The notes below the pieces were generated by a model. That model saw only the letters and a list, made by a program, of their open reading frames with translations, had not been told where the DNA came from and searched no databases. The position numbers and the translations under genes are program-made. This document shows positions 1-64,000 of a stretch of DNA of 64,000 bases, one piece after another. Every line of letters starts with the position of its first letter. Within the stretch, counting starts at the first letter, position 1. This stretch comes from Archangium violaceum (GTDB lineage Bacteria > Myxococcota > Myxococcia > Myxococcales > Myxococcaceae): NCBI RefSeq assembly GCF_016859125.1, contig NZ_CP069338.1, positions 4,031,501 through 4,095,500 of the forward strand. Direction: 5' to 3'.

Positions 1-564
1 GACGTCTCGCGCGGCGCGGCGCTCCGGCGCCCCGTCCCCTCGGAGCCCGAGCCCGTGCTGGCGGTGGATGGCTCCAACCTGAGCGCCGTGCTCTTCCACC
101 TGATGGTGGAGTGCCCCGAGCGCTGGCGCGAGCTCGAGGCGTCTCTGCGCGAGGCCCTTCCGTCCTTCCTCTCGCTCTCGGTGAAGCCCCGGGGCGGGCC
201 GGGCACCGTGCTCGGCGTCTGGCGCGAGGCCGGCGTGCGGGACGAGCTGACGCTGGCGGACCTCTCGGACGGGACGCTGCGCCTGCTGTGCCTGGCGGCG
301 CTGTGCCTGTCTCCTCTCAAGGCACCCCTGGTGGGCCTCGACGGGCCCGAGCTGGGGCTCCACCCGCGCTTGCTGCCCGTGCTCGCGCGGCTGCTGCGGC
401 GGGCCTCGGCCGAGACCCAGGTGCTCGTGGCCACGCAGTCGCCCGAGCTGCTCGCCGGGTTGCCACCCGACTCGGTGGCCGTGATGCGGCGGGTGGCGGG
501 GCTCGCGGTGTTTTCCGGGCCCGGGTCGGGGCGGGCGGATGGGGTGGAAGGGACCCGCTCGTAG
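1..564 (+). CDS. RecF/SMC-like AAA ATPase, C-terminal part (5' end outside window)
   Basis: The reading frame is open from base 1 and ends at 564, so only the last 187 residues are visible. They show the C-terminal half of an ABC-type, RecF/SMC-like ATPase (AAA_21 type). There is a signature-like LSDGTLRLL segment (near residue 86), a Walker B region GLDGPELGLHP (near residue 114), and a D-loop/H-loop region ending VATQSPELL. Family members usually read hhhhDEPE at Walker B; here the catalytic Glu position is Gly (LDGPE), although the following Glu is kept. Such proteins are often annotated as ATP-binding proteins of unknown substrate. The VWA gene follows 112 bp downstream on the same strand. 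Confidence 0.7.
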   Translation, partial: DVSRGAALRRPVPSEPEPVLAVDGSNLSAVLFHLMVECPERWRELEASLREALPSFLSLSVKPRGGPGTVLGVWREAGVRDELTLADLSDGTLRLLCLAALCLSPLKAPLVGLDGPELGLHPRLLPVLARLLRRASAETQVLVATQSPELLAGLPPDSVAVMRRVAGLAVFSGPGSGRADGVEGTRS

Positions 565-676
565 CCGGGGGATTCTCGGGGCCTCCGAGTTGCGATGAAG
601 GGGGCCAGGTCGGCGATACTGGAGGGACGCGGTAGCGGCGGGGTGCGCACACGTGCCTCGCGCGGAGGAAGAAGCA

Positions 677-1915
677 ATGAAGCTGACGGCCTGGGCGGTC
701 GAGCGCGATGGTGAGCGTGGTCGGGATGTGCATCTGCTCGTCAACGTGGAGGCCGAGACGGACGCCCCCCGCGCGCCGGTGGCGGTGAACCTCGCGTTGG
801 ACCGGAGCGCCTCCATGCGGGGCGCGCCCCTGGCCGCGGCGGTGGAGGCCGCGCAGTTGCTCGTCGAGCGCGCGGGGTCGAAGGACTACCTCGGGCTGCT
901 CGCCTTCGACGGTGTCCCCGAGCAGCTCGAGCCGCTGCGCCTCATGGACTCGGACGCGCGGGCGGACCTCTCCGAGAGCCTCTCCCTGCTGCAGGCCGGC
1001 GAGGGCACCGCGCTGCACGAGGCGGTGGAGTCGGGTGCCGCCGCCGTGCGCCGGCTGTTCATCCCCGGCGCGCGCCCGAAGATGCTGGTGCTCACCGATG
1101 GAGAGCCCTCGGTGGGACCGCGCTCGCTCTCGGACTTCCGCGCGCTGGGCTCCAAGGTGGCCGAGTCTGGAATCACGGTGCACGCGCTGGGACTGGGGCG
1201 GCACTACCTGCCGGAGATTCTCGAGGCGCTCACCGGCCCCTCGGGCACGGGCTTCACCCACGTGGATGACGCGGAGGGCTTGCCCGTGGCCGCCGCGGGT
1301 CTGGTGGCCGAGCTCTTCGGCGAGGTGGGCACGGAGGCGCGTGTGCACGTGCGCCCCTCCGGCTTCTCCGAGTTGCAGTGCCGCCACCGCTACCTGGCGC
1401 GCGTGGAGGGGGACTCGCTGAGCGCGGGGTTGGGCTCGCTCTCACATGCCTTCCCGCGGCGGGCGCTCTTCACCGGGCGGCTGGAGCTGGCGGACTGGTC
1501 GCTCGGGGTGACGACCACGTGGACGCAGAATGGCGACACGCGGCGGGTGGCGGTGCCAGTGCAGCGCGTGCTGCCGGACAGCCCCGAGGGCCGCTTCATC
1601 CGCGCGGTGGGCGCGGAGCTGGACCTGGTGTCGGCCGAGTCGGTGGCGTGGAAGGCGCTGATGCGGCGCAACCCGGCGGCGGCCGAACAGTCGCTGCGGG
1701 CGGCCGAGGAGGCGCTGCGCGAGCTGGTGCGGCTGGGGGTGGACGAGGTGCCGGCGAAGCGGCACGTGGAGCGGCTGGCGGATCTGAAGCTGGCGGTGGA
1801 GCGGCGCACGGGCGAGTTGCCGGCGCTGCTGGTGCGACGGGCCCGGGCCGCGGACGCGCGCACGGGACTGAGCATCATCCAGCCCGCGGTGCCCGCGCGG
1901 AAGGCCGGCAACTGA
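677..1915 (+). CDS. VWA (von Willebrand factor A) domain protein
   Basis: This 412-residue protein carries a von Willebrand factor A domain in its first half. The metal-ion-dependent adhesion site is complete: LDRSAS (DxSxS) near residue 42, a Thr in GEGTALHEA, and LTDGEP near residue 143. VWA proteins bind partner proteins through a divalent metal; the partner here is unknown. There is no signal peptide, so it is probably cytoplasmic. The C-terminal third is rich in Ala, Arg and Glu and predicted helical. ATG 677 was chosen because GGAGGAAG lies just upstream; a GTG at 653 is in frame but sits in front of that ribosome-binding site. It may be co-transcribed with the preceding ATPase, a pairing that recalls ATPase/VWA modules, but this is inference. 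Confidence 0.8.
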   Translation: MKLTAWAVERDGERGRDVHLLVNVEAETDAPRAPVAVNLALDRSASMRGAPLAAAVEAAQLLVERAGSKDYLGLLAFDGVPEQLEPLRLMDSDARADLSESLSLLQAGEGTALHEAVESGAAAVRRLFIPGARPKMLVLTDGEPSVGPRSLSDFRALGSKVAESGITVHALGLGRHYLPEILEALTGPSGTGFTHVDDAEGLPVAAAGLVAELFGEVGTEARVHVRPSGFSELQCRHRYLARVEGDSLSAGLGSLSHAFPRRALFTGRLELADWSLGVTTTWTQNGDTRRVAVPVQRVLPDSPEGRFIRAVGAELDLVSAESVAWKALMRRNPAAAEQSLRAAEEALRELVRLGVDEVPAKRHVERLADLKLAVERRTGELPALLVRRARAADARTGLSIIQPAVPARKAGN

Positions 1916-2107
1916 TCCTCCGTTCGAGGTCGCTCGGCAAGTGTGCGAGCGGATTTTCTTCCGTGTAACCCCATCGCGGGTTGCCGCGTACCACCCACAC
2001 CACGGGACGGACCGACCGGGAATGCCCGTCTGCCTGGAGGGTTGGTGGGCGCCAATCCACGGGCGGGAGGCTGGCGGTCGGCGAGCCAGTGGGTTAACGG
2101 GAGGCGC

Positions 2108-4381
2108 ATGACGCAGCGGCCGGTACGACGTTCGAGCTGGGGGGCACTTTTCTTCTTCGCGGCGCTGGGGCTGTGCCTCGGCTCGGGCGTGGCCCGGGCT
2201 CAATTGCCGGCCACGGCGATGGGCACGGGCGCTCCGGACCAGGGCGACCCGCGCGTGGAAGCCGCCCTCCTGACGGATGTCTCCCAGGTGAAGCCGGGGG
2301 ACTCGTTCCGCATCGGCGTGCGCTTCCGCATGGACCCGGGTTGGCACATCTACTGGAAGAATCCAGGGGACTCGGGTCTGGCCTCCGAAATCGTCTGGGA
2401 CACGCCGGGCACCACCGTGGGCGAGCTGCAGTGGCCCACGCCCATCACCTTCCGCAGCCCGGACGGCTTCATCACCTCCTATGGCTACGGGGAAGAGGTG
2501 CTCCTCTTCGCCCAGGCCCATGTCTCCGACAAGCTCACGGGCTCGGCGCAGCTGTCGGCCGCGGCGGACATCCTCGTGTGCGAGACGCGCTGCCTGCCCG
2601 CGCAGCTCATGCTCACCCGCAACATCCCCCTGGGCTCCGAGACGCGGCCCGACCCCGAGCACGCGCCCCTCTTCGACGAGGCCCTCTCGCGTGTCCCGGT
2701 GACGCCCGAGAGCTCTGGCCACGTGGTGACGCTCGCGCTCGACACGAAGCCGCTCACCGCCGGCCGTCCCTTCACCGGCACCCTCACCGTGACGGGCCCC
2801 AAGGGCCAGCCGGTGCCCGCCGTGGAGAAGGACTTCTTCGTGCCCGAGCGCGTCCGCGGCCTCGCGCGTCTGGCCCTCTCTCCCGTGGAGGGCAAGCCCG
2901 GCACCTTCAAGCTGGAGGGTGAGACGGCCCCGGACGTGCCCGAGCAGGAGCCCCGCTTCGTGGGCGTGTTGCGCCTGGGTCCGGCCTCCGTGGGCCGTCC
3001 CTCGCTGACGTTGGATCTCCCGCTCGCGCCCGTGGTGGCCGCCGAGCCCGGTGCCGCCGGCGCCGCTCCAGTGGTGAAGCCCGCGCCCGCGCCGAAGCCG
3101 CCCGCGGTGGTGGCCACGGCCGTGGCGCCCGAGTCGTCGCTGTCGCTGGGCCTGGTGCTCCTCTTCGCCTTCCTCGGGGGCGCGCTGCTCAACCTCATGC
3201 CGTGCGTCTTCCCGGTGCTGGCCCTCAAGGCGTACGGCTTCACCCGCACCGTGCACGCCGAGCGCGGCAAGGTGGTGCTGCACGCGGTGGCGTACGCGGG
3301 TGGCATCATCGGCTCGCTGCTGGCGCTGGCTCTGGCGGTGCTGGCCCTGCGCGCGGGCGGACACAGCGTGGGCTGGGGCTTCCAGTTCCAGGAGCCGCTC
3401 TTCGTGGCCGCGGTGGCCGCCGTGCTGGTGGCCTTCGCCCTCAACCTCTTCGGCGTCTTCACCGTGGGCACGGACGGCACCGCCCTGGTGGAGAAGGTGG
3501 ACTCGAGCCACGGTCTGGCGCGCAGCGCGGGCGAGGGCGTGTTGGCGGTGGTGCTGGCCACGCCCTGCTCGGCGCCGCTGCTGGGCACCGCGGTGGGTTT
3601 CGCGCTCGCGGCGGGCCCGGCCACGGTGCTGGCCACCTTCTTCATGCTGGGCCTCGGCCTGGCGCTGCCCTTCTGCCTGCTGGTGCTGGTGCCGGGGCTC
3701 GCGAAGCTCCTGCCCAAGCCGGGCGCGTGGATGGAGCGTGGCAAGCAGTTGCTCGGCTTCGCGCTGCTGGGCACCACGGTGTGGCTGGTGTGGGTGATGG
3801 GAGGCCTCACGGGCGTGGACGGCATGGCCCGGCTGCTCGCCTTCCTCGCGGTGGTGGGCCTGGGCGCCTGGCTGTACGGCCTGGCACAGGGCTCCACGGG
3901 GGCGCGCAAGGCGGCGGGCGTGGCGGCGGTGGTGGCGGTGCTGGCCGTGGGCGGTGTCTTCTCCCTGCGCTTCGAGGAGACGGGGCCGGCCGTGCGCAAG
4001 GCCTCGGCGGTGGGCGAGGCGCAGCCGTGGGACGAGGCGGCGGTGGCCGCCGCGCTGGAGGCGGGGCAGCCCGTCTTCATCGACTTCACCGCGGACTGGT
4101 GCCTCACCTGCAAATTCAACGAGCGCACGGTGCTGACGCGCGAGGACGTCCAGGCCGCCTTCGCGGAGCACAGGGTGGCCTTCTTCGTGGCGGACTGGAC
4201 GCGGCGGGACGCGCGCATCAGCTCGAAGCTGGCCGAGTTCGGCCGCGCCGGCGTGCCCATGTACCTGGTGGTGAGCCCCGTCTCGCCCGACAAGCCCGAG
4301 GTGCTGCCCGAGCTGCTCACCTCCGACACCGTCATCGATGCCGTGCGCCGCGCGTCGAAGCGGATGGCCGACGCCCGCTAG
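2108..4381 (+). CDS. DsbD/ScsB-family thiol:disulfide interchange protein
   Basis: This 757-residue membrane protein should carry electrons from cytoplasmic thioredoxin to periplasmic thiols. A signal peptide (residues about 10-35) leads into a DsbD N-terminal-type domain with PGWHIYWKNPGDSG and a Cys pair in CETRCLPAQ. The central multi-helix domain has the two membrane cysteines typical of the DsbD/CcdA fold, in LMPCVFPVL and ATPCSAPLLG. The C-terminal thioredoxin-like domain has WCLTCK near residue 664. All three redox modules are therefore present. ATG 2108 has GGGAGG upstream and gives a clean signal peptide; the frame is open further upstream. The thioredoxin-like gene follows after 42 bp with the same orientation, and is a natural substrate candidate. 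Confidence 0.88.
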   Translation: MTQRPVRRSSWGALFFFAALGLCLGSGVARAQLPATAMGTGAPDQGDPRVEAALLTDVSQVKPGDSFRIGVRFRMDPGWHIYWKNPGDSGLASEIVWDTPGTTVGELQWPTPITFRSPDGFITSYGYGEEVLLFAQAHVSDKLTGSAQLSAAADILVCETRCLPAQLMLTRNIPLGSETRPDPEHAPLFDEALSRVPVTPESSGHVVTLALDTKPLTAGRPFTGTLTVTGPKGQPVPAVEKDFFVPERVRGLARLALSPVEGKPGTFKLEGETAPDVPEQEPRFVGVLRLGPASVGRPSLTLDLPLAPVVAAEPGAAGAAPVVKPAPAPKPPAVVATAVAPESSLSLGLVLLFAFLGGALLNLMPCVFPVLALKAYGFTRTVHAERGKVVLHAVAYAGGIIGSLLALALAVLALRAGGHSVGWGFQFQEPLFVAAVAAVLVAFALNLFGVFTVGTDGTALVEKVDSSHGLARSAGEGVLAVVLATPCSAPLLGTAVGFALAAGPATVLATFFMLGLGLALPFCLLVLVPGLAKLLPKPGAWMERGKQLLGFALLGTTVWLVWVMGGLTGVDGMARLLAFLAVVGLGAWLYGLAQGSTGARKAAGVAAVVAVLAVGGVFSLRFEETGPAVRKASAVGEAQPWDEAAVAAALEAGQPVFIDFTADWCLTCKFNERTVLTREDVQAAFAEHRVAFFVADWTRRDARISSKLAEFGRAGVPMYLVVSPVSPDKPEVLPELLTSDTVIDAVRRASKRMADAR

Positions 4382-4423
4382 CCGTGTTCCTTCCGCAGTA
4401 CCCCCACAAGGAGAGCTGAGCGA

Positions 4424-5011
4424 ATGAAGTCCCTCTTCACCGCAGTCGCCCTCGCCGTGATGCTGCCCGTGGTGGCCCTCGCCGCCGAGACCGCCCAGGT
4501 GGGCAAGCCCGCTCCGGCCTTCACCTTGAAGGACGAGTCGGGCAAGGAGCACTCGCTGTCGCAGTACAAGGGCAAGGTCGTCGTCCTGGAGTGGACCAAC
4601 CCCGGTTGCCCCTTCGTGCAGCGCCACTACACCGCGGGCACCATGCAGAAGACGCTGGCGGGCTTCGACGCCAACAAGGTGGTGTGGCTGGCGGTGGACT
4701 CCACCGCGGCCAACACGCCGGACAAGTCCGCGGCCTGGAGGAAGGAGAAGGGCTTCTCCTACCCGGTGCTGCAGGATCCGAGCGGCACGGTGGGCAAGTC
4801 CTACAACGCCAAGACGACCCCGCACATGTACGTCATCGATGAGCAGGGCGTGGTGCGTTACGCGGGCGCCATCGACGATGACCCGCGTGGCAACAAGAAG
4901 ACGGGCGTCACCAATCACGTGAAGACGGCGGTGGACGCGCTCCTGTCCGGCAAGCCGGTGCCGGCCGCCACCACCGAGCCGTACGGCTGCTCCGTGAAGT
5001 ACAAGAGCTAG
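4424..5011 (+). CDS. Secreted thioredoxin-like / AhpC-TSA family protein
   Basis: The 195-residue product has an N-terminal signal peptide (cleavage near ALAAETAQ) and a thioredoxin-fold redoxin domain. It begins VGKPAPAFTLKDESGKE, as redoxins do. The active-site region is NPGCPFVQRHY, with one Cys and not a CxxC, and a second Cys lies near the C-terminus in EPYGCSVKY. The pattern suggests a periplasmic peroxiredoxin-like or thiol-relay protein. An AAGGAGAG ribosome-binding site precedes ATG 4424. It lies directly downstream of the DsbD-like gene, so the two probably form an operon in which DsbD re-reduces this protein; that link is inferred from position. Confidence 0.85.
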   Translation: MKSLFTAVALAVMLPVVALAAETAQVGKPAPAFTLKDESGKEHSLSQYKGKVVVLEWTNPGCPFVQRHYTAGTMQKTLAGFDANKVVWLAVDSTAANTPDKSAAWRKEKGFSYPVLQDPSGTVGKSYNAKTTPHMYVIDEQGVVRYAGAIDDDPRGNKKTGVTNHVKTAVDALLSGKPVPAATTEPYGCSVKYKS

Positions 5012-5296
5012 TGTCGGACGGAGGCGGGCTCCGGGTATCTCGCGGCGTACGCCCGTGAGTCCCGCCTGGGATTCACCGTTGGAGGGACGCCCCCTCCTGC
5101 CCGTGAAGCTGGAGGCGCGCGGCAAGCTGGATGCGTTCCGCGGACCACCGCCCGCCGCCGAGAGCTGGGCGGTGGCCGCGCGGCGCTCCATCGCGGGGAG
5201 CGCGCTCCACCGTCATACTGGCGCGGACGCGGGTCCGCGCCATGGACGTGAGACCCGTGGCACGAGGGGCCCGGTGGGCCTGGAGGCACGAGTCGC

Positions 5297-5779
5297 ATGG
5301 AAGCAGGGTGGAGCATCCGCAAGGCGGGCGTGGAGGACCTGGACGAGTTGATCCGCCTGCGCCTGGCGCTGCTGCGCAGCACGCGCGAGGTGGAGCGGTT
5401 CGAGGACGAGGAGGCGTTGGTGGCGAAGACCCGGCGCTACCTCGAGCGGGCGATACCGGAGGGCCGTTTCCACGCGTGGGTGGCGGAGGCGGAGGGCCGA
5501 CTGGTGGCCAGCAGTGGCATCATGCCCTTCGAGAGACCGCCGGTGCCCGGCAACATGGCGGGCCTGGAGATGCACATCCTCAACATGTACACGGAGCCCG
5601 GGTGGCGAGGGCGGGGCATCGCGCGGGCGCTGTTCACGGAGTTGATGCGCTTCTCGCGCGAGCAGGGGGCGGGCCGCATCTGGCTGCACGCGACGGACGA
5701 GGGCCGGCCGCTCTACGAGTCGGTGGGCTTCAAGCCCAACCCCACGGCGCTGGAATGGACGCCTCCCGAGGGGGCATAG
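5297..5779 (+). CDS. GNAT family N-acetyltransferase
   Basis: This is a single-domain GNAT acetyltransferase of 160 residues that should transfer an acetyl group from acetyl-CoA to an amine; the substrate cannot be read from sequence. The acetyl-CoA pyrophosphate-binding motif A is clear in EPGWRGRGIARAL (near residue 95). It is followed by the usual helix and the C-terminal segment ATDEGRPLYESVGFKPN, which is typical of the family. The start ATG has GGAGG about 15 bases upstream. The 285-bp region before it (5012-5296) shows no other gene. Confidence 0.85.
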   Translation: MEAGWSIRKAGVEDLDELIRLRLALLRSTREVERFEDEEALVAKTRRYLERAIPEGRFHAWVAEAEGRLVASSGIMPFERPPVPGNMAGLEMHILNMYTEPGWRGRGIARALFTELMRFSREQGAGRIWLHATDEGRPLYESVGFKPNPTALEWTPPEGA

Positions 5780-5916
5780 GGGCTCGGAGGGGAGGAGGGC
5801 AGGCGGCGGGGCGTGGACAGGCCGCTTGTCGGGTGCCGGAACACTTCGGACCTTTCCCCCATCACCGGGCCCCCTGGCATGACGCGCGGGGCCCCACAGC
5901 GTGACGGGAGAGAGCC

Positions 5917-6156
5917 ATGGCGGAGAACAAGGGACCCGCGGACAGGGGCATCGAGAAGAACCCGCAGTTGAACAAGGACGCGAAGGAACTGGAGCGCGAG
6001 TCCCGGCACCAGGGTGAGGGGCAGGAGCGCCGGGACGTGTTGGACTCGGATACGGGCGAGGCTGGCATCCAGGACAAGGGCATTGGCGGTTACGGCGCCG
6101 ACGATTCGAGCGTGAGCGAGCGTCGCGACGCGCCTCCCGTCAGCGACAACGGCTGA
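5917..6156 (+). CDS. Small hydrophilic protein, unknown function
   Basis: A 79-residue, highly charged and probably disordered protein starting MAENKGPADRGIEKNPQ. It lacks a signal peptide, cysteines and hydrophobic stretches, and it is rich in Asp, Glu, Gly, Lys and Arg. This composition resembles small stress- or desiccation-related hydrophilic proteins, but I recognise no family. A GGGAGAGAG sequence precedes the ATG. A REP-like palindrome begins just after its stop codon. Confidence 0.55.
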   Translation: MAENKGPADRGIEKNPQLNKDAKELERESRHQGEGQERRDVLDSDTGEAGIQDKGIGGYGADDSSVSERRDAPPVSDNG

Positions 6157-6203
6157 GCCCCTCTCCCTCTCCCCCCGGGAGAGGGCCGGGGTGAGGGTAT
6201 CTC
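6157..6203 (+). repeat. REP-like palindromic repeat, copy 1
   Basis: The dyad CCCTCTCCC...GGGAGAGGG is followed by a GGGGTGAGGGTATC-type tail. It is the first of at least six related copies in the window, all outside genes. It could act as a weak transcription terminator for the upstream gene. Confidence 0.75.
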
Positions 6204-6249
6204 GCTCGACCGTACACCGAGCACCCTCTCGCATTTCCCAGAGCCCTCT

Positions 6250-6277
6250 GAGAGCCTGCCCATCTGGCAGGTCTCTC
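6250..6277 (+). promoter_or_regulatory. Hairpin immediately upstream of a ribosome-binding site
   Basis: GAGAGCCTGCC and GGCAGGTCTCTC form a stem of about 11 bp with one bulged T and a CATCT loop. The ribosome-binding site GGAGGGG of the gene at 6295 starts directly after the stem, so the fold could influence translation. No riboswitch family is recognised. Confidence 0.4.
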
Positions 6278-6294
6278 GGAGGGGAAGGGTACCC

Positions 6295-6705
6295 ATGGCT
6301 GGAATCCGCGAGGACTACATCGAGCGAATGATCGAGCGTCTGGTGGCGGCGCTCGCGGCCATCCTGAAGGCGGGCAAGAGCCAGAAGAAGGACGAAGCTC
6401 TGGACCTGATTCAGCAGACGAGCCTGTCGCTGTTCGGCATGGAGTACCGGATGCTCATCACCATCGATGCGGGCTCGGTGGCGGGGCTGCTCGGACATCC
6501 AGAGAAGATCAAGGCACTGGCGAAGCTGGTGAGCGCGGAGGCGGACCTCCTCCAGCGGAGCGGAGACACGGTGGGCGTTTCACACCGGCTCGGTCATGCG
6601 CTCGCGCTGCTCGAGGAGGCCCAGCGCGGGAGAACGACTCCCGACCCGGAGGCGGAGATGCTCCTGCGCGACGTGCGCGACAGGCTGGCCTCCACCTTCC
6701 AATAG
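6295..6705 (+). CDS. Small helical protein, DUF6483-like
   Basis: A 136-residue, all-helical cytoplasmic protein starting MAGIREDYIERMIERL. The opening REDYIxRMIExL pattern and overall size resemble the uncharacterised DUF6483 family; this is from memory and not a search. The second half (AEADLLQRSGDTVGVSH onwards) looks like a single TPR-like helical pair. No catalytic motif is visible. A strong ribosome-binding site (GGAGGGGAAGG) precedes the ATG and is itself preceded by a stem-loop. Confidence 0.6.
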   Translation: MAGIREDYIERMIERLVAALAAILKAGKSQKKDEALDLIQQTSLSLFGMEYRMLITIDAGSVAGLLGHPEKIKALAKLVSAEADLLQRSGDTVGVSHRLGHALALLEEAQRGRTTPDPEAEMLLRDVRDRLASTFQ

Positions 6706-6737
6706 GAGATGGACCTCCCGAGCGTGCGCTGTGCTCA

Positions 6738-6757
6738 GGTGTACCAGCCGGTACACC
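6738..6757. repeat. Perfect 8-bp inverted repeat (hairpin)
   Basis: GGTGTACC and GGTACACC form a perfect 8-bp stem around the loop AGCC, 33 bp after the stop codon at 6705. It has no T-run, so it is either a stem-loop at the end of the transcript or a dyad protein-binding site for the gene at 6882. Confidence 0.5.
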
Positions 6758-6881
6758 CGGGTGTCCCGGATGGGGCATGCTCCACGAGCAGACAGCCACG
6801 CGTCCCAGGAGCCGGCGTCGGGCACGGATGATGCTACGCTCCCGGGTGCGCTTGCTCCCGGGGCGCGTCGTGGAGGCAGTC

Positions 6882-7340
6882 ATGCGCGGGTTCATCATCC
6901 TCGCCATCTCGCTGTGGGCCGCGGGTGCCACCGCCGAGGAGCCGTCGCGCCATGAGGAGCCCCGGGCCGCCATCCTCGAGGCGCTCGAGGTGCAGGCCTC
7001 GCTCCCGGACCAGCCTCCCCGGTTGCCCGACGCCACGACCCCGGTGGCCGAGTCGGCTCGGGAGACCGCGTCGGAGGGTGCTCGCAAGGGCTCGGCGAAC
7101 CGCACCCGGGGTGAGGCCGCCGAGAAGGCTCGCGGTGAGGCCTCGGCACGTGCCTCTCGCGTGTCCGAGCACACGCCTCCCGGCCAGAGCATCAAGGCCG
7201 CCCGCTCCGCCGCGTTGGGCTCCGCGGGCCTGGGCTCGGATGCCCAGGATGCGGCGGGCCGCTCCCGCGCGGAGAAGGTGCGCAAGGACAAGGACAACAA
7301 GCCCGACAGTCCAGGGAACGGGCGTCCACCGAGGCCGTAA
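6882..7340 (+). CDS. Secreted Ala/Arg-rich protein, unknown function
   Basis: The predicted 152-residue product has a short signal peptide (MRGFIILAISLWAAGATAEE) followed by a low-complexity, highly charged region rich in Ala, Arg, Glu, Ser and Gly with no hydrophobic core. I recognise no domain. ATG 6882 is preferred because GGAGG lies 7 bases upstream and the signal peptide begins exactly there; the frame stays open upstream. It precedes the TPR/beta-barrel/kinase operon by 31 bp and may be its first gene. Confidence 0.55.
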   Translation: MRGFIILAISLWAAGATAEEPSRHEEPRAAILEALEVQASLPDQPPRLPDATTPVAESARETASEGARKGSANRTRGEAAEKARGEASARASRVSEHTPPGQSIKAARSAALGSAGLGSDAQDAAGRSRAEKVRKDKDNKPDSPGNGRPPRP

Positions 7341-7371
7341 TCCACTCTTCAACCGTGATAGAAAGCCTCGC

Positions 7372-8004
7372 GTGAAGCGCCTCGTGCTGTGCCTCGCCCT
7401 GCTCGGGCTCACGGCTGCCACGCCACCGGATGCGACGCCGCACCTGCTCCAGGGCGCTCGCTACTTCCGCGAGGGCCTCTTCTCCAACGCCCTGGTGGAG
7501 TTCAAGGTCGCCCAGCGTCTGGGCACGGGCGGCGAAGCGGATTGGTACATCGCCGCGTCGCTGGTGAAGCTCGGCCGCTCCGAGGAGGCGCTGGAGGCCT
7601 TCGCCACCGCGCGCAAGAACGCTCCGGACGCGCGCGACGCGCTGCTCGACTACTACCACGCGCTCGCCTGCTACGAGGCTCGCCTCTACCTGTGCGCGGA
7701 CACGCTGCTCGACGCGGTGGGGGATGCCTCGGGGCCGCGCATCGGCGAGCAGGTGCGCAGGCTGCGCTCGGACATCGCCGCGCTCTTCCGCTCGGCGCCC
7801 ATGCCCGCCTCCATCGATTGGTACCACGCACGCGCCGCCCAGGTGCGCGCGTCCGGACGTCCGACGCTCGCCGCGCACTACCTGGAGGAGGCGGTGCGGC
7901 TGGCCGAAATGCGTGAGGATCGCTATCGGCTCGTCGAGGCCCGTGCCGCGCTGGGCTCCCTGGCCGAGCGGCCCGTGCCCCTGGTGGGCGGAGAGCGTCC
8001 ATGA
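7372..8004 (+). CDS. Exported TPR-repeat protein
   Basis: This 210-residue protein starts at GTG 7372 with a signal peptide (VKRLVLCLALLGLTAATPP), followed by tetratricopeptide-like helical pairs: LLQGARYFREGLFSNALVEF, then WYIAASLVKLGRSEEALEAF, and a later HYLEEAVRLAEMRED pair. It is probably a periplasmic scaffold. Its stop codon overlaps the start of the TPR/beta-barrel gene by 4 bases (ATGA), so the two are translationally coupled. No ATG in the frame gives a signal peptide, which supports the GTG start. Confidence 0.72.
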   Translation: MKRLVLCLALLGLTAATPPDATPHLLQGARYFREGLFSNALVEFKVAQRLGTGGEADWYIAASLVKLGRSEEALEAFATARKNAPDARDALLDYYHALACYEARLYLCADTLLDAVGDASGPRIGEQVRRLRSDIAALFRSAPMPASIDWYHARAAQVRASGRPTLAAHYLEEAVRLAEMREDRYRLVEARAALGSLAERPVPLVGGERP

Positions 8005-9341
8005 GTCCGGGAGTGCTCGTGGCCGCGCTGCTCGCCGAGTCCGGCCTCTGTGGACCGGTGACGCCGGAGGCCGTGTCGGATTCGTTGGCCGCCGCGCCCT
8101 ACGTGGAGGTGGCGGAGGCCGAGCAGGCCGCGGGAGACACGGAGACGGCGCTCATCGCCTGGCGCGAGGTGCTGCGCAGGGAGCCGAGCCATGCCCGGGC
8201 ACGGGCGGCCCTGAAGTCGCTCTGCCAGGACGCGGATTCTCCCGAGGAGGAGGAGGCCGCGGCGGCGGCGTTGCTCTCCGGCCTCTCCCTCTTCGAGCGC
8301 GGGGAGGACGAGGCGGCGGCGACGGCCTTCCACGAGGCGCTCGCGGCGCCGGAGTTGGTGGACACGGCCTCCTTCTTCCTCGGGGTGCTCGCCCTGCGCG
8401 AGGGCCGCGCGAGCGAGGCGGGGAGGTTCTTCGACGCTGCGGTGGCCTCGTCGGACGCGGCACTGGCACGGCGCGCCGGGGAGCTGCGCCTCCAGGCCGC
8501 GCGCGAGGGGCGGGTGACGCTCTCGGTGCGGTTGGGCAGCGAGTACGACTCCAACGTGGACCTCGCGCCGGACGGCACATATCGCCAGGGAGGGAGCGCG
8601 GACGGAGTGGGCACGGGGCTCGCCGAGCTGCGCCTGCGCCCCTGGGGCGAGCGGGGCCTCCAGGCGCGTGTCTTCGGACAGTACCGGGGTCACCTGCGCA
8701 TCCACGACTTCGACCTGGCGGGGGCCGGGGGCACGTTGGGCTGGGCGCACGTGGGCCCGGCGCTGCGGCTGTCCGCGGAGTACGGCTTCGACTTCCTGGC
8801 GCTCGGAGGGGCGCCCTACCTGTCCGCGCACCGGCTGCAGGTGGCCGCGCGCGCGCCGGTGGGCCCGGTGGTGCTGGAGGCCTCGGCGGCGGTGCGGCGC
8901 GAGGACTTCCGGGACGAGCTCTACGCCGGTTACTCCGGGTGGAGGAGCGTGGCGCGGCTGGACGCGGAGTGGAGCCCCGCCGAGCCCCTCACCCTCTCGG
9001 CGGGCTGGTCCGGCGGACTGCTGAGGGCGTACGAGCTGGCGCTCGGCTATCTCGAGCACGGCCCGCGCGCCGAGCTGCGTCTGCGCCCACGCCCCGGGCT
9101 GCGTGTCGTGGGGGAGGTGGGCTACACCCTGCGCGGCTACCAGACCTTCGACAGCCCCCTGGGCGCCCGCCGTGAGGACGGCTACTTCGACGCGGGCGCG
9201 GCGGTGGAGTGGGACGTGGCGGCGAACTGGAGCCTGCAGGCCTCGCTGGGCTGGCGCGGCGCGGCCTCCAACATCCCCGAGCTCTCCTACGGCCGCTTCA
9301 CCGGGGGCCTGGGGCTGGTGTGGTCGCGGGGACTGTTCTGA
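8001..9341 (+). CDS. TPR plus outer-membrane beta-barrel protein
   Basis: The 446-residue product begins with a hydrophobic export signal and TPR-like helical repeats (residues about 30-165; GDTETALIAWREVLRR, LFERGEDEAAATAFHEAL). It continues into a long series of alternating amphipathic strands starting at SVRLGSEYDSNVDLAPDG and ending WSRGLF. The YDSNV motif after a TPR region, the strand periodicity and the terminal Phe are typical of outer-membrane barrels. The ATG overlaps the upstream stop, and its own stop (TGA) overlaps the ATG of the histidine kinase, so three genes are chained. It may secrete or anchor a surface component; none is encoded nearby. Confidence 0.75.
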   Translation: MSPGVLVAALLAESGLCGPVTPEAVSDSLAAAPYVEVAEAEQAAGDTETALIAWREVLRREPSHARARAALKSLCQDADSPEEEEAAAAALLSGLSLFERGEDEAAATAFHEALAAPELVDTASFFLGVLALREGRASEAGRFFDAAVASSDAALARRAGELRLQAAREGRVTLSVRLGSEYDSNVDLAPDGTYRQGGSADGVGTGLAELRLRPWGERGLQARVFGQYRGHLRIHDFDLAGAGGTLGWAHVGPALRLSAEYGFDFLALGGAPYLSAHRLQVAARAPVGPVVLEASAAVRREDFRDELYAGYSGWRSVARLDAEWSPAEPLTLSAGWSGGLLRAYELALGYLEHGPRAELRLRPRPGLRVVGEVGYTLRGYQTFDSPLGARREDGYFDAGAAVEWDVAANWSLQASLGWRGAASNIPELSYGRFTGGLGLVWSRGLF

Positions 9342-10621
9342 TGCCACGGCCCGGCTCGCGCGCGCTGGGGCCGCTGGGGCTCGCGATGCTCGGGCTGGTG
9401 GGGGCGCTCGCGGCGACGCTGGCGCTCTACCGCGCGGGCAGCTCGGCACTGGAGCAGGCCCTGGACGCACGGCTGCGAGGCGCGGGTGAGTCCGCGGCGC
9501 TGTTGCTGGGAGACACGCCGCCCGGGCCCGAGCGGCTGGAAGCGCTGATGCGGGCCAACGCGCTGGACGGGGTGTACGTGGTGGACCGGATGCTGTCGGT
9601 GCCCGCGGATGCCACGGGGCCGGCGAGGCGGCGGGTGGACCTGCTGCGCACGGACCCGGCGGGAGTGGAGGCGGCGCTCGCGGGAGAGACGCGGGTGGGG
9701 CCGGGCTACTCGCTGGGCGACCTGGTGGTGACGGTGGGCTACTTCCCGGTGCGCGGGGCCGGGGGGCAGGTGGAGTCGGTGCTGGTGCTGGAGGCGGGAC
9801 GGGCCTTCTCCTCGGCGCGCGATTCCCTGCGCCGGGCGCTGTGGGGAGGAGTGGCGCTGTCGGCGGTGGGCGCGCTGGCGCTGGCGCTGGTGGCGGCCCG
9901 GTGGCTGCGGGACGAGCGGGCGCGGCGCGAGGCGGCGGCGAAGGCGGCGCGAGGCGAGGCGCTGACGAAGATGGCGGCCATGGCGGCGCACGAAATCCGC
10001 AACCCGCTGGGCGTCATCCGCGGCACGGTGGAGCTGATGCGCGAGCGCAGTGGGGCGAAGCTCTCGGAGCGGGACAAGGAGGCGCTGGAGGACGTGCTGG
10101 GCGAGGTGGAGCGGCTGCGCCGGCTGACGGAGGACCTGCTGGACCTGAGCGCGGACCGGCCGCTGGCCTCACAGCGCGTGGAGCTGTCCGAGGTGTTGGA
10201 GGAGGCGGCGAGGGCCACGGAGGCGGCGTTCCCGGGAGTGAAGGTCCGCCGGAGCTTCGCGGAGCTGCCTCTGGTGGAGGGGGACGCGGGGCGGCTGAGA
10301 CAGGTCTTCGCCAACCTCCTGCAGAACGCGGCGCAGGCGCAGGGGGAGGGCGAGGTGCGGCTCGCGGCCGAGGCGGAGGGGAGCGCGGTGCGGGTGCGCG
10401 TGGAGGACGACGGACCGGGCGTACCGCCGGAGGTGCGCCAGCGGCTCTTCGACCTGTTCGTCACGGGGAAGGCGAACGGAACGGGGCTGGGCCTGGCGCT
10501 GTGCCGCCGGCTGGTGGAGCGGCACGGAGGCACGGTGGCGCTGGTGCCCGAGCAGCGGCAGGGCAGCACCTTCGAGGTCCGGCTGCCCGCGTCACGCGAG
10601 GCGCCCGCCCCCGAAGCGTAG
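9341..10621 (+). CDS. Membrane sensor histidine kinase
   Basis: A 426-residue orthodox histidine kinase. Transmembrane segment 1 lies near residues 10-28, an extracytoplasmic sensor region of about 130 residues follows, and segment 2 is ALWGGVALSAVGALALALV. The H-box is MAAHEIRNPLGVIRG, with the phospho-accepting His near residue 217. The ATP-binding domain has an N-box (LRQVFANLLQNAAQ), a G1 box (VEDDGPGVPP) and a G2 box (GTGLGLALCRRL). No HAMP domain is obvious. Its start overlaps the barrel gene's stop (TGATG), so it probably senses something linked to that envelope protein. The nearest plausible partner is the NtrC-type regulator at 12825, with two opposite-strand genes in between. Confidence 0.88.
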   Translation: MPRPGSRALGPLGLAMLGLVGALAATLALYRAGSSALEQALDARLRGAGESAALLLGDTPPGPERLEALMRANALDGVYVVDRMLSVPADATGPARRRVDLLRTDPAGVEAALAGETRVGPGYSLGDLVVTVGYFPVRGAGGQVESVLVLEAGRAFSSARDSLRRALWGGVALSAVGALALALVAARWLRDERARREAAAKAARGEALTKMAAMAAHEIRNPLGVIRGTVELMRERSGAKLSERDKEALEDVLGEVERLRRLTEDLLDLSADRPLASQRVELSEVLEEAARATEAAFPGVKVRRSFAELPLVEGDAGRLRQVFANLLQNAAQAQGEGEVRLAAEAEGSAVRVRVEDDGPGVPPEVRQRLFDLFVTGKANGTGLGLALCRRLVERHGGTVALVPEQRQGSTFEVRLPASREAPAPEA

Positions 10622-10640
10622 GCGGGACGAGCTCCGAGGC

Positions 10641-11033
10641 TCAGCCGTGCTGTGGCCCGCGTGGAGGCGGACCCACCCGCTGGAGCGCGTAGTGCTCCTC
10701 GTCGGTGAAGACACGGGAGCGGATGAGGAAGCGCACGCCCTCGGGCGCCTCCACGGAGAAGCCGCTCCCGCGTCCCTTCACCACGTCCACCGTGAGGTGG
10801 GTGTGCTGCCAGTACTCGTACTGAGAGCCGCTGATGTAGAAGGGCGTGTCCACGATGGTGCCGAGGAACACGTCCTCCTGGCCCAGCTTGAACTCGCCCC
10901 GCGGGTAGCACATGGGCGCGCTGCCATCGCAGCACCCTCCCGATTGATGGAACATCAGGGGGCCGTGAATCCCCTGCAACTTGCGCAGCAGGGCCTCGGC
11001 GGCGGGAGTGACGGCAACGCGCTCGACGTGCAT
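10641..11033 (-). CDS. DUF779 family protein
   Basis: A 130-residue protein of the DUF779 family, with the typical HQSGGCCDGSAPMCYPRGEF segment near residue 29 and a Cys-rich core (CCDG, CYP) that could bind metal. Genes of this family commonly sit next to aldehyde dehydrogenase genes. Here it lies 21 bp downstream of one, as the second gene of the operon. The biochemical role of the family is not established. It ends tail to tail with the histidine kinase gene, leaving 19 bp between the stops. Confidence 0.85.
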   Translation of the reverse strand: MHVERVAVTPAAEALLRKLQGIHGPLMFHQSGGCCDGSAPMCYPRGEFKLGQEDVFLGTIVDTPFYISGSQYEYWQHTHLTVDVVKGRGSGFSVEAPEGVRFLIRSRVFTDEEHYALQRVGPPPRGPQHG

Positions 11034-11054
11034 GCGGGGAACCTCGCTCCTGGC

Positions 11055-12584
<1,530 letters not shown>

Positions 12585-12824
12585 GCTGACCTCGGCGTGG
12601 GTGGGTGGTTCTGGCTACGGCTGGGGAGAGGCGCCGATGATAGACAGGTGCCGCTCCGCGTCATCGCCGCGAAAGAACACGCGAGCGTCCAAAAGTGATC
12701 AGGGCCCGGCCGGGCAGGGGGCATCCGGGCTCGGCGGAGGGCCAGGGGCGAGTCGGACCGGGCGTGGGCGCGGGGGGGTGATCGGAGCCACGGCGGAGAG
12801 GTCACCGGACGAGCGAGGTGAGGC

Positions 12825-14180
12825 ATGGCGCAGGTGCTGGTGGTGGACGACGAGGTGAAGCTGGGGAAGCTGGTGGCGGAGGCGCTGGAGTTGGACGGGC
12901 ACGAGGTGGCGAGGGTGACGGGGGGGAGAGCGGCGCTGGTGGAGCTGGCGCGGCGCGGCTTCGACGTGGTGCTGACGGACCTGCGGATGCCGGAGGTGGA
13001 TGGGCTGGAGGTGTTGAAGGCGGCGCAGGCGCTGCCCACGCCCCCGTCGGTGGTGATGATGACGGCGTACGGCAGCGCGGAGAACGCGGTGGCGGCGATG
13101 AAGGCGGGGGCGGCGGACTACCTCACCAAGCCCTTCGCGATGGACGAGGTGCGGCTGCGGGTGAGGCGGCTGGCCGAGCAGCGCGCGGCGGAGACGAAGA
13201 GCGAGCGGCTGGTGCGGCAGCTCACGCCCTCGCTGGTGGCGGAGAGCCCGCGGATGAAGCAGGCGCTGGCGTCGGCGAGGCAGGTGGCGGCGAGCGACGC
13301 GAGCGTGGTGTTGCTGGGGGAGAGCGGGACGGGGAAGAGCCAGCTGGCGAGGCTCATCCACTATTCGAGCAAGCGCGTGGCGGGGCCGCTGGTGGAGGTG
13401 CACTGCGCGGCGCTGCCGGAGACGCTGCTGGAGGGGGAACTGTTCGGCCACGAGAAGGGCGCGTTCACGGGGGCCACGGAGCGCAAGGCGGGGCACCTGG
13501 CGGCGGCGGACGGGGGGACGCTGTTCCTGGACGAGATTGGCGAGGTGACGCCGGCCACGCAGGTGAAGCTGCTGCGCTTCCTGCAGGAGCGCGAGTTCGT
13601 GCCACTGGGCAGCACGCAGGCACGCAAGGTGGACGTGCGGGTCATCGCGGCGACGAACCGGGACCTGGTGGGAGCGGTGCGGGAGGGGCGGTTCCGGGAG
13701 GACTTCTACTACCGGCTGAACGTCTTCAGCATCGAGGTGCCGCCGCTGCGCGAGCGCAAGGAGGACCTGGTGCCGCTGGCGCACGCCTTCCTGGCGAGGC
13801 GGGGGCTGCCGGCGTCGAAGCTGTCGAAGGAGGCGGAGGCGCGGCTGACGTCGCACCCGTGGCCGGGCAACGTGCGAGAGCTGGAGAACGCGCTGGAGCG
13901 CGCGCTCATCCTGTCGGGGGAGGGGGACATCCTGGCGGAGCACCTGGGGCCTGGGGGACCGTCGCTGTCGAGAGGAGGAGGCAAGGCGGTGCGGGCGGCG
14001 GACGTGCTGGGCGAGGGCTTCAACCTGGACGCCTTCGAGCGGGAGCTCCTCCATGCGGCGTTGGAGCGAGCAGGGGGCAACAAGACAGCGGCGGCGAAGC
14101 TGCTGGGCATCACGAGGCGCCGTCTCTACTCGAGGCTACAGAGCCTGGGCGAGAAGGTGACGGACCCCGAGGCCGATTGA
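12825..14180 (+). CDS. NtrC-family sigma-54-dependent response regulator
   Basis: The 451-residue protein has three domains. The receiver (1-120) has VVDDE, the phospho-accepting Asp in LTDLRMPE, and the switch residues MTAYGS and KPF. The AAA+ domain has Walker A GESGTGKS, the sigma-54-contacting GAFTGA loop in KGAFTGATERKAG, and Walker B GTLFLDEIG. The C-terminal Fis-type helix-turn-helix is GGNKTAAAKLLGITRRRLY. All catalytic motifs are intact, so it should activate sigma-54 promoters once phosphorylated. A kinase is not adjacent; the histidine kinase at 9341 on the same strand is the nearest candidate. GAGGTGAGG precedes the ATG. Confidence 0.92.
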   Translation: MAQVLVVDDEVKLGKLVAEALELDGHEVARVTGGRAALVELARRGFDVVLTDLRMPEVDGLEVLKAAQALPTPPSVVMMTAYGSAENAVAAMKAGAADYLTKPFAMDEVRLRVRRLAEQRAAETKSERLVRQLTPSLVAESPRMKQALASARQVAASDASVVLLGESGTGKSQLARLIHYSSKRVAGPLVEVHCAALPETLLEGELFGHEKGAFTGATERKAGHLAAADGGTLFLDEIGEVTPATQVKLLRFLQEREFVPLGSTQARKVDVRVIAATNRDLVGAVREGRFREDFYYRLNVFSIEVPPLRERKEDLVPLAHAFLARRGLPASKLSKEAEARLTSHPWPGNVRELENALERALILSGEGDILAEHLGPGGPSLSRGGGKAVRAADVLGEGFNLDAFERELLHAALERAGGNKTAAAKLLGITRRRLYSRLQSLGEKVTDPEAD

Positions 14181-14190
14181 GGAGGGTGCA

Positions 14191-14228
14191 CCCTCTCCCT
14201 CTGGGAGAGGGCGGGGGGTGAGGGTATC
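14191..14228 (+). repeat. REP-like palindromic repeat, copy 2
   Basis: CCCTCTCCC and GGGAGAGGG flank a TCT centre and are followed by GCGGGGGGTGAGGGTATCGA. The repeat lies between two convergent genes (the NtrC regulator and the hybrid kinase) and could terminate both. Confidence 0.8.
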
Positions 14229-14241
14229 GAGGTTCCCGCGC

Positions 14242-16167
14242 TCAGGTCCCGACGAGCCGTCTCACCAGCTCACGCAGCTCATCGGAGGAGAACGGCTTGT
14301 CGACGCGGTGGTTCTTCACCTGATTCAGGAACGCACGGGCCACGGGGGTAAACGCGCCGCCCGTGAGGAACACCATCCGCTCGGCGACCGAGGGAGCACC
14401 ACTGGCGAGCGCCTGGTGCAGCTCCACTCCGCTCATCTCCGGCATCATCACGTCGCACAGCACGACGTCGAAGTGCTCGCCGCCGAGCAGCCGCGCGTGG
14501 GCCTCCTTGGCGCTCGTCAGCGTGACGACCTCGTGTTCGCGCTGGAGCGTGCGGCGGATGGCCACACCAATCATCGGCTCGTCATCCACCACCAGGACGC
14601 GGCCCCGCCTCGAGGCCCCGTGCTGCGCGGACGGCTTCGCCGGCTCGGCGGGCCGCGCGGCGGCGGCGGCGTTCAGCACGACGCGGAAGGTGCTCCCGTG
14701 CCCGACGCGGCTCTCCACGCTCATCTGCCCGCCGAAGCCGGTCACGATGCCGTGGCAGATGGACAGGCCGAGCCCGGTTCCCACTCCGACGGGCTTGGTG
14801 GTGAAGAACGGCTCGAACACGCGCTCCAGGAGCTCCTCGGGGATGCCCACGCCGGTGTCGCGCACCTCGATGATCACGCTCGAGTCCTCGTGGTGCGTGA
14901 CGACCTGGATTTCGTTGCGTTCCACGTCCCCCTCGGGGATGGCGTGGGCGGCGTTGACGAGCAGGTTGAGGAACACCTGCCCGAGCCGGCCCTCGTGGGC
15001 GCGGGCCAGGACGGGCTCGCCGTAGCTGCGCACCAGCCGCGCGCGATGCTTGAGCTCGTTCATGGCCATGCAGATGGACGTCTCGAGCACGCGGTGCACG
15101 TCCACGGGCTCGGGCTGCGAGTCCTCGTCCACGCGCGAGAACAGCTTCAACTGCTTGACGATGTCGCTCACCCGGGACGCGCCCAGCCGGGCATCGGAGA
15201 GCAGCTCGCGTACCTCATTCCGCGCGGCGTCGGGCATCTCCAGCCGCGAGACCACGTTCGTCTCCAGGTAGTCCAGGTTGGAGATGGTGTAGGCGAGCGG
15301 GTTGTTGATTTCGTGCGCCACGCCCGCGGAGAGCACGCCGAGCGAGGCCATGCGGTCCGCGTGCAGCAGGCGCGCCTGCATCTGCCGGCGCTCGGTCAGG
15401 TCGCGCAGGCTCCAGAGCAGGCAGGGCTGGCCATCGAACACCAGGGGGGCCTGGGTGATCTCCACGAGCACGTGGCCGCCCGTCTTGCGCATCATGCGGA
15501 TCTCCCGGGAGGGGACGGGCGTGCCGTTGCGCAAGGACTCGTTGACGTCGTCGCGCAGCAGGGTCCACGCCTCCGCCTGGAGGAACTCCGCGGCGAGCTT
15601 GGAGATGGGGTGCCCCATGAGCTCGTCCACGGACGCGCAGCCGAGCAGGGTGGCGAGCGCGCGATTGACGTAGACGACCTGCGCTCCCTGCTGCACGCCA
15701 ATGCCCTCGGGCAGATGCTCGATGAGCTCGCGGAAGCTCTCCTGGGAGCGGCGCAGGGCCTCCAGCGTGCGGGCGTGCTGGCGCGCGTAGCGGATGGAGC
15801 GGCCCAGGAGCGTGGGCGTGAGCTGGGACTTCTCGAGGAAGTCGGCGGCCCCGGCCTGCTGCGCCAGGTGGTCGATGGTGGCGTCATCCTGCCCGGTCAG
15901 CAGGATGAAGGGGCCGCCCCAGCCCCGCTGCCGGGCCTGCTGGAGCAGCTCGAGCCCCGTCATCGCGCCGAGCCGGTAGTCCAACAGGCAGACGTCATGA
16001 CGTCCCGGGGCCAGCGCCGCCAGGGCCTCCTCACAGGTCGACACCCACTCCAGCTTCACCCGGCCCGGCCCGAGGGCGCGCAGGCAGTCGCGGGTCAGCA
16101 CGAAGTCGTCCTCGTCGTCCTCGACGAGGAGTACCTGGATGGGGTGGGGGTCGGCCTCGAGCCTCAT
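14242..16167 (-). CDS. Hybrid histidine kinase (REC-PAS-HisKA-HATPase-REC)
   Basis: A 641-residue soluble hybrid kinase. An N-terminal receiver (VLLVEDDEDD, phospho-Asp in LLDYRL) is followed by a PAS domain (about 140-260) and a HisKA domain with H-box AGVAHEINNPLAY. The ATPase domain has FLNLLVNAAHAI, EVRDTGVGIPEE and GTGLGLSICHGI, and a C-terminal receiver (VVDDEP, phospho-Asp in LCDVMMPE) ends the chain. No membrane segments are present. It is the last gene of a three-gene operon, 3 bp after the single-domain receiver gene, which suggests a multistep phosphorelay. The dual receivers could accept and return phosphate; the output is not encoded here. Confidence 0.9.
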   Translation of the reverse strand: MRLEADPHPIQVLLVEDDEDDFVLTRDCLRALGPGRVKLEWVSTCEEALAALAPGRHDVCLLDYRLGAMTGLELLQQARQRGWGGPFILLTGQDDATIDHLAQQAGAADFLEKSQLTPTLLGRSIRYARQHARTLEALRRSQESFRELIEHLPEGIGVQQGAQVVYVNRALATLLGCASVDELMGHPISKLAAEFLQAEAWTLLRDDVNESLRNGTPVPSREIRMMRKTGGHVLVEITQAPLVFDGQPCLLWSLRDLTERRQMQARLLHADRMASLGVLSAGVAHEINNPLAYTISNLDYLETNVVSRLEMPDAARNEVRELLSDARLGASRVSDIVKQLKLFSRVDEDSQPEPVDVHRVLETSICMAMNELKHRARLVRSYGEPVLARAHEGRLGQVFLNLLVNAAHAIPEGDVERNEIQVVTHHEDSSVIIEVRDTGVGIPEELLERVFEPFFTTKPVGVGTGLGLSICHGIVTGFGGQMSVESRVGHGSTFRVVLNAAAAARPAEPAKPSAQHGASRRGRVLVVDDEPMIGVAIRRTLQREHEVVTLTSAKEAHARLLGGEHFDVVLCDVMMPEMSGVELHQALASGAPSVAERMVFLTGGAFTPVARAFLNQVKNHRVDKPFSSDELRELVRRLVGT

Positions 16168-16170
16168 GGA

Positions 16171-16623
16171 TCAGGGTATGCGGGTCGGCAATTCGACGAT
16201 CTGGAACCAGTGTTTATCGAGCACCTTCACGACATCGACGAGCCCGTCGAAGGTCACCGGCTTGGTGATGAAGCAGTTGGCGCCCAGATTATAGCTCCGG
16301 AGGATGTCCTCCTCGGCTTTTGATGTGGTCAGCACCACGACGGGGATGAGCTTGAGCGAGGGATCGGACTTGATTTCCTTCAGCGCCTCGCGCCCGTCCT
16401 TGCGGGGCATGTTCAGGTCCAGGAGGATCAACCCGGGGCGAGGGGAGTCCTTCGGGTCGGCGAAGCGGCCACGGCGGTGCAGGTAGTCGAGCAGCTCCTC
16501 GCCGTCCTCGACGAACCGGAGCTCGTTGGCGAGCCGGCTCTCCTGCATCGCGGTGAGGGCGAAGTCCCGGTCATCCGGATCGTCATCCGCCATCAAGATG
16601 GTTACGAGTTTCTTCGGCTCCAT
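16171..16623 (-). CDS. Single-domain response regulator (Rcp1-like)
   Basis: A 150-residue stand-alone receiver starting MEPKKLVTILMADDDPDDRD. The acidic pair (DDD), the phospho-accepting Asp in LILLDLNMPRKDG, the Thr switch in VVLTTS and the Lys in FITKPV are all present. Its length and its long beta3-alpha3 region (HRRGRFADPKDSPRPG) match Rcp1-type regulators that pair with phytochrome-like kinases. It sits 8 bp after the PAS kinase gene and 3 bp before the hybrid kinase gene, so it probably shuttles phosphate between them. Confidence 0.9.
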   Translation of the reverse strand: MEPKKLVTILMADDDPDDRDFALTAMQESRLANELRFVEDGEELLDYLHRRGRFADPKDSPRPGLILLDLNMPRKDGREALKEIKSDPSLKLIPVVVLTTSKAEEDILRSYNLGANCFITKPVTFDGLVDVVKVLDKHWFQIVELPTRIP

Positions 16624-16631
16624 GACCTCTC

Positions 16632-17918
16632 CTACCTGCGCGTGGGTTGCTTGAGGGGCATCATGACGTTGAAGCTCGTGCCCTCTCCAGGCGTGCTCCG
16701 CGCTCCGATGCTCCCGTTGTGCCGCTCGACGATCTTCCGGCAGATGGCGAGGCCGATCCCCGTGCCCTCGTACTGGCCGCGCCCGTGCAGGCGCTGGAAC
16801 ACGTTGAAGATGCGGTCGGCGTACTTCTGTTCGAAGCCGATGCCGTTGTCCTGCACCACCAGCTCGCACCGCTGGGTCTGCGCGTCCACCGTGCCGTGGA
16901 GGGAGATGAGGGGCGTCACGCCCTCCCGGCGGAACTTGAGGGCATTGCCCACCAGGTTCTGGATCAGCTGACGCATCTGCATGGCATCGGCCTCGAGCGT
17001 GGGCAGCTCCCCGAGTGACACCTGGGCTCCGGACTGCTCGATGCGCGTCTCCAGATCGCCGAGCACCTCGCGCGCGATGACGGAGAGGTCCACCTGGGCG
17101 AAGGGCTGGGCGTTCGACGATACCCGGGAGAAGGAGAGCAGGTCGTCGATCAACCGGCGCATGCGCCCCGCGGCGTTCTGCATCCGCTCGATGTAGTCGC
17201 GGCCCTCGGGGCTCAGCGCGGCGGCGGCCGTGGTCTTCAGGCGCTCTCCGAAGGTCTGGATCTTCCGCAGGGGCTCCTGCAGGTCGTGCGAGGCGACGTA
17301 CGCGAAGCTCTCCAGCTCGCGGTTGGACTGCTCCAGGCGGAGCTGGGCCCGCTTGAGCTCGGTGATATCGGTGAGGATGACCGCGAAGCCGATGATCTGC
17401 TGTTGCGACTTGATGGGGGCCACCCGGGCCGCGAACCACTCGGCGCCGACGTCGATCAGCGGCCGGGCCTCGTATCCGCCGGGCTCTCCGGTGGTGAGCA
17501 CCTTGTGGATGACGCCGCGGGCCACTTCGACATAGTCCGGGTGGATCCACTGGTAGAGGCTGGTGCCCAGCACCTCCGAGAGGCCCTGGCCCGGCACGGT
17601 GAAGTTGAGGTAGCGCACCCGCGCCTCGAGGTCGCAGGTGAACATGATGTTCGGCGACTGCTCGATCAGCGCCCGGATGCTGAACGCCTCATCCTCGGGG
17701 GGGTTGCTCGAGGAGAGCTGGACGGACAGGTGGTTGAGGTCCTCGGCCAGCGGAGCGAGCGGTCCGCTCCCCACACGGCATCGGGCGTGAGGATCCTTGG
17801 CCACCAGCTTCGCGACCATCTGGCGCAACTCCGCGACGGTCGTCTCCGGGGCGGATGCTGCGCACGTGGCTTCGCCCCCCGGACTCGCGTCCGCCTCGAT
17901 TCCCCGGCTCTTTTCCAA
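16632..17918 (-). CDS. PAS-domain sensor histidine kinase
   Basis: A 428-residue cytoplasmic kinase with a PAS domain (about 75-195; FTCDLEARVRYLNF) linked to a HisKA domain whose H-box is VASHDLQEPLRKI. The ATPase domain shows LIQNLVGNALKFRREG, VVQDNGIGFEQKY and GTGIGLAICRKIVERH. The H-box type is that of bacteriophytochrome-like kinases that partner Rcp1-like regulators, consistent with the next gene. The longest frame starts with TTG at 17918 (AGAGGGG about 13 bases upstream); the next ATG is at 17819, so the start is uncertain. It is the first gene of the phosphorelay operon. Confidence 0.87.
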   Translation of the reverse strand: MEKSRGIEADASPGGEATCAASAPETTVAELRQMVAKLVAKDPHARCRVGSGPLAPLAEDLNHLSVQLSSSNPPEDEAFSIRALIEQSPNIMFTCDLEARVRYLNFTVPGQGLSEVLGTSLYQWIHPDYVEVARGVIHKVLTTGEPGGYEARPLIDVGAEWFAARVAPIKSQQQIIGFAVILTDITELKRAQLRLEQSNRELESFAYVASHDLQEPLRKIQTFGERLKTTAAAALSPEGRDYIERMQNAAGRMRRLIDDLLSFSRVSSNAQPFAQVDLSVIAREVLGDLETRIEQSGAQVSLGELPTLEADAMQMRQLIQNLVGNALKFRREGVTPLISLHGTVDAQTQRCELVVQDNGIGFEQKYADRIFNVFQRLHGRGQYEGTGIGLAICRKIVERHNGSIGARSTPGEGTSFNVMMPLKQPTRR

Positions 17919-18390
17919 GTGAAGCTGACCCCTCTGGTGAGCGTCTCCCGGATCAGTGGGTCCTGTCCGGAGGACAGCCCCGAAAAAGTATCATGGTGGT
18001 CAAGGATGTAAAGTAGCCGTCAGTCTGGCGAAAGGGCTCTTGCCAGGAGGTGCGCGAGTGATTCCCGCGGCCCCGCGAAGCTCCTGGCGGCGCGCACCCG
18101 CTCTTCCAGCTGGTTCCTCGTGGAGCGTTCCTGGCGCGGGACTTTCGAGGTCCCCCGCCCGTCGTCCAGGCGTGTATAGAGGGGCGCCATGAATGCCCTC
18201 GGAGGGGCCTCGTGCTTCGCGTGAAGACATACATCCCGGCTTCGAGCATCCACGGCATTGGTCTGTTTCATGGACGACGACGCCATGGAAGACGGCTGGG
18301 AGTCGTTCGCTGGCGTCATCGGGCCGGAGCGGATGTAGCTGGAAGCGCGCACGAATTCGTATCCCCTCTTTCGCGTTGAAAGTCTCTCCC
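17919..18390. other. Divergent intergenic region with no recognised gene
   Basis: This region of about 470 bp separates the PAS kinase operon (reverse) from the SNF2 gene (forward) and must hold both promoters. A small perfect dyad, CTGTCC-GGA-GGACAG, lies at 17963-17977 next to an A-rich stretch. The open frames inside it have no recognisable domains or good ribosome-binding sites. Confidence 0.5.
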
Positions 18391-21342
18391 ATGTCCTCGA
18401 CCGCTCAATTGCTCGAAGCCGTTCGGAAGGAAGCCCGCCCTGGAATCTGGTCCAACGGGGTGAATCTCTCTCGTGCGGGCGCCGTCGCGCTCCAGTCGAG
18501 GACCCCGACGGAGCTCGAGTTGAGGGTGCGGGCACCCGGGCGCTCGGTGGCCCTCACGGTCACCCTCTATCCGAACGACGAGGTCTGGGAGTGTGATTGC
18601 GACGGCCGGATGGATCCGTGCGAGCACGTGGTGGCGGCGGCCATCACCGTCCAGCAGGCGGAGAAGCAGGACGCCCCGCTGGAGGCCACCGCCAACAAGT
18701 GGTCCCGCGTGGTGTATCGGTTCTCGCGGGTGGATGGGGGGCTGGAGCTGCACCGGGTGCTCGTGCACGCCGACGGGAAGGAGGAGCCCATCGAGGGAAC
18801 GCTCTCCGGCCTGCTCGCGAAGCCGGCGCTGGCCTCGACACTCCAGGTCGAGCAGTCGGATCTCCTCGCGGACCGTCTCCTGGAGCGCCGCACGCGGGGA
18901 GCGATTCCTCCCGAGAGGCTGGACGCGCTGCTCCAGGTGCTCCAGCAGGCGCGCAACGTGTTGCTCGACGGGCGGCCCGTCGCCGTCTCGGATGAGGTCG
19001 TCCCCCCGAGGGCCCTCATCGAGGACAAGGGGGGGCAGCTGGTCGTGACGGTGACGAAGGATCCCCGCGTCGTCGAGGTCGTGAGCCCGGGGGTCGCGCT
19101 GTGCGGTGACGCGGTGGCGCGTCTGGGCGAGACCTCCATGACGGGCGCCTGGCTCCAGAACCTGCCGATCGTCCGCACGTACCCGGCCGAGCAGCTGGGG
19201 GAGATCTCCTCGAAGGTGCTCCCGGAGCTGGGCCGCCGCATGCCGGTGGAGGTCCGTAGCCGGCGCCTGCCGAGGCTCGACCGGGAGCTGAAGCCGCGCA
19301 TCCTGCTGGAGCTCAACCAGCTGGAGTCGGGTCTGTCCGTCCTGCCCACGCTCGTCTATGGCGCGCCGCCATCGGTGCGGATCGACAACGGGCGGATGGT
19401 GTACCTGCGCGGCTCCGTCCCCCTGCGCGACGAGGCGGCCGAGCAGCGCCTCATCCACCAGCTGCGCGATGAGCTGAACCTGGTCCCCGGCCGGCGGCTG
19501 ACCGTGCAGGGCCCGGAGATGGTGCGCTGGGCGGACAAGCTGCGGCGCTGGCGGGGAGACCTCTCCGGAGACGCGGCGGGCCTGGTGAGTCCGGACGTCC
19601 GGCTCCGGCCCCTGCTCCAGGTGGAGTCCACCGGCACCGGGCCGGGCGTTCCCGAGGTGCGCTTCACGCTCGAGTTCCAGGTGGAAGGGGACAAGGGCGG
19701 GACGACGCGGACGGTGGACGCGGCGGCGGTCATCCGGGCGTGGACGGAGGGGTTGGGGCTGGTGCCCCTGGATGGCGGTGGCTGGGCGCCGCTTCCGCGC
19801 GCCTGGTTGGACAAGAACGGACAGCGAGTCGCGGACCTCCTGGCCGCGCGACAGGCGGATGGCCGCGTCTCCAACCACGCGCTGCCGGAGCTGGGCGCGC
19901 TGTGTGAGACGCTCGAGCAGCCGCCTCCTCCGGGACTCGACCGTCTGGCGCCGCTCGTCGAGGGCTTCGAGAAGCTCGCGCCCCCGGCGCTGCCGGAGGA
20001 CCTCTCCGCGACGCTGCGCCACTATCAGCAGCAGGGCGTGAGCTGGCTGGGCTTCCTGCGGAGCGCGGGACTCGGCGGCATCCTCGCCGACGACATGGGC
20101 CTCGGAAAGACGCTCCAGACGCTGTGCGTGCTGGGCTCGCGCTCGCTCGTCGTCTGCCCCACCAGCGTGCTTCCGAACTGGGCCGCGGAGCTCAAGCGCT
20201 TCCGCCCGTCGCTCAAGGTGTGCGTGTACCACGGGCCCGGCCGCTCCCTGGACGAGTCCGCCGACGTGACGCTCACGACGTACGCCCTGCTCCGGCTGGA
20301 CGCGGCCGTGCTCTCGGCGCCCACGTGGAACGCCGTCGTGCTGGACGAGGCCCAGGCCATCAAGAATCCGGAGAGCCAGGTGGCGCGCTCGGCGTTCGGC
20401 CTCAAGGCGAACTTCCGTCTGGCGTTGAGCGGTACGCCGCTCGAGAACCGGCTGGAGGAACTCTGGAGCCTCATGCACTTCTCCAACCCGGGCCTGCTCG
20501 GGGGGCGGAGGCAGTTCGAGGAGAAGGTGGCCCGGCCCATCAGCGAGGGCAACGCCGAGGCGGCGGATCGCCTGCGCCGGCGCATCCGGCCCTTCGTCCT
20601 GCGGCGCCTCAAGCGGGACGTGGCGCCCGAGCTGCCGCCGCGCACCGAGTCCGTGATGCACGTGTCGTTGGACGAGCGCGAGCGCTCCGTCTACGACGCG
20701 GTGATGGCGGCGACGCGCGCCGAGGTGGTGGCCCTGCTGAACGAGGGGGGCAGCGTGCTGAAGGCGCTGGAGGCCCTGCTCCGGCTGCGTCAGGCGGCCT
20801 GTCACCCGGCGCTCGTTCCGGGCCAGCACGCGAGCTCGTCGTCGAAGGTGCAGACGCTCGTCGAGGCACTCGGCACGGCGGCGTCGGACGGGCACAAGGC
20901 CCTGGTGTTCTCGCAGTGGACGTCGCTGCTCGATCTCATCGAGCCGCACCTGAAGTCGGCCGGAATCGCCTTCGAGCGCCTGGATGGCTCAACGCCCAAT
21001 CGCGGTGAAATCACCGAGCGGTTCCAGACGCCGGAGGGCCCACCGGTGCTGCTGATGTCGCTCAAGGCCGGTGGAACGGGTCTGAACCTCACCGCGGCGG
21101 ACCACGTGTTCCTGATGGATCCGTGGTGGAACCCGGCGGTGGAGGCGCAGGCGGCGGATCGCGCGCACCGCATCGGTCAGGAGCGGCCGGTGATGGTGTA
21201 CCGGCTGGTGTCGCAGGGGACGGTGGAGGAGCGCATCCTGGGCCTCCAGGAGAAGAAGCGCGCGCTCTTCGAGGCGGCCCTGAGCGAAGCGGCGGCCGCG
21301 ACGGCCATCACCCGCGACGACCTGCTCGAGCTGTTCTCCTGA
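18391..21342 (+). CDS. SWIM zinc-finger SNF2-family helicase-like ATPase
   Basis: A 983-residue DNA-dependent ATPase of the SNF2/RapA group. A SWIM zinc finger (CxC-x6-CxH, in [13 protein letters not shown]) lies near residue 68, followed by a long linker domain. The SNF2 ATPase core has motif [14 protein letters not shown] near residue 568, motif II as DEAQ ([14 protein letters not shown]), [15 protein letters not shown], and C-terminal helicase motifs [18 protein letters not shown] and [14 protein letters not shown]. Such proteins remodel DNA-bound complexes and do not unwind DNA. ATG 18391 is chosen because family similarity begins there; no strong ribosome-binding site is visible. The last 35 bp overlap the convergent TetR gene. 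Confidence 0.9.
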
Positions 21343-21997
21343 GGGCGCGCTTCGGAGGATCTCCTGGCAGGACGCCGGTGACGTAGTTCTGCAGGGTGGG
21401 GGCGTAGCAGCCGACGAGCAGCTCGGTGTCGGCGCTGGCGATGGGCTCGAGGTGCAGGACGAAGCGGGCCATCGCCAGCCCGATGAGCTGGGAGCCGATG
21501 AGCGCCGCGCGCAGCTCCGGCTGGGGGAGGCTGAGCCGGGCGGCGATGCGGCGGAACACCTTCCGGGTGATGAACTCGCGCATCATCCGGACGGCGGCCT
21601 CGTGTCCCGCGGCCGAGCGCAGCAGCGCCACCAGCGGGTTGGCCGGGTCCCTGGACCTCTCCCAGGAGTCGAGCACGAGGCGCAGGATGCGCTCCCCGAG
21701 TCGGGTGACGTCGTCCCCGAGCAGCTCTGGAATCTCCTCGGCGGAGACGATGGACAGCTCCATCGCCGCGGCGAAGAGCCGATCCTTCGAGCCGAAGTAG
21801 TGGAGAACCAGGGCGGGATCGACGCCGGCCTGGGCGGCGATGCCCCGGAGGGTGGCGCTGTCGTATCCGTGCTCGGTGAAGTGGGCGCGTGCCGCGGCCA
21901 GGATGGCTTCGCGGTTGGGTGGGGAACCGGCGGGACGACCTTTGCGCCCTCGCCGGGCCGTCGGGGCCCGGGCTCCCCCGTTGCTGCGTGACACCAT
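21308..21997 (-). CDS. TetR-family transcriptional regulator
   Basis: A 229-residue regulator. After a basic, disordered N-terminus ([18 protein letters not shown]) the TetR helix-turn-helix is clear: [20 protein letters not shown], then FGSKDRLF. The C-terminal ligand-binding domain is of the TetR_C type. The divergent PAP2 gene is the likely target, since the 127-bp intergenic region holds two identical-arm dyads (TCAAC-N4-GTTGA), one of them 25 bp from this start codon, which suggests autoregulation. Its 3' end overlaps the SNF2 gene by 35 bp. Confidence 0.88.
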
Positions 21998-22021
21998 CGA
22001 TTCGCTCTCCCTCCACCTTTT

Positions 22022-22035
22022 TCAACGTCTGTTGA
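22022..22035. promoter_or_regulatory. Operator-like dyad 1 (TCAAC-N4-GTTGA), tetR/PAP2 region
   Basis: TCAAC GTCT GTTGA lies 25 bp upstream of the TetR start codon. An equal-arm copy is found 55 bp away. Identical arms and spacer length, in the divergent promoter region of a TetR regulator, suggest its binding site; this is inference. Confidence 0.5.
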
Positions 22036-22076
22036 CTTCCCGCCATGCCGCTCGTATCAAGCAGCGCGCCTGGATA

Positions 22077-22090
22077 TCAACGGGCGTTGA
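22077..22090. promoter_or_regulatory. Operator-like dyad 2 (TCAAC-N4-GTTGA), tetR/PAP2 region
   Basis: TCAAC GGGC GTTGA is the second copy, 35 bp upstream of the GTG start of the PAP2 gene. The spacer differs from copy 1 while both arms are identical, as expected for a protein-binding dyad. Confidence 0.5.
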
Positions 22091-22124
22091 ATCAGGCGCC
22101 CGGTGTGGCACGAGAGGTATCCGC

Positions 22125-23132
22125 GTGAGCGCTTCACGACGACGAAGGCTGTCCCGGTTCGCCGGGTATTTCGTGGCCCTGCTCCTGGTGTCTGCCCCCC
22201 TGGCGCACGCGCAGACCGAGACGGAGGCGCCTCGGGACACCTCGACGGCGCAGGTGCCGGACGATGAGGGAGGCGGTGGCCCGGGTGGCGTCCGGCTTCC
22301 CTCTCTTCCGGAGTCGCCGAGCAGCAGGTTGCGGCCCGGGCTCTTCCTGGGTGACGAGTTCCGTTATGGGAACCTGATGCTGCCCCTGCGGGTGCTCTCG
22401 GATATCGTCGCCATCCCGGCGGGAATGGCGCTCTGGGAGCCTCACGACTGGGGGGCCTTCTCCCTGGTGACGCTCGCGACGGGGGCGCTGATGTTCCCGC
22501 TGAACCATCCCTTCGATGCGCGCATCCAGCGCTCCATCCAGCAGGCGCTCGGGCCGGACCACTTCAGGGTCTGGACGCCGGTGGGAGACGTGCTCGTCAA
22601 CGCGGCGCTCTGGGCCCCGATGGTGGGTCTGCTCGCCTGGGGTCTGGCGAACAATGACATCCGGGCCGTGCAGTATGTGTCACTGACGGTCGAGGCCTTC
22701 GCGGTGACGCAGGCCTTCCATCTCACCTTCAAGCTGCTGCTGGGCCGGGAGGGGCCGAGGAATGGCCAGGGGCTCGGCCGCATCTTCGGGCCCTCCGAAT
22801 CCTTCAACCTCTTCCCGGCCGGAACGCCCTCGGGCCACACGGCCAGTCTCTACGCGATGATGGGCGTGGCGACGGCCTACCTGGACAACCTGCCGTTGAC
22901 GCTGGCGCTGCACGCCTTCGGGCTGCTCTTCGCGGCCACCATCGTCATGGACGACTACCACTTCCTCTCCGATGTCATCTGGGGAGGCGCCATGGGGTAC
23001 GCCATCGGACAGTGGGTGGTGAAGCACCGCGCCTCGAAGGGCGGGGCCTCGGCGAAGGGTGGGCCTCTGTTCATGGTGATGCCGATGGTGACGCCGCGGG
23101 GTGGGGGCGTGTCAGCCGGCTTCCGCTTCTGA
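22125..23132 (+). CDS. PAP2-family phosphatase-like protein, exported
   Basis: A 335-residue exported membrane protein. A signal segment (FAGYFVALLLVSAPLAHAQ) is followed by several hydrophobic helices and PAP2-type motifs: KLLLGREGPRN (motif 1-like), PAGTPSGHTASLYA (motif 2, with the catalytic His) and DDYHFLSDVIWGGAMGY (motif 3, nucleophile His and Asp). The Ser-Arg pair that normally begins motif 3 reads Thr-Ile here, so catalysis may be altered. PAP2 enzymes dephosphorylate lipid phosphates such as undecaprenyl pyrophosphate. GTG 22125 has GAGAGG upstream. It is divergent from the TetR gene and probably controlled by it. Confidence 0.75.
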   Translation: MSASRRRRLSRFAGYFVALLLVSAPLAHAQTETEAPRDTSTAQVPDDEGGGGPGGVRLPSLPESPSSRLRPGLFLGDEFRYGNLMLPLRVLSDIVAIPAGMALWEPHDWGAFSLVTLATGALMFPLNHPFDARIQRSIQQALGPDHFRVWTPVGDVLVNAALWAPMVGLLAWGLANNDIRAVQYVSLTVEAFAVTQAFHLTFKLLLGREGPRNGQGLGRIFGPSESFNLFPAGTPSGHTASLYAMMGVATAYLDNLPLTLALHAFGLLFAATIVMDDYHFLSDVIWGGAMGYAIGQWVVKHRASKGGASAKGGPLFMVMPMVTPRGGGVSAGFRF

Positions 23133-23165
23133 GTTCCGGCGCGGACGGGCGTAGAGTGGGGCGCC

Positions 23166-23822
23166 ATGAACCGCGCTCCGCTCCGCTTCTTCTTCGACTA
23201 CGTCTCGCCGTACTCCTACCTCGCGTGGACGCAGCTCCCGGCATTGGCCGAGCGTCATGGCCGCCCGCTGGAGCTCGTGCCGGTCCTCTTCGCGGGCGTG
23301 CTCAACGCGCTCGGCACGACGGGGCCCGCGGAGGTGCGGCAGAAGCGCTTCTACATCTACAAACACACCCGGCGGCTCGCGCACGAGCTCGGGGTGCCCT
23401 TCGTCATGCCCGCGGCGCACCCCTTCAACCCACTGCTCGCGCTCCGGGTGACGGCGGCGGTGGAGGACGGGGTGGCCCGGCGCCGGCTCGTCTCCGCGCT
23501 CTACGAGGCGGTGTGGGCCGGAAGCGGCGGCCTGCTGGAGCCGGAGCGGGTGGGGGCCGTCGTCGCCTCGGTGGGGCTCGATGCGCGGGCGCTGCTCGAG
23601 GCCTCGCAGACGCCCGCGGTGAAGGACCAGGTGCGCCGCAACACGCAGGAGTTGCTGTCGCTGGACGGCTTCGGTGTGCCCACGGTCGTGGTGGAGGGGG
23701 AACTCTTCTTCGGCGTCGACTCGCTGGGCCACCTGGAGCGCTTCCTGCGAGGGGAGGATCCCCTTTCCCGCGAGGAACTGGAGCGCCTGCGCACCCTGCC
23801 GGTCGCCGCGTCGCGGGTGTGA
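23166..23822 (+). CDS. 2-hydroxychromene-2-carboxylate isomerase family (DsbA-like) protein
   Basis: A 218-residue protein of the kappa-class GST/DsbA-like fold. The opening RFFFDYVSPYSYLAWTQLP is diagnostic of the HCCA isomerase (NahD) family, where a Ser replaces the CxxC of DsbA and glutathione is the cofactor. The C-terminal DGFGVPTVVVEGELFFGVDS carries the cis-Pro loop (GVPT) and the usual ending. Its substrate here is unknown because no naphthalene-type pathway is nearby; family members also act as general glutathione-dependent isomerases. It lies 33 bp after the PAP2 gene and may be co-transcribed with it. Confidence 0.82.
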   Translation: MNRAPLRFFFDYVSPYSYLAWTQLPALAERHGRPLELVPVLFAGVLNALGTTGPAEVRQKRFYIYKHTRRLAHELGVPFVMPAAHPFNPLLALRVTAAVEDGVARRRLVSALYEAVWAGSGGLLEPERVGAVVASVGLDARALLEASQTPAVKDQVRRNTQELLSLDGFGVPTVVVEGELFFGVDSLGHLERFLRGEDPLSREELERLRTLPVAASRV

Positions 23823-23823
23823 C

Positions 23824-23863
23824 TCCCTCTCCCTCTGGGAGAGGGCGGGGGGTGAGGGTATCC
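23824..23863 (+). repeat. REP-like palindromic repeat, copy 3
   Basis: CCCTCTCCC TCT GGGAGAGGG followed by GCGGGGGGTGAGGGTATC, right after the stop codon of the isomerase gene. It pairs with an inverted copy about 65 bp further on. Confidence 0.8.
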
Positions 23864-23926
23864 GAGCCCGTTCTTCCAACCCGTGGCCCTCAGTGTGGAC
23901 ACGGGGTTCAACCCGGGGTCCTGGAA

Positions 23927-23960
23927 CCCTCACCCCGTCCCTCTCCCGAAGGGAGAGGGG
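23927..23960 (-). repeat. REP-like palindromic repeat, copy 4 (inverted)
   Basis: ACCCTCACCCCGTCCCTCTCCC followed by GAAGGGAGAGGGG, that is, the repeat in the reverse orientation. With copy 3 it forms a convergent pair between two convergent genes. Confidence 0.75.
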
Positions 23961-23968
23961 ACATACCC

Positions 23969-25210
23969 CTACGGAGTGCCGCTGATGTTCGGTGCGGTGT
24001 AGGTGGCCTTCGGGTCCACCTGCTCCGAGTAGGGGCTCGACCAGGTGTCCGCGAAGAAGCGCTCGAGCTGACGCGCGAAGGCCTCGCCCTCGACGATGAC
24101 GCCCACGTTGCGGCTCTGCGTGAAGTAGTCGCGCTCCCAGTTGCTCGTGCCGACCCAGGCCCGCTCGCCATCCACCACCATGTACTTGGCGTGCACCACG
24201 CGCGCGAACGGGACGAACCCGCCCGACCACTGCGGAATGGTGACCATCTTCACCGTCAGCCCCGGCGGCGCCTGCAACGCCTGCAGGCCCTCGATGGTGC
24301 CCTTACGCTTGCCCCAGTCGGCCACCAGCAGCTCCACCGTCACGCCGCGCGCCGCGGCCCGCTTCAGCGCTTCCTCCAGGTCGGTGAAGGTGCTCCCATC
24401 ACGGCCCTTCGCCTTGTACGTGAGCACCTGTACGCGCACCGAGTGCTTCGCTCCGTCGATGAGCCTTACCAACTTGGGCAGGTCCCACGTGGCCGGGTCC
24501 GGCAGCCAGCCCTGGGGGCTGAGCGCGGGCGTCACGCGCACCGAGCCGCCCTCGACGCGAGCCGGGAAGGAGCCGCTCACGGCGGTCGTCGCGACCTGGG
24601 GCTTCTCTCCACCCGCGGCCAGCGCCCAGTCCAGCTCGAAGACGTCCACCAGCGAGCGCACCACCTCGGGCACGCGGATGCGCAGCCCGAGCTCCTGGAT
24701 GTGCTCCAGCGAGCGCCAGTCGAAGTTCTGGCTGCCCAGGTAGGCCTCGCGCCCGTCCACGACGAAGTACTTCGCGTGCAGCACGCCGCCCATGGACTTC
24801 GCCGTGTCCATCCGGCGCATCTCGATGCCCGGCCGCTTCGCCAGCCGCTCGAGCGTCTCCGGATACGTCTTGTAGAACTTCTCCTCCGCGAGCACGCGCA
24901 CCTTCACGCCGCGGTCCGCCGCCGCCTCGAGCGCCCGCACCACCGGCTCCAGCCGGCTGCCCGGCTCGTTGCTCAGGTAGAACTGGGCGACGTCCACCGT
25001 CCGCGTGGCGCCCTCGAGCATCTTCGGCCACACGTCCTTGGCGTCTGGGATGTCCGGGTGGTCCAGCGTCGTCTCCACCGGGCTGCTCTCCACCAGCACC
25101 AGGTCGGGAGGCGCGGCCTCGGGAGTGGGGGCGCGCACCGCTGGAGCCGGCGTGGCGCACGCGAGGGACAGCACGAGAGGGAAGAGGAGGGCCGTCTGTC
25201 GGAGGGACAT
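23969..25210 (-). CDS. Phospholipase D-like lipoprotein with two HKD motifs
   Basis: A 413-residue envelope protein with a lipoprotein-type signal (MSLRQTALLFPLVLSLACAT; Cys at residue 18). Two PLD catalytic motifs are intact: HAKYFVVDGREAYLGSQNFD in the first half and HAKYMVVDGERAWVGTSNWE in the second. This is the arrangement of cardiolipin synthases, nucleases and PLD phosphodiesterases; the substrate (phospholipid or nucleic acid) cannot be told. ATG 25210 is preferred, since it begins the signal peptide and GGTGCGCC precedes it; an ATG 18 bp upstream is in frame. A rho-independent terminator of the TonB receptor gene lies just upstream. Confidence 0.85.
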   Translation of the reverse strand: MSLRQTALLFPLVLSLACATPAPAVRAPTPEAAPPDLVLVESSPVETTLDHPDIPDAKDVWPKMLEGATRTVDVAQFYLSNEPGSRLEPVVRALEAAADRGVKVRVLAEEKFYKTYPETLERLAKRPGIEMRRMDTAKSMGGVLHAKYFVVDGREAYLGSQNFDWRSLEHIQELGLRIRVPEVVRSLVDVFELDWALAAGGEKPQVATTAVSGSFPARVEGGSVRVTPALSPQGWLPDPATWDLPKLVRLIDGAKHSVRVQVLTYKAKGRDGSTFTDLEEALKRAAARGVTVELLVADWGKRKGTIEGLQALQAPPGLTVKMVTIPQWSGGFVPFARVVHAKYMVVDGERAWVGTSNWERDYFTQSRNVGVIVEGEAFARQLERFFADTWSSPYSEQVDPKATYTAPNISGTP

Positions 25211-25225
25211 GGGGCGCACCGTATA

Positions 25226-25264
25226 CAAAAATCAGAGGCCCCCCGCGATCGCTCGCGGAGGGCC
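25226..25264 (-). terminator. Rho-independent terminator of the TonB-dependent receptor gene
   Basis: On the reverse strand a 12-bp stem with one mismatch (25237-25248 pairing with 25253-25264; GGCCC and CGCGA arms) and a 4-base loop is followed by five T residues. It lies 29 bp after the stop of the receptor gene and 16 bp before the start of the PLD gene, so the two transcripts are probably separate. Confidence 0.75.
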
Positions 25265-25293
25265 CCGGATTCACGGCGTGTCTGCCTTTGACG

Positions 25294-28110
25294 CTAGTTG
25301 CGGAAGCGCAGCAGCAGCTCCGCCTGCAGCGGGCTGGTGCGGTAGCGCGCCATGCCGTAGGTGGTGGAACCCGGACTCCAACGGTCATACAGCGTGTTGG
25401 CGTCGGTGTTGTTCAGCGCGTTCACCACCATCATGGTCAGCTCCAGCTTGTTCTTCATCTGGAAGAGCCGGCCCACGTCGTAGCGGGCCTGCGCGTCGAT
25501 GATGAACTGGTCCGGGTTGCGCAGCTCGGAGATGGTCGACGGATCGTTGAAGTTCGGCGAGCCCCCGTCGAAGGCGTAGCCGGTGCCGCGCGGCGAGCGG
25601 TAGATGACGGTGCTGGGGTTGCTCTGGTTCTGATTCATCCACAGCGGCGTGCCCGTCAGGTAGCGGAAGCGGATGCCGAAATCGAGGCCGAAGGTGGTCG
25701 CGTAGCCGACGGAGCCCTTGATGGTGTGGCGGATGTCGTCCGGCGTCGGGCCCTCGAACAGGTACTTCATGCGCGGGTTGCTGCCGTAGCCATCGAAGTA
25801 GCTGCCCACCGTGCCGTTGCTGAACGCCAGGGTGTAGCTGGCCAGCAGGTCCCAGCGGCCCAGCTTGCCCTGGGTCCACAGGTCGATGCCCTTGTAGTCA
25901 CGCCAGGCGTCGTCCGGGTTGGTGATCTTGAACACGGAGTGGTTCTGGCCGTCCACGTAGCCCACGATACGCGTGCCGGTGGGGTCCCAGATCTGGTTGA
26001 CCTCCTCGTCGATCCACAGGTTGTTGTAGCGGCGGTAGGTGAGGTCCGCGCCAATCACCGCGCCCTCGGCCACCTCGCGGTGCAGGCCCAGGCTGATCTC
26101 ATCCACGCTCGGGGGCGTGTGCGTCTTGTCGAAGTAGCGGCCGCTAGCGCCACCCGAGATGCGGCAGCCCTTCAGCGTGGTGGTGTCCGGGGTGCAGTCC
26201 GGGAAGATGTTGGCCGCCTTATCGAAGGTCGACGTCACCTGGTAGATGGCGGGGTTGGCGTGCTGGGAGATGTAGACGTCACCCATCTCGTTGGAGCGGC
26301 CGTAGTGCGCCTTGAGCAGCGTCTTGCGGTCGCCGGTGATGTCATACGTGGCCGACAGACGCGGTCCGATGCCCACCAGGTTGGTGATGAAGGTGCTGTC
26401 ATCGGCGTACAGCCGGGCCACGTCGGCTCGCAGACCCGCCATCACCGTGAGCTGGCGGTTGACGGTCCAGCGGTCCTGGAAGAAGGCGCCCAGCTGCGCC
26501 ACGGAGGCGCTGGTGGTGTTGGCGCCCAGCACCTTGTCCTGGTTGAAGAAGAGGGTGCGCGTGTTGCAGTACGCGAAGGTGCTCGGGTCATCCGGGTTGC
26601 AGATGCCGCCCACGTCCGTGTAGCGCACGTTGCCGGTGGTGCCGACCTCCTGCGTGCCCGACAGATAGCCGAGCTGCACGCCCGCCTTCATCTGGTGCGC
26701 GCCCGCCTTGAAGAGCAGGGTGGGGTCGAACTGGAAGCGCCACTTGTCCTCGGTGGAGTAGTTGCCCGGGACGCTGCTGGAGAGCGAGCCCGAGGAGCCC
26801 GTGGTGAAGTAGTCGTTCTCCGAGTCCGCGTGCGAGATGGCGTCCATGTTGTCGTTCTGCGGACCCAGGTACACGTTCTTGTAGGTGGCACCCGTCTGCA
26901 GTTGGAACAGGACGTTGTCGGTGAAGTTGTGGTCGTAGTTACCGATGAGGAAGTAGCCGCCGCGGTTGATGCGCGACTCGGCATCGAGCGCCGTGTCCGC
27001 GTTGCTGATGTTGTTGGTGATGGTGTTGTTGTCGACGTTGACGGCGAAGGACACGCGGTCCTTGCTCGTGGGCTGCCAGGTGAGCTTCAGCCGGGCCAGC
27101 TTGGTCTGCGTGTCCTTGGGGCGGTTCTCCTGGGCGCCGTTGATGGTGAGCGGCGTCTCCTTGTGGGAGAGGTTCCACTGACCGCTGGCGTAGAACCACA
27201 GCCGGTCCTTGACGATGGGGCCGCCGAAGGCCACCAGCGGCGCGTAGAACGAGGTCTCCGCCTGCTTGGCGGTGTTCTGGACGTAGTTGCCCGTACCCGT
27301 GCCCTGGTTCGAGGCGTACTGCGCCTTGGCGTTGCCCCAGGAGGGCGAGAGGATGAGCGAGACGTCGTAGGTGAACTCGTTGGAGCCCGACTTGGTGACG
27401 ACGTTCTCGATCATGCCCAGCGAGTTGTACTGGGCATCCAGGCCGCCGGTGATGACCTCGAAGTTCTCCACCGCGTAGTAGTTCATCGTGGCGGTGATGG
27501 AGCCGTCGGATACGTCGGTGGTGTCCATGCCGTCCACGTAGAACTTGCCCCAGCGAGACAGACCGCCGCGGCTGCTCGGGGCGTTGCCCGGGCCGACGCC
27601 GGCCACCAGCTGCGGGATGGCCTGCACCTGGTTGAAGATGGGCGTGGAGGCCACCTTCTCCGCCGTCAGCACCGCGCCCGTCTGCGCCGAGTCGGGGTTG
27701 ATGATGGGGTTGACCTTCTCCACGATTTCATAGGTGGCCACCGCCTGCGTCTCGGTGAGCACCTCCAGCTTCACGTCCACGGGCGTGTTCTGGCCCAGGC
27801 GGACGATGATGCCGGTCTTCTTGATGGGGGTGAATCCCTCCACCGCCACCTCGAGGACATAGCCCTCGCCGGGGGGGACCTGGCCGAACTCGAAGCGGCC
27901 GTCCTCGCCGCTGGTGCGGGAGATGGGCTGCTGGAGCGCGGGGCCGCTGATGGTGAGGGGCACCTCGGCGAGCGGGGTCCCGGTGGGGTCGTACACGTAG
28001 CCGGAGACGCGGCCGTAGTTCTCGCCCGCGGCGAGCGCGGACATGGGCACGGCGAGCGCCAGCAGCACCAGCAGCAGGGCCCGGCCGCGGAGCAGAAGGG
28101 AAGTCGTCAT
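25294..28110 (-). CDS. TonB-dependent receptor with carboxypeptidase-regulatory-like domain
   Basis: A 938-residue outer-membrane receptor. A signal peptide (to about ALAAGENYG) is followed by a carboxypeptidase-regulatory-like beta-sandwich (residues about 30-110; GRVSGYVYDPTGTPLAEVP), a plug domain (ATYEIVEKV onwards; SSRGGLSRWGKFYVDGMD) and a long beta-barrel with alternating aromatic strands. This is the Oar/SusC-like architecture common in myxobacteria. Its substrate (peptide, protein or carbohydrate) is not predictable. The lipoprotein gene 29 bp upstream on the same strand is a probable partner, and a TonB energy-transducer gene is encoded divergently. ATG 28110 begins the signal peptide. 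Confidence 0.9.
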   Translation of the reverse strand: MTTSLLLRGRALLLVLLALAVPMSALAAGENYGRVSGYVYDPTGTPLAEVPLTISGPALQQPISRTSGEDGRFEFGQVPPGEGYVLEVAVEGFTPIKKTGIIVRLGQNTPVDVKLEVLTETQAVATYEIVEKVNPIINPDSAQTGAVLTAEKVASTPIFNQVQAIPQLVAGVGPGNAPSSRGGLSRWGKFYVDGMDTTDVSDGSITATMNYYAVENFEVITGGLDAQYNSLGMIENVVTKSGSNEFTYDVSLILSPSWGNAKAQYASNQGTGTGNYVQNTAKQAETSFYAPLVAFGGPIVKDRLWFYASGQWNLSHKETPLTINGAQENRPKDTQTKLARLKLTWQPTSKDRVSFAVNVDNNTITNNISNADTALDAESRINRGGYFLIGNYDHNFTDNVLFQLQTGATYKNVYLGPQNDNMDAISHADSENDYFTTGSSGSLSSSVPGNYSTEDKWRFQFDPTLLFKAGAHQMKAGVQLGYLSGTQEVGTTGNVRYTDVGGICNPDDPSTFAYCNTRTLFFNQDKVLGANTTSASVAQLGAFFQDRWTVNRQLTVMAGLRADVARLYADDSTFITNLVGIGPRLSATYDITGDRKTLLKAHYGRSNEMGDVYISQHANPAIYQVTSTFDKAANIFPDCTPDTTTLKGCRISGGASGRYFDKTHTPPSVDEISLGLHREVAEGAVIGADLTYRRYNNLWIDEEVNQIWDPTGTRIVGYVDGQNHSVFKITNPDDAWRDYKGIDLWTQGKLGRWDLLASYTLAFSNGTVGSYFDGYGSNPRMKYLFEGPTPDDIRHTIKGSVGYATTFGLDFGIRFRYLTGTPLWMNQNQSNPSTVIYRSPRGTGYAFDGGSPNFNDPSTISELRNPDQFIIDAQARYDVGRLFQMKNKLELTMMVVNALNNTDANTLYDRWSPGSTTYGMARYRTSPLQAELLLRFRN

Positions 28111-28139
28111 GGGGGCAATCTCGGGGGAAGAGGAGGGAC

Positions 28140-29081
28140 TCACTGCGGGCTCGCCACCAGGAAGAGCACGCCGGTGTAGGTGGGCTTCGCGGTCATGTCG
28201 ATGGCGTCCTCGGCGCACGGCGGGTCGTAGCAGAGCCGCGTATAGGTGCCGGTGCCCGAGACCTCGCGCAGCCGCACCACCGGGGACCACTTCTCCTCGC
28301 CCGGCTTCGCCTGGAGCACCAGCCTGACGCCGGGAGCGGTGGGAGAGGTGGCGGAGGACGTCTTGACCCACACGCCGTCCATCACCTTCAGGTTGCCATC
28401 CGCCTCCACCGGCACCGCGCCCCCATCCAGGTAGGCGAGCTGCAGGCCGCGGTACCACCCGTAGACCGCCTGGGCCGAGGGCCGCGCGGGCAGGTACGTC
28501 ATGTCGATGACCGCGCGCAGGGCATACGACTCGCCCTCGGCCGCGGCGCCACCGAAGTCACCGTCCCGGAGGGACTGGGCGTTCTTGATGGCGTTGCAGG
28601 TGTACTGCGACACGCCCGTCCAGTTCTGCACCTTGACCAGCGGCAGCACCATCGCGCCGTTGCTGGTGTCCTTCAGCGGGAGCGTGTCTAGCACGGGGTA
28701 CTGCATGTCCTCGCGGTACGCGTCGGTGCGCTGGTTGTACTCCTTGCCCGTCTTGCAGCCCTCGGGGAAGTCGTAGGCGGTGCCCTTCACCGCGCTGGCC
28801 GGCAGCACCGGACGCGAATCGGCGTCCTTCGGCGCGTTCGTGATGTAACCCAGGTTGTAGAAGGACAGCTCCTCACCACCGGTGTAGGCCTTCACCGGCT
28901 CATAGGAGGTGCACTTCGTCTTGAATTCCTTGCCACAGGTGCTGGGGGTCTGGAACTTCGAGTCGAGCGCGGTACCGTCGATGAATCCCATGTAGGGATC
29001 GCCCGGCTCGGTCGAGCCACCACAAGAGATGGCACCCAACGCCACCGTCAGCGTCAGTGCCCACTTCTGCTTCGTCTGCAC
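28140..29081 (-). CDS. Lipoprotein encoded upstream of a TonB-dependent receptor
   Basis: A 313-residue predicted lipoprotein starting at GTG 29081 (VQTKQKWALTLTVALGAISC) with the lipid-attachment Cys at about residue 20. The mature part holds several Cys residues (TCGKEFKTKCTSYEP; CKTGKEYNQR; CYDPPC) that could form disulfides. I recognise no domain. Its place directly before the receptor gene, with 29 bp between them, recalls SusD-like or other surface lipoprotein partners, but it has no visible SusD similarity. An alternative ATG at 29171 would add 30 residues before the signal peptide and is unlikely. Confidence 0.65.
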   Translation of the reverse strand: MQTKQKWALTLTVALGAISCGGSTEPGDPYMGFIDGTALDSKFQTPSTCGKEFKTKCTSYEPVKAYTGGEELSFYNLGYITNAPKDADSRPVLPASAVKGTAYDFPEGCKTGKEYNQRTDAYREDMQYPVLDTLPLKDTSNGAMVLPLVKVQNWTGVSQYTCNAIKNAQSLRDGDFGGAAAEGESYALRAVIDMTYLPARPSAQAVYGWYRGLQLAYLDGGAVPVEADGNLKVMDGVWVKTSSATSPTAPGVRLVLQAKPGEEKWSPVVRLREVSGTGTYTRLCYDPPCAEDAIDMTAKPTYTGVLFLVASPQ

Positions 29082-29167
29082 GAGAGCCTCGCGGGGAAAC
29101 GGGGGGAGGTGGCTCGCGACACGGACGTTGGATAGCGAACGGCGGCCGCTGCCGGGACGGCCGTGTA

Positions 29168-29178
29168 TCAACAGTTGA
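29168..29178. promoter_or_regulatory. Perfect 11-bp palindrome in the receptor/TonB divergent region
   Basis: TCAAC-A-GTTGA lies between the lipoprotein/receptor operon and the divergent TonB gene (29082-29296). The arms equal those of the TetR-region dyads, but with a 1-base spacer. It could be an operator; nothing else in this intergenic stretch is recognisable. Confidence 0.3.
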
Positions 29179-29296
29179 GGAACTTTTCCAATCGGGTGGC
29201 CGTTTTCACATGAACGTCACTCGGTGACCCCGGGAGTAGGGAAGACAGCGCCAGGGATTCGCGCTATGAGAGGGTTCCCCTCTCCCGCCAGGCACC

Positions 29297-30079
29297 ATGT
29301 TCGCGCAGCAAACCGCCCCACAGTCTTCCCACCTGTTCGGTCCTGCCCTGTTTTCCCTGGTTGTCCACGTTGGGATCATCGGGGCCCTGTTGTTCATGGC
29401 GAGCCCGCGGGAGAAGCCGGTGGAGGAGGAGAAGGAGGTGGCGGTGTCGCTGATGCGGCAGCTTCCGCCGCCGCCTCCTCCGCCGCCTCCGCCTTCCGGA
29501 GCGGTGCGTTCGGTGGTGCAGCGCAAGCCCACCCCCCGCAAGGAGGTGGTGATCCGCCAGCCGGAGAAGATCGAGCCCATCAAGGTGGAGGAGAAGCCCA
29601 AGGAGCCCGAGCCGGAGCCGGAGCCGGAGCCGACCCCCGAGCCCGAGCCCGAGCCCACGGCGGTGGAGAACCCGGCGGGCGTGGCGGGTGGAGTCGAGGG
29701 AGGGGTGCAGGGCGGCGTGGTGGGAGGAGTGGTCGGGGGCGTGGTGGGAGGCGTGGTGGGTGGGCAGCTCGGGGGCACGGGGGAGGCGCCGGTGAAGCCC
29801 AAGAACGTGCCGCCGTTCGTCATCCAGCGCGATGTGGTGCGTCAGACGAAGCCGCGGCTGTCGGAGGTCTTCAAGCAGTCGCACCGCAACATGGGCACGG
29901 TCAACGGCATGTACCGCATCTGCGTGTCCACGGACGGCAACGTCTACGAAGTGACGGCGGTGAAGTCGGTGCCCGGCGCGGACGAGGACATCATCGCGGG
30001 CATCAAGGATGGCTGGCAGTACAAGCCCCAGAAGGTGCCGGTGTGCTTCCTCTACAACATGCCCATCACCATCCAGTGA
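29297..30079 (+). CDS. TonB energy transducer protein
   Basis: A 260-residue TonB-type protein that would couple the proton-motive force to outer-membrane receptors. It has an inner-membrane helix (LFSLVVHVGIIGALLFMA), a ten-residue Pro run, Pro/Glu/Lys repeats (EPEPEPEPTPEPEPEP) and a periplasm-spanning linker rich in GGV repeats. The C-terminal TonB domain is KPRLSEVFKQSHRNMGTVNG followed by VCFLYNMPITIQ. The Gly-Val-rich linker (GGVEGGVQGGVV and similar) is unusual. It lies next to, and divergent from, a TonB-dependent receptor operon, suggesting a dedicated transducer. ExbB/ExbD are not in this window. Confidence 0.9.
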   Translation: MFAQQTAPQSSHLFGPALFSLVVHVGIIGALLFMASPREKPVEEEKEVAVSLMRQLPPPPPPPPPPSGAVRSVVQRKPTPRKEVVIRQPEKIEPIKVEEKPKEPEPEPEPEPTPEPEPEPTAVENPAGVAGGVEGGVQGGVVGGVVGGVVGGVVGGQLGGTGEAPVKPKNVPPFVIQRDVVRQTKPRLSEVFKQSHRNMGTVNGMYRICVSTDGNVYEVTAVKSVPGADEDIIAGIKDGWQYKPQKVPVCFLYNMPITIQ

Positions 30080-30091
30080 GGGGGCGCGGCG

Positions 30092-30760
30092 CTAGCGTCC
30101 CTTGAGGGAGCGGCCCGACTGCTTGTCGAGCAGCTCGAGGCCCGCCCTGGCCTCGCGGCACTCCGGCAGGAGCTGGAGGGCGCGCTCGAAGCTCTCGCGC
30201 GCGCGCTCGAAGAAGCGCGTGGTGAGGTACTGGTAGCCGCGGGACACCTGCTCCATGGCCTGGTGGCGGGGCGAGGGCGACACCCGGGTGGCGCGGGCGA
30301 ACAGCTCGAGTGCCCGGGCGTAGTCGGCGGACTCCAGGGCCAGCATGCCGAGCTTGTAGAGCTGGAGCGCCGCGGCGGCGGGCAGGGGTCCGCCGCGCGC
30401 GGGAGGCGCCGCCGCCGGCTTCGGCTCGGGGATGGGCTGTATTGGAGTGATAGGCGTTATCGGAGTGGTGGGGGTACGGGGCGGGGCTTCGGGGGCCGGC
30501 TTCGCGTGGGCCATCCGTTCGCTCCACTCGCGCCGCTTGTCCGGCTGGGAGAGCACCTCGAAGGCCTTCTTGGCGCTCAAGAAGATTTCCAGGGCCTGGG
30601 CCTTCTCCTCCGGGGACTTCATGCGGAGCCGGTCCGGGTGCGAGCGCCCGGCGATGGCCAGGAAGGCCTTGCGGATGGCGGGCAGGTCCTCCGTGCCGCG
30701 CAGGCCGAGCACCTCGAAGGGATTCTTGTCGTGGAAGGGGGACGGGTCCTGGGGGGACAT
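30092..30760 (-). CDS. J-domain (DnaJ-like) protein with C-terminal TPR
   Basis: A 222-residue cochaperone-like protein. Residues about 12-85 form a J domain with the essential HPD motif (GRSHPDRLRMKSPEEK), followed by a Pro/Thr/Ile linker (TPTTPITPITPIQPIPEP). The C-terminus carries two TPR-like helix pairs (LYKLGMLALESADYARALEL and SRGYQYLTTRFFERARESF). It lies 15 bp after the Hsp70 gene in the same operon and should stimulate its ATPase; the TPR part may recruit clients. AAAGGAGG precedes its ATG. It converges with the TonB gene, 12 bp apart. Confidence 0.88.
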   Translation of the reverse strand: MSPQDPSPFHDKNPFEVLGLRGTEDLPAIRKAFLAIAGRSHPDRLRMKSPEEKAQALEIFLSAKKAFEVLSQPDKRREWSERMAHAKPAPEAPPRTPTTPITPITPIQPIPEPKPAAAPPARGGPLPAAAALQLYKLGMLALESADYARALELFARATRVSPSPRHQAMEQVSRGYQYLTTRFFERARESFERALQLLPECREARAGLELLDKQSGRSLKGR

Positions 30761-30775
30761 GGGCGCATCCTCCTT

Positions 30776-32308
30776 TCAGGGCGAGGTGGCGGTGGGAGGG
30801 CGCAGAGTAGCCTCGGCCTTGCGGCCGGTGGAGGGCTCTCTCGCGGTGACCTGGAGGATTCCGTCCGCGTCGATGGTGAAGTCCACGGCCACCCGCACCG
30901 CGCCAGCCGCCGCGGGGGTGAGCCCCGCCAGTTGCAGCTCTCCGAGGTAGCGGTTGCCGTCCACGGTGGGTGACTCGCCCTGGTACACCTCGATGTCCAC
31001 GTGCGTCTGTTGGTCGAAGGTGGTGGCGAACACCTTCGTCTCGCGGGTGGGGATGGTGGTGTTGCGGGGGATGAGGACGCTGAAGCGGCCGCCCTCGGTG
31101 CGGATGCCCAGGCTGCGCGAGAGCACGTCCAGCAGCAGCACCCTGGGCGTCTCGGGGGAGATGCCGGCGACGATGTCCGCCTCGAGCGCGGCGCCGATGG
31201 CCACGGCCTCGTCGGGGTTGACGGAGCGCTCGCCGGGGTGGCCGAGGTACGCCTCCGCGCGCGCGCGCACCGAGGGCATGCGCGTCATGCCGCCCACGAG
31301 GATGACGCGGTGGATGTCCTCGACGGTGAGGCCCGCGTCCTCGAGCGCCTGCTCGCACGGGGCGCGCAGCCGCTCCAGCTCCCGGGCCACCAGGTTCTCC
31401 AGGAGCGTGCGCGAGAAGGAGGGGATGGACAGGTGCAGCGGCCCCTCGGGGAGGGCCACGAGGTAGGCCAGGTCGATGGACGTCACGTCCCTCTCGGAGA
31501 GGGTGCGCTTGGTGGACTCGGCGGCCTCCTTCAGGCGCCAGAGGGCCTCGGGGTTGCCGGTGAGATCCATCCCGGTCTGCTTGAGGAAGATGCGGCGCAG
31601 GGCCTCCACCACGAGCTCGTCGAAGTTGTCGCCGCCGAGGAAGTTGTCCCCGCAGGTGGCGAGCACCTGCACCACCTCTTCCTCCACGTGAAGGAGGGAG
31701 ATGTCGAAGGTGCCGCCGCCCAGGTCGAACACGGCGATGTTCTCCGGGCGCGACTCGTCGAAGCGGCAGGCGAGCATGGCGGCGGTGGGCTCGTTGAGGA
31801 GCCGGTGCACGGTGAGCCCGGCGCGCTGGCCGGCGAGCTTCGTCTCCTGGCGCTGCACCTCGTCGAAGTAGGCGGGCACGGTGATGACGGCGCCCTCCAC
31901 GCCCTGGCCGAGCTGGGCCTCGGCGCTCTCCTTGAGGTAGCGCAGCACGTGGCTGGACACCTCGGCGGGGGTCATCACCTGGCCGTGCACGCGCACCGCG
32001 GCGTTGCCGGAGGGATCGGCGACCACCTCGTAGGGCAGCAGCTTCATGAGCCGCTGCACGGCGGGGTCCGAGAAGCGCCGGCCGATGAGGCGCTTCACGC
32101 CGTAGACGGTGTCGCGCGGGTGGAGCACGGCCTGACGGCGCGCCGCGCTGCCCACCGTCACGCGGCCCGAGGCATCGAAGCCGACGAAGGACGGGGTGGT
32201 GCGTTCGCCCTCGCGGTTGGGCAGTACGCGGGCCTGTCCCGTGGCCGCGTCGACCATGGCCATGCAGCTATTGGTCGTGCCCAGGTCGATTCCGAGAACG
32301 ATTCCCAT
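30776..32308 (-). CDS. Short Hsp70 (DnaK-like) chaperone without C-terminal lid
   Basis: A 510-residue Hsp70. The nucleotide-binding domain is complete (GIDLGTTNSCMAMV, VPAYFDEVQRQET, AVFDLGGGTFDISLL, VILVGGMTRMPSV), followed by the linker (RVLLLDVLSRSLGIR) and the substrate-binding beta domain (IPRNTTIP onwards). It ends just after IDADGILQVTAREPSTG, so the alpha-helical lid of DnaK (normally about 100-130 further residues) is missing. This is therefore a specialised paralogue, not the housekeeping DnaK. It sits between a Ser/Thr kinase and a J-domain gene, all in one orientation, 26 bp after the kinase gene. Confidence 0.9.
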   Translation of the reverse strand: MGIVLGIDLGTTNSCMAMVDAATGQARVLPNREGERTTPSFVGFDASGRVTVGSAARRQAVLHPRDTVYGVKRLIGRRFSDPAVQRLMKLLPYEVVADPSGNAAVRVHGQVMTPAEVSSHVLRYLKESAEAQLGQGVEGAVITVPAYFDEVQRQETKLAGQRAGLTVHRLLNEPTAAMLACRFDESRPENIAVFDLGGGTFDISLLHVEEEVVQVLATCGDNFLGGDNFDELVVEALRRIFLKQTGMDLTGNPEALWRLKEAAESTKRTLSERDVTSIDLAYLVALPEGPLHLSIPSFSRTLLENLVARELERLRAPCEQALEDAGLTVEDIHRVILVGGMTRMPSVRARAEAYLGHPGERSVNPDEAVAIGAALEADIVAGISPETPRVLLLDVLSRSLGIRTEGGRFSVLIPRNTTIPTRETKVFATTFDQQTHVDIEVYQGESPTVDGNRYLGELQLAGLTPAAAGAVRVAVDFTIDADGILQVTAREPSTGRKAEATLRPPTATSP

Positions 32309-32334
32309 ACCTCCCGTCCCCCCCTGGCGGTGTC

Positions 32335-34287
32335 TCAGGCCTCCGCCAGGAGCCCTACCTCGGTGAAGAGCAGCGCCACGCGGCGCAGGGCTACTTCATC
32401 CTCCGGACGCTTGAGTTCCGCAAGGGCGGCGCTCAGGGTATTTCCCGGCTTGTTGAGCAATGAGGCGGTGCGCAGCTCGGAGGCCGAGAGCGCCAGGTCG
32501 CTGGCGGCCACGGGGGCGTCCAGGTTGCGGTAGAGCGGCTTGTGGCGCAGTGCTTCCTGCTCGCGCACCAGGCGCTCCAGCGGGTAGTGCGCGCGCAGGC
32601 CCTCGTTGAGCAGCGCCAGTCCGCCCAGCCGCTCCTCGGTTCCGTCGTTGATGGGCGTCTCGTGCTCGAAGAAGGCGTAGCGGCCGGCCGTCCAGCCCAG
32701 CAGGCCGAGCGCCACGGTGCGCCGGTGCTCGAGCGTCCACTCCGCCAGCTCCGACGGTGAGAGGACCCGGGACATGAGCAGTGCGTCCATCAGCCGGCCG
32801 GAGAAGGGGCGCGTGTTCTCCACCGCCCGCTGCCACTGCTCCAGGGACAGCTTCCCGGTGTTGAGCAGGAAGGGGCCGAAGCGGTCCGCGGCCAGGCTCG
32901 AGCGCACCGCGATGATCTGCCCCGCCTTGAGGAAGAGCTCCTTGTGGGTGCGGTTGTGCTCGAAGTGGAGCCGGCCGGTGGCCCGGGCCAGCATCAGCCG
33001 GGCCATGACGCGCAGGGGAGGGACCAGCGCCAGGTTGCCGGCGTAGCGGGGCGGGGAGGCCGTCTTGCGGCGGGCCTCGAGGCGCTCGCGGGCCGAGGCC
33101 GCCGCGGCGCTGAAGCGGGGGAAGGCCGAGGGGTTCAGGAAGGGCCCGCCGGACTGGGACACCTGCGCCTCGGGCGACAGCTTCCCGGAGGCGAAGAGGA
33201 GCTGCACGTCGTCCTCGCCCAGCTTCATGAGGTAGAGGCCGCCTCCCGGCTCGCGCACCGTGAAGGTGGGGGCCGTGGGCTGGGCGGGCGGCGGTTGCTC
33301 CAGCAGCTCCGCGGGGATGGGAGGCTGCACGGGAGGCGCGCGCACCTCCGGCTCGTAGTAGGTGGCCATCAGCGCGGCCAGGTCGCGTTGGGACACGCGC
33401 AGGCCGGCGGACAGCAGGAACTCGTCGAGCGCGTCGAGCACGTCGGCGGCCGTCTGGAAGCGCTCGTCCGGGTTGGCGAGCATGCACCGGTTGACCACCG
33501 CGCACAGCGGCTCCGGCACGAAGGGGGCGGCATCCTGCAGCCGCAATGGCACGGCCTTGAGCGCCACCGTCTGCTTGAGGATGTCCATCATCGTGCTGCC
33601 CTTGAAGGCGTGCCTGCGGGCCAGCATCTCGTACAGGGTGATGCCGAGCGCGAAGATGTCGCCGCGCCCATCCGCCTTCTTCCGGGAGAGCTGCTCGGGG
33701 GGGATGTAGCCCGGCTTGCCGCGCACGTTGTTGCCGGTATCGGTGTTGCCCACCAGTGCCACGCCGAAGTCCAGCAGCTTCACCTCTCCCTCGAAGGAGA
33801 GGATGATGTTGGTGGGGTTGACGTCGCGGTGCACCAGGTGGAGGGGCTCGCCCGCGGCCGAGCGCGCACGGTGGGCGTAGTCCAGCCCCTTGAGCACCTC
33901 CATGGCGATGTAGCAGGCGATGTGGACGGGCAGGCCCTTGCCCTTCGTCCCCACGCGCCGCATCAGATCGTGCAGGTCGCGGCCGTGGATGAACTCCATA
34001 GCGATGAAGTACTCGCCGCGGTGCTCTCCGAAGTCGAAGATCTGGGCGATGTTCATGTGCTGGAGGAGCGCCGACAGCCGCGCCTCCTCGATGAACATCC
34101 TCACCGCCGCCTCCTGCTGGATGGCCTCCGGCAGCACGCGCTTGAGGACGACCGGCTTGGCGAAGCCGTTGGCCCCGAGCGCGATGCCCCGGTAGATGTC
34201 CGCCATGCCGCCGCGTCCGAGGTGGCTGAGCAGGACATAACGGCCGAAGCGGGCCGGCAGTGTGAGTTGCCCGGACGGCGTGCTCAT
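32335..34287 (-). CDS. Ser/Thr protein kinase with C-terminal DUF4388-like domain
   Basis: A 650-residue cytoplasmic Hanks-type kinase. The kinase domain (about 10-290) shows the Gly loop LGRGGMADIYRG, Lys in VVLKRV, the catalytic loop HRDVNPTN, DFG in LLDFGVAL, and the APE-like PPEQ. The usual HRDLKPEN reads HRDVNPTN here, so the Lys next to the catalytic Asp is Asn; such variants occur in myxobacterial kinases. The C-terminal half (about 415-600) resembles DUF4388 (YAGNLALVPPLRVMARLM). Its start overlaps the stop of the coiled-coil gene by 4 bases (ATGA), and the Hsp70 gene follows. Confidence 0.88.
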   Translation of the reverse strand: MSTPSGQLTLPARFGRYVLLSHLGRGGMADIYRGIALGANGFAKPVVLKRVLPEAIQQEAAVRMFIEEARLSALLQHMNIAQIFDFGEHRGEYFIAMEFIHGRDLHDLMRRVGTKGKGLPVHIACYIAMEVLKGLDYAHRARSAAGEPLHLVHRDVNPTNIILSFEGEVKLLDFGVALVGNTDTGNNVRGKPGYIPPEQLSRKKADGRGDIFALGITLYEMLARRHAFKGSTMMDILKQTVALKAVPLRLQDAAPFVPEPLCAVVNRCMLANPDERFQTAADVLDALDEFLLSAGLRVSQRDLAALMATYYEPEVRAPPVQPPIPAELLEQPPPAQPTAPTFTVREPGGGLYLMKLGEDDVQLLFASGKLSPEAQVSQSGGPFLNPSAFPRFSAAAASARERLEARRKTASPPRYAGNLALVPPLRVMARLMLARATGRLHFEHNRTHKELFLKAGQIIAVRSSLAADRFGPFLLNTGKLSLEQWQRAVENTRPFSGRLMDALLMSRVLSPSELAEWTLEHRRTVALGLLGWTAGRYAFFEHETPINDGTEERLGGLALLNEGLRAHYPLERLVREQEALRHKPLYRNLDAPVAASDLALSASELRTASLLNKPGNTLSAALAELKRPEDEVALRRVALLFTEVGLLAEA

Positions 34288-35507
34288 TTCTTACCGGGTC
34301 CGCCGAGGAGTGGATTCTCCTCGACGAGCATCTCGTTGAACATGTCCTCGCTGATGACGAGGGTGCCGGGCCGGGAGGGTGGAAGCCGGGGCGGGAGGGG
34401 ACCCGGGATGGGCGCGGGCGTCTTGGCCGGACCCGAGGGCGCTCGCGTGCTCGCCTTGGGCATGGGGGCCTTGGCCGCCACGGTGGACACCACGGGCACG
34501 GGCGGTACGGACGGCACGGGGGGCGGCATCGCCGGTGGGGGCGCCTCCAGCGCGTCGAGCGGGCCGAGCAGGACCTCCATGCTCGGAACCTTGCGCTCTG
34601 GCACCGGGGTGATCGCCGGCACGGGGGGCCGGCTCACGGGAGTCTCCGAGCCCAGCGTCTCCCCCTGGCCGTTGGCCAGCTGCAGCGTGTTGTTGCCGAA
34701 GGGAATCTCCGGCGTCTTGTCGACCGGTCGGCTCACGGGCCTGGCCGGGGCCACCCTGGGCGGGGGCGGGGCGACGTTGATGGGCGGTGGCACCGGCTTG
34801 GGCGCGGTGGGCGAGGACGGGGCGGAGGTGGCCGTGTCCCCCGTGAGCAGGACGATCATCCTGCGCAGATCCTCGATGGTGTGCTCCTTGGCCTCGAGCG
34901 TCTGCTCCCGGGTGGTGAGGTTCTTCTCGAGCTCGGCCACGCGCAGGGCGAGCCGCTCCCGCTCGGCGCGCAGCCTGGGCAGGACCTCGGCCTCGGCGCG
35001 CAGCCGCCGCAGCTCCTCCTGCAGTGCCGACGAAGGACCCGTGGCCGTCTCCTGTCCGCCCTGGGCGCGCACCTGCTCGCGCAGGGTGTTGAGCTCCTGG
35101 AGCCACAGCCGCTTCTCCTCGCGGGTGATGGCCTCCTGCTCGCGCAGCTCCGCTTCCCGCCGCGCGAGCCCGCTCTGGAACTGCTCGCTCAGCCCACCGA
35201 GCCCGGAGATGAGCTCCTTGAGTCCGCGGCCGGCCCGTTCCAGACGTTTGACGAGCTGGCCCTGCTCCTCGATGCGCTCGATCAGCCGGGGCAACACGTT
35301 CAGGAGCGTCTCGCGGGCGCCCGTCTTGCGCAGCTCATCGCGTTGCGTCTCCAGACGGCCGAGCTCCTGGGTCGCCTGGCGCAGCAGGGGGAGCACCAGC
35401 TCGGCGATGCCCTCTGCCTGACGTCCCAGCTCGATGCAGCCCTGCCGTGCCGCCTGGAGGTCCGCCGAGGAGCCCATCGACGGCTCCATGCTGGTTGCGT
35501 TCCTCAT
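34284..35507 (-). CDS. Coiled-coil protein with Pro-rich C-terminus
   Basis: A 407-residue protein with no signal peptide. Residues about 20-240 are almost entirely heptad-like helices (ELGRLETQRDELRKTGARE, RLRAERERLALRVAELEK), a long coiled coil. The rest is Pro/Ala/Val-rich and disordered, ending in a conserved-looking acidic tail (TLVISEDMFNEMLVEENPLL). It probably scaffolds the kinase encoded downstream. ATG 35507 has a strong GGAGGAAG ribosome-binding site. Its stop overlaps the kinase start by 4 bases, so the two are translationally coupled. I recognise no family. Confidence 0.75.
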   Translation of the reverse strand: MRNATSMEPSMGSSADLQAARQGCIELGRQAEGIAELVLPLLRQATQELGRLETQRDELRKTGARETLLNVLPRLIERIEEQGQLVKRLERAGRGLKELISGLGGLSEQFQSGLARREAELREQEAITREEKRLWLQELNTLREQVRAQGGQETATGPSSALQEELRRLRAEAEVLPRLRAERERLALRVAELEKNLTTREQTLEAKEHTIEDLRRMIVLLTGDTATSAPSSPTAPKPVPPPINVAPPPPRVAPARPVSRPVDKTPEIPFGNNTLQLANGQGETLGSETPVSRPPVPAITPVPERKVPSMEVLLGPLDALEAPPPAMPPPVPSVPPVPVVSTVAAKAPMPKASTRAPSGPAKTPAPIPGPLPPRLPPSRPGTLVISEDMFNEMLVEENPLLGGPGKK

Positions 35508-35644
35508 CGCGCTTCCTCCACTCCCTCCTCGGATGCGTACCGTCGCCGAACCGCGCGTCCGCGCCATGATACCCCACCGCCCCGTGCCGGGCTTGCATGG
35601 GGTGGCGAGCCTGGTCGTCAGCGCACCAGCCTGCTGGATTGCCT

Positions 35645-36229
35645 TCATTTCCCCTGCAAATGGGTCGCGGGCGCTCCAGGCGGGCGTGCCGGGGCCGCGC
35701 GCGGCAGGGCGGGGAAGGGCTCGAAGCCCTCCAGCGCGAGCTGTCCGAGGCTCATGCTCGCCTCCGGCAGCCGCTCGATGTCCTCGGCGAACCAGGGCGT
35801 CTCGACACTGGCGGGGGGCGGCACCGGAGCGGGTACTGAAGCGGGCGCCGGAGGAGTGGGCACCGCCTGGGGTCCGAGCGACTCCGTGTCGATGTCGGAT
35901 TGCGAGAGGTCGACGGTGAAGGTGTGGACGGGCTGCGGCTCCGCGCGCCGGGGGCCGGAGACCTCCACCATGGGACGGCGGCGAGGGCGTGGCGCCGCTT
36001 CCTCCGGGGCCGGGGCGGCAGGCGTGTCGGGAGGCTTCGGAGGATCCAGCGGACGCGCGCTCACCTGCAGGGCGGCACCACATCCCGCGCAACGGATGAC
36101 CTGCGTCCCGGGACCCACGAGCGGCACCACCGTCCCACAACGTGGGCACTGGGGGCGGGGAGCCGTGGCGGGTGAGGGAGCCTCTGCGGTCATGCGCTCG
36201 TCGAGCTTCGAGGAACGCCGCCGTGGCAT
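35645..36229 (-). CDS. Zinc-ribbon protein with disordered C-terminus
   Basis: A 194-residue protein with a single zinc ribbon near the N-terminus (CPRCGTVVPLVG and later CAGCGAAL), the MJ0042-like or RpoP-like C-x2-C...C-x2-C pattern. After it comes a long Pro/Ala-rich, charged and probably disordered tail. No catalytic domain is present. The start is uncertain: ATG 36229 gives a basic leader (MPRRRSSKLDERMTAEA), while ATG 36193 would start at MTAEAPSPATAPRPQ; neither has a strong ribosome-binding site. It lies 137 bp upstream of the coiled-coil gene on the same strand and may belong to the kinase-chaperone cluster. Confidence 0.65.
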   Translation of the reverse strand: MPRRRSSKLDERMTAEAPSPATAPRPQCPRCGTVVPLVGPGTQVIRCAGCGAALQVSARPLDPPKPPDTPAAPAPEEAAPRPRRRPMVEVSGPRRAEPQPVHTFTVDLSQSDIDTESLGPQAVPTPPAPASVPAPVPPPASVETPWFAEDIERLPEASMSLGQLALEGFEPFPALPRAAPARPPGAPATHLQGK

Positions 36230-36446
36230 CCACGCGTGCTGGGCTTGGCGTTACACCATGGCCGTATCATTTCGCAAGCGGACTCCTCGGTCAATGCGCC
36301 CCCGGGACGGTGTGACACGGGCGGAGGGCGGGCGAGGGGACATTCTCATCCGGGGTAAAGCCGATAAGGTTTGGACGTGGGCGACAGGAGGTGGAGACTT
36401 CCGGTGTTCGCCTGCTTCGCCGTTCCGGATGCCCTGAGGTGCCCTC

Positions 36447-37127
36447 ATGTCGTACTCGCAGCTGCTGGCCCATATCCCCATGTTCGAGCACCTCGCGAAC
36501 GAGGAACTGGAGACCCTATCGGGATTGCTGCAACAACGGCCCTATAAAAAAGGTGAGATCATCTTCCACCAGGGCGATGTGGGCACGGCGCTCTTCATCG
36601 TCCGCAGGGGAGAGGTGGCCATCCGCCTGAGCTCGTCGGAGGGCAAGGAGGTCATCCTGGCGCTGCTGGGTCGTGGGGAATCCTTCGGGGAGCTGGCGCT
36701 GCTGGACGGGGAGCCGCGCTCGACGGACGCCGTGGCGCGCGAGGAGACCCACCTGCTGATCCTGCATCAGAATGATTTCCGGCGCTTCCTGAGCGAGCGC
36801 CCGCAGGTGGCCATGGGGCTGCTGGCGGTGCTCAGCCGCATGGTGCGGCGCGTCACCCAGCTGGTGCATGACGCGGCCTTCCTGGATGCGCGGGCGAGGC
36901 TGGCGCGGGTGCTGTTGGACCTGGCCGAGAGGCAGGGCCAGCCCGCTCCCAATGGCGGAATCGTCATCCCCAAAATCACCCAGGCGGAGCTGGCCAGCCT
37001 GTGCGGGGTGACGCGCGAGAGCGTCAACAAGTGGCTGCGCTACTACGCCCGCGCGGGAGTGATCTCGTATGAGAACGGGCAGATCACCATCCTGGACATC
37101 GAGCGCCTGCGCCGCGACGTGGACTGA
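36447..37127 (+). CDS. Crp/Fnr-family transcriptional regulator
   Basis: A 226-residue cyclic-nucleotide-type regulator. The N-terminal beta-roll (about 10-110) has a phosphate-binding cassette FGELALLDGEPRSTDAVA, with the Glu and Arg-Ser pair that bind cAMP in CRP. A long C-helix (LSRMVRRVTQLVHDAAFLD) leads to the helix-turn-helix TQAELASLCGVTRESVNKWL. The recognition helix reads TRESVNK against SRETVGR of E. coli CRP, keeping Arg and Glu and replacing the second Arg by Lys, which fits TGTGA recognition. Two TGTGA-type boxes lie about 350 bp downstream. It is divergent from the zinc-ribbon gene. Confidence 0.88.
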   Translation: MSYSQLLAHIPMFEHLANEELETLSGLLQQRPYKKGEIIFHQGDVGTALFIVRRGEVAIRLSSSEGKEVILALLGRGESFGELALLDGEPRSTDAVAREETHLLILHQNDFRRFLSERPQVAMGLLAVLSRMVRRVTQLVHDAAFLDARARLARVLLDLAERQGQPAPNGGIVIPKITQAELASLCGVTRESVNKWLRYYARAGVISYENGQITILDIERLRRDVD

Positions 37128-37160
37128 CGCGAAGCAGGGCGGGGAGAAAACATGGGTGGA

Positions 37161-37276
37161 GGCCGCGCCCCCCAGCGCGGCCCCCTGGCCCCTTGGGACA
37201 TGAGACAAGACCACGCCCCCCCGGCGTGACCGTGTTTCCCGGACCCGTGTCGAAGGCCACACCCCCCAGCGTGGCC
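37161..37276. repeat. Three similar C-loop stem-loops in tandem
   Basis: Three stem-loops of 22-23 bp lie at 37161-37182 (perfect 8-bp stem GGCCGCGC/GCGCGGCC), 37209-37231 (6-bp stem CACGCC/GGCGTG) and 37255-37276 (6-bp stem GGCCAC/GTGGCC). Each is closed by a C-rich loop (CCCCC or CCCCCA), and they are about 47 bp apart. One stem pair changes from G-C in the first to A-T in the other two, which is compensatory. Confidence 0.5.
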
Positions 37277-37478
37277 TCCACATACCGTCCCGAGGCGGAG
37301 CGGGGCGGAGTCCCCCCCTGCGAGGTCTTCTTGCCGGCCAGTCCCCCCTCGAGACATGGTCTGCGGCAACCTCGCACCGGCATCACTCCGCTCGCACCTC
37401 GGGCGCGGCGTTCGGGTTCAACGGGAAGCGAGTCCCTGTTCCCAAGATGAAGTGATACCGCTACGGCCCTCCGGGGGC

Positions 37479-37494
37479 TGTGAATCGACTCACC
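37479..37494. promoter_or_regulatory. CRP-type box 1 (TGTGA-N6-TCACC)
   Basis: TGTGA ATCGAC TCACC matches nine of ten fixed positions of the E. coli CRP consensus TGTGA-N6-TCACA. It lies 23 bp centre to centre from box 2, and 352 bp downstream of a Crp-family gene. Confidence 0.55.
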
Positions 37495-37501
37495 CCGGGG
37501 G

Positions 37502-37517
37502 TGTGAAGCCGTTCACA
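37502..37517. promoter_or_regulatory. CRP-type box 2 (TGTGA-N6-TCACA), perfect consensus
   Basis: TGTGA AGCCGT TCACA matches all ten fixed positions of the E. coli CRP consensus. It lies 197 bp upstream of the histidine kinase at 37714 and is the best candidate operator of the Crp-family protein encoded at 36447. The outer parts of both boxes also pair (CTGTGAA/TTCACAG). Confidence 0.6.
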
Positions 37518-37713
37518 GACACCACCGACGCTTCCGTGCATGCGCGCGGAGGCCGGCGGCTCGTGAGGCGTCCCGGCTCTCGTCCGTAGGCCTCCTCCAT
37601 ACACCAGAGTCAGGTGCGGTTTCCAGTCCTGGGGAGGCTGGAGGACTGCTCCATCTTCGGGTGGAATCCAGTGTTGGATAGCTGATCCGGGATTCCGGGA
37701 GTGAGACCAGAAG

Positions 37714-39378
37714 ATGACAGTGCGCGCCAGGATCTTGGTCTTCGCTGCGGTGGCGGTGGGGCTCGTCGCGCTGCTGGGAGGGACGCTCTTCGCCCTGGCG
37801 AGCCGCGGACAAGGGGGGCTGGAGCGGTTGCTCGCCATCCAGGAGCAGACGGAGTTCTACGGCCGGGTGACGGACGACGCGCTCGGGTTCCTGCATGCGC
37901 TGCTCCAGGCGCATGGGACGGGAGGTGATACCCGGGGACTGCTCGCGGAGCAGGAGACGCTTGCCCAGGTGGGCTACTCGCGCCTGCGGGCGTTGGTGCG
38001 GCAGGAGCACCTGGCGGGCTCCGAGGCGGAGGAGCTCCTGCGCATCGAGCAGCTCGAGCGGGCGCACCTGCACTGGTTGCGGAGCAGCGAGGCGCGCGTG
38101 AGGGAGGCCCCGGCGGGGTCGGAGGCCACGCTGCTGCACGAGGCGCTCTCCGACTTCCGCGAGCAGGTGGTTCCGAGCCTGGAGAAGGCCTGGGCGCTGG
38201 AGCGCACGGATCTGGATGCACACAAGCTCTACGGTCAGCGGACGCTCCAATGGGGCCAGCTGCTCGGGCTGTTCGCCCCGTTCGTGGCCCTGACGCTCGT
38301 GTTCTCGCTGGCGATCCTCATCTACCTGAACATCCGCCGCGCGCTTCGGACGCTGCTGCGTGGCGCGGAGCGCATCGGCGCGGGTGATCTCCACAGCGAG
38401 CTGCCGGTGAACGGGGACATCGACGAGTACGACCTGATGGCGCAGGCCATCAACCGGATGGCCGCCCAGCTCCGGGACTCCGTGCGGGAGCGGGAGCGGC
38501 TCGCCAAGGCGGAGGCGGAGGCCTCGGAGCGGGAGATGCGCCGCTACAACGCCCTGCTGGAGGAGACGGTGCACCAGCGCACCGCCCAGCTGGAGGAGGC
38601 CAATGTCCGGCTCACCGACAGCGTGAAGCAGCTCCAGTCCGCCCAGGCCCAGCTCCTCTTCACCGACCGGCTGGCCACTATCGGTCAGCTCGCGGCGGGC
38701 GTGGGCCACGAAATCAACAACCCGCTCACCTTCATCCTCAGCAACCTCAACTATGCCCAGCAGGTGGTGACGGAGTTGGAAGCGGCGCCCACGGCGGAGC
38801 GCCGGGAGTTGTTGGAGGCACTCGCCGAGGCCCGCGAGGGGGCCGAGCGCGTGCGCCTCATCGTGAGGGATCTCAAGATGCTGTCCCACCCGGATGACCG
38901 GGAGAGCGGCCCGGTGGACCTGGTGAAGGTGGTGCGCAGCGCGGCGAAGATGGCGGCGCACGAGATTCGCGACCGCGCGCGGTTGGTGCAGCAGGTGGAG
39001 AACGTGCCGCCGGTCCACGGCAACAGCGCCCGCTTGTGCCAGGTGTTCCTCAACCTGCTCATCAACGCGGCGCACGCCATCACGCCGGGTCAGGTGGAGC
39101 GCAACGAAATCCAGCTCGTCGCTCGCGTGGACGACAGCCAGCGGGTCACCGTGGAGGTGCGCGACACGGGCTGCGGCATCCCCGAGGACAAGCTGGAGCG
39201 CGTCTTCGAGCCGTTCTTCACCACCAAGCCCGTGGGCGAGGGCAGCGGGCTGGGGCTCTCGGTGTGCCAGAGCATCATCTCCGCGTACGGCGGGAAGATC
39301 TCCGTCGAGAGCGAGGCGGGCCGGGGCACCACCTTCCGCGTGAGCCTGCCGGTGCATGGCGGCGAGGCCCGCGCGTGA
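37714..39378 (+). CDS. Membrane sensor histidine kinase with HAMP domain
   Basis: A 554-residue sensor kinase. TM1 (ILVFAAVAVGLVALLGGTLF) and TM2 (LFAPFVALTLVFSLAILIYL) flank a helical periplasmic domain of about 150 residues. A HAMP domain (NIRRALRTLLRGAERIGAGD) and coiled coil lead to the H-box AGVGHEINNPLTFILSN. The ATPase domain has FLNLLINAAHAI, EVRDTGCGIPED and GSGLGLSVCQSI. Its kinase core is similar to the hybrid kinase at 14242. No partner regulator lies next to it. Upstream sit two CRP-type boxes, so transcription may depend on the Crp-family protein. The ribosome-binding site is weak (AGAAG). Confidence 0.88.
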   Translation: MTVRARILVFAAVAVGLVALLGGTLFALASRGQGGLERLLAIQEQTEFYGRVTDDALGFLHALLQAHGTGGDTRGLLAEQETLAQVGYSRLRALVRQEHLAGSEAEELLRIEQLERAHLHWLRSSEARVREAPAGSEATLLHEALSDFREQVVPSLEKAWALERTDLDAHKLYGQRTLQWGQLLGLFAPFVALTLVFSLAILIYLNIRRALRTLLRGAERIGAGDLHSELPVNGDIDEYDLMAQAINRMAAQLRDSVRERERLAKAEAEASEREMRRYNALLEETVHQRTAQLEEANVRLTDSVKQLQSAQAQLLFTDRLATIGQLAAGVGHEINNPLTFILSNLNYAQQVVTELEAAPTAERRELLEALAEAREGAERVRLIVRDLKMLSHPDDRESGPVDLVKVVRSAAKMAAHEIRDRARLVQQVENVPPVHGNSARLCQVFLNLLINAAHAITPGQVERNEIQLVARVDDSQRVTVEVRDTGCGIPEDKLERVFEPFFTTKPVGEGSGLGLSVCQSIISAYGGKISVESEAGRGTTFRVSLPVHGGEARA

Positions 39379-39414
39379 GGGGTGCCCGGCCCTTCCGGGT
39401 TCATCGCTGGCGAC

Positions 39415-40035
39415 TCACCAGGTGGCGCCGAGGTTGAGCGTGCCCGTGTAGCTGCCTCCCGCGCTGAAGGTCTCGTCCCCGGGCAGGTCGACGTCCGCCG
39501 GGGGCACCGCGGCGAACTCCTGATCGAAGAGGAGGTTGTAGTTGACGCGCGCGTCCGCCGTGAAGTCGCCGATGTACAGGCGGAGCCCCGCGCCCACCGG
39601 CACGAGACCCACGTTGTCATCCTGGAAGCCCGGCGCCGCGTTGCGCACGTTGTAGTTGCTCACGCCGAGCCCCGCGAGGACATAGGGCTGCAAGGGGGCG
39701 GCGGTGAGACCCACCGTGGCCACCGCCTGCGCTCCGTTGCGCAACACGTCCGGGCCATTCCCCGTGAGCGGCAGTTGTGTATCGAAGTTGTTCGCGGCGC
39801 CCGAGTAGCCCAGCTCGAGGCCCACCACCTTGGTGGGCTTGAGCACCAGCGTGGCCCCATAAGCGAGACCGGGGTTGATGTCCTGCCCGAGTGCGTAGGT
39901 ATAGCCCTCCACGCCGCCACCGATCAGCACGGACAGTCCACGCATGTCCGCGTTGGCCTCCTGGCGATCCTGCGCCATGGCGCTTCCAGCCCAGAGAGAC
40001 AGCACCGCCACACCCGCCACCAGCTTCTTCGTCAT
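39415..40035 (-). CDS. Outer-membrane beta-barrel protein
   Basis: The 206-residue product has a signal peptide (MTKKLVAGVAVLSLWAGSAMAQ) and about eight amphipathic strands (SVLIGGGVEGYTYAL, AYGATLVLKPTKVVGLELGY, GAGLRLYIGDFTADARVNYN, SYTGTLNLGATW). It fits a small OmpA/OmpW-like eight-stranded barrel ending in an aromatic residue (Trp). No periplasmic domain follows. AAAGGAGGAATG precedes the ATG. It converges with the histidine kinase (36 bp apart), while the ketopantoate reductase gene lies 92 bp upstream on the same strand. Confidence 0.75.
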   Translation of the reverse strand: MTKKLVAGVAVLSLWAGSAMAQDRQEANADMRGLSVLIGGGVEGYTYALGQDINPGLAYGATLVLKPTKVVGLELGYSGAANNFDTQLPLTGNGPDVLRNGAQAVATVGLTAAPLQPYVLAGLGVSNYNVRNAAPGFQDDNVGLVPVGAGLRLYIGDFTADARVNYNLLFDQEFAAVPPADVDLPGDETFSAGGSYTGTLNLGATW

Positions 40036-40127
40036 TCATTCCTCCTTTGGGACTGAGGAAAGCTGGAGGGTGCTGGGGCCGCGTGCCACCAGCGGGCAGG
40101 GGAACGGGCGGTGGGCCGCTCTTCCCT

Positions 40128-41063
40128 TCAGCACGGGGGCCGGCCGCCCGCGTAGGGCGCGAGCACCCCGTACAGCGTGGCCATCACCGGCGTGGGCACT
40201 CCGGCCGCCCGGCCCCGACGCACCACCGAGCCCATCAGGGCCTCGACCTCCAGCCGCTTGCCCTGCTCCAGGTCCACCAGCAGCGACGCGCGCGTCTGCG
40301 GAGGCAGGCCCTGCAACTCCCGGACGAGTGACTCCGGGTTGCGGGTGACGGTCACTCCCTCCGCTGCGGCGACCCGGATGATCTCCGATGCCGCCGCCAT
40401 ATAGGTGTCGAGCGCGGGCTGGCACGTCCGCAGTGGGCCGATGGGCAGGCGGGTGGAGCCGGTGAGCCCGGCGAAGGGCGCCAGGAAGACGAGCTTGTCC
40501 CAGAGCGACACGCGCGCGTCCGGCACCGCGTCCGTGTGGATGCCCGCACCGGCGAGTGTGTCGCGCAGGGCGCCCACGCGCGGGGAGAGGCGGGTGGTGT
40601 CTCCGAAGAACTCACCGAACGTGATGCGATGGTGCATCCCGGTCTGGGTGAGCACTCCGGGCGCGGTGATGGCCACGGAGATGTAGGCCGAGCCGCCCAG
40701 CACTGCCTCCCGGCCCACGGCGGAGGCCACCTCGTCGGGGCTGTCCACGCCGTTCTGCAGGGTGAGCACCACCGTCCTGTCCCCGCCCGCCATCAGCGTC
40801 TTCACCGAGGGGAGTGCTCCGGCGATGTCATACGTCTTCACCGCCAACAACACCACGTCCACCGGACCCACCCGCGCCGGGTCCGACTCCGCGCGCACCG
40901 GGACGCGCACGTCTCCGGCCGGGCCGCGGATCTCCAGCCCCCGCTGGCGCAGTGCCTCCAGGTGCGCACCCCTCGCGAGGAAGGTGACCTCTTGGCCCGC
41001 CTGGACCAGCTTCGCACCGAAATAACCGCCGACGGCTCCGGAACCCACGATGGCGAATCGCAT
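40128..41063 (-). CDS. 2-dehydropantoate 2-reductase family protein (PanE/ApbA-like)
   Basis: A 311-residue NADPH-dependent reductase of the ketopantoate reductase family; in pantothenate synthesis this reduces 2-dehydropantoate to pantoate. The Rossmann motif GSGAVGGYFGAKL opens the protein. VVLLAVKTYD and LQNGVDSPDEV follow, then the C-terminal helical domain with the catalytic-type Lys and Glu region (SLWDKLVFLAPFAGLTG, and a later RNPESLVRELQGLPPQTRAS). Many paralogues act on other 2-oxo acids, so the pathway is not certain. ATG 41063 begins the Rossmann fold directly (MRFAIVGSG); the frame is open further upstream. Confidence 0.85.
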   Translation of the reverse strand: MRFAIVGSGAVGGYFGAKLVQAGQEVTFLARGAHLEALRQRGLEIRGPAGDVRVPVRAESDPARVGPVDVVLLAVKTYDIAGALPSVKTLMAGGDRTVVLTLQNGVDSPDEVASAVGREAVLGGSAYISVAITAPGVLTQTGMHHRITFGEFFGDTTRLSPRVGALRDTLAGAGIHTDAVPDARVSLWDKLVFLAPFAGLTGSTRLPIGPLRTCQPALDTYMAAASEIIRVAAAEGVTVTRNPESLVRELQGLPPQTRASLLVDLEQGKRLEVEALMGSVVRRGRAAGVPTPVMATLYGVLAPYAGGRPPC

Positions 41064-41139
41064 GGGCGCGGAGCATAGGGCCTGGTCCCTCCTCGTCCCA
41101 GCGCGACCCGCTCTCGCCGTGCTCAACCCGGGACCCTCG

Positions 41140-41175
41140 ATACCCTCACCCCGTCCCTCTCCCACGGGGAGAGGG
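41140..41175 (-). repeat. REP-like palindromic repeat, copy 5 (inverted)
   Basis: GATACCCTCACCCCGTCCCT followed by CTCCCACGGGGAGAGGG, the repeat in reverse orientation. It lies directly after the stop codon of the radical SAM gene, in the gap before the reductase gene. Confidence 0.78.
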
Positions 41176-42249
41176 TTACATCACCGCCACGGGCATACGG
41201 CGGCGGCCGAAGTCTCCAGGGCTCGTGTCGAAGTGGCCCGGCACCTTCGCCCCGCAGTCCGGGCACTGGCCCTCTCGTGTGAGCCGGTACGTGAGGAGCT
41301 GGTGCCAGTCCCGCACGATGAGCGCCTTGCCGCAGTCCGGGCACAATGTCGTCTCGCCCGCCGGGTCGTGCGTGTTGCCCGTGTACACGTACCGCAGCCC
41401 CGCCTTGCGCGCGATCTCCCTCGCCCTCCTCAGTGTCGCCGGTGGTGTTGGCGGAATGTCCCGCAGCTTGTAGTCCGGATGGAACGCCGTGAAGTGCAGC
41501 GGCACGTCCGGCCCGAGGTGCTTCATCAGCCACTCGCTCATCGCCCCCACTTCCGCGTCCGAGTCGTTCTTCCCCGGAATCAGCAGTGTGGTGATCTCCA
41601 GCCACACCTTCGTCTCATGGTGGAGGTACTCGAGCGTCTCCAACACCGGCTTCAGGTTCGCGGCCGTGAGCTGGAAGTAGAAGTCCTCGGTGAAGGCCTT
41701 CAGGTCCACGTTCGCCGCGTCCATCTTCGCGTAGAAGTCCCGGCGCGGCTCGGCGTGCATGTAGCCCGCCGTCACCGCCACCGTCTGGATGCCTCGTGCA
41801 TGGCACGCGTCCGCGACGTCCATCGCGTACTCGGCGAAGATGACCGGGTCGTTGTACGTGAAGGCCACGCTCCGGCAGCCGTACGCCTCCGCCGCCCGGG
41901 CGATGGCCTCGGGGGTCGCCTCGTCGGTGAGCCGATCCATCTCCCTCGACTTGGAGATGTCCCAGTTCTGGCAGAAGCGGCACGCCAGGTTGCACCCGGC
42001 CGTCCCGAAGGACAGCACGCTGCTTCCCGGATGGAAGTGCACCAGCGGCTTCTTCTCGATGGGGTCCACACAGAACCCCGACGAGCGCCCGTGCGTCGTC
42101 AGCACCATCTGGTCGCCCGTGCGCTGCCGCACGAAACACATTCCCCGCTGGCCTTCGTGCAGCTTGCAGTCGCGAGGACACAGGTCGCACTGGATGCGCC
42201 CGTCCTCCAGCGCATGCCACCAGCGCGCGGGGTATTCGCTCTCTTGCAT
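41176..42249 (-). CDS. AmmeMemoRadiSam-type radical SAM enzyme
   Basis: A 357-residue radical SAM protein. The cluster motif CNLACRFCQNW (CxxxCxxC) lies near residue 86 and binds a [4Fe-4S] cluster and SAM. Additional Cys sites are CDLCPRDCKL near the N-terminus and two CPDCG zinc-ribbon-like motifs at the C-terminus. The sequence matches the radical SAM component of the AmmeMemoRadiSam system, which is usually encoded with AMMECR1 and Memo genes and has no assigned substrate. Neither partner is in this window. ATG 42249 has GGGAGGGAG upstream. The DUF2383 gene lies upstream on the same strand, 162 bp away. Confidence 0.88.
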   Translation of the reverse strand: MQESEYPARWWHALEDGRIQCDLCPRDCKLHEGQRGMCFVRQRTGDQMVLTTHGRSSGFCVDPIEKKPLVHFHPGSSVLSFGTAGCNLACRFCQNWDISKSREMDRLTDEATPEAIARAAEAYGCRSVAFTYNDPVIFAEYAMDVADACHARGIQTVAVTAGYMHAEPRRDFYAKMDAANVDLKAFTEDFYFQLTAANLKPVLETLEYLHHETKVWLEITTLLIPGKNDSDAEVGAMSEWLMKHLGPDVPLHFTAFHPDYKLRDIPPTPPATLRRAREIARKAGLRYVYTGNTHDPAGETTLCPDCGKALIVRDWHQLLTYRLTREGQCPDCGAKVPGHFDTSPGDFGRRRMPVAVM

Positions 42250-42411
42250 GTCTCCCTCCCCGTGGAGCGGGTGTATCCCGCCGTCCAACAGAAGAGGAAA
42301 CACGTGGGGAAGCGGGCAGACGTCCCGCCTCCGACCGCTTCCCCGAGGCCGGGCCGCCGGGCGGACGGGTTTCCCCTCCCGGCTTCTCCCGTCCTCCCGG
42401 CCCCGCGTGGC

Positions 42412-42879
42412 CTACGGCTGCACCGTCGTCTGCTCCCAGGTGCGGTTGCGCAGCGCGTCCTCGATGAAGGCCAGGTGCCGCTGCTCGTCCGAGAAGTTGC
42501 GCTCGATGATGACGCGGGCCTCGGGGCTCCAGTCCTCGTCCAACGCCATGCGGTAGGTGCGGTTGGTGAGCACCTCGTTGCCCCTCATCGCCTGGAGCGC
42601 GGCCTCGGTCCCCATCATCGACGTGATCGCCGTGAAGCCCTTGAGGACGACGCCCTTGACGTCCGGCGCCTTCCGGGGCGTTCCTCCCAGCGTCTCCACC
42701 ACCCGCGACAACTCCTGGATGTGGCGCTCATGGTCCTGCTGGAACCCCCGCAGGCTCATCCGCAGGGGCTCCACATCGATGCGATCGATGGCCGCCGCGT
42801 AGGCCCCCACCGCGTCGTAGTCGAGCGCGATCAGGTCATTGAGCCGCTCGATCATCCTGTTCAGATCCATCGCCGCCAT
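42412..42879 (-). CDS. DUF2383 family ferritin-like protein
   Basis: The 155-residue product is a four-helix ferritin-like protein of the DUF2383 (PA2169) type. It has the helical pattern LNDLIALDYDAVGAYAAAID, QQDHERHIQELSRVVETLG and NFSDEQRHLAFIEDAL, with Glu/His residues at ferritin-like metal-binding positions (Asp/His/Glu in each helix). The family's role is not well defined; it may bind metal. ATG 42879 has AAGGAGG five bases upstream. It lies upstream of the radical SAM gene with 162 bp between them, so a shared transcript is possible. Confidence 0.78.
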   Translation of the reverse strand: MAAMDLNRMIERLNDLIALDYDAVGAYAAAIDRIDVEPLRMSLRGFQQDHERHIQELSRVVETLGGTPRKAPDVKGVVLKGFTAITSMMGTEAALQAMRGNEVLTNRTYRMALDEDWSPEARVIIERNFSDEQRHLAFIEDALRNRTWEQTTVQP

Positions 42880-43142
42880 ACCGTCCTCCTTCGGTTCCGC
42901 GCGGGAATTCCCGCGCCGCCGAAAGCTGGTCAGGGGCGCCAGGGGTCTCAAGCTGTATCAGCGGACATTTCCCGGTTCCCCGGAGGATCGGCCGGACAGC
43001 GAGCGGGGAGACGCAACCGCTCCCGGGTGAACGCTCCTCCTCCTCTCAAGACAATGGCCTCGCTTCGCCCCGCGTGCACTCCGGGTATGGGCTCCACGTG
43101 GGTGGAAACTTTCCGACGCGGCTCGCGATAATACCCCCCATC

Positions 43143-43868
43143 ATGAAGATCCAACGCCCGGGAATCCCCGCTCCCCGGACCCCGACCGCCCGGACGGACT
43201 CCCCGGTCACCCCCCCGAAGAACACGGTCCGCTCGCCGGCCACGGCCACTCCGTCGGCCCCGGCCCGCTCCGCCGATACCTTCGAGACCACCACCCGCGC
43301 CACGGCCAGGGCGGTCTCCCCGGGCCGGAGCAACGCCGCCCGGAACCTCCCCGCCGAGATTCCCACCGGCACCAAGGACTACTACCGCAAGCGCTACGAC
43401 GACTTCGTGCGCCGCAACCCGGGGATGACCCCGCCCTCCTATTACCTGGAGTACGGGCAGAAGTACTGTGACCGCTTCTCCAGCCTCGGGCCCAAGGACC
43501 TGACCCCCGAGGGCCTCGCGTGGCGCGATCGCACGCTCAAGGCGCTGCAGGACGCCATCGAGACCAAACGCATGGAGGACCCGGTGGGCTTCGCCCAGCT
43601 CGAGCGCGACCCCGAGGCCTTCAAGAAGTTCGCCTACGACTCGCACCCGGATGCCTACGTGCAGTCCGGCCTCTACGAGCTGCCGGCGCAGGACTTGATG
43701 AAGATCGGCACCACGCCGGACCTCAAGGACCTGTTCACCAAGGACGGCCTGCGGCAGATCGCCGTGGCGCTCGGCAAGATGGACGCGGGGGACGTGGTGA
43801 GCGTGGCCAGGGAGTCGGCCAGGGAACTGTGGAAGGACCTCAAACACTCGTTCCCCCCTCTCTTCTAG
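43143..43868 (+). CDS. Hypothetical protein with Pro/Thr/Arg-rich N-terminus
   Basis: A 241-residue protein. The first 75 residues are low complexity, rich in Pro, Thr, Ala, Arg and Ser (RPGIPAPRTPTARTDSPVTP) and probably disordered. After TGTKDYYRKRYDDFVRRN a compact helical domain follows (about 80-241) with aromatic and charged residues and a Cys (EYGQKYCDRF). No signal peptide or transmembrane segment is evident. I do not recognise the family. ATG 43143 is preferred because it opens the low-complexity segment; an in-frame ATG at 43074 has no good ribosome-binding site. It is divergent from the DUF2383 gene. Confidence 0.6.
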   Translation: MKIQRPGIPAPRTPTARTDSPVTPPKNTVRSPATATPSAPARSADTFETTTRATARAVSPGRSNAARNLPAEIPTGTKDYYRKRYDDFVRRNPGMTPPSYYLEYGQKYCDRFSSLGPKDLTPEGLAWRDRTLKALQDAIETKRMEDPVGFAQLERDPEAFKKFAYDSHPDAYVQSGLYELPAQDLMKIGTTPDLKDLFTKDGLRQIAVALGKMDAGDVVSVARESARELWKDLKHSFPPLF

Positions 43869-43947
43869 GGCGGCTACACCTGTCGCTTCCCAGGTCGCGG
43901 GCGGGCTGGCATCTTCCCCCCCGCATTCGACATCCCGAGGTTGACGC

Positions 43948-44874
43948 GTGCCGGAGAAAGACTGGGAGAGGCTGGGAGAGCTGTCCGAGGGTTTGAAGGT
44001 CGGAGTGGTGGCCGCGAGCCCCGAGGGCTTCGGGCTCATCGGCGCGGCTTCGGAGCCGCCCGGTGGTGTCGGCCTCCTGGAGCGGATGAAGGCCCGCCGA
44101 GCCCAGGTGTACCGCGTCGCCGCCGGAGCCGTGACGAGGACCTGGGAAGGACCCGGCTGGATCCAGGCCATGGACTGCCACGGGGCGGTGGGCGTGGCCA
44201 TCGGCGCCACGTTGAAGCCCTCGGGCTCGGGCTCGGACTACCACCTGCTGGTATCGCCGGACGGTGGCCGCGAGTGGCAGACGCGCGGGCCGGTGGACGC
44301 GCCGAGCCTCGGTCAGGTGCTGGCCGTGAGCGAGCAGGAGATCTGGGTGCTGGGCGCCTGGTTTCTCGGGCGCACCGCGGACGGTGGCGCCACGTGGACG
44401 GAGCTGGAGCTGGAGGGCGAGCGCAACCCCCATACCGAGCGGCTGCGGCGGGTGGAGGGCGGCGTGGCCCTGCTGGGCAAGGGGCTCTCCGTCAGTACGG
44501 ACGGGGGTGCCACGTGGCGGCAGGTGGACGTGGGCGCGGCGCGCGTGGTGGATGTGGACGGGGCCTTCGTGGCCGCCATGGTGCAGGGACAGGCCCGGGT
44601 GGGCGAGCGCCAGGGCTCCGAGGTGCGCTGGCTGGAGCCGCTGCCGGCGGGCCGTGAGCCGCTGCGCCTCGTGGCCTCCGAGGGCGTGCTGCGCCTGCTC
44701 ACCCGTGGTGCGGACCCTTCCAAGGGGGCGGACCCGGCGCTCCACGTGAGCGAGGACGGCGGGCAGACGTGGTCCAGCCACTCGCTACCGCTCGGGCCTC
44801 AGGTGGACATCGCCGGCCACGAGTGGGGCCTCGGCGTGGACATCCGCGGCGGCGTCTACGGCCGCGTGGGGTAG
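43948..44874 (+). CDS. BNR/Asp-box repeat beta-propeller protein
   Basis: A 308-residue protein starting at GTG 43948 (GAGG seven bases upstream). It contains at least four BNR/Asp-box motifs of the SxDxGxTW type: VSPDGGREWQ, TADGGATWTEL, VSTDGGATWRQV and VSEDGGQTWSS. These are spaced about 50-75 residues apart, as in a beta-propeller. No signal peptide is evident, so it may be cytoplasmic, or a signal-less exported protein. The catalytic residues of sialidases (Arg triad, Asp) cannot be made out, so a binding or structural role is more likely. It follows the hypothetical gene at 43143 by 79 bp on the same strand. Confidence 0.7.
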   Translation: MPEKDWERLGELSEGLKVGVVAASPEGFGLIGAASEPPGGVGLLERMKARRAQVYRVAAGAVTRTWEGPGWIQAMDCHGAVGVAIGATLKPSGSGSDYHLLVSPDGGREWQTRGPVDAPSLGQVLAVSEQEIWVLGAWFLGRTADGGATWTELELEGERNPHTERLRRVEGGVALLGKGLSVSTDGGATWRQVDVGAARVVDVDGAFVAAMVQGQARVGERQGSEVRWLEPLPAGREPLRLVASEGVLRLLTRGADPSKGADPALHVSEDGGQTWSSHSLPLGPQVDIAGHEWGLGVDIRGGVYGRVG

Positions 44875-44922
44875 GCGGGTCCCCGGAGCGCGGCAAAAGA
44901 ACGGGTGCTGGCGTACCTGATC

Positions 44923-44940
44923 GCAAACCAGGTGGTTTGC
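44923..44940. repeat. Perfect 7-bp inverted repeat
   Basis: GCAAACC-AGGT-GGTTTGC, 48 bp after the stop of the BNR-repeat gene. It has no T-run and does not look like a tRNA; it could be a weak terminator or a protein-binding dyad. Confidence 0.45.
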
Positions 44941-45050
44941 CTGACGGGGCAGGGCCCCACTGCATGCCTGCCAAGACCGCACTGGATGGTTCCAAACGGC
45001 CGTCCAAGCGGCCGTCCACACCCAGCACACACCTCCCAACTACCAAGGAC

Positions 45051-45075
45051 CTACTAACTAGGACCAACTTAGTAG
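45051..45075. promoter_or_regulatory. Operator-like dyad 1 upstream of Fic gene (CTACTAA-N11-TTAGTAG)
   Basis: CTACTAA, 11 bases, then TTAGTAG: perfect 7-bp arms, 25 bp in all. It is AT-rich in a very GC-rich genome. An identical-arm copy lies 67 bp downstream, just before the Fic gene. Confidence 0.6.
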
Positions 45076-45095
45076 CAGTCGCTCTTGGCGGCTGC
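45075..45095. repeat. Hairpin between the two Fic dyads
   Basis: GCAGTCGC and GCGGCTGC pair over 8 bp with one G-T pair and a TCTTG loop, directly after dyad 1. Confidence 0.4.
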
Positions 45096-45117
45096 ACTGC
45101 CCAGAAGCACCATCCTG

Positions 45118-45142
45118 CTACTAATAGTTACTAAATTAGTAG
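45118..45142. promoter_or_regulatory. Operator-like dyad 2 upstream of Fic gene (CTACTAA-N11-TTAGTAG)
   Basis: The same 7-bp arms and spacer length as dyad 1, ending 12 bp before the GTG start of the Fic gene and overlapping the likely start of transcription or translation. Repressor binding here would block expression. Confidence 0.6.
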
Positions 45143-45154
45143 TTCGGAGGTTCC

Positions 45155-46495
45155 GTGCGGATTCCCTCGACCCCTCCTGACCCCGACGCGGTCCTAGATG
45201 CCATCCTCAAGGGTGGGGGAGAACTCTTGCGTTTGTTCTCGAGGGGAATAAAGCCGGAGGTCGAGGGGCAGTACCTTCATTGGGACGAGCTTCGACGGCG
45301 CCCTCCTCCAGAGGGACTGACACACGAGGAGTGGTGGGCCGGTGTCTGCCTGGCCCGGAATGTCGTCAGGACCGAGTTGCCTCTCACTGACAACACAGGG
45401 CGCAAGTTCCATTTCGCGCGGACCGATGGACTCCTCCTCGCATTGCATCAAATCGACCGCGATATGGATGGACGGCTCGAGGTGGTTGACCCGCGGTTGG
45501 CCAACAAGGAGGTTCGAGACCGTTACATCATCCGCTCTCTCATGGAGGAGGCGATTACCTCCAGCCAACTGGAGGGTGCTTCGACGACTCGCAGCGTCGC
45601 CAAGGACATGCTCCTCCAGGGGCGGAGACCGCGAACAAAAGATGAGCGGATGATCTTCAACAACTTCCATGCGATGGAGTTGCTTCGCAGGAAGGCGCAG
45701 GAGCCCCTCTCCGCGGCTTTCCTGCTCGAGCTGCACGAGGTCATCACCGAAGGCACCCTGGAGCCTGGTGATGAGGGACGGCTGCGGCGTCCAGAAGAGC
45801 CCGTCACGGTGCACGACATCAGCGATGGAAAGGTCCTCCACGTTCCCCCAGACGCGCGCGAGCTTCCTTCGCGAATCGAAGCGCTCTGCGCCTTCGCGAA
45901 TGAGAGCGCCGGAGATGCCTTCGTCCACCCGGTCGTTCGCGCGATCGTGCTCCACTTCGCGCTCGCCTATGACCATCCCTTCGTCGATGGCAATGGCCGT
46001 ACCGCGCGTGCGCTCTTCTATTGGAGCATGATCCGGCAAGGCTACTGGATCGCGGAGTTCCTTTCGATCTCCCGGATCATCCAGAAAGCACCTGCTCAGT
46101 ACGGGCGCGCATTCCTGTACACCGAGACAGATAGAAGCGACCTCACCTACTTCCTCCTGCACCAACTGGAGGTCATCCGACGGGCAACGGAGGATCTCCA
46201 CGCGTATCTCGACCGCAAGAGTAAGGAACTACAGGAGGTGGATGTACTCCTGCGGGCGGGCAAGAACCTCAATCATCGCCAGCGGGCGCTCCTGGCTCAT
46301 GCGCTTCGCCACCCGGGAACGCAGTACGCCATCGAGCCCTACCGTCGCGAGCACGGCGTCGTCTACCAGACCGCACGCCAGGACCTGCTCGATTTGGAGA
46401 AGGCGGGCTACTTGCGGAGGACGCAAATAGGGCGAGCCTTCTATTTCCGCCCTGTCCCAGACCTCGAGCGACGGTTGAGGGACGAGACTCCCTGA
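45155..46495 (+). CDS. Fic-family protein with N-terminal inhibitory helix and C-terminal winged helix
   Basis: A 446-residue Fic protein, which would AMPylate (or otherwise modify) target proteins. The Fic core has HPFVDGNGRTARALFYW, a complete HPFx(D/E)GNGRxxR catalytic motif, near residue 276. An upstream inhibitory helix of the (S/T)xxxE(G/N) type is seen in SSQLEGAS near residue 136, so it is an auto-inhibited Fic of the N-terminal class. The C-terminus (about 365-440; NHRQRALLAHALRHPG and HGVVYQTARQDLLDLEKAGY) reads as a winged helix. GTG 45155 has GGAGG upstream. Its codon usage is visibly less GC-biased than that of its neighbours, suggesting recent acquisition. Confidence 0.88.
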   Translation: MRIPSTPPDPDAVLDAILKGGGELLRLFSRGIKPEVEGQYLHWDELRRRPPPEGLTHEEWWAGVCLARNVVRTELPLTDNTGRKFHFARTDGLLLALHQIDRDMDGRLEVVDPRLANKEVRDRYIIRSLMEEAITSSQLEGASTTRSVAKDMLLQGRRPRTKDERMIFNNFHAMELLRRKAQEPLSAAFLLELHEVITEGTLEPGDEGRLRRPEEPVTVHDISDGKVLHVPPDARELPSRIEALCAFANESAGDAFVHPVVRAIVLHFALAYDHPFVDGNGRTARALFYWSMIRQGYWIAEFLSISRIIQKAPAQYGRAFLYTETDRSDLTYFLLHQLEVIRRATEDLHAYLDRKSKELQEVDVLLRAGKNLNHRQRALLAHALRHPGTQYAIEPYRREHGVVYQTARQDLLDLEKAGYLRRTQIGRAFYFRPVPDLERRLRDETP

Positions 46496-46513
46496 CTCCG
46501 TTGCTCGACTTCT

Positions 46514-46540
46514 GCCCCTCTCCCGGAGAGGAGAGGGGGC
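46514..46540 (+). repeat. REP-like palindromic repeat, copy 6 (diverged)
   Basis: CCCCTCTCCC GGA GAGGAGAGGGGG with a GCTGGGGTGGGG tail, between the stops of two convergent genes (Fic and SUFU). Less perfect than the other copies. Confidence 0.65.
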
Positions 46541-46563
46541 TGGGGTGGGGGGAACGTCAGGAA

Positions 46564-47250
46564 CTACAGCTGCACCTGCTCGCGATCCGGGTAGGTGATG
46601 TAGCCATGGCCCGCGTCCACCAGCTTCTTCAGCAGCCGGTCCATGCCGTTGGAGCGTGAGAAGGCCATCTCGTTCTTCGTCACGCCCACCAGCGTGAGCA
46701 GCTGCACCTTGCCCGATTCGAGCTGGAAGTGCGTGGGGCGCGAGGGGTCCGTCACGAAGACGAAGCCGTTGAGCTTCGACTCACCGCCCGTCAGCGTGCC
46801 CTCCACCGGGTAGCGGTGGCCCATGGCGAAGGCCCGCATGCACACCAGGTTGTAGGCCATCATGTCCAGCAGCCGGAGCACCGGCCACTGCGCCTCCTCG
46901 GGCGTGTGGATGACCATCTCGTAGCCCAGGCCGCTCGGCTCGTTCGAGTCGAACTCCTGTCCCGGGGCCAACGTGATGGGGTTGGACAGCCCGCTCGTCA
47001 CATACGTCCAGTAGGGGTACTCGGGGCTCGGCGGCGCCACGCGCACGCCCATGCCTCCCCAGTTGGGATCCAACTCCTTCACCTCGGCCAGATCACTCTC
47101 CAGCCAGGCCTCCAACGCACCGCTCTGCTCCAGCGTGTAGACCTCTTCGCTGATGGCCCCGAAGAGCTTGGGGTACTCCACCTCGTCCCGATCCGCCCAG
47201 CAGTCCTCGTACCACTGGCAGAAGGCCTCGTCCGTCTCAGGCGCTTTCAT
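46564..47250 (-). CDS. SUFU (suppressor of fused) domain protein
   Basis: A 228-residue protein that matches the bacterial SUFU domain: WTYVTSGLSNP, EMVIHTPEEAQWPVLRLLDM, GFVFVTDP and VQLLTLVGVTKNEM. In bacteria SUFU domains are known mainly as immunity-type proteins of polymorphic toxin systems, where they bind a toxin partner; they also occur alone. No toxin of that type is seen beside it. It lies convergent with the Fic gene (68 bp apart) and upstream of it on the opposite strand. Confidence 0.75.
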   Translation of the reverse strand: MKAPETDEAFCQWYEDCWADRDEVEYPKLFGAISEEVYTLEQSGALEAWLESDLAEVKELDPNWGGMGVRVAPPSPEYPYWTYVTSGLSNPITLAPGQEFDSNEPSGLGYEMVIHTPEEAQWPVLRLLDMMAYNLVCMRAFAMGHRYPVEGTLTGGESKLNGFVFVTDPSRPTHFQLESGKVQLLTLVGVTKNEMAFSRSNGMDRLLKKLVDAGHGYITYPDREQVQL

Positions 47251-47515
47251 AGCGAAGGGACTTTAAGGGTTGTTTCCTCGCGATTCACTTTCCATTCGCA
47301 GGGAACGTCAGGTCCCACGGTGGGTAACCGCCTTCCCACGCCAGTCCGCGCTTTTTCCCACCCCAGGGCAGGCAGGCAGGCATCCCTGTCGCACGGTGTA
47401 CCCACGATGTGGCCGCCGGTGGACGAAGTGGGTTCCCGCGCGCCCGGTATGGGTCGTGAAGGGGAATGGTGCGACGAGCAGCCAGGGCGCTCGGGTCCAC
47501 ACATGGAGGAGCGAC

Positions 47516-48493
47516 ATGCACAGGGGTTGGAAGTTGGCGGCCATGGCCGCGGTGCTGGGAGTTGCGGGGACGGCGCAGGCCCATGAGTTTCGCTGTGAGA
47601 AGCGCATCCAGGTGAAGGGCGAGTCGCAGGTACCGGGCTCGGCGCCCCGGGTGACGAAGTTCCCTGCCACGCTGCGCTTCCATTACAAGCTGCGCAATGT
47701 CCACCCGACGTCGGAGTCCGTGGCGCAGCACGTGGAGGACCCGCTGCTGGCGCCCTACGGCTTCAGCGCTCCATTCTCCACGCCGATGGCGGTGGAGGTG
47801 TTCGGGGCGCGCGATGCCTTCTTCGAGTTGAAGCTGGACACGCCCGAGGCCTGTCATGCGCTGGCGGCCAGCGATGGCCGGGTGGACGAGAACTTCGACA
47901 GCGCGTTCCGGGTGAAGTGGAGCCTGGGCGAGACGCAGTGCGCCGCGCGCGTCACCTGCTGCGAGCCCTTCGTGGATTGCGAGATGGCCTGTCCGCCGGA
48001 TGACCCCGACTGCGTGGAGCCGGCTCCCGTGAAGCCGGACCCCTCGCGCAACGCGGGCTTCTTCAAGGTACACGAGCAGGCGCTCCAGCAGTGCCTCGGA
48101 GCGGGGCCTCTCGAGCTCGGCGTGGCGCGGGTGGCGTCGCTGGAGCAGGCGCTGGGCCTGCTGTGGGCCAGCCCCGGCCTGGACCGCAAGGGTGGGGTGC
48201 GGAGCGAGGAGGACTCGCGGCGCTTCGAGCTGGCGCGCGAGGCGCTGGTGTCCACCTGCAACGAGCGCCTCTTCGGTGCCAGCGAGAAGAGAGGCCGCGC
48301 GCTCGACGAGGCCCTGCGCGCGCTGCGCGGCGGCTCGGGGGACGAGGGACTGGAGCGGCTCGCCACGGAGCTGAGGCGCCACAACGAGGCGGGCTCGCGT
48401 GAGCCGCTGCCCGGAGGCTTCGACGCGGGACGGGCCACGCCGGCACATGCCGCCAGCATCGCCGCGGATCCGATGGAGCCTGGCCGCCCGTAG
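47516..48493 (+). CDS. Exported Cys-containing hypothetical protein
   Basis: A 325-residue protein with a signal peptide (MHRGWKLAAMAAVLGVAGTAQAH). The mature N-terminal half holds several Cys (FRCEKRIQ; CAARVTCCEPFVDCEMACPP) that probably form disulfides. The C-terminal half is helical and charged. I recognise no family. ATG 47516 has GGAGGAGC upstream; the frame is open further up but has no signal peptide. The lipoprotein gene follows 39 bp downstream on the same strand, suggesting an operon. Confidence 0.65.
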   Translation: MHRGWKLAAMAAVLGVAGTAQAHEFRCEKRIQVKGESQVPGSAPRVTKFPATLRFHYKLRNVHPTSESVAQHVEDPLLAPYGFSAPFSTPMAVEVFGARDAFFELKLDTPEACHALAASDGRVDENFDSAFRVKWSLGETQCAARVTCCEPFVDCEMACPPDDPDCVEPAPVKPDPSRNAGFFKVHEQALQQCLGAGPLELGVARVASLEQALGLLWASPGLDRKGGVRSEEDSRRFELAREALVSTCNERLFGASEKRGRALDEALRALRGGSGDEGLERLATELRRHNEAGSREPLPGGFDAGRATPAHAASIAADPMEPGRP

Positions 48494-48532
48494 CGCCGTT
48501 TCCTTCAAACGCCTTCCAGGAGATTGAACGCC

Positions 48533-49072
48533 ATGAAGAAGCTGATGCTGTCGGTGGTGGGAGCGGCCGTCCTCGTGCTCGCGGGCTGCGGAGGAGAGTC
48601 CCGGATGCGGGATGTCTCGGAGCCGGGTCCGGAGCAGCCCGCGGAGGCGCAGGGCCAGCAATACGCGCTGCGCCTCAAGGGGGTGAACAACCCCGGTTAT
48701 GCCTCGGCGCTCGTGCAGGTGCGCCGCGTCTCCATCACCACGGTGGACGGGCAGGCGCTCCCGGTGCGTCTCAAGTCCCGCTTCCCAATGGACCTCACGC
48801 ACCCGGAGCAGGCGTACCTGCTCGGGTTCTTCCAGGTGCCCGAGGGAGTGGACCGGGTCCATGTGGAGGTGGAGTTCGACGACTTCGGTGGCTACGAGGA
48901 GGCCGCGGGTGGCGGAGTCATCGACACGCGGGTAGCGCCGCTGCGCTTCGAGGCGCCGGTGACGTACCTGATCCAGCGCGGCCACGCGGTGGTGCACCTG
49001 GACCTGGAGCAGTCACTGCACGAGCTGGACGAGGCGCGGCTGCTGCTGCCGAGCCTGGACGTGCGCTACTGA
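48533..49072 (+). CDS. Lipoprotein (DUF4382-like)
   Basis: A 179-residue lipoprotein with a clear signal and lipobox (MKKLMLSVVGAAVLVLAGC; Cys 19). The mature part shows a beta-rich domain, with LVQVRRVSITTVDG and VPEGVDRVHVEVEFDDFG, which recalls DUF4382 lipoproteins; this is a weak match. ATG 48533 is chosen over a TTG at 48524 because AGGAGA lies upstream and the signal begins there. Its last 7 bases overlap the convergent P-loop kinase gene. Confidence 0.65.
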   Translation: MKKLMLSVVGAAVLVLAGCGGESRMRDVSEPGPEQPAEAQGQQYALRLKGVNNPGYASALVQVRRVSITTVDGQALPVRLKSRFPMDLTHPEQAYLLGFFQVPEGVDRVHVEVEFDDFGGYEEAAGGGVIDTRVAPLRFEAPVTYLIQRGHAVVHLDLEQSLHELDEARLLLPSLDVRY

Positions 49073-49635
49073 GGGGATCGCGGGAGTCCGTTTCGTACCT
49101 GCTCCAGACGGTCGAGGATGAAGTCGACCGTCTCGTCGATCGTCAGCCCTGAGTTGTCCACCCAGAGGCCGAGCCGAGGTGTCTCGGCTCGAAAGAGATG
49201 GTCGAAGGCTTCAGCGGTCCAGGCTCCGTAGCCTGTCTTGGCGCGGGCCTCGTCGCGTGCGGCGGCGACCGCGGGGGCCGGACAGAGGACGACCACGCCG
49301 GGCCGCCAGGCTCGAAGCCGGGTCACCGCCTTCTCGAGGTAGGGGCCGAGAAGAAGATCCTGGTAGACGACCTTGAATCCCTCCTTCGCGTACCCGTCCG
49401 CGACAGTGGCCGCGAGCTCATGGCGCAGGGTGAGTTGCCTCAGCGCCTCGGGAGAAGCCTCCGGCGTCATGTCCTCTCGCCCCCCGACGAGCATTCGCCG
49501 GAAGATGTCACCGCGCACATGGACGCTCCTCGGCAATCGCTCGGCCAGCGCCTGGGCGATGGTGGATTTTCCCGCCGCCATGATGCCCGTGATGATCAGC
49601 ACGTCCGGCATCGCCTCGAGGGGTGTGTCGCTCAT
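49066..49635 (-). CDS. P-loop nucleotide kinase-like protein
   Basis: A 189-residue protein with a Walker A motif (ITGIMAAGKSTIAQAL) near residue 17 and the fold of small P-loop kinases (HVRGDIFRRML, VVYQDLLLGPYLEKAV, GLWVDNSGLTIDETVDFIL). It resembles AAA_33/chloramphenicol phosphotransferase-like or zeta-toxin-type kinases. The substrate (a small molecule or sugar) is not predictable. The zeta-toxin possibility is not supported by a neighbouring antitoxin gene. A second ATG at 49611 is possible; ribosome-binding sites are weak for both. Confidence 0.7.
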   Translation of the reverse strand: MSDTPLEAMPDVLIITGIMAAGKSTIAQALAERLPRSVHVRGDIFRRMLVGGREDMTPEASPEALRQLTLRHELAATVADGYAKEGFKVVYQDLLLGPYLEKAVTRLRAWRPGVVVLCPAPAVAAARDEARAKTGYGAWTAEAFDHLFRAETPRLGLWVDNSGLTIDETVDFILDRLEQVRNGLPRSPQ

Positions 49636-49701
49636 CTCCAGGAGGATACCCGCCCGGGCGCGGGAATGAATCCGGTAGGCAGGACGAAGAAGGGCAACGG
49701 C

Positions 49702-49732
49702 TTGACTCAGCTGGCTCCCGCTCTCTTATAGT
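49702..49732 (+). promoter_or_regulatory. Sigma-70-type promoter of the serine hydrolase gene
   Basis: TTGACT (49702-49707) and TATAGT (49727-49732) are separated by 19 bp, a slightly long but readable -35/-10 pair, with the operator-like dyads overlapping the end of the -10 box. Such AT-rich elements are uncommon in this window. Confidence 0.55.
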
Positions 49733-49755
49733 CAAATTTGAGCAATCAAGTTTGA
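49732..49755 (+). promoter_or_regulatory. Tandem TCAA(A/G)TTTGA boxes over the promoter
   Basis: TCAAATTTGA (a perfect 10-bp palindrome) and TCAAGTTTGA (one mismatch) lie 14 bp apart, start to start, at the predicted transcription start. They are probably operators of a repressor that is not encoded nearby. Confidence 0.5.
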
Positions 49756-49774
49756 ACTCAGGCGGGAGGAATCG

Positions 49775-51115
49775 ATGATTCGACTCTGGAGCAGGAAGAC
49801 CCGGCTGGAGCGGGAGCTGGATGCGCTGGTGGACGCCCATACGAGGCTCGGCCTCTTCAGTGGCGCGGTGCTGGTGGCCCGGCAGGGGCGGGTCCTGTTG
49901 CGCAAGGCCTACGGGCTGGCGAACCACGAGCTCGGACAGCCCATGCGTCCCGAGACGGTCTTCCGCATCGGCTCGGTGGGAAAGTCCTTCACCGCGCTCG
50001 CGGTGATGAGGCTCGTCGCGATGGGGCGGCTGGACGTGCACGAGCCGCTCGCCCGCTACCAGCCGGACTTTCCTCGCGCGGAGCGGTTGCTGCTCCACCA
50101 CCTGTTGTCCAATACCTCGGGACTGCCCGATCACCTGATGCAGGAGGACTCCCGCACCTGGAGCGCCGCGCCGCACGACCTGGAGATGCTGCTGGGCCGC
50201 ATCCGCCCGCTCACCCCCCTCTTCGAACCGGGGGAACGGATGGCCTACAGCAACGCCAACTGGGCGCTCCTGGCCCGGGTGCTGGAGCGGGTGACGGGTC
50301 AGCCCTACGGGCAGGCGTTGCGATCCCTGTTGCTCGAGCCGCTTGGCCTGAAGGCGACGGACCATGAGGTGACGGGACGGCTGATTCCCCACCGCGCCTC
50401 GGGTTACCGGCTGGAGGAGGGGGGCGTGCAGAACGCCACCCATATCGATCCCAGCGTAACGGTGGGGGCCGGGAGCCTCGTCTCGACGGTGGATGACCTC
50501 TATCGCCTCGATCGGGCCCTGGCGCGCGCGGAGCTGTGGCCTGGCGAGCTGCTTCAGCGGATGTCGTCCACGGTGGCCAGGGTGGAGGACGGTACTGGGT
50601 ACGGGTATGGCTTCGTCACCGGGGAGCGGTTCGGACAACGCCATGTGGGCCACAGCGGAGGCACGTTTGGCTTCACCTCCTGGTTCTCCCGCTACCCCGA
50701 GGCCGACGCGGTGGTCATCGTCCTCTCCAATCTGGAGAACGGCAACGCGACCCGGTTGGACCAGGACTTGTCGGGGCTCCTCTTCGGAGTGACTCCCGAG
50801 CTGCCGCGAGCGAGGGCCTCGGTGGAGGTGGCTCCCGGGGTGCTCGCCGAGTACGCGGGAACCTACCGCACGGAGTACATGGGCCGTCCCATGGACTTCC
50901 GGGTGAGGCTGGACGCGGGGGCGCTCCACGCGCACCTCCCGCTATTGCCCAGGGCTCGTCTCACGGCCCTGTCGGAGCAGCGCTTCCAGGGCCGGCTCAA
51001 GGGGGGCGAGGTGCTCTTCACCTTCCAGCGCGCTGCGGCGGGGGAGGTGTCGGGTGTGGAGATGGATTGGGCGGGGGTGCGCATGGTGGCGCCCCGCGTT
51101 GCCTCTTCCCTTTAG
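49775..51115 (+). CDS. Serine hydrolase (class C beta-lactamase fold)
   Basis: The 446-residue protein is a beta-lactamase/D-Ala-D-Ala peptidase-fold hydrolase. The nucleophile is in the SxxK motif (GSVGKSFT, near residue 70), the second triad motif is YSN in MAYSNANWAL, and the third is HSG in VGHSGGTFGF. No signal peptide is evident, so it is probably cytoplasmic, or the start is further along. A C-terminal beta-rich domain (LAEYAGTYRTEYMG) is typical of these esterases. ATG 49775 has GGGAGGA upstream. A clear promoter with tandem operator-like boxes precedes it. The SitA6-like toxin gene begins 13 bp after its stop, so readthrough is likely. Confidence 0.85.
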   Translation: MIRLWSRKTRLERELDALVDAHTRLGLFSGAVLVARQGRVLLRKAYGLANHELGQPMRPETVFRIGSVGKSFTALAVMRLVAMGRLDVHEPLARYQPDFPRAERLLLHHLLSNTSGLPDHLMQEDSRTWSAAPHDLEMLLGRIRPLTPLFEPGERMAYSNANWALLARVLERVTGQPYGQALRSLLLEPLGLKATDHEVTGRLIPHRASGYRLEEGGVQNATHIDPSVTVGAGSLVSTVDDLYRLDRALARAELWPGELLQRMSSTVARVEDGTGYGYGFVTGERFGQRHVGHSGGTFGFTSWFSRYPEADAVVIVLSNLENGNATRLDQDLSGLLFGVTPELPRARASVEVAPGVLAEYAGTYRTEYMGRPMDFRVRLDAGALHAHLPLLPRARLTALSEQRFQGRLKGGEVLFTFQRAAAGEVSGVEMDWAGVRMVAPRVASSL

Positions 51116-51128
51116 AGTGCTGGCCTCC

Positions 51129-52615
<1,487 letters not shown>

Positions 52616-52617
52616 CC

Positions 52618-55279
<2,662 letters not shown>

Positions 55280-55472
55280 GGGAAACCTTCTTAACGGGGG
55301 GTCCGGATGCTCGCCGCGCAACCTGCCTCCCCGTGTCTGCTTCCTCCCTCCCTGTGTGGGTTGGCGTCTTCTTCACGGCGAGCAGGGGGCCGAGGTGCTG
55401 GGCGTATGGGTGGCACCCAGGAAGACATGAATCGGATGGCCGTGCCGAGCGTGTTCAATAGAGAATCCTCTC

Positions 55473-58400
55473 ATGACGCCGTCTCCGCCCGATGTCACAA
55501 CGTCCCCGGCGCTCGTCCCCTCCATTCCCGGGTACCGGGTGGGGGCGCTATTCCAGGCGGGGGCCCGGTTCCTCCTCTATCGGGGATGGCGGACGCGAGA
55601 CGAGCTCCCCGTCATCATCCGGCTCCTGCGCGCGGAGCGGCCCTCGTTCTCCGAGCTGCTCCAGCTCCGCAATCACTATGCCCTGATTCGAGACCTCCGG
55701 CTCCCGGGCGTCGTCTCGCCGCTGGCCTTCGAGCGCTGCCACAACGGCTTCGCCATCATCTCGGCGGATCGCGGCTTCGTTCCGCTGAACGATTACGTCG
55801 CGGCCCACCCGCTCACCGTGCCACAGGTGCTCGAGATCGGCATCTCGCTGGCGGAGACGCTGGAGGGGCTCTACCAGCACCGGGTCATCCACAAGGACCT
55901 CAAGCCCTCCAACATCGTCATCCACCCCGAGACGCGCGACATCCTGCTGTCGAACTTCAGCATCGCCTCGCGGCTGCCACGGGAGACCCAGGCGCTCGAG
56001 AACCTGGCGCTGCTCGAGGGAACCCTGGCCTATATGTCTCCGGAGCAGACCGGGCGGATGAACCGGGGCATCGACTACCGCACCGACTTCTACTCGCTCG
56101 GCGTGACGCTCTACGAGCTGCTCACGGGCCGTCTCCCCTTCCAGAGCACGGATCCGCTGGAGCTCGCCCATTGCCACATCGCGCGGCCACCGCGCCCGCC
56201 GCGCGAGCTGGAGCCAGCCATCCCCGAGATGGTCGAGCGCATCGTGCTCAAGTTGATGGCGAAGGCCGCCGAGGATCGCTACGCGAGCGCGTACGGGCTC
56301 CGGCATGATCTCCGCGTGTGCCTCGAGGCCCTGCGGGAGCAGGGGTCCGTCCCCCTCTTCGAGCTGGCCCGGAGGGACGTCTCGGACCGGTTCCACCTTC
56401 CGGAGAAGCTCTACGGCCGTCAGGAGGAGGTCCGGACGCTGTTGAACGCGTTCGACCGGGTGTGCCAGCGGGGCATGGAGCTGCTGGTGGTGACGGGCTT
56501 CTCGGGCATCGGCAAGACGGCCGTGGTCAATGAAATCCACAGGCCCGTCGTCCGCGCCAAGGGCTTCTTCGTCTCGGGCAAGTTCGACCAGCTCGGGCGG
56601 AGCATTCCGTACTCGGCCCTGGTGCAGGCCCTCTCCTCCCTGGTGCGGCAACTCCAGTCGGAGAGCGGCGAGCGGCTCGAGACCTGGAGGCAGCGGCTCC
56701 AGCTGGCCCTGGGCAGGGAGGGTCGGGTGCTGCTCGACATGATGCCGGAGCTCGAGGGCCTCATCGGGCCCCAGCCCCGGGTGACGGAGCTCGAGCCCTC
56801 CGCCGCCCAGCAACGCTTCAACCTGCTCCTCATCCGGCTGCTGCGCGCGTTCGCGACGCAGGAGCATCCGCTCGTCATCTTCCTGGACGACCTGCAATGG
56901 GCGGACGCGGCCTCGCTGAAGATGCTGCACCTGCTGGCCACGGAGCTGGGCTCCGCGCGGTTGCTGCTGATTGGCGCGTACCGGGACAACGAGGTGACCC
57001 CGGCCCATCCCCTCCTGTTGACGCTGGAGGAGATCCGCGACGCCGGCGTGGCGGTCCACCCGCTGACGTTGGCGCCGCTCCCGGAGGAGGTGGTGAACGA
57101 GCTCGTGGCGGAGACGCTCTCGTGTCCGCCGGAGCGGGCCCGGCCTCTGACGGGGCTCGTCTACCAGAAGACGGGAGGCAATCCCTTCTTCACCTCCCAG
57201 TACCTGAAGGTCCTCTTCCAGCGGGGCCTCGTGAGCTACGACGCCTCGGCGCACATGTGGCAGTGCGATCTGGCGCAGGTGCGGGACCAGTCGCTGTCCT
57301 CGGACGTGGTGGAGTTCATGGCCGGTCAGCTCCAGCGTCTGCCCGAGGAGACCCGGAAGGTGCTCGAGCTCGCCGCGTGCATCGGCAACCGGTTCGAGCT
57401 GGCGACGCTCTCCCGGGTGTACGGGGGCTCGGAGGCGGATACGGCGGCGGCGCTGTGGTGCGCGCTGCAGGAGGGGCTGATCCTCCCCACCTCGGAGGTC
57501 TACAAGTTCTACCAGGACCCGGAGGGCCTCGAGGCCACGGGCATGGCGCCCCTGTCGGTGCGCTACCGGTTCCTGCACGACCGGGTGCAGCAGGCGGCCC
57601 ATTCGCTCATCCCGGAATCGGACAGGCAGCGGACCCACCTCGAGATAGGCAGGCGCCTGCTCGAAACGGCCTCCGCGCAGGAGCGGGAGGAGCACCTGTT
57701 CGACATCGTGAACCACCTGAATGTCGCCCGGGGGCTCCTGGTGGAGGTGGAGGAGCGTCACGAGCTCGCGCGGGCGAATCTGCGGGCTGGCAGGAGGGCC
57801 CTGACGTCGAACGCGTATGACGTGGCGCGCGAGTACCTGGAGACGGGGTTGACGCTCCTGGAGCCGGAGAGCTGGCGGACCCACTACGAGTTGACGCTCG
57901 CCCTCCACGAGGAGGCGGCGCGCGCGGCCTGGCTCAGCAGGCATTTCGCGCGGCAGGACGAGCTGGTGGGCGCGGTGCTGTCCCATGCGCGCACGGTGCT
58001 GGAGCGGGTGCGGGCCTACGAAATCCGCATCCAGACGGCCATCGCCCAGGAGCGGCTCGCCTTCGCTCTGGAGACCGGGCTCCACGTGCTGGGGGAGTTG
58101 GGGGTGGAGTTCCCGGCGGCACCCCGGCCCGAGGACATCGAGCGGGGGCGCGAGGAGGTCCGTGCCGCGGTGGGTGACGGCTCGCTGGAGCAACTCAGCT
58201 CCCTGCCGGAGATGACGGATGCCAGGTCCCTGGCGGCGGTGCGAATCCTGACCCTGCTGGCGCCGCCCGCCTACCAGACGAAGCCCGCGCTGCTGCAACT
58301 GCTCATCTTCCGCACGGTCGTGCTGACCGCGCGGCATGGCGTGGCGCCCATCACGGCCCCGACCTTCGCGATGTACGGGCTCATCCTCTGCGGGATGCTC

Positions 58401-60863
58401 GACGAGCTCGATGCGGGATACCAGGCCGGTCAACTGGCACTGAAGATCCTCGAGCGCTTCAACGTCCAGGAGCCCCGCGCGAAGACGCTCTACGTGGTCA
58501 ACGTGAAGACGCTCCATTGGAAGCGCCACGTGCGCGAGAGCCTGAAGCCCCTGCTGGACGCGTACGCCAGCGGGCTCGAGACGGGAGACCTCGAGTTCAT
58601 GGGGTGGGCGGCGGACTTCTACTGCCACCACTCGTTCTTCCTGGGGCGGCCGCTCGGCCCGCTCGTGGAGGAGATGGACGAGTACCGGAAGGTCCTCGAG
58701 CACCACCACCGCCGGGTGACGCTCCGGCAGTACGCGGTGTACCAACAGGCCGTGCTCAACCTCTCGGGGGAGGGGGAGACGCCGTGGCGCCTGGTGGGGC
58801 GGGCCTGGAACGAAGACGCGCTGCTCCCGCGCTACGTGGCGGACGGTGATGGCACCGCGAGCTGCATCGCGTACGTCAACAAGCTGATGCTGGCCTATCT
58901 CTTCGGGCAGTACCGGCTGGCGGTGGAGAGCGCCGACGCGGCGGAGAAGTACCTGCCGGCGGTGGCGGCCCAGCTCCTCGTTCCCCGCTACTTCTTCTTC
59001 GACTCCCTGGCGCGGCTCGCCCTGCTTCCCGAGCTCGGCGAGGTGGAGCGGAGCGCGGCGCTGGAGCGGATCTCCGCGAACCAACGGCGGATGGAGCGCT
59101 GGGCCCGGTCGGCTCCCATGAACTTCCTCCACCCGTACCACCTCGTGGAGGCCGAGCGCTGCCGGGTGCGAGGCGCGCGTGCCGAGGCGCTCGAGCACTA
59201 TGACCGGGCCATCGCGCTCGCCCGGGAGCACGAGCATCCCCATGACGAGGCCCTCGCCCACGAGCTGACCGCCCGCTTCTTCCTCGAATGGGGGATGGCG
59301 CACCGCGCGCGGCCCCACCTGCTCGAGGCCCATGACGCCCATTCGCGCTGGGGGGCGCACGCCCTGCTGCGTTACCTCTCCGCCCGCTACTCCGAGCAGG
59401 GCCTTTCCGAGCAGCCCGCCGGTGCGTCCGAGGCGCGAGCACCGGACGAGACCCGGAGCGATCTCGGCCTGCTCGATCTCCAGAGCGTCCTGGCGGCCTC
59501 ACGGGTGTTCTTCTCGGAGATGAACCTGGACCGGTTGCTGGAGCGGGTGGTGGTCATCCTCTGCGAGAACGCCGGCGCCCAACGGTGTGTCCTCCTCCGG
59601 GAGGAGCGGCAGCACCTCTTCGTGGTCATGGAGCACACCGCCCTCACGGGGGAGACCCGCCGCCACGCGAGCGACACGCCCGCCGACGCCGAGCGCGTGC
59701 CCGGCTCGGTCATCCGCCGCTCCATCCGGACGCAGCAGCCCCTCGTGGTGGAGGACCTGTCGCGCGACGACTCCCTGGCCGATGACCCCTATGTCCACCG
59801 CCATGCTCCGCGCTCCGTCCTGTCGCTCCCCATCTTCCACCAGGGCCGGCTGCTGCTCGTCGTCTACCTCGAGAACAACCTGGCCGCGGGTGTCTTCACC
59901 TCCAGGCACCTGCAGACCCTGACGCTCCTGGCCTCGCAGCTCGCGCTCTCGCTGGAGAACGCGGCGCTCTATGGGGACCTGGAGCAGCGCGTCCAGGAGC
60001 GCACGAGCGCGCTGGAGGCGGCGCACAAGCAGCTCGTCGAGGTGGCGCACCGCGCGGGCATGGCGGAGATCGCCAGCGGGGTGTTGCACAACATCGGCAA
60101 CTCCCTCAACTCGCTCGTGGTCACCACGGAGAGCCTGGTCCGAGACGTCACCCGCCTGCCCGTGGAGCAGTTGAAGAAGAGCGCCCGGCTGCTGACGGAC
60201 GAGAAGGAGGACCTCGCCGGGTTCCTCGAGAAGGATTCCCGGGGGCGGATGCTCCCCGAGTACCTCGACAAGCTGGGCGACAAGTTGCGCGGGGACGCCG
60301 ACCACATGCTCGTGGAGTTGCGGTCGATGAAGACCAACCTCGAGCAGATCGGGGCGACGATCCACGCGCAGCAGGTGTACGCCAACGGGCCACGGCTCGT
60401 GGAGCAGGTGGACGTGGATGAACTGGTGGAGGACGCGCTGCGCATGCAGCAGTCCTCCCTGACCCGGCACCGGGTGCGCATCGAGCGCGACATGGCGCGA
60501 CTGCCCGTGGCCTCGCTCGAGCGGCACAAGGTGCTGCACATCCTGGTCAACCTCATCAGCAACGCGAAGCAGGCCCTGGTGGATGCGGACCAGGCCGACA
60601 AGTGCATCCGCATCGAGGCACGCCCCAGCTCGCCGGGGCGCTTCCTCCTCGTGGTCCGGGACAACGGCGTGGGGATCTCCGCGGAAGACCTGCAGCGCGT
60701 CTTCCAGTATGGATTCACCACGCGCTCGGGGAGCCTGGGCTACGGCTTGCACTGGGCGGCCAATACCGCCCGTGAAATGGGGGGCAGTCTGGTCGTGGCC
60801 AGCGAGGGGCGCGGGCGGGGAGCGTGCTTCACCCTGGAGTTACCCCTCGGCAACCAGGAGTGA
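55473..60863 (+). CDS. Giant Ser/Thr kinase-like / ATPase / GAF / histidine kinase
   Basis: A 1,796-residue four-part signalling protein of the trifunctional kinase/ATPase/histidine kinase family. Residues about 10-285 form a protein-kinase-like domain (HKDLKPSN, GTLAYMSPEQTGRMNR). About 310-800 form an ATPase module with Walker A GFSGIGKTAV near residue 340. A helical TPR-like region follows, then GAF (about 1335-1490). The histidine kinase has GVLHNIGNSLNS near residue 1539, VNLISNAKQAL, VVRDNGVGI and YGFTTRSGSLGYGLHWA. In the kinase domain the Lys position reads Arg (VIIRLL), DFG reads NFS (LLSNFSIAS) and the alphaC Glu is missing (LRNHYALI), so it is probably a pseudokinase. No membrane segments are seen. 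Confidence 0.9.
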   Translation: MTPSPPDVTTSPALVPSIPGYRVGALFQAGARFLLYRGWRTRDELPVIIRLLRAERPSFSELLQLRNHYALIRDLRLPGVVSPLAFERCHNGFAIISADRGFVPLNDYVAAHPLTVPQVLEIGISLAETLEGLYQHRVIHKDLKPSNIVIHPETRDILLSNFSIASRLPRETQALENLALLEGTLAYMSPEQTGRMNRGIDYRTDFYSLGVTLYELLTGRLPFQSTDPLELAHCHIARPPRPPRELEPAIPEMVERIVLKLMAKAAEDRYASAYGLRHDLRVCLEALREQGSVPLFELARRDVSDRFHLPEKLYGRQEEVRTLLNAFDRVCQRGMELLVVTGFSGIGKTAVVNEIHRPVVRAKGFFVSGKFDQLGRSIPYSALVQALSSLVRQLQSESGERLETWRQRLQLALGREGRVLLDMMPELEGLIGPQPRVTELEPSAAQQRFNLLLIRLLRAFATQEHPLVIFLDDLQWADAASLKMLHLLATELGSARLLLIGAYRDNEVTPAHPLLLTLEEIRDAGVAVHPLTLAPLPEEVVNELVAETLSCPPERARPLTGLVYQKTGGNPFFTSQYLKVLFQRGLVSYDASAHMWQCDLAQVRDQSLSSDVVEFMAGQLQRLPEETRKVLELAACIGNRFELATLSRVYGGSEADTAAALWCALQEGLILPTSEVYKFYQDPEGLEATGMAPLSVRYRFLHDRVQQAAHSLIPESDRQRTHLEIGRRLLETASAQEREEHLFDIVNHLNVARGLLVEVEERHELARANLRAGRRALTSNAYDVAREYLETGLTLLEPESWRTHYELTLALHEEAARAAWLSRHFARQDELVGAVLSHARTVLERVRAYEIRIQTAIAQERLAFALETGLHVLGELGVEFPAAPRPEDIERGREEVRAAVGDGSLEQLSSLPEMTDARSLAAVRILTLLAPPAYQTKPALLQLLIFRTVVLTARHGVAPITAPTFAMYGLILCGMLDELDAGYQAGQLALKILERFNVQEPRAKTLYVVNVKTLHWKRHVRESLKPLLDAYASGLETGDLEFMGWAADFYCHHSFFLGRPLGPLVEEMDEYRKVLEHHHRRVTLRQYAVYQQAVLNLSGEGETPWRLVGRAWNEDALLPRYVADGDGTASCIAYVNKLMLAYLFGQYRLAVESADAAEKYLPAVAAQLLVPRYFFFDSLARLALLPELGEVERSAALERISANQRRMERWARSAPMNFLHPYHLVEAERCRVRGARAEALEHYDRAIALAREHEHPHDEALAHELTARFFLEWGMAHRARPHLLEAHDAHSRWGAHALLRYLSARYSEQGLSEQPAGASEARAPDETRSDLGLLDLQSVLAASRVFFSEMNLDRLLERVVVILCENAGAQRCVLLREERQHLFVVMEHTALTGETRRHASDTPADAERVPGSVIRRSIRTQQPLVVEDLSRDDSLADDPYVHRHAPRSVLSLPIFHQGRLLLVVYLENNLAAGVFTSRHLQTLTLLASQLALSLENAALYGDLEQRVQERTSALEAAHKQLVEVAHRAGMAEIASGVLHNIGNSLNSLVVTTESLVRDVTRLPVEQLKKSARLLTDEKEDLAGFLEKDSRGRMLPEYLDKLGDKLRGDADHMLVELRSMKTNLEQIGATIHAQQVYANGPRLVEQVDVDELVEDALRMQQSSLTRHRVRIERDMARLPVASLERHKVLHILVNLISNAKQALVDADQADKCIRIEARPSSPGRFLLVVRDNGVGISAEDLQRVFQYGFTTRSGSLGYGLHWAANTAREMGGSLVVASEGRGRGACFTLELPLGNQE

Positions 60864-60871
60864 GCCGGCGC

Positions 60872-61357
60872 CTACGGGGTATTGGCGGGAGCCGGGTTGC
60901 CGGCCTTGATCCACTGGGCGAGCGCGAGCGCCTCGCTCGTGGAGATGCGGCCGGCGAAGCTCGGCATCATCGTTCCGGGGCGGATCTTCTGGGGGTCGAG
61001 AATCCACATGGCGACCACCTCCGCCGGTTTGTCGCGGGAGTTGGCGAGGACGGGGGCGAAGGCCGTACCCGGTCCATGGCAGGCACGGCAGCCCAGGCTG
61101 GAGAAGAGCTGCTCCGGTGTCCGGGCGGTGTTGGCCGGGACTTGCTGCGTGCCGCCCTGCGGCGCCGTGGGCGTGCCCTCGGAGGGGGACGGAGGCGCCT
61201 CGGCCGAAGGGGAGTCCTTGAAGACGGTGGCCGCGCTGGGGGCGGAAGGTGCCTTCTCCTGCTTGTCCGGGCAGGCGGACAGGGTCAGGGCCATCGACAG
61301 GAGCGCGGTGCGCGTCAGCGGGACGGAAGGGGGCTTGCTGCTCGGTCGCTTGCTCAT
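60872..61357 (-). CDS. c-type cytochrome lipoprotein
   Basis: A 161-residue lipoprotein with signal and lipobox (LLSMALTLSACPDK). After a disordered Pro/Ser/Ala linker comes a single class I cytochrome c domain. Its haem-binding CRACHG motif lies near residue 91 and the distal Met ligand is probably in GTMMPSFAG. It should carry electrons on the periplasmic side of a membrane. The linker is unusually Pro- and Ser-rich. It converges with the giant kinase gene (8 bp apart), and bioA starts 121 bp away, divergently. Confidence 0.85.
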   Translation of the reverse strand: MSKRPSSKPPSVPLTRTALLSMALTLSACPDKQEKAPSAPSAATVFKDSPSAEAPPSPSEGTPTAPQGGTQQVPANTARTPEQLFSSLGCRACHGPGTAFAPVLANSRDKPAEVVAMWILDPQKIRPGTMMPSFAGRISTSEALALAQWIKAGNPAPANTP

Positions 61358-61478
61358 GTGGCACAGCATGTCATGGCTCGGGCCTCGCCAGGGGGCGGGT
61401 GTGAGGGGGTTGGGAACTCCTGGAGCGCGAGGGCGGGCCGCGTGGTAGGGAGGGCCGCGCATCGGAGGAGTGAGCGGC

Positions 61479-62783
61479 ATGGATCGCGCGGACATCGTCA
61501 CGTTGGACAAGCGGCACGTATGGCACCCGTACACCGCGATGGACGAGTACATCGCGAAGACGGATCCACTGGTGGTGGTACGCGCCGAGGGCCCGTACCT
61601 CTACGACGCGGACGGGACGCGCTACCTGGACGCCAACGGCTCGTGGTGGGTGTCCACATTGGGACACCGTCACCCCCGGCTGGTGCGCGCGCTCACCGAG
61701 CAGGCCGGCTCCCTGCCGCACACCTCGCTCGCGGGCGTGACGCACGAGCCGGCCGCCCGTCTGGCGCAGGAGTTGGTCGCGCTGGCCCCCGGGTTCTCGC
61801 GTGTCTTCTACTCGGACAACGGGAGCACCGCGGTGGAGGTCGCCATCAAGATGGCGGCGCAGTACTGGGCGCAGAACGGCCGCCCCCGTCGCACGCGCTT
61901 CATCACGCTCTCGGGGGCCTTCCACGGCGAGACGATCGGCGCCACCAGCGTGGGCGGGGTGGAGGTGTTCCGCGACGTCTTCGGGCCGCTGCTCTTCGAC
62001 GTGGTGCACGTGCCTTCCCCCGCGGAGCCAGCGGGCTGGGAGCACGCCTTCGCCCGGGTGGAGGCCACGCTGCGCGAGCATCCGGACGAGATCGCCGCCG
62101 TCATCCTCGAGCCCCTCATCCAGGGCGCCGCGGGCATGCAGATGTACGCGCCCGCCTTCGTCCGGGCCGTGCGCGAGGCCACCCGGGCGGTGGACACCTT
62201 CCTCATCGCCGACGAGGTCTTCACCGGCATGGGGCGCACGGGGGCTCGCTTCGCGTGTGACCTGGCCGGCGTGGTGCCGGACCTGCTGTGTCTGGCGAAG
62301 GCGCTGTCCGGAGGGTTGATGCCCTTCGCGGCCACGCTGGCCACCGAGCGCGTCTTCTCGGGCTTCGGCGGAGGGCGCGAGCGGGCGCTGTATTACGGAC
62401 ACTCGTACTGTGGGAACCCGCTGGGCGCGGCGGTGGCTCGCGAGGTGCTCGCGGTGTACCGCGACGAGGACGTGCTGGGGCAGGTGGCTCGCAAGGCGCC
62501 GAAGGTGAAGGCCGCCTTCGAGCGCATGGCCGGCACGATTCCCGGCGTCACGCGGCCGAGGGCCCTCGGCATGGTGGGCGCGGTGGACCTCGGCAGCGGT
62601 GGCTACCTGGCGAGCGGCGGTTGGCGTGTGTACGAGGCGGCGAGGCGGCGCGGGCTGTACCTGCGCCCCATGGGGGACACGGTGTACATCGCCCCCGCGC
62701 TCAACATCCCGGACGCCGCGCTGGACGAGCTGCTCGCCGGCGTGGAGGCCAGCCTGCTCGCGGTGGCCTCCGGCCGGACCTGA
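61479..62783 (+). CDS. bioA: Adenosylmethionine-8-amino-7-oxononanoate transaminase (BioA)
   Basis: A 434-residue class III aminotransferase of biotin synthesis, converting 8-amino-7-oxononanoate (KAPA) to 7,8-diaminononanoate with S-adenosylmethionine as amino donor. HVWHPYTAMDEY and DANGSWWVSTLGHRHPRL near the N-terminus are typical of BioA. The PLP region shows DEVFTGMGRTG and the Lys in LCLAKALSGGLMP, and YYGHSYCGNPLGAAVA follows. ATG 61479 has GGAGGAG ten bases upstream; a GTG at 61470 lies too close to it. No other biotin gene is in the window. Confidence 0.93.
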   Translation: MDRADIVTLDKRHVWHPYTAMDEYIAKTDPLVVVRAEGPYLYDADGTRYLDANGSWWVSTLGHRHPRLVRALTEQAGSLPHTSLAGVTHEPAARLAQELVALAPGFSRVFYSDNGSTAVEVAIKMAAQYWAQNGRPRRTRFITLSGAFHGETIGATSVGGVEVFRDVFGPLLFDVVHVPSPAEPAGWEHAFARVEATLREHPDEIAAVILEPLIQGAAGMQMYAPAFVRAVREATRAVDTFLIADEVFTGMGRTGARFACDLAGVVPDLLCLAKALSGGLMPFAATLATERVFSGFGGGRERALYYGHSYCGNPLGAAVAREVLAVYRDEDVLGQVARKAPKVKAAFERMAGTIPGVTRPRALGMVGAVDLGSGGYLASGGWRVYEAARRRGLYLRPMGDTVYIAPALNIPDAALDELLAGVEASLLAVASGRT

Positions 62784-62790
62784 CTCTTCC

Positions 62791-62819
62791 CGGACTTGTC
62801 CGACTGCCGGACAAGTCCG
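62791..62819. repeat. Perfect 12-bp stem-loop after bioA
   Basis: CGGACTTGTCCG-ACTGC-CGGACAAGTCCG: a perfect 12-bp stem with a 5-base loop, 7 bp after the bioA stop. Each arm is itself close to palindromic (CGGAC/GTCCG). It lacks a T-run, so it may be a terminator of a different type or an operator for the next gene. Confidence 0.65.
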
Positions 62820-62842
62820 CCACCTTCGACTCCGGAGACCCC

Positions 62843-63949
62843 ATGTCTCGCCTCCTCCTGCTCCTGCTGCTCTCCGCGCCGGTCCTCGGCTGTGCGACGG
62901 CCTCTTCCGCCACGTCCGCCCCTGGCAACGCGTCTTGCTCCGGGCTCGATGCGCTCACCATCCCGGCACTGCCCGACTGGGTCGACAAGTACGCGGGCCC
63001 GAATGACAGCAAGGAGGAGCGCCGCTTCTTCAACATCAGCCGCCTGATGACGTGCTTCCAGCTCTCCCGGGCGCAGGCCGTCGAGCTGCAGAACCTCTTC
63101 CGGGACCAGGTCCGCGCCAGCCCCGCTTCCGACCCGGTGGCCGCGTTCAGTGCCGCCCTCGAGCGCGTCCGCCGGGGCGACTTCGAGAGCCGGCTCCAGC
63201 CCGAGACGCTCGGCAGGGCCCGCTTCATCGTCGTCTTCGACCTCGATGAGACCCTCTTCGATCAGTACTACCCCGCCGAGGTGGGCGAGGCCTGTCACGA
63301 TGTCGCGGTCCCGAAGAAGGACGGTGTCCGCTACCTGAAGCTCGTCCCGGGTTGGCGGCAGGCCTTCGAGCGCATCCAGGCGCTCGGCGGCGCCGTGGTG
63401 CTCTTCTCCGCCAATGTCGACACGGTCACCCTCGAGAACCTCGCGCAATGGAAGCTCGAGGGAGTCCCCCTCACCGAGCACCCCGCGATCGCCGGCATCC
63501 TGACCAACAGCCACCTCGTCCTGCAGGAGAAATCCGAGGGTGTGGCCGACCCGAGGAAGGGCAACCCCCTGCGCGAGCCGTCCAAGGACCTGCGTGTCTT
63601 CGACGAGCAGCTGCGCCGCGTCGTCATCGTCGACGACAACCCGACGCGCCTCTTCCAGATGCGCAACGCCCGCATCTTCAAGAAGTTCGAGGCCGATACC
63701 TACTGCACCTCCAGCGACCCGGTGCTGCGCCGCGCCTTCGAGCAGGCGATGCCCAACGTCGTGCGGGAAATCGAGGAGTCGGTCCGGTACATGGACGCGA
63801 ATGGCGGCGGCTTCGTCGACGCCTACCTGCCCTACACCTCGCTCGGGCAGCTCACCGTGCGGTTCCTCGTCGACAGCGGTGGCTTCGACCTCGCGGGAGC
63901 CATCGACTACGTCCGCCACCATCCCGAGGTCGTCGACCCGCGGTACTGA
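62843..63949 (+). CDS. HAD-type phosphatase-like lipoprotein
   Basis: The 368-residue product begins with a lipoprotein signal (MSRLLLLLLLSAPVLGC). The catalytic DxDxT of the HAD superfamily is present as VVFDLDETLFDQYY near residue 132; motif II is likely VVLFSAN, and VVIVDDNPTRLFQMRN near residue 265 supplies the motif IV Asp-Asp. The general look (DLDETL, DDNP) resembles FCP1/NLI-type phosphatases, with an envelope location. The N-terminal 100 residues are helical and precede the phosphatase domain. It follows the bioA hairpin by 23 bp. Confidence 0.82.
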   Translation: MSRLLLLLLLSAPVLGCATASSATSAPGNASCSGLDALTIPALPDWVDKYAGPNDSKEERRFFNISRLMTCFQLSRAQAVELQNLFRDQVRASPASDPVAAFSAALERVRRGDFESRLQPETLGRARFIVVFDLDETLFDQYYPAEVGEACHDVAVPKKDGVRYLKLVPGWRQAFERIQALGGAVVLFSANVDTVTLENLAQWKLEGVPLTEHPAIAGILTNSHLVLQEKSEGVADPRKGNPLREPSKDLRVFDEQLRRVVIVDDNPTRLFQMRNARIFKKFEADTYCTSSDPVLRRAFEQAMPNVVREIEESVRYMDANGGGFVDAYLPYTSLGQLTVRFLVDSGGFDLAGAIDYVRHHPEVVDPRY

Positions 63950-64000
63950 GCGGCTCCTGGAGCGGGCCCGTCCGGCATCAACCCCGGGCGGGGAAGGCGC

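Follow-up and report, generated by a model that had tools for sequence, protein, structure and literature searches.

Conserved clustering of a Ser/Thr kinase with a lidless Hsp70 and a J-domain protein in Archangium and a sister genus

Organization and conservation of the cluster

In the window, i.e., the whole stretch of 64,000 nucleotides from Archangium violaceum that we analysed, five genes lie on the minus strand between about 36.2 and 30.1 kb. In the direction of transcription, their products are a protein with a zinc ribbon, one with a coiled coil, a Ser/Thr kinase of the Hanks type ending in a DUF4388 tail, a lidless Hsp70 and a J-domain protein with TPRs. ORF calls and Pfam matches agreed with the location and shared orientation given for these ORFs in an earlier note on this DNA, and the ATGA overlap of the coiled-coil and kinase genes and the gaps of 26 and 15 bp that it described are exact. 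The features, including the flanking genes, are as follows.

36447..37127, plus strand: divergent flanking gene, CRP/FNR-type regulator (Pfam); conserved flank, used as locus marker
35645..36193, minus strand: zinc-ribbon protein; no Pfam family
35566..35573, minus strand: invariant GGTATCAT, present in 10/10 genomes
34284..35507, minus strand: coiled-coil protein; weak Rad50/SMC coiled-coil match, no Pfam family
32335..34287, minus strand: Ser/Thr kinase with putative C-terminal scaffold tail, 650 aa; ATGA start overlaps coiled-coil stop
33454..34239, minus strand: Hanks-type kinase domain, residues 17-278 (Pfam)
33091..33276, minus strand: GYF-like element, about residues 338-399 (predicted fold; missed in the earlier note)
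32590..33042, minus strand: DUF4388 (PatA N-terminal, PATAN), residues 416-566 (Pfam)
30776..32308, minus strand: short Hsp70, 510 aa (Pfam HSP70)
30092..30760, minus strand: J-domain/TPR protein, 222 aa, class C type (Pfam DnaJ and TPR)
29297..30079, plus strand: convergent flanking gene, Pro/Glu-rich, resembling the TonB/GltJ type; conserved flank, used as locus marker

A survey of relatives, in which the genes might have proved to be scattered, found that they stay together within this clade. The order, strand and spacing of the five genes were identical in 10/10 available genomes, representing two related genera of soil bacteria that form fruiting bodies (Archangium and a sister genus), so that their association is not due to chance. 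The spacing from the coiled-coil to the kinase gene was -4 in nine of the ten; the kinase and Hsp70 genes were separated by 22-32 bp, and the Hsp70 and J genes by 12-22 bp where the start was clear. The same 10 genomes carry orthologs of the J protein, the Hsp70 and the kinase, with identities down to 84% for the kinase and 65% for the J protein. Orthologs of the Hsp70 or J protein were not found in the other sampled genera of the family. The earlier note knew of no described system with this exact set, and our literature search also found none; the five-gene set therefore seems to be undescribed, although every part comes from a known family.

The zinc-ribbon protein has a CPRC...CAGC motif near its N-terminus. 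Three islands (RPRRRPMVEV, TFTVELSQSDI and PWFAEDIERLPEA..LGQLALE) are conserved in the rest of the chain, which is otherwise largely disordered. Its start is more likely to be the conserved MTAEA at 36193 than the possible start at 36229, which is disfavoured because the upstream codons are not conserved. For the coiled-coil protein the more likely start is MRNA at 35507; its C-terminal half is disordered and proline-rich, with short conserved islands (FGNSTMQLA, PSMEIMLGPLDEL and RPGTLVISEDMFNEML). The idea that a docking motif is repeated among the islands of these two proteins was dropped, since only 1 of 10 pairs fell below 0.05 in a shuffle test. The gap between the two genes is 137 bp (130-137 bp in the orthologous loci) and contains the invariant GGTATCAT, a candidate -10 element; the last four genes may therefore have a promoter of their own.

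The chaperones, the kinase and its tail

The Hsp70 matched Pfam HSP70 with 561 bits over model positions 1-499 of 599, a coverage from which we conclude that the nucleotide-binding domain (NBD), the linker and the β part of the substrate-binding domain (SBD-beta) are present and the lid is absent. The NBD is complete, the interdomain linker reads VLLLDV, and the sequence stops near DnaK residue 505-510, leaving out the helical lid (SBD-alpha). In DnaK numbering, the catalytic residues D8, K70, E171, T199 and D201 are kept, as are the J-contact residues Y145, R167, N170, T173 and D393; two differences lie near the J site (N147D and D148E), and the substrate arch is changed (M404 to E and A429 to T). 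The protein scored below the cut-offs of the canonical DnaK equivalogs (PRK00290/TIGR02350; 591 of 648 bits and 570.7 of 822.55 bits). By score, its nearest relatives are nevertheless the two canonical DnaKs of this genome (454-456 bits), not its other short Hsp70s. We rejected the view that lidlessness is an oddity, since 8 of the 13 Hsp70s compared in this genome have no full lid and the state is also common in M. xanthus (PMC8265645).

The J-TPR protein has an HPD motif at residues 41-43, which is present in 10/10 orthologs, and TPRs at about residues 133-204. Its Pfam DnaJ score is 38 bits (threshold 27.8), and no Zn-finger or DnaJ_C domain was found. At another locus (L197), a dnaJ gene has a kinase gene about 0.9 kb downstream, a spacing too loose for any claim.

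In the 650-aa kinase, the Pfam score of the catalytic domain was 124.5 bits and that of DUF4388 was 50.1 bits (gathering score 25; 43-59 bits in the orthologs). DUF4388 is PF14332, which we take to be the same as PATAN, and within it residues 469-521 form a degenerate MshEN-type tandem with 24+5+24 spacing. All kinase orthologs keep GxGG, the catalytic Lys, HRDVNPTN, DFG and PPE; in one assembly (G033) a frameshift splits the gene 3' of the kinase domain. The protein is not a PASTA kinase of the PknB/Stk1 type, scoring 201 against a curated cut-off of 450 bits and having no PASTA domain.

Between the kinase domain and DUF4388 lies a conserved element of about 60 aa, with a predicted GYF-like fold (AlphaFold2 pLDDT 89.8, using an alignment mixed with the corresponding element of the L116 protein described below). 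GYF domains made up 13 of its 15 best Foldseek matches, among them the 4bws chains, which presumably are GYF domains, but the E-values were only 0.2-1.4. In the cluster kinase the W..GP..GYF peptide-binding signature has been lost and there is no Pfam GYF match; without W-G-P the element may therefore not bind proline-rich peptides. A structure for the whole tail was discarded, because DUF4388 was modelled poorly (mean pLDDT 55) and the Foldseek matches were meaningless except for those to GYF domains.

The L116 protein, found in 80/92 genomes of the family, has a GYF-like element, DUF4388, a J domain and TPRs fused in that order. These are the same four types of module, in the same order, as in the kinase tail and the J-TPR gene taken together, and profile comparisons of three pieces with those of the cluster gave E values of 3e-5, 1.5e-10 and 4e-7. 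Unlike the cluster, however, L116 has no kinase domain and no Hsp70 nearby, and it keeps the W-G-P signature that the cluster kinase has lost. The fusion links the kinase tail to the J-TPR gene. It does so through domain order alone, because a direct relationship between the two DUF4388 domains was rejected (the pair ranked fifth of 16 matched). In this genome, a J domain and DUF4388 share an ORF more often than expected by chance (P ~2e-4, assuming 10,000 genes).

In one Archangium metagenome-assembled genome (MAG), G080, the kinase stands alone between the same flanking genes (L072), without the four partners there. The G080 kinase also has no GYF-like element, which is present only where the partners are present. 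It has diverged fast: its branch length was 0.97, as against 0.08 and 0.23 for its neighbours on either side, whereas in G034, which has the cluster, the values were 0.10 for the kinase and 0.31 and 0.22 for the flanking genes; the kinase thus appears to be constrained where its partners are present. Because this MAG is only 86% complete and the trees leave the branching order unsettled, gain and loss of the four partners are indistinguishable.

A possible signalling-and-chaperone unit

Our preferred reading, which is tentative (probability roughly 45%), is that the five genes form a single signalling-and-chaperone unit, with the kinase as hub or scaffold and its partners acting on a signalling client. 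The kinase tail, i.e., the GYF-like element with DUF4388/PATAN, would be the platform on which the zinc-ribbon and coiled-coil proteins dock as adaptors. The J-TPR protein would dock on the tail, either directly or via these adaptors, and at that spot its J domain would activate the adjacent lidless Hsp70. The latter would act on one specific signalling client, either an adaptor or a substrate of the kinase, by remodelling or releasing it, rather than take part in general folding, and phosphorylation by the kinase would set the timing of its action. In this scaffold model the contacts between the proteins, the client and the way in which control runs are all inferred. By analogy, the likeliest setting would be the regulation of surface behaviour (pili, exopolysaccharide or gliding).

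The earlier note regarded the kinase and chaperone pair as a dedicated unit, which is well supported by the synteny and spacing in 10/10 genomes, the L116 fusion and an independent DnaK-kinase pair. Its suggestion that the kinase needs help in folding has been weakened, because the kinase of G080 stands alone in the same place. More broadly, the Hsp70 and J protein might fold or stabilize the kinase or the adaptors; the operon order of kinase, hsp70 and J gene, with conserved proximity, would suit such a helper, but there are already two canonical DnaKs in the genome, and the missing lid and changed substrate arch are less suited to general folding than to work on a specialised client, so that we consider this quite improbable. 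Rather less improbable, but still unlikely, is that phosphorylation by the kinase regulates the Hsp70, the J protein or both, as the earlier note also suggested for the chaperone, with the tail sensing a signal and no scaffold complex being formed. The intact catalytic residues in the kinase orthologs, the tight co-transcription geometry and the origin of Hsp70-kinase pairing at least two times all favour this, although it leaves unexplained the zinc-ribbon and coiled-coil genes, the appearance of the GYF-like element with the partners, and the kinase-free DUF4388-J-TPR fusion.

That the genes are bystanders, i.e., co-inherited neighbours in an expanding genome with no functional link, is highly unlikely. 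Myxobacterial genomes do contain many kinases and Hsp70s, and the set is confined to two related genera, but its order and 12-32 bp spacing persist despite the divergence of the kinase and J protein (to 84% and 65% identity), and the GYF-like element and the partners are absent together. We give least credence of all to control by c-di-GMP, in which the helical part of DUF4388 would bind the nucleotide and turn the unit on, as happens with the PilZ-DnaK proteins of M. xanthus (PMC10313047). The tail does match PilF/PilB N-terminal domains (E 2e-5) and, below the cut-off, NF053729, and its 24+5+24 spacing is exact. However, it fits neither the strict nor the relaxed binding motif (PMC5013675), with a loose score of 10/11 and 7/11 positions, and both glycines and the glutamine are missing from its second half; moreover, degenerate copies of this kind do not necessarily bind, as the GSPII-A domain of PilF illustrates (PMC12002112). 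Binding of c-di-GMP by the kinase tail was rejected, since the motif fails.

A wider extension of the scaffold reading, possible but doubtful, would be that myxobacteria have a class of Hsp70 machines coupled to Ser/Thr kinases, with a J-TPR co-chaperone and a lidless Hsp70 being brought in by a GYF-like/PATAN tail to serve as the output arm of kinase signalling. The operon would then correspond to the family-wide L116-type protein, divided among separate genes and bearing a kinase, and the GrpE-SglK-kinase locus would be an older, independent instance of this theme. Bacterial Hsp70s have usually been studied as general folding machines. Myxobacteria possess a dozen or more Hsp70s, which are specialised and whose jobs are mostly unknown (PMC8265645). 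The cluster fixes one of these, with a J partner and a kinase, in a constant layout and, together with the family-wide sglK-type pair, provides concrete candidates for kinase control of bacterial chaperones. It also suggests a partnership with J proteins for the DUF4388/PATAN domain, which is familiar from the control of pili.

Comparison with known systems

GltJ of M. xanthus, a gliding motility protein, carries a zinc ribbon and a GYF domain on one polypeptide. This GYF domain (PDB 7z3c, by title) was the second-best structural match to the GYF-like element. Three parts of the cluster (zinc ribbon, coiled coil and GYF-like element) would be reminiscent of such a protein acting with a coiled-coil partner. 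In the cluster, however, the parts are on separate proteins and the GYF signature is lost, and the likeness need not mean a link to gliding.

A second, unrelated Hsp70-kinase pair, in a GrpE-DnaK-kinase arrangement of the sglK type, is conserved family-wide; the Hsp70-kinase pair was seen at 27/30 sampled loci. Like the cluster, the SglK locus (GrpS-SglK; PMC8265645, PMC10313047) has neighbouring Hsp70 and Hanks-type kinase genes on a single strand, the kinase gene there coming directly after the Hsp70 gene. It differs in that a GrpE gene precedes the Hsp70 gene (in genome G000), where the cluster has a J protein instead, and in that the DnaK is full-length, with a lid, and the kinase has neither DUF4388 nor the GYF-like element. 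Among the 33 kinase matches to the cluster kinase in this genome, the sglK-locus kinase ranked no higher than 31st; derivation of the cluster kinase from it was thus rejected, and the two pairings are independent.

The non-canonical Hsp70s of M. xanthus (cl35085 non-PRK00290), e.g., MXAN_2747 with its short SBD-alpha, StkA and the PilZ-DnaK proteins CsdK1/2, have specialised roles apart from heat shock, either in social behaviour or in signalling by second messengers (PMC8265645, PMC4319316, PMC10313047). Like the cluster Hsp70, they are short or lidless and lie outside the housekeeping pair; unlike them, the cluster protein comes with a J protein and a kinase of its own, and by score it is closest to the canonical DnaKs. 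Finally, the PATAN response regulators PixE, PixG, LsiR and PatA are of the CheY type and act on the type IV pilus (PMC7690835). They have a PATAN/DUF4388-type domain in common with the cluster, where it sits instead on a Ser/Thr kinase.

Layout and conservation of the five-gene operon

The source genome is 12.68 Mb in a single contig, and the window carries on its minus strand five genes:

36193-35645, minus: zinc-ribbon protein gene
35507-34284, minus: coiled-coil protein gene
34287-32335, minus: Ser/Thr kinase gene with DUF4388
32308-30776, minus: short Hsp70 gene
30760-30092, minus: J-TPR protein gene

The coiled-coil stop and kinase start codons overlap (ATGA), and the kinase-Hsp70 and Hsp70-J gaps are 26 and 15 bp. 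This order, overlap and spacing had been described in an earlier note, and the ORFs and domains in the window bore them out. That description was correct overall; two start codons probably lie elsewhere, and one domain had been overlooked, a GYF-like element in the kinase.

The earlier note had proposed a survey of relatives, in which the set was kept together in 10/10 genomes but was confined to two genera. Ten of 96 family genomes encoded the J-TPR protein, i.e., all six of the window's genus (same-genus relatives include Archangium violaceum Cb vi76 and A. lansinium) and all four of a sister genus; one further match (genome G087) was weak and covered TPRs only. An Hsp70 ortholog (83-92% identity) occurred in the same 10 genomes and in none of the remaining sampled genomes (58 genomes searched), where the best match was canonical DnaK (~48%). 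The kinase tail was present in these 10 and in G080, an Archangium metagenome-assembled genome (MAG), and absent from all others among 147 genomes of the class. Gene order (zinc ribbon, coiled coil, kinase, Hsp70, J) was the same in all ten, with an adjoining CRP/FNR gene in 10/10 and a TonB/GltJ-like gene in 7/10. Intergenic spacings were near-constant at 130-137, -4 (nine of the ten), 22-32 and 12-22 bp; for the last, an aberrant J start in G003 was an artefact of the start-codon search. Within the zinc-ribbon/coiled-coil gap lies an invariant GGTATCAT, which may act as promoter of the four genes that follow. The operon is real, conserved and lineage-restricted.

Two members of the set have disturbed frames, either real or assembly errors: the G033 kinase gene lies in two overlapping frames (L036:5495-7446), and the G005 coiled-coil gene is frame-shifted near its 3' end (L039:13803-15082). 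Elsewhere in the window, the flanking Pro/Glu-rich TonB-like protein (29297-30079) weakly matched the gliding protein GltJ (E 2e-5), which may be compositional. Two histidine kinases (14242-16167 and 37720-39378) had their best matches in EspA and EspC of M. xanthus, far below cut-off, and a 1774-aa protein (55539-60863) combines Ser/Thr kinase, AAA, GAF and histidine-kinase ATPase domains.

The chaperone pair and the kinase tail

The Hsp70 retained every catalytic residue of the NBD tested, a VLLLDV linker and SBD-beta, and its C-terminus falls where the lid would start. It keeps the J-contact positions Y145, R167, N170, T173 and D393 (DnaK numbering); relative to DnaK, N147 and D148 are replaced by D and E, and the substrate arch is altered (M404 to E, A429 to T). 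The HPD of the J protein was kept in 10/10. A short Hsp70 is by itself ordinary, because 8/13 Hsp70s compared within the genome lacked a full lid and every myxobacterium is reported to have non-canonical Hsp70s (PMC8265645). Other chaperone loci included an 808-aa PilZ-Hsp70 fusion resembling the M. xanthus CsdK1/2 chaperones (L006:6264-8690), an apparent operon of Hsp70, diverged GrpE and a DUF6109 protein (L010:4422-8518), and a canonical dnaJ with, ~0.9 kb downstream of it and in the same orientation, a large kinase gene (L197:3228-8463).

The ~60-residue element of the kinase resembles the N-terminus of a fused protein of the same genome, L116. AlphaFold2 on the combined alignment gave a confident model (pLDDT 89.8), for which 13 of the 15 best Foldseek matches were GYF domains, M. 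xanthus GltJ included; as E-values were only 0.2-1.4, the assignment rests on the consistency of these matches. GYF domains bind proline-rich peptides, and proline-rich stretches are present in the coiled-coil and J proteins. Because the W-G-P signature is gone from the kinase version, such binding by it is a guess.

L116 (L116:6967-9594), an apparently undescribed core family protein with a single ortholog in 80/92 family genomes, is ordered GYF-like element, DUF4388, J domain, TPRs; in the window the kinase tail carries some of these four module types and the J-TPR gene the others. Compared by profile with the operon pieces, those of L116 gave E values of 3e-5 (element), 1.5e-10 (DUF4388) and 4e-7 (J with the first TPRs). 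A second fusion, L115, comprises receiver, DUF4388, J and TPR, and two further proteins carry J with weak DUF4388. Above-cut-off DUF4388 occurred on 2/12 J proteins of the genome (chance ~2e-4, assuming 10,000 genes). We rejected a recent split of an L116-type protein, because the kinase DUF4388 shows no special closeness to that of L116; the likeness is one of shared architecture.

Kinases with and without chaperone genes

The earlier note had proposed that the kinase or its client needs folding help, or that phosphorylation controls the chaperone. The former is weakened by G080 (Archangium sp. SZUA-606), which carries the kinase alone on a single 7.4-kb contig (L072), with the same CRP/FNR and TonB-like genes either side, so the kinase can exist without the chaperone pair. 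The G080 kinase is 63% identical to that of the window; its flanking genes are 79% and 76% identical, as near as those of the sister genus. Branch lengths in G080 were 0.97 for the kinase and 0.08 and 0.23 for the flanks, versus 0.10, and 0.31 and 0.22, in G034, which has the full set. The G080 kinase also lacks the ~60-residue segment between kinase domain and DUF4388, near-invariant in full-set orthologs. Where the chaperone pair is present, the kinase bears its extra element and appears to be constrained. The note's central idea, a kinase with its own chaperone pair, is still a hypothesis, now better supported.

At 1.78 Mb, a GrpE gene precedes the gene for a full-length DnaK, and a Ser/Thr kinase gene comes immediately after it (L002:3600-7859; G000:C1:1779600-1783859). 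M. xanthus grpS-sglK with a kinase is arranged likewise, and by this arrangement we identify the DnaK as probably sglK-like. The kinase of this locus has orthologs in 82/92 family genomes, with an Hsp70 as same-strand neighbour in 27/30 sampled loci. It is not a close relative of the window kinase, so the gene pairing arose at least twice.

A proposed kinase platform and its possible setting

The genes, their domains and residues, and their co-occurrence are observed; they are best accounted for by the kinase as a platform, for which we infer contacts, client and gating. The GYF-like element and DUF4388 would serve as the dock for the J-TPR protein and for two adaptors, the zinc-ribbon and coiled-coil proteins; J would activate the short Hsp70 locally, and the Hsp70 would remodel a specific client, gated by kinase activity. 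The operon offers clear test pairs. Its parts are known; we found no published description of their combination.

One part of the kinase tail is similar to the N-terminal region of the pilus ATPase PilF/PilB. Its 24+5+24 spacing is that of MshEN, a c-di-GMP receptor, but its residues are not (PMC5013675, PMC12002112), so c-di-GMP binding by the tail is unlikely. Other DUF4388 ORFs (L154, L155, L158 and L162), with a helical part carrying 9-10 of 11 MshEN motif positions in both halves, are better candidates than the kinase.

DUF4388 is equated with the PATAN domain. Only analogies point to a role in surface behaviour, among them the likeness of the tail to PilF/PilB: StkA and SglK have roles in exopolysaccharide and S-motility (PMC4319316, PMC8265645), PilZ-DnaKs work with a c-di-GMP pathway (PMC10313047), and cyanobacterial PATAN proteins act on type IV pili (PMC7690835).
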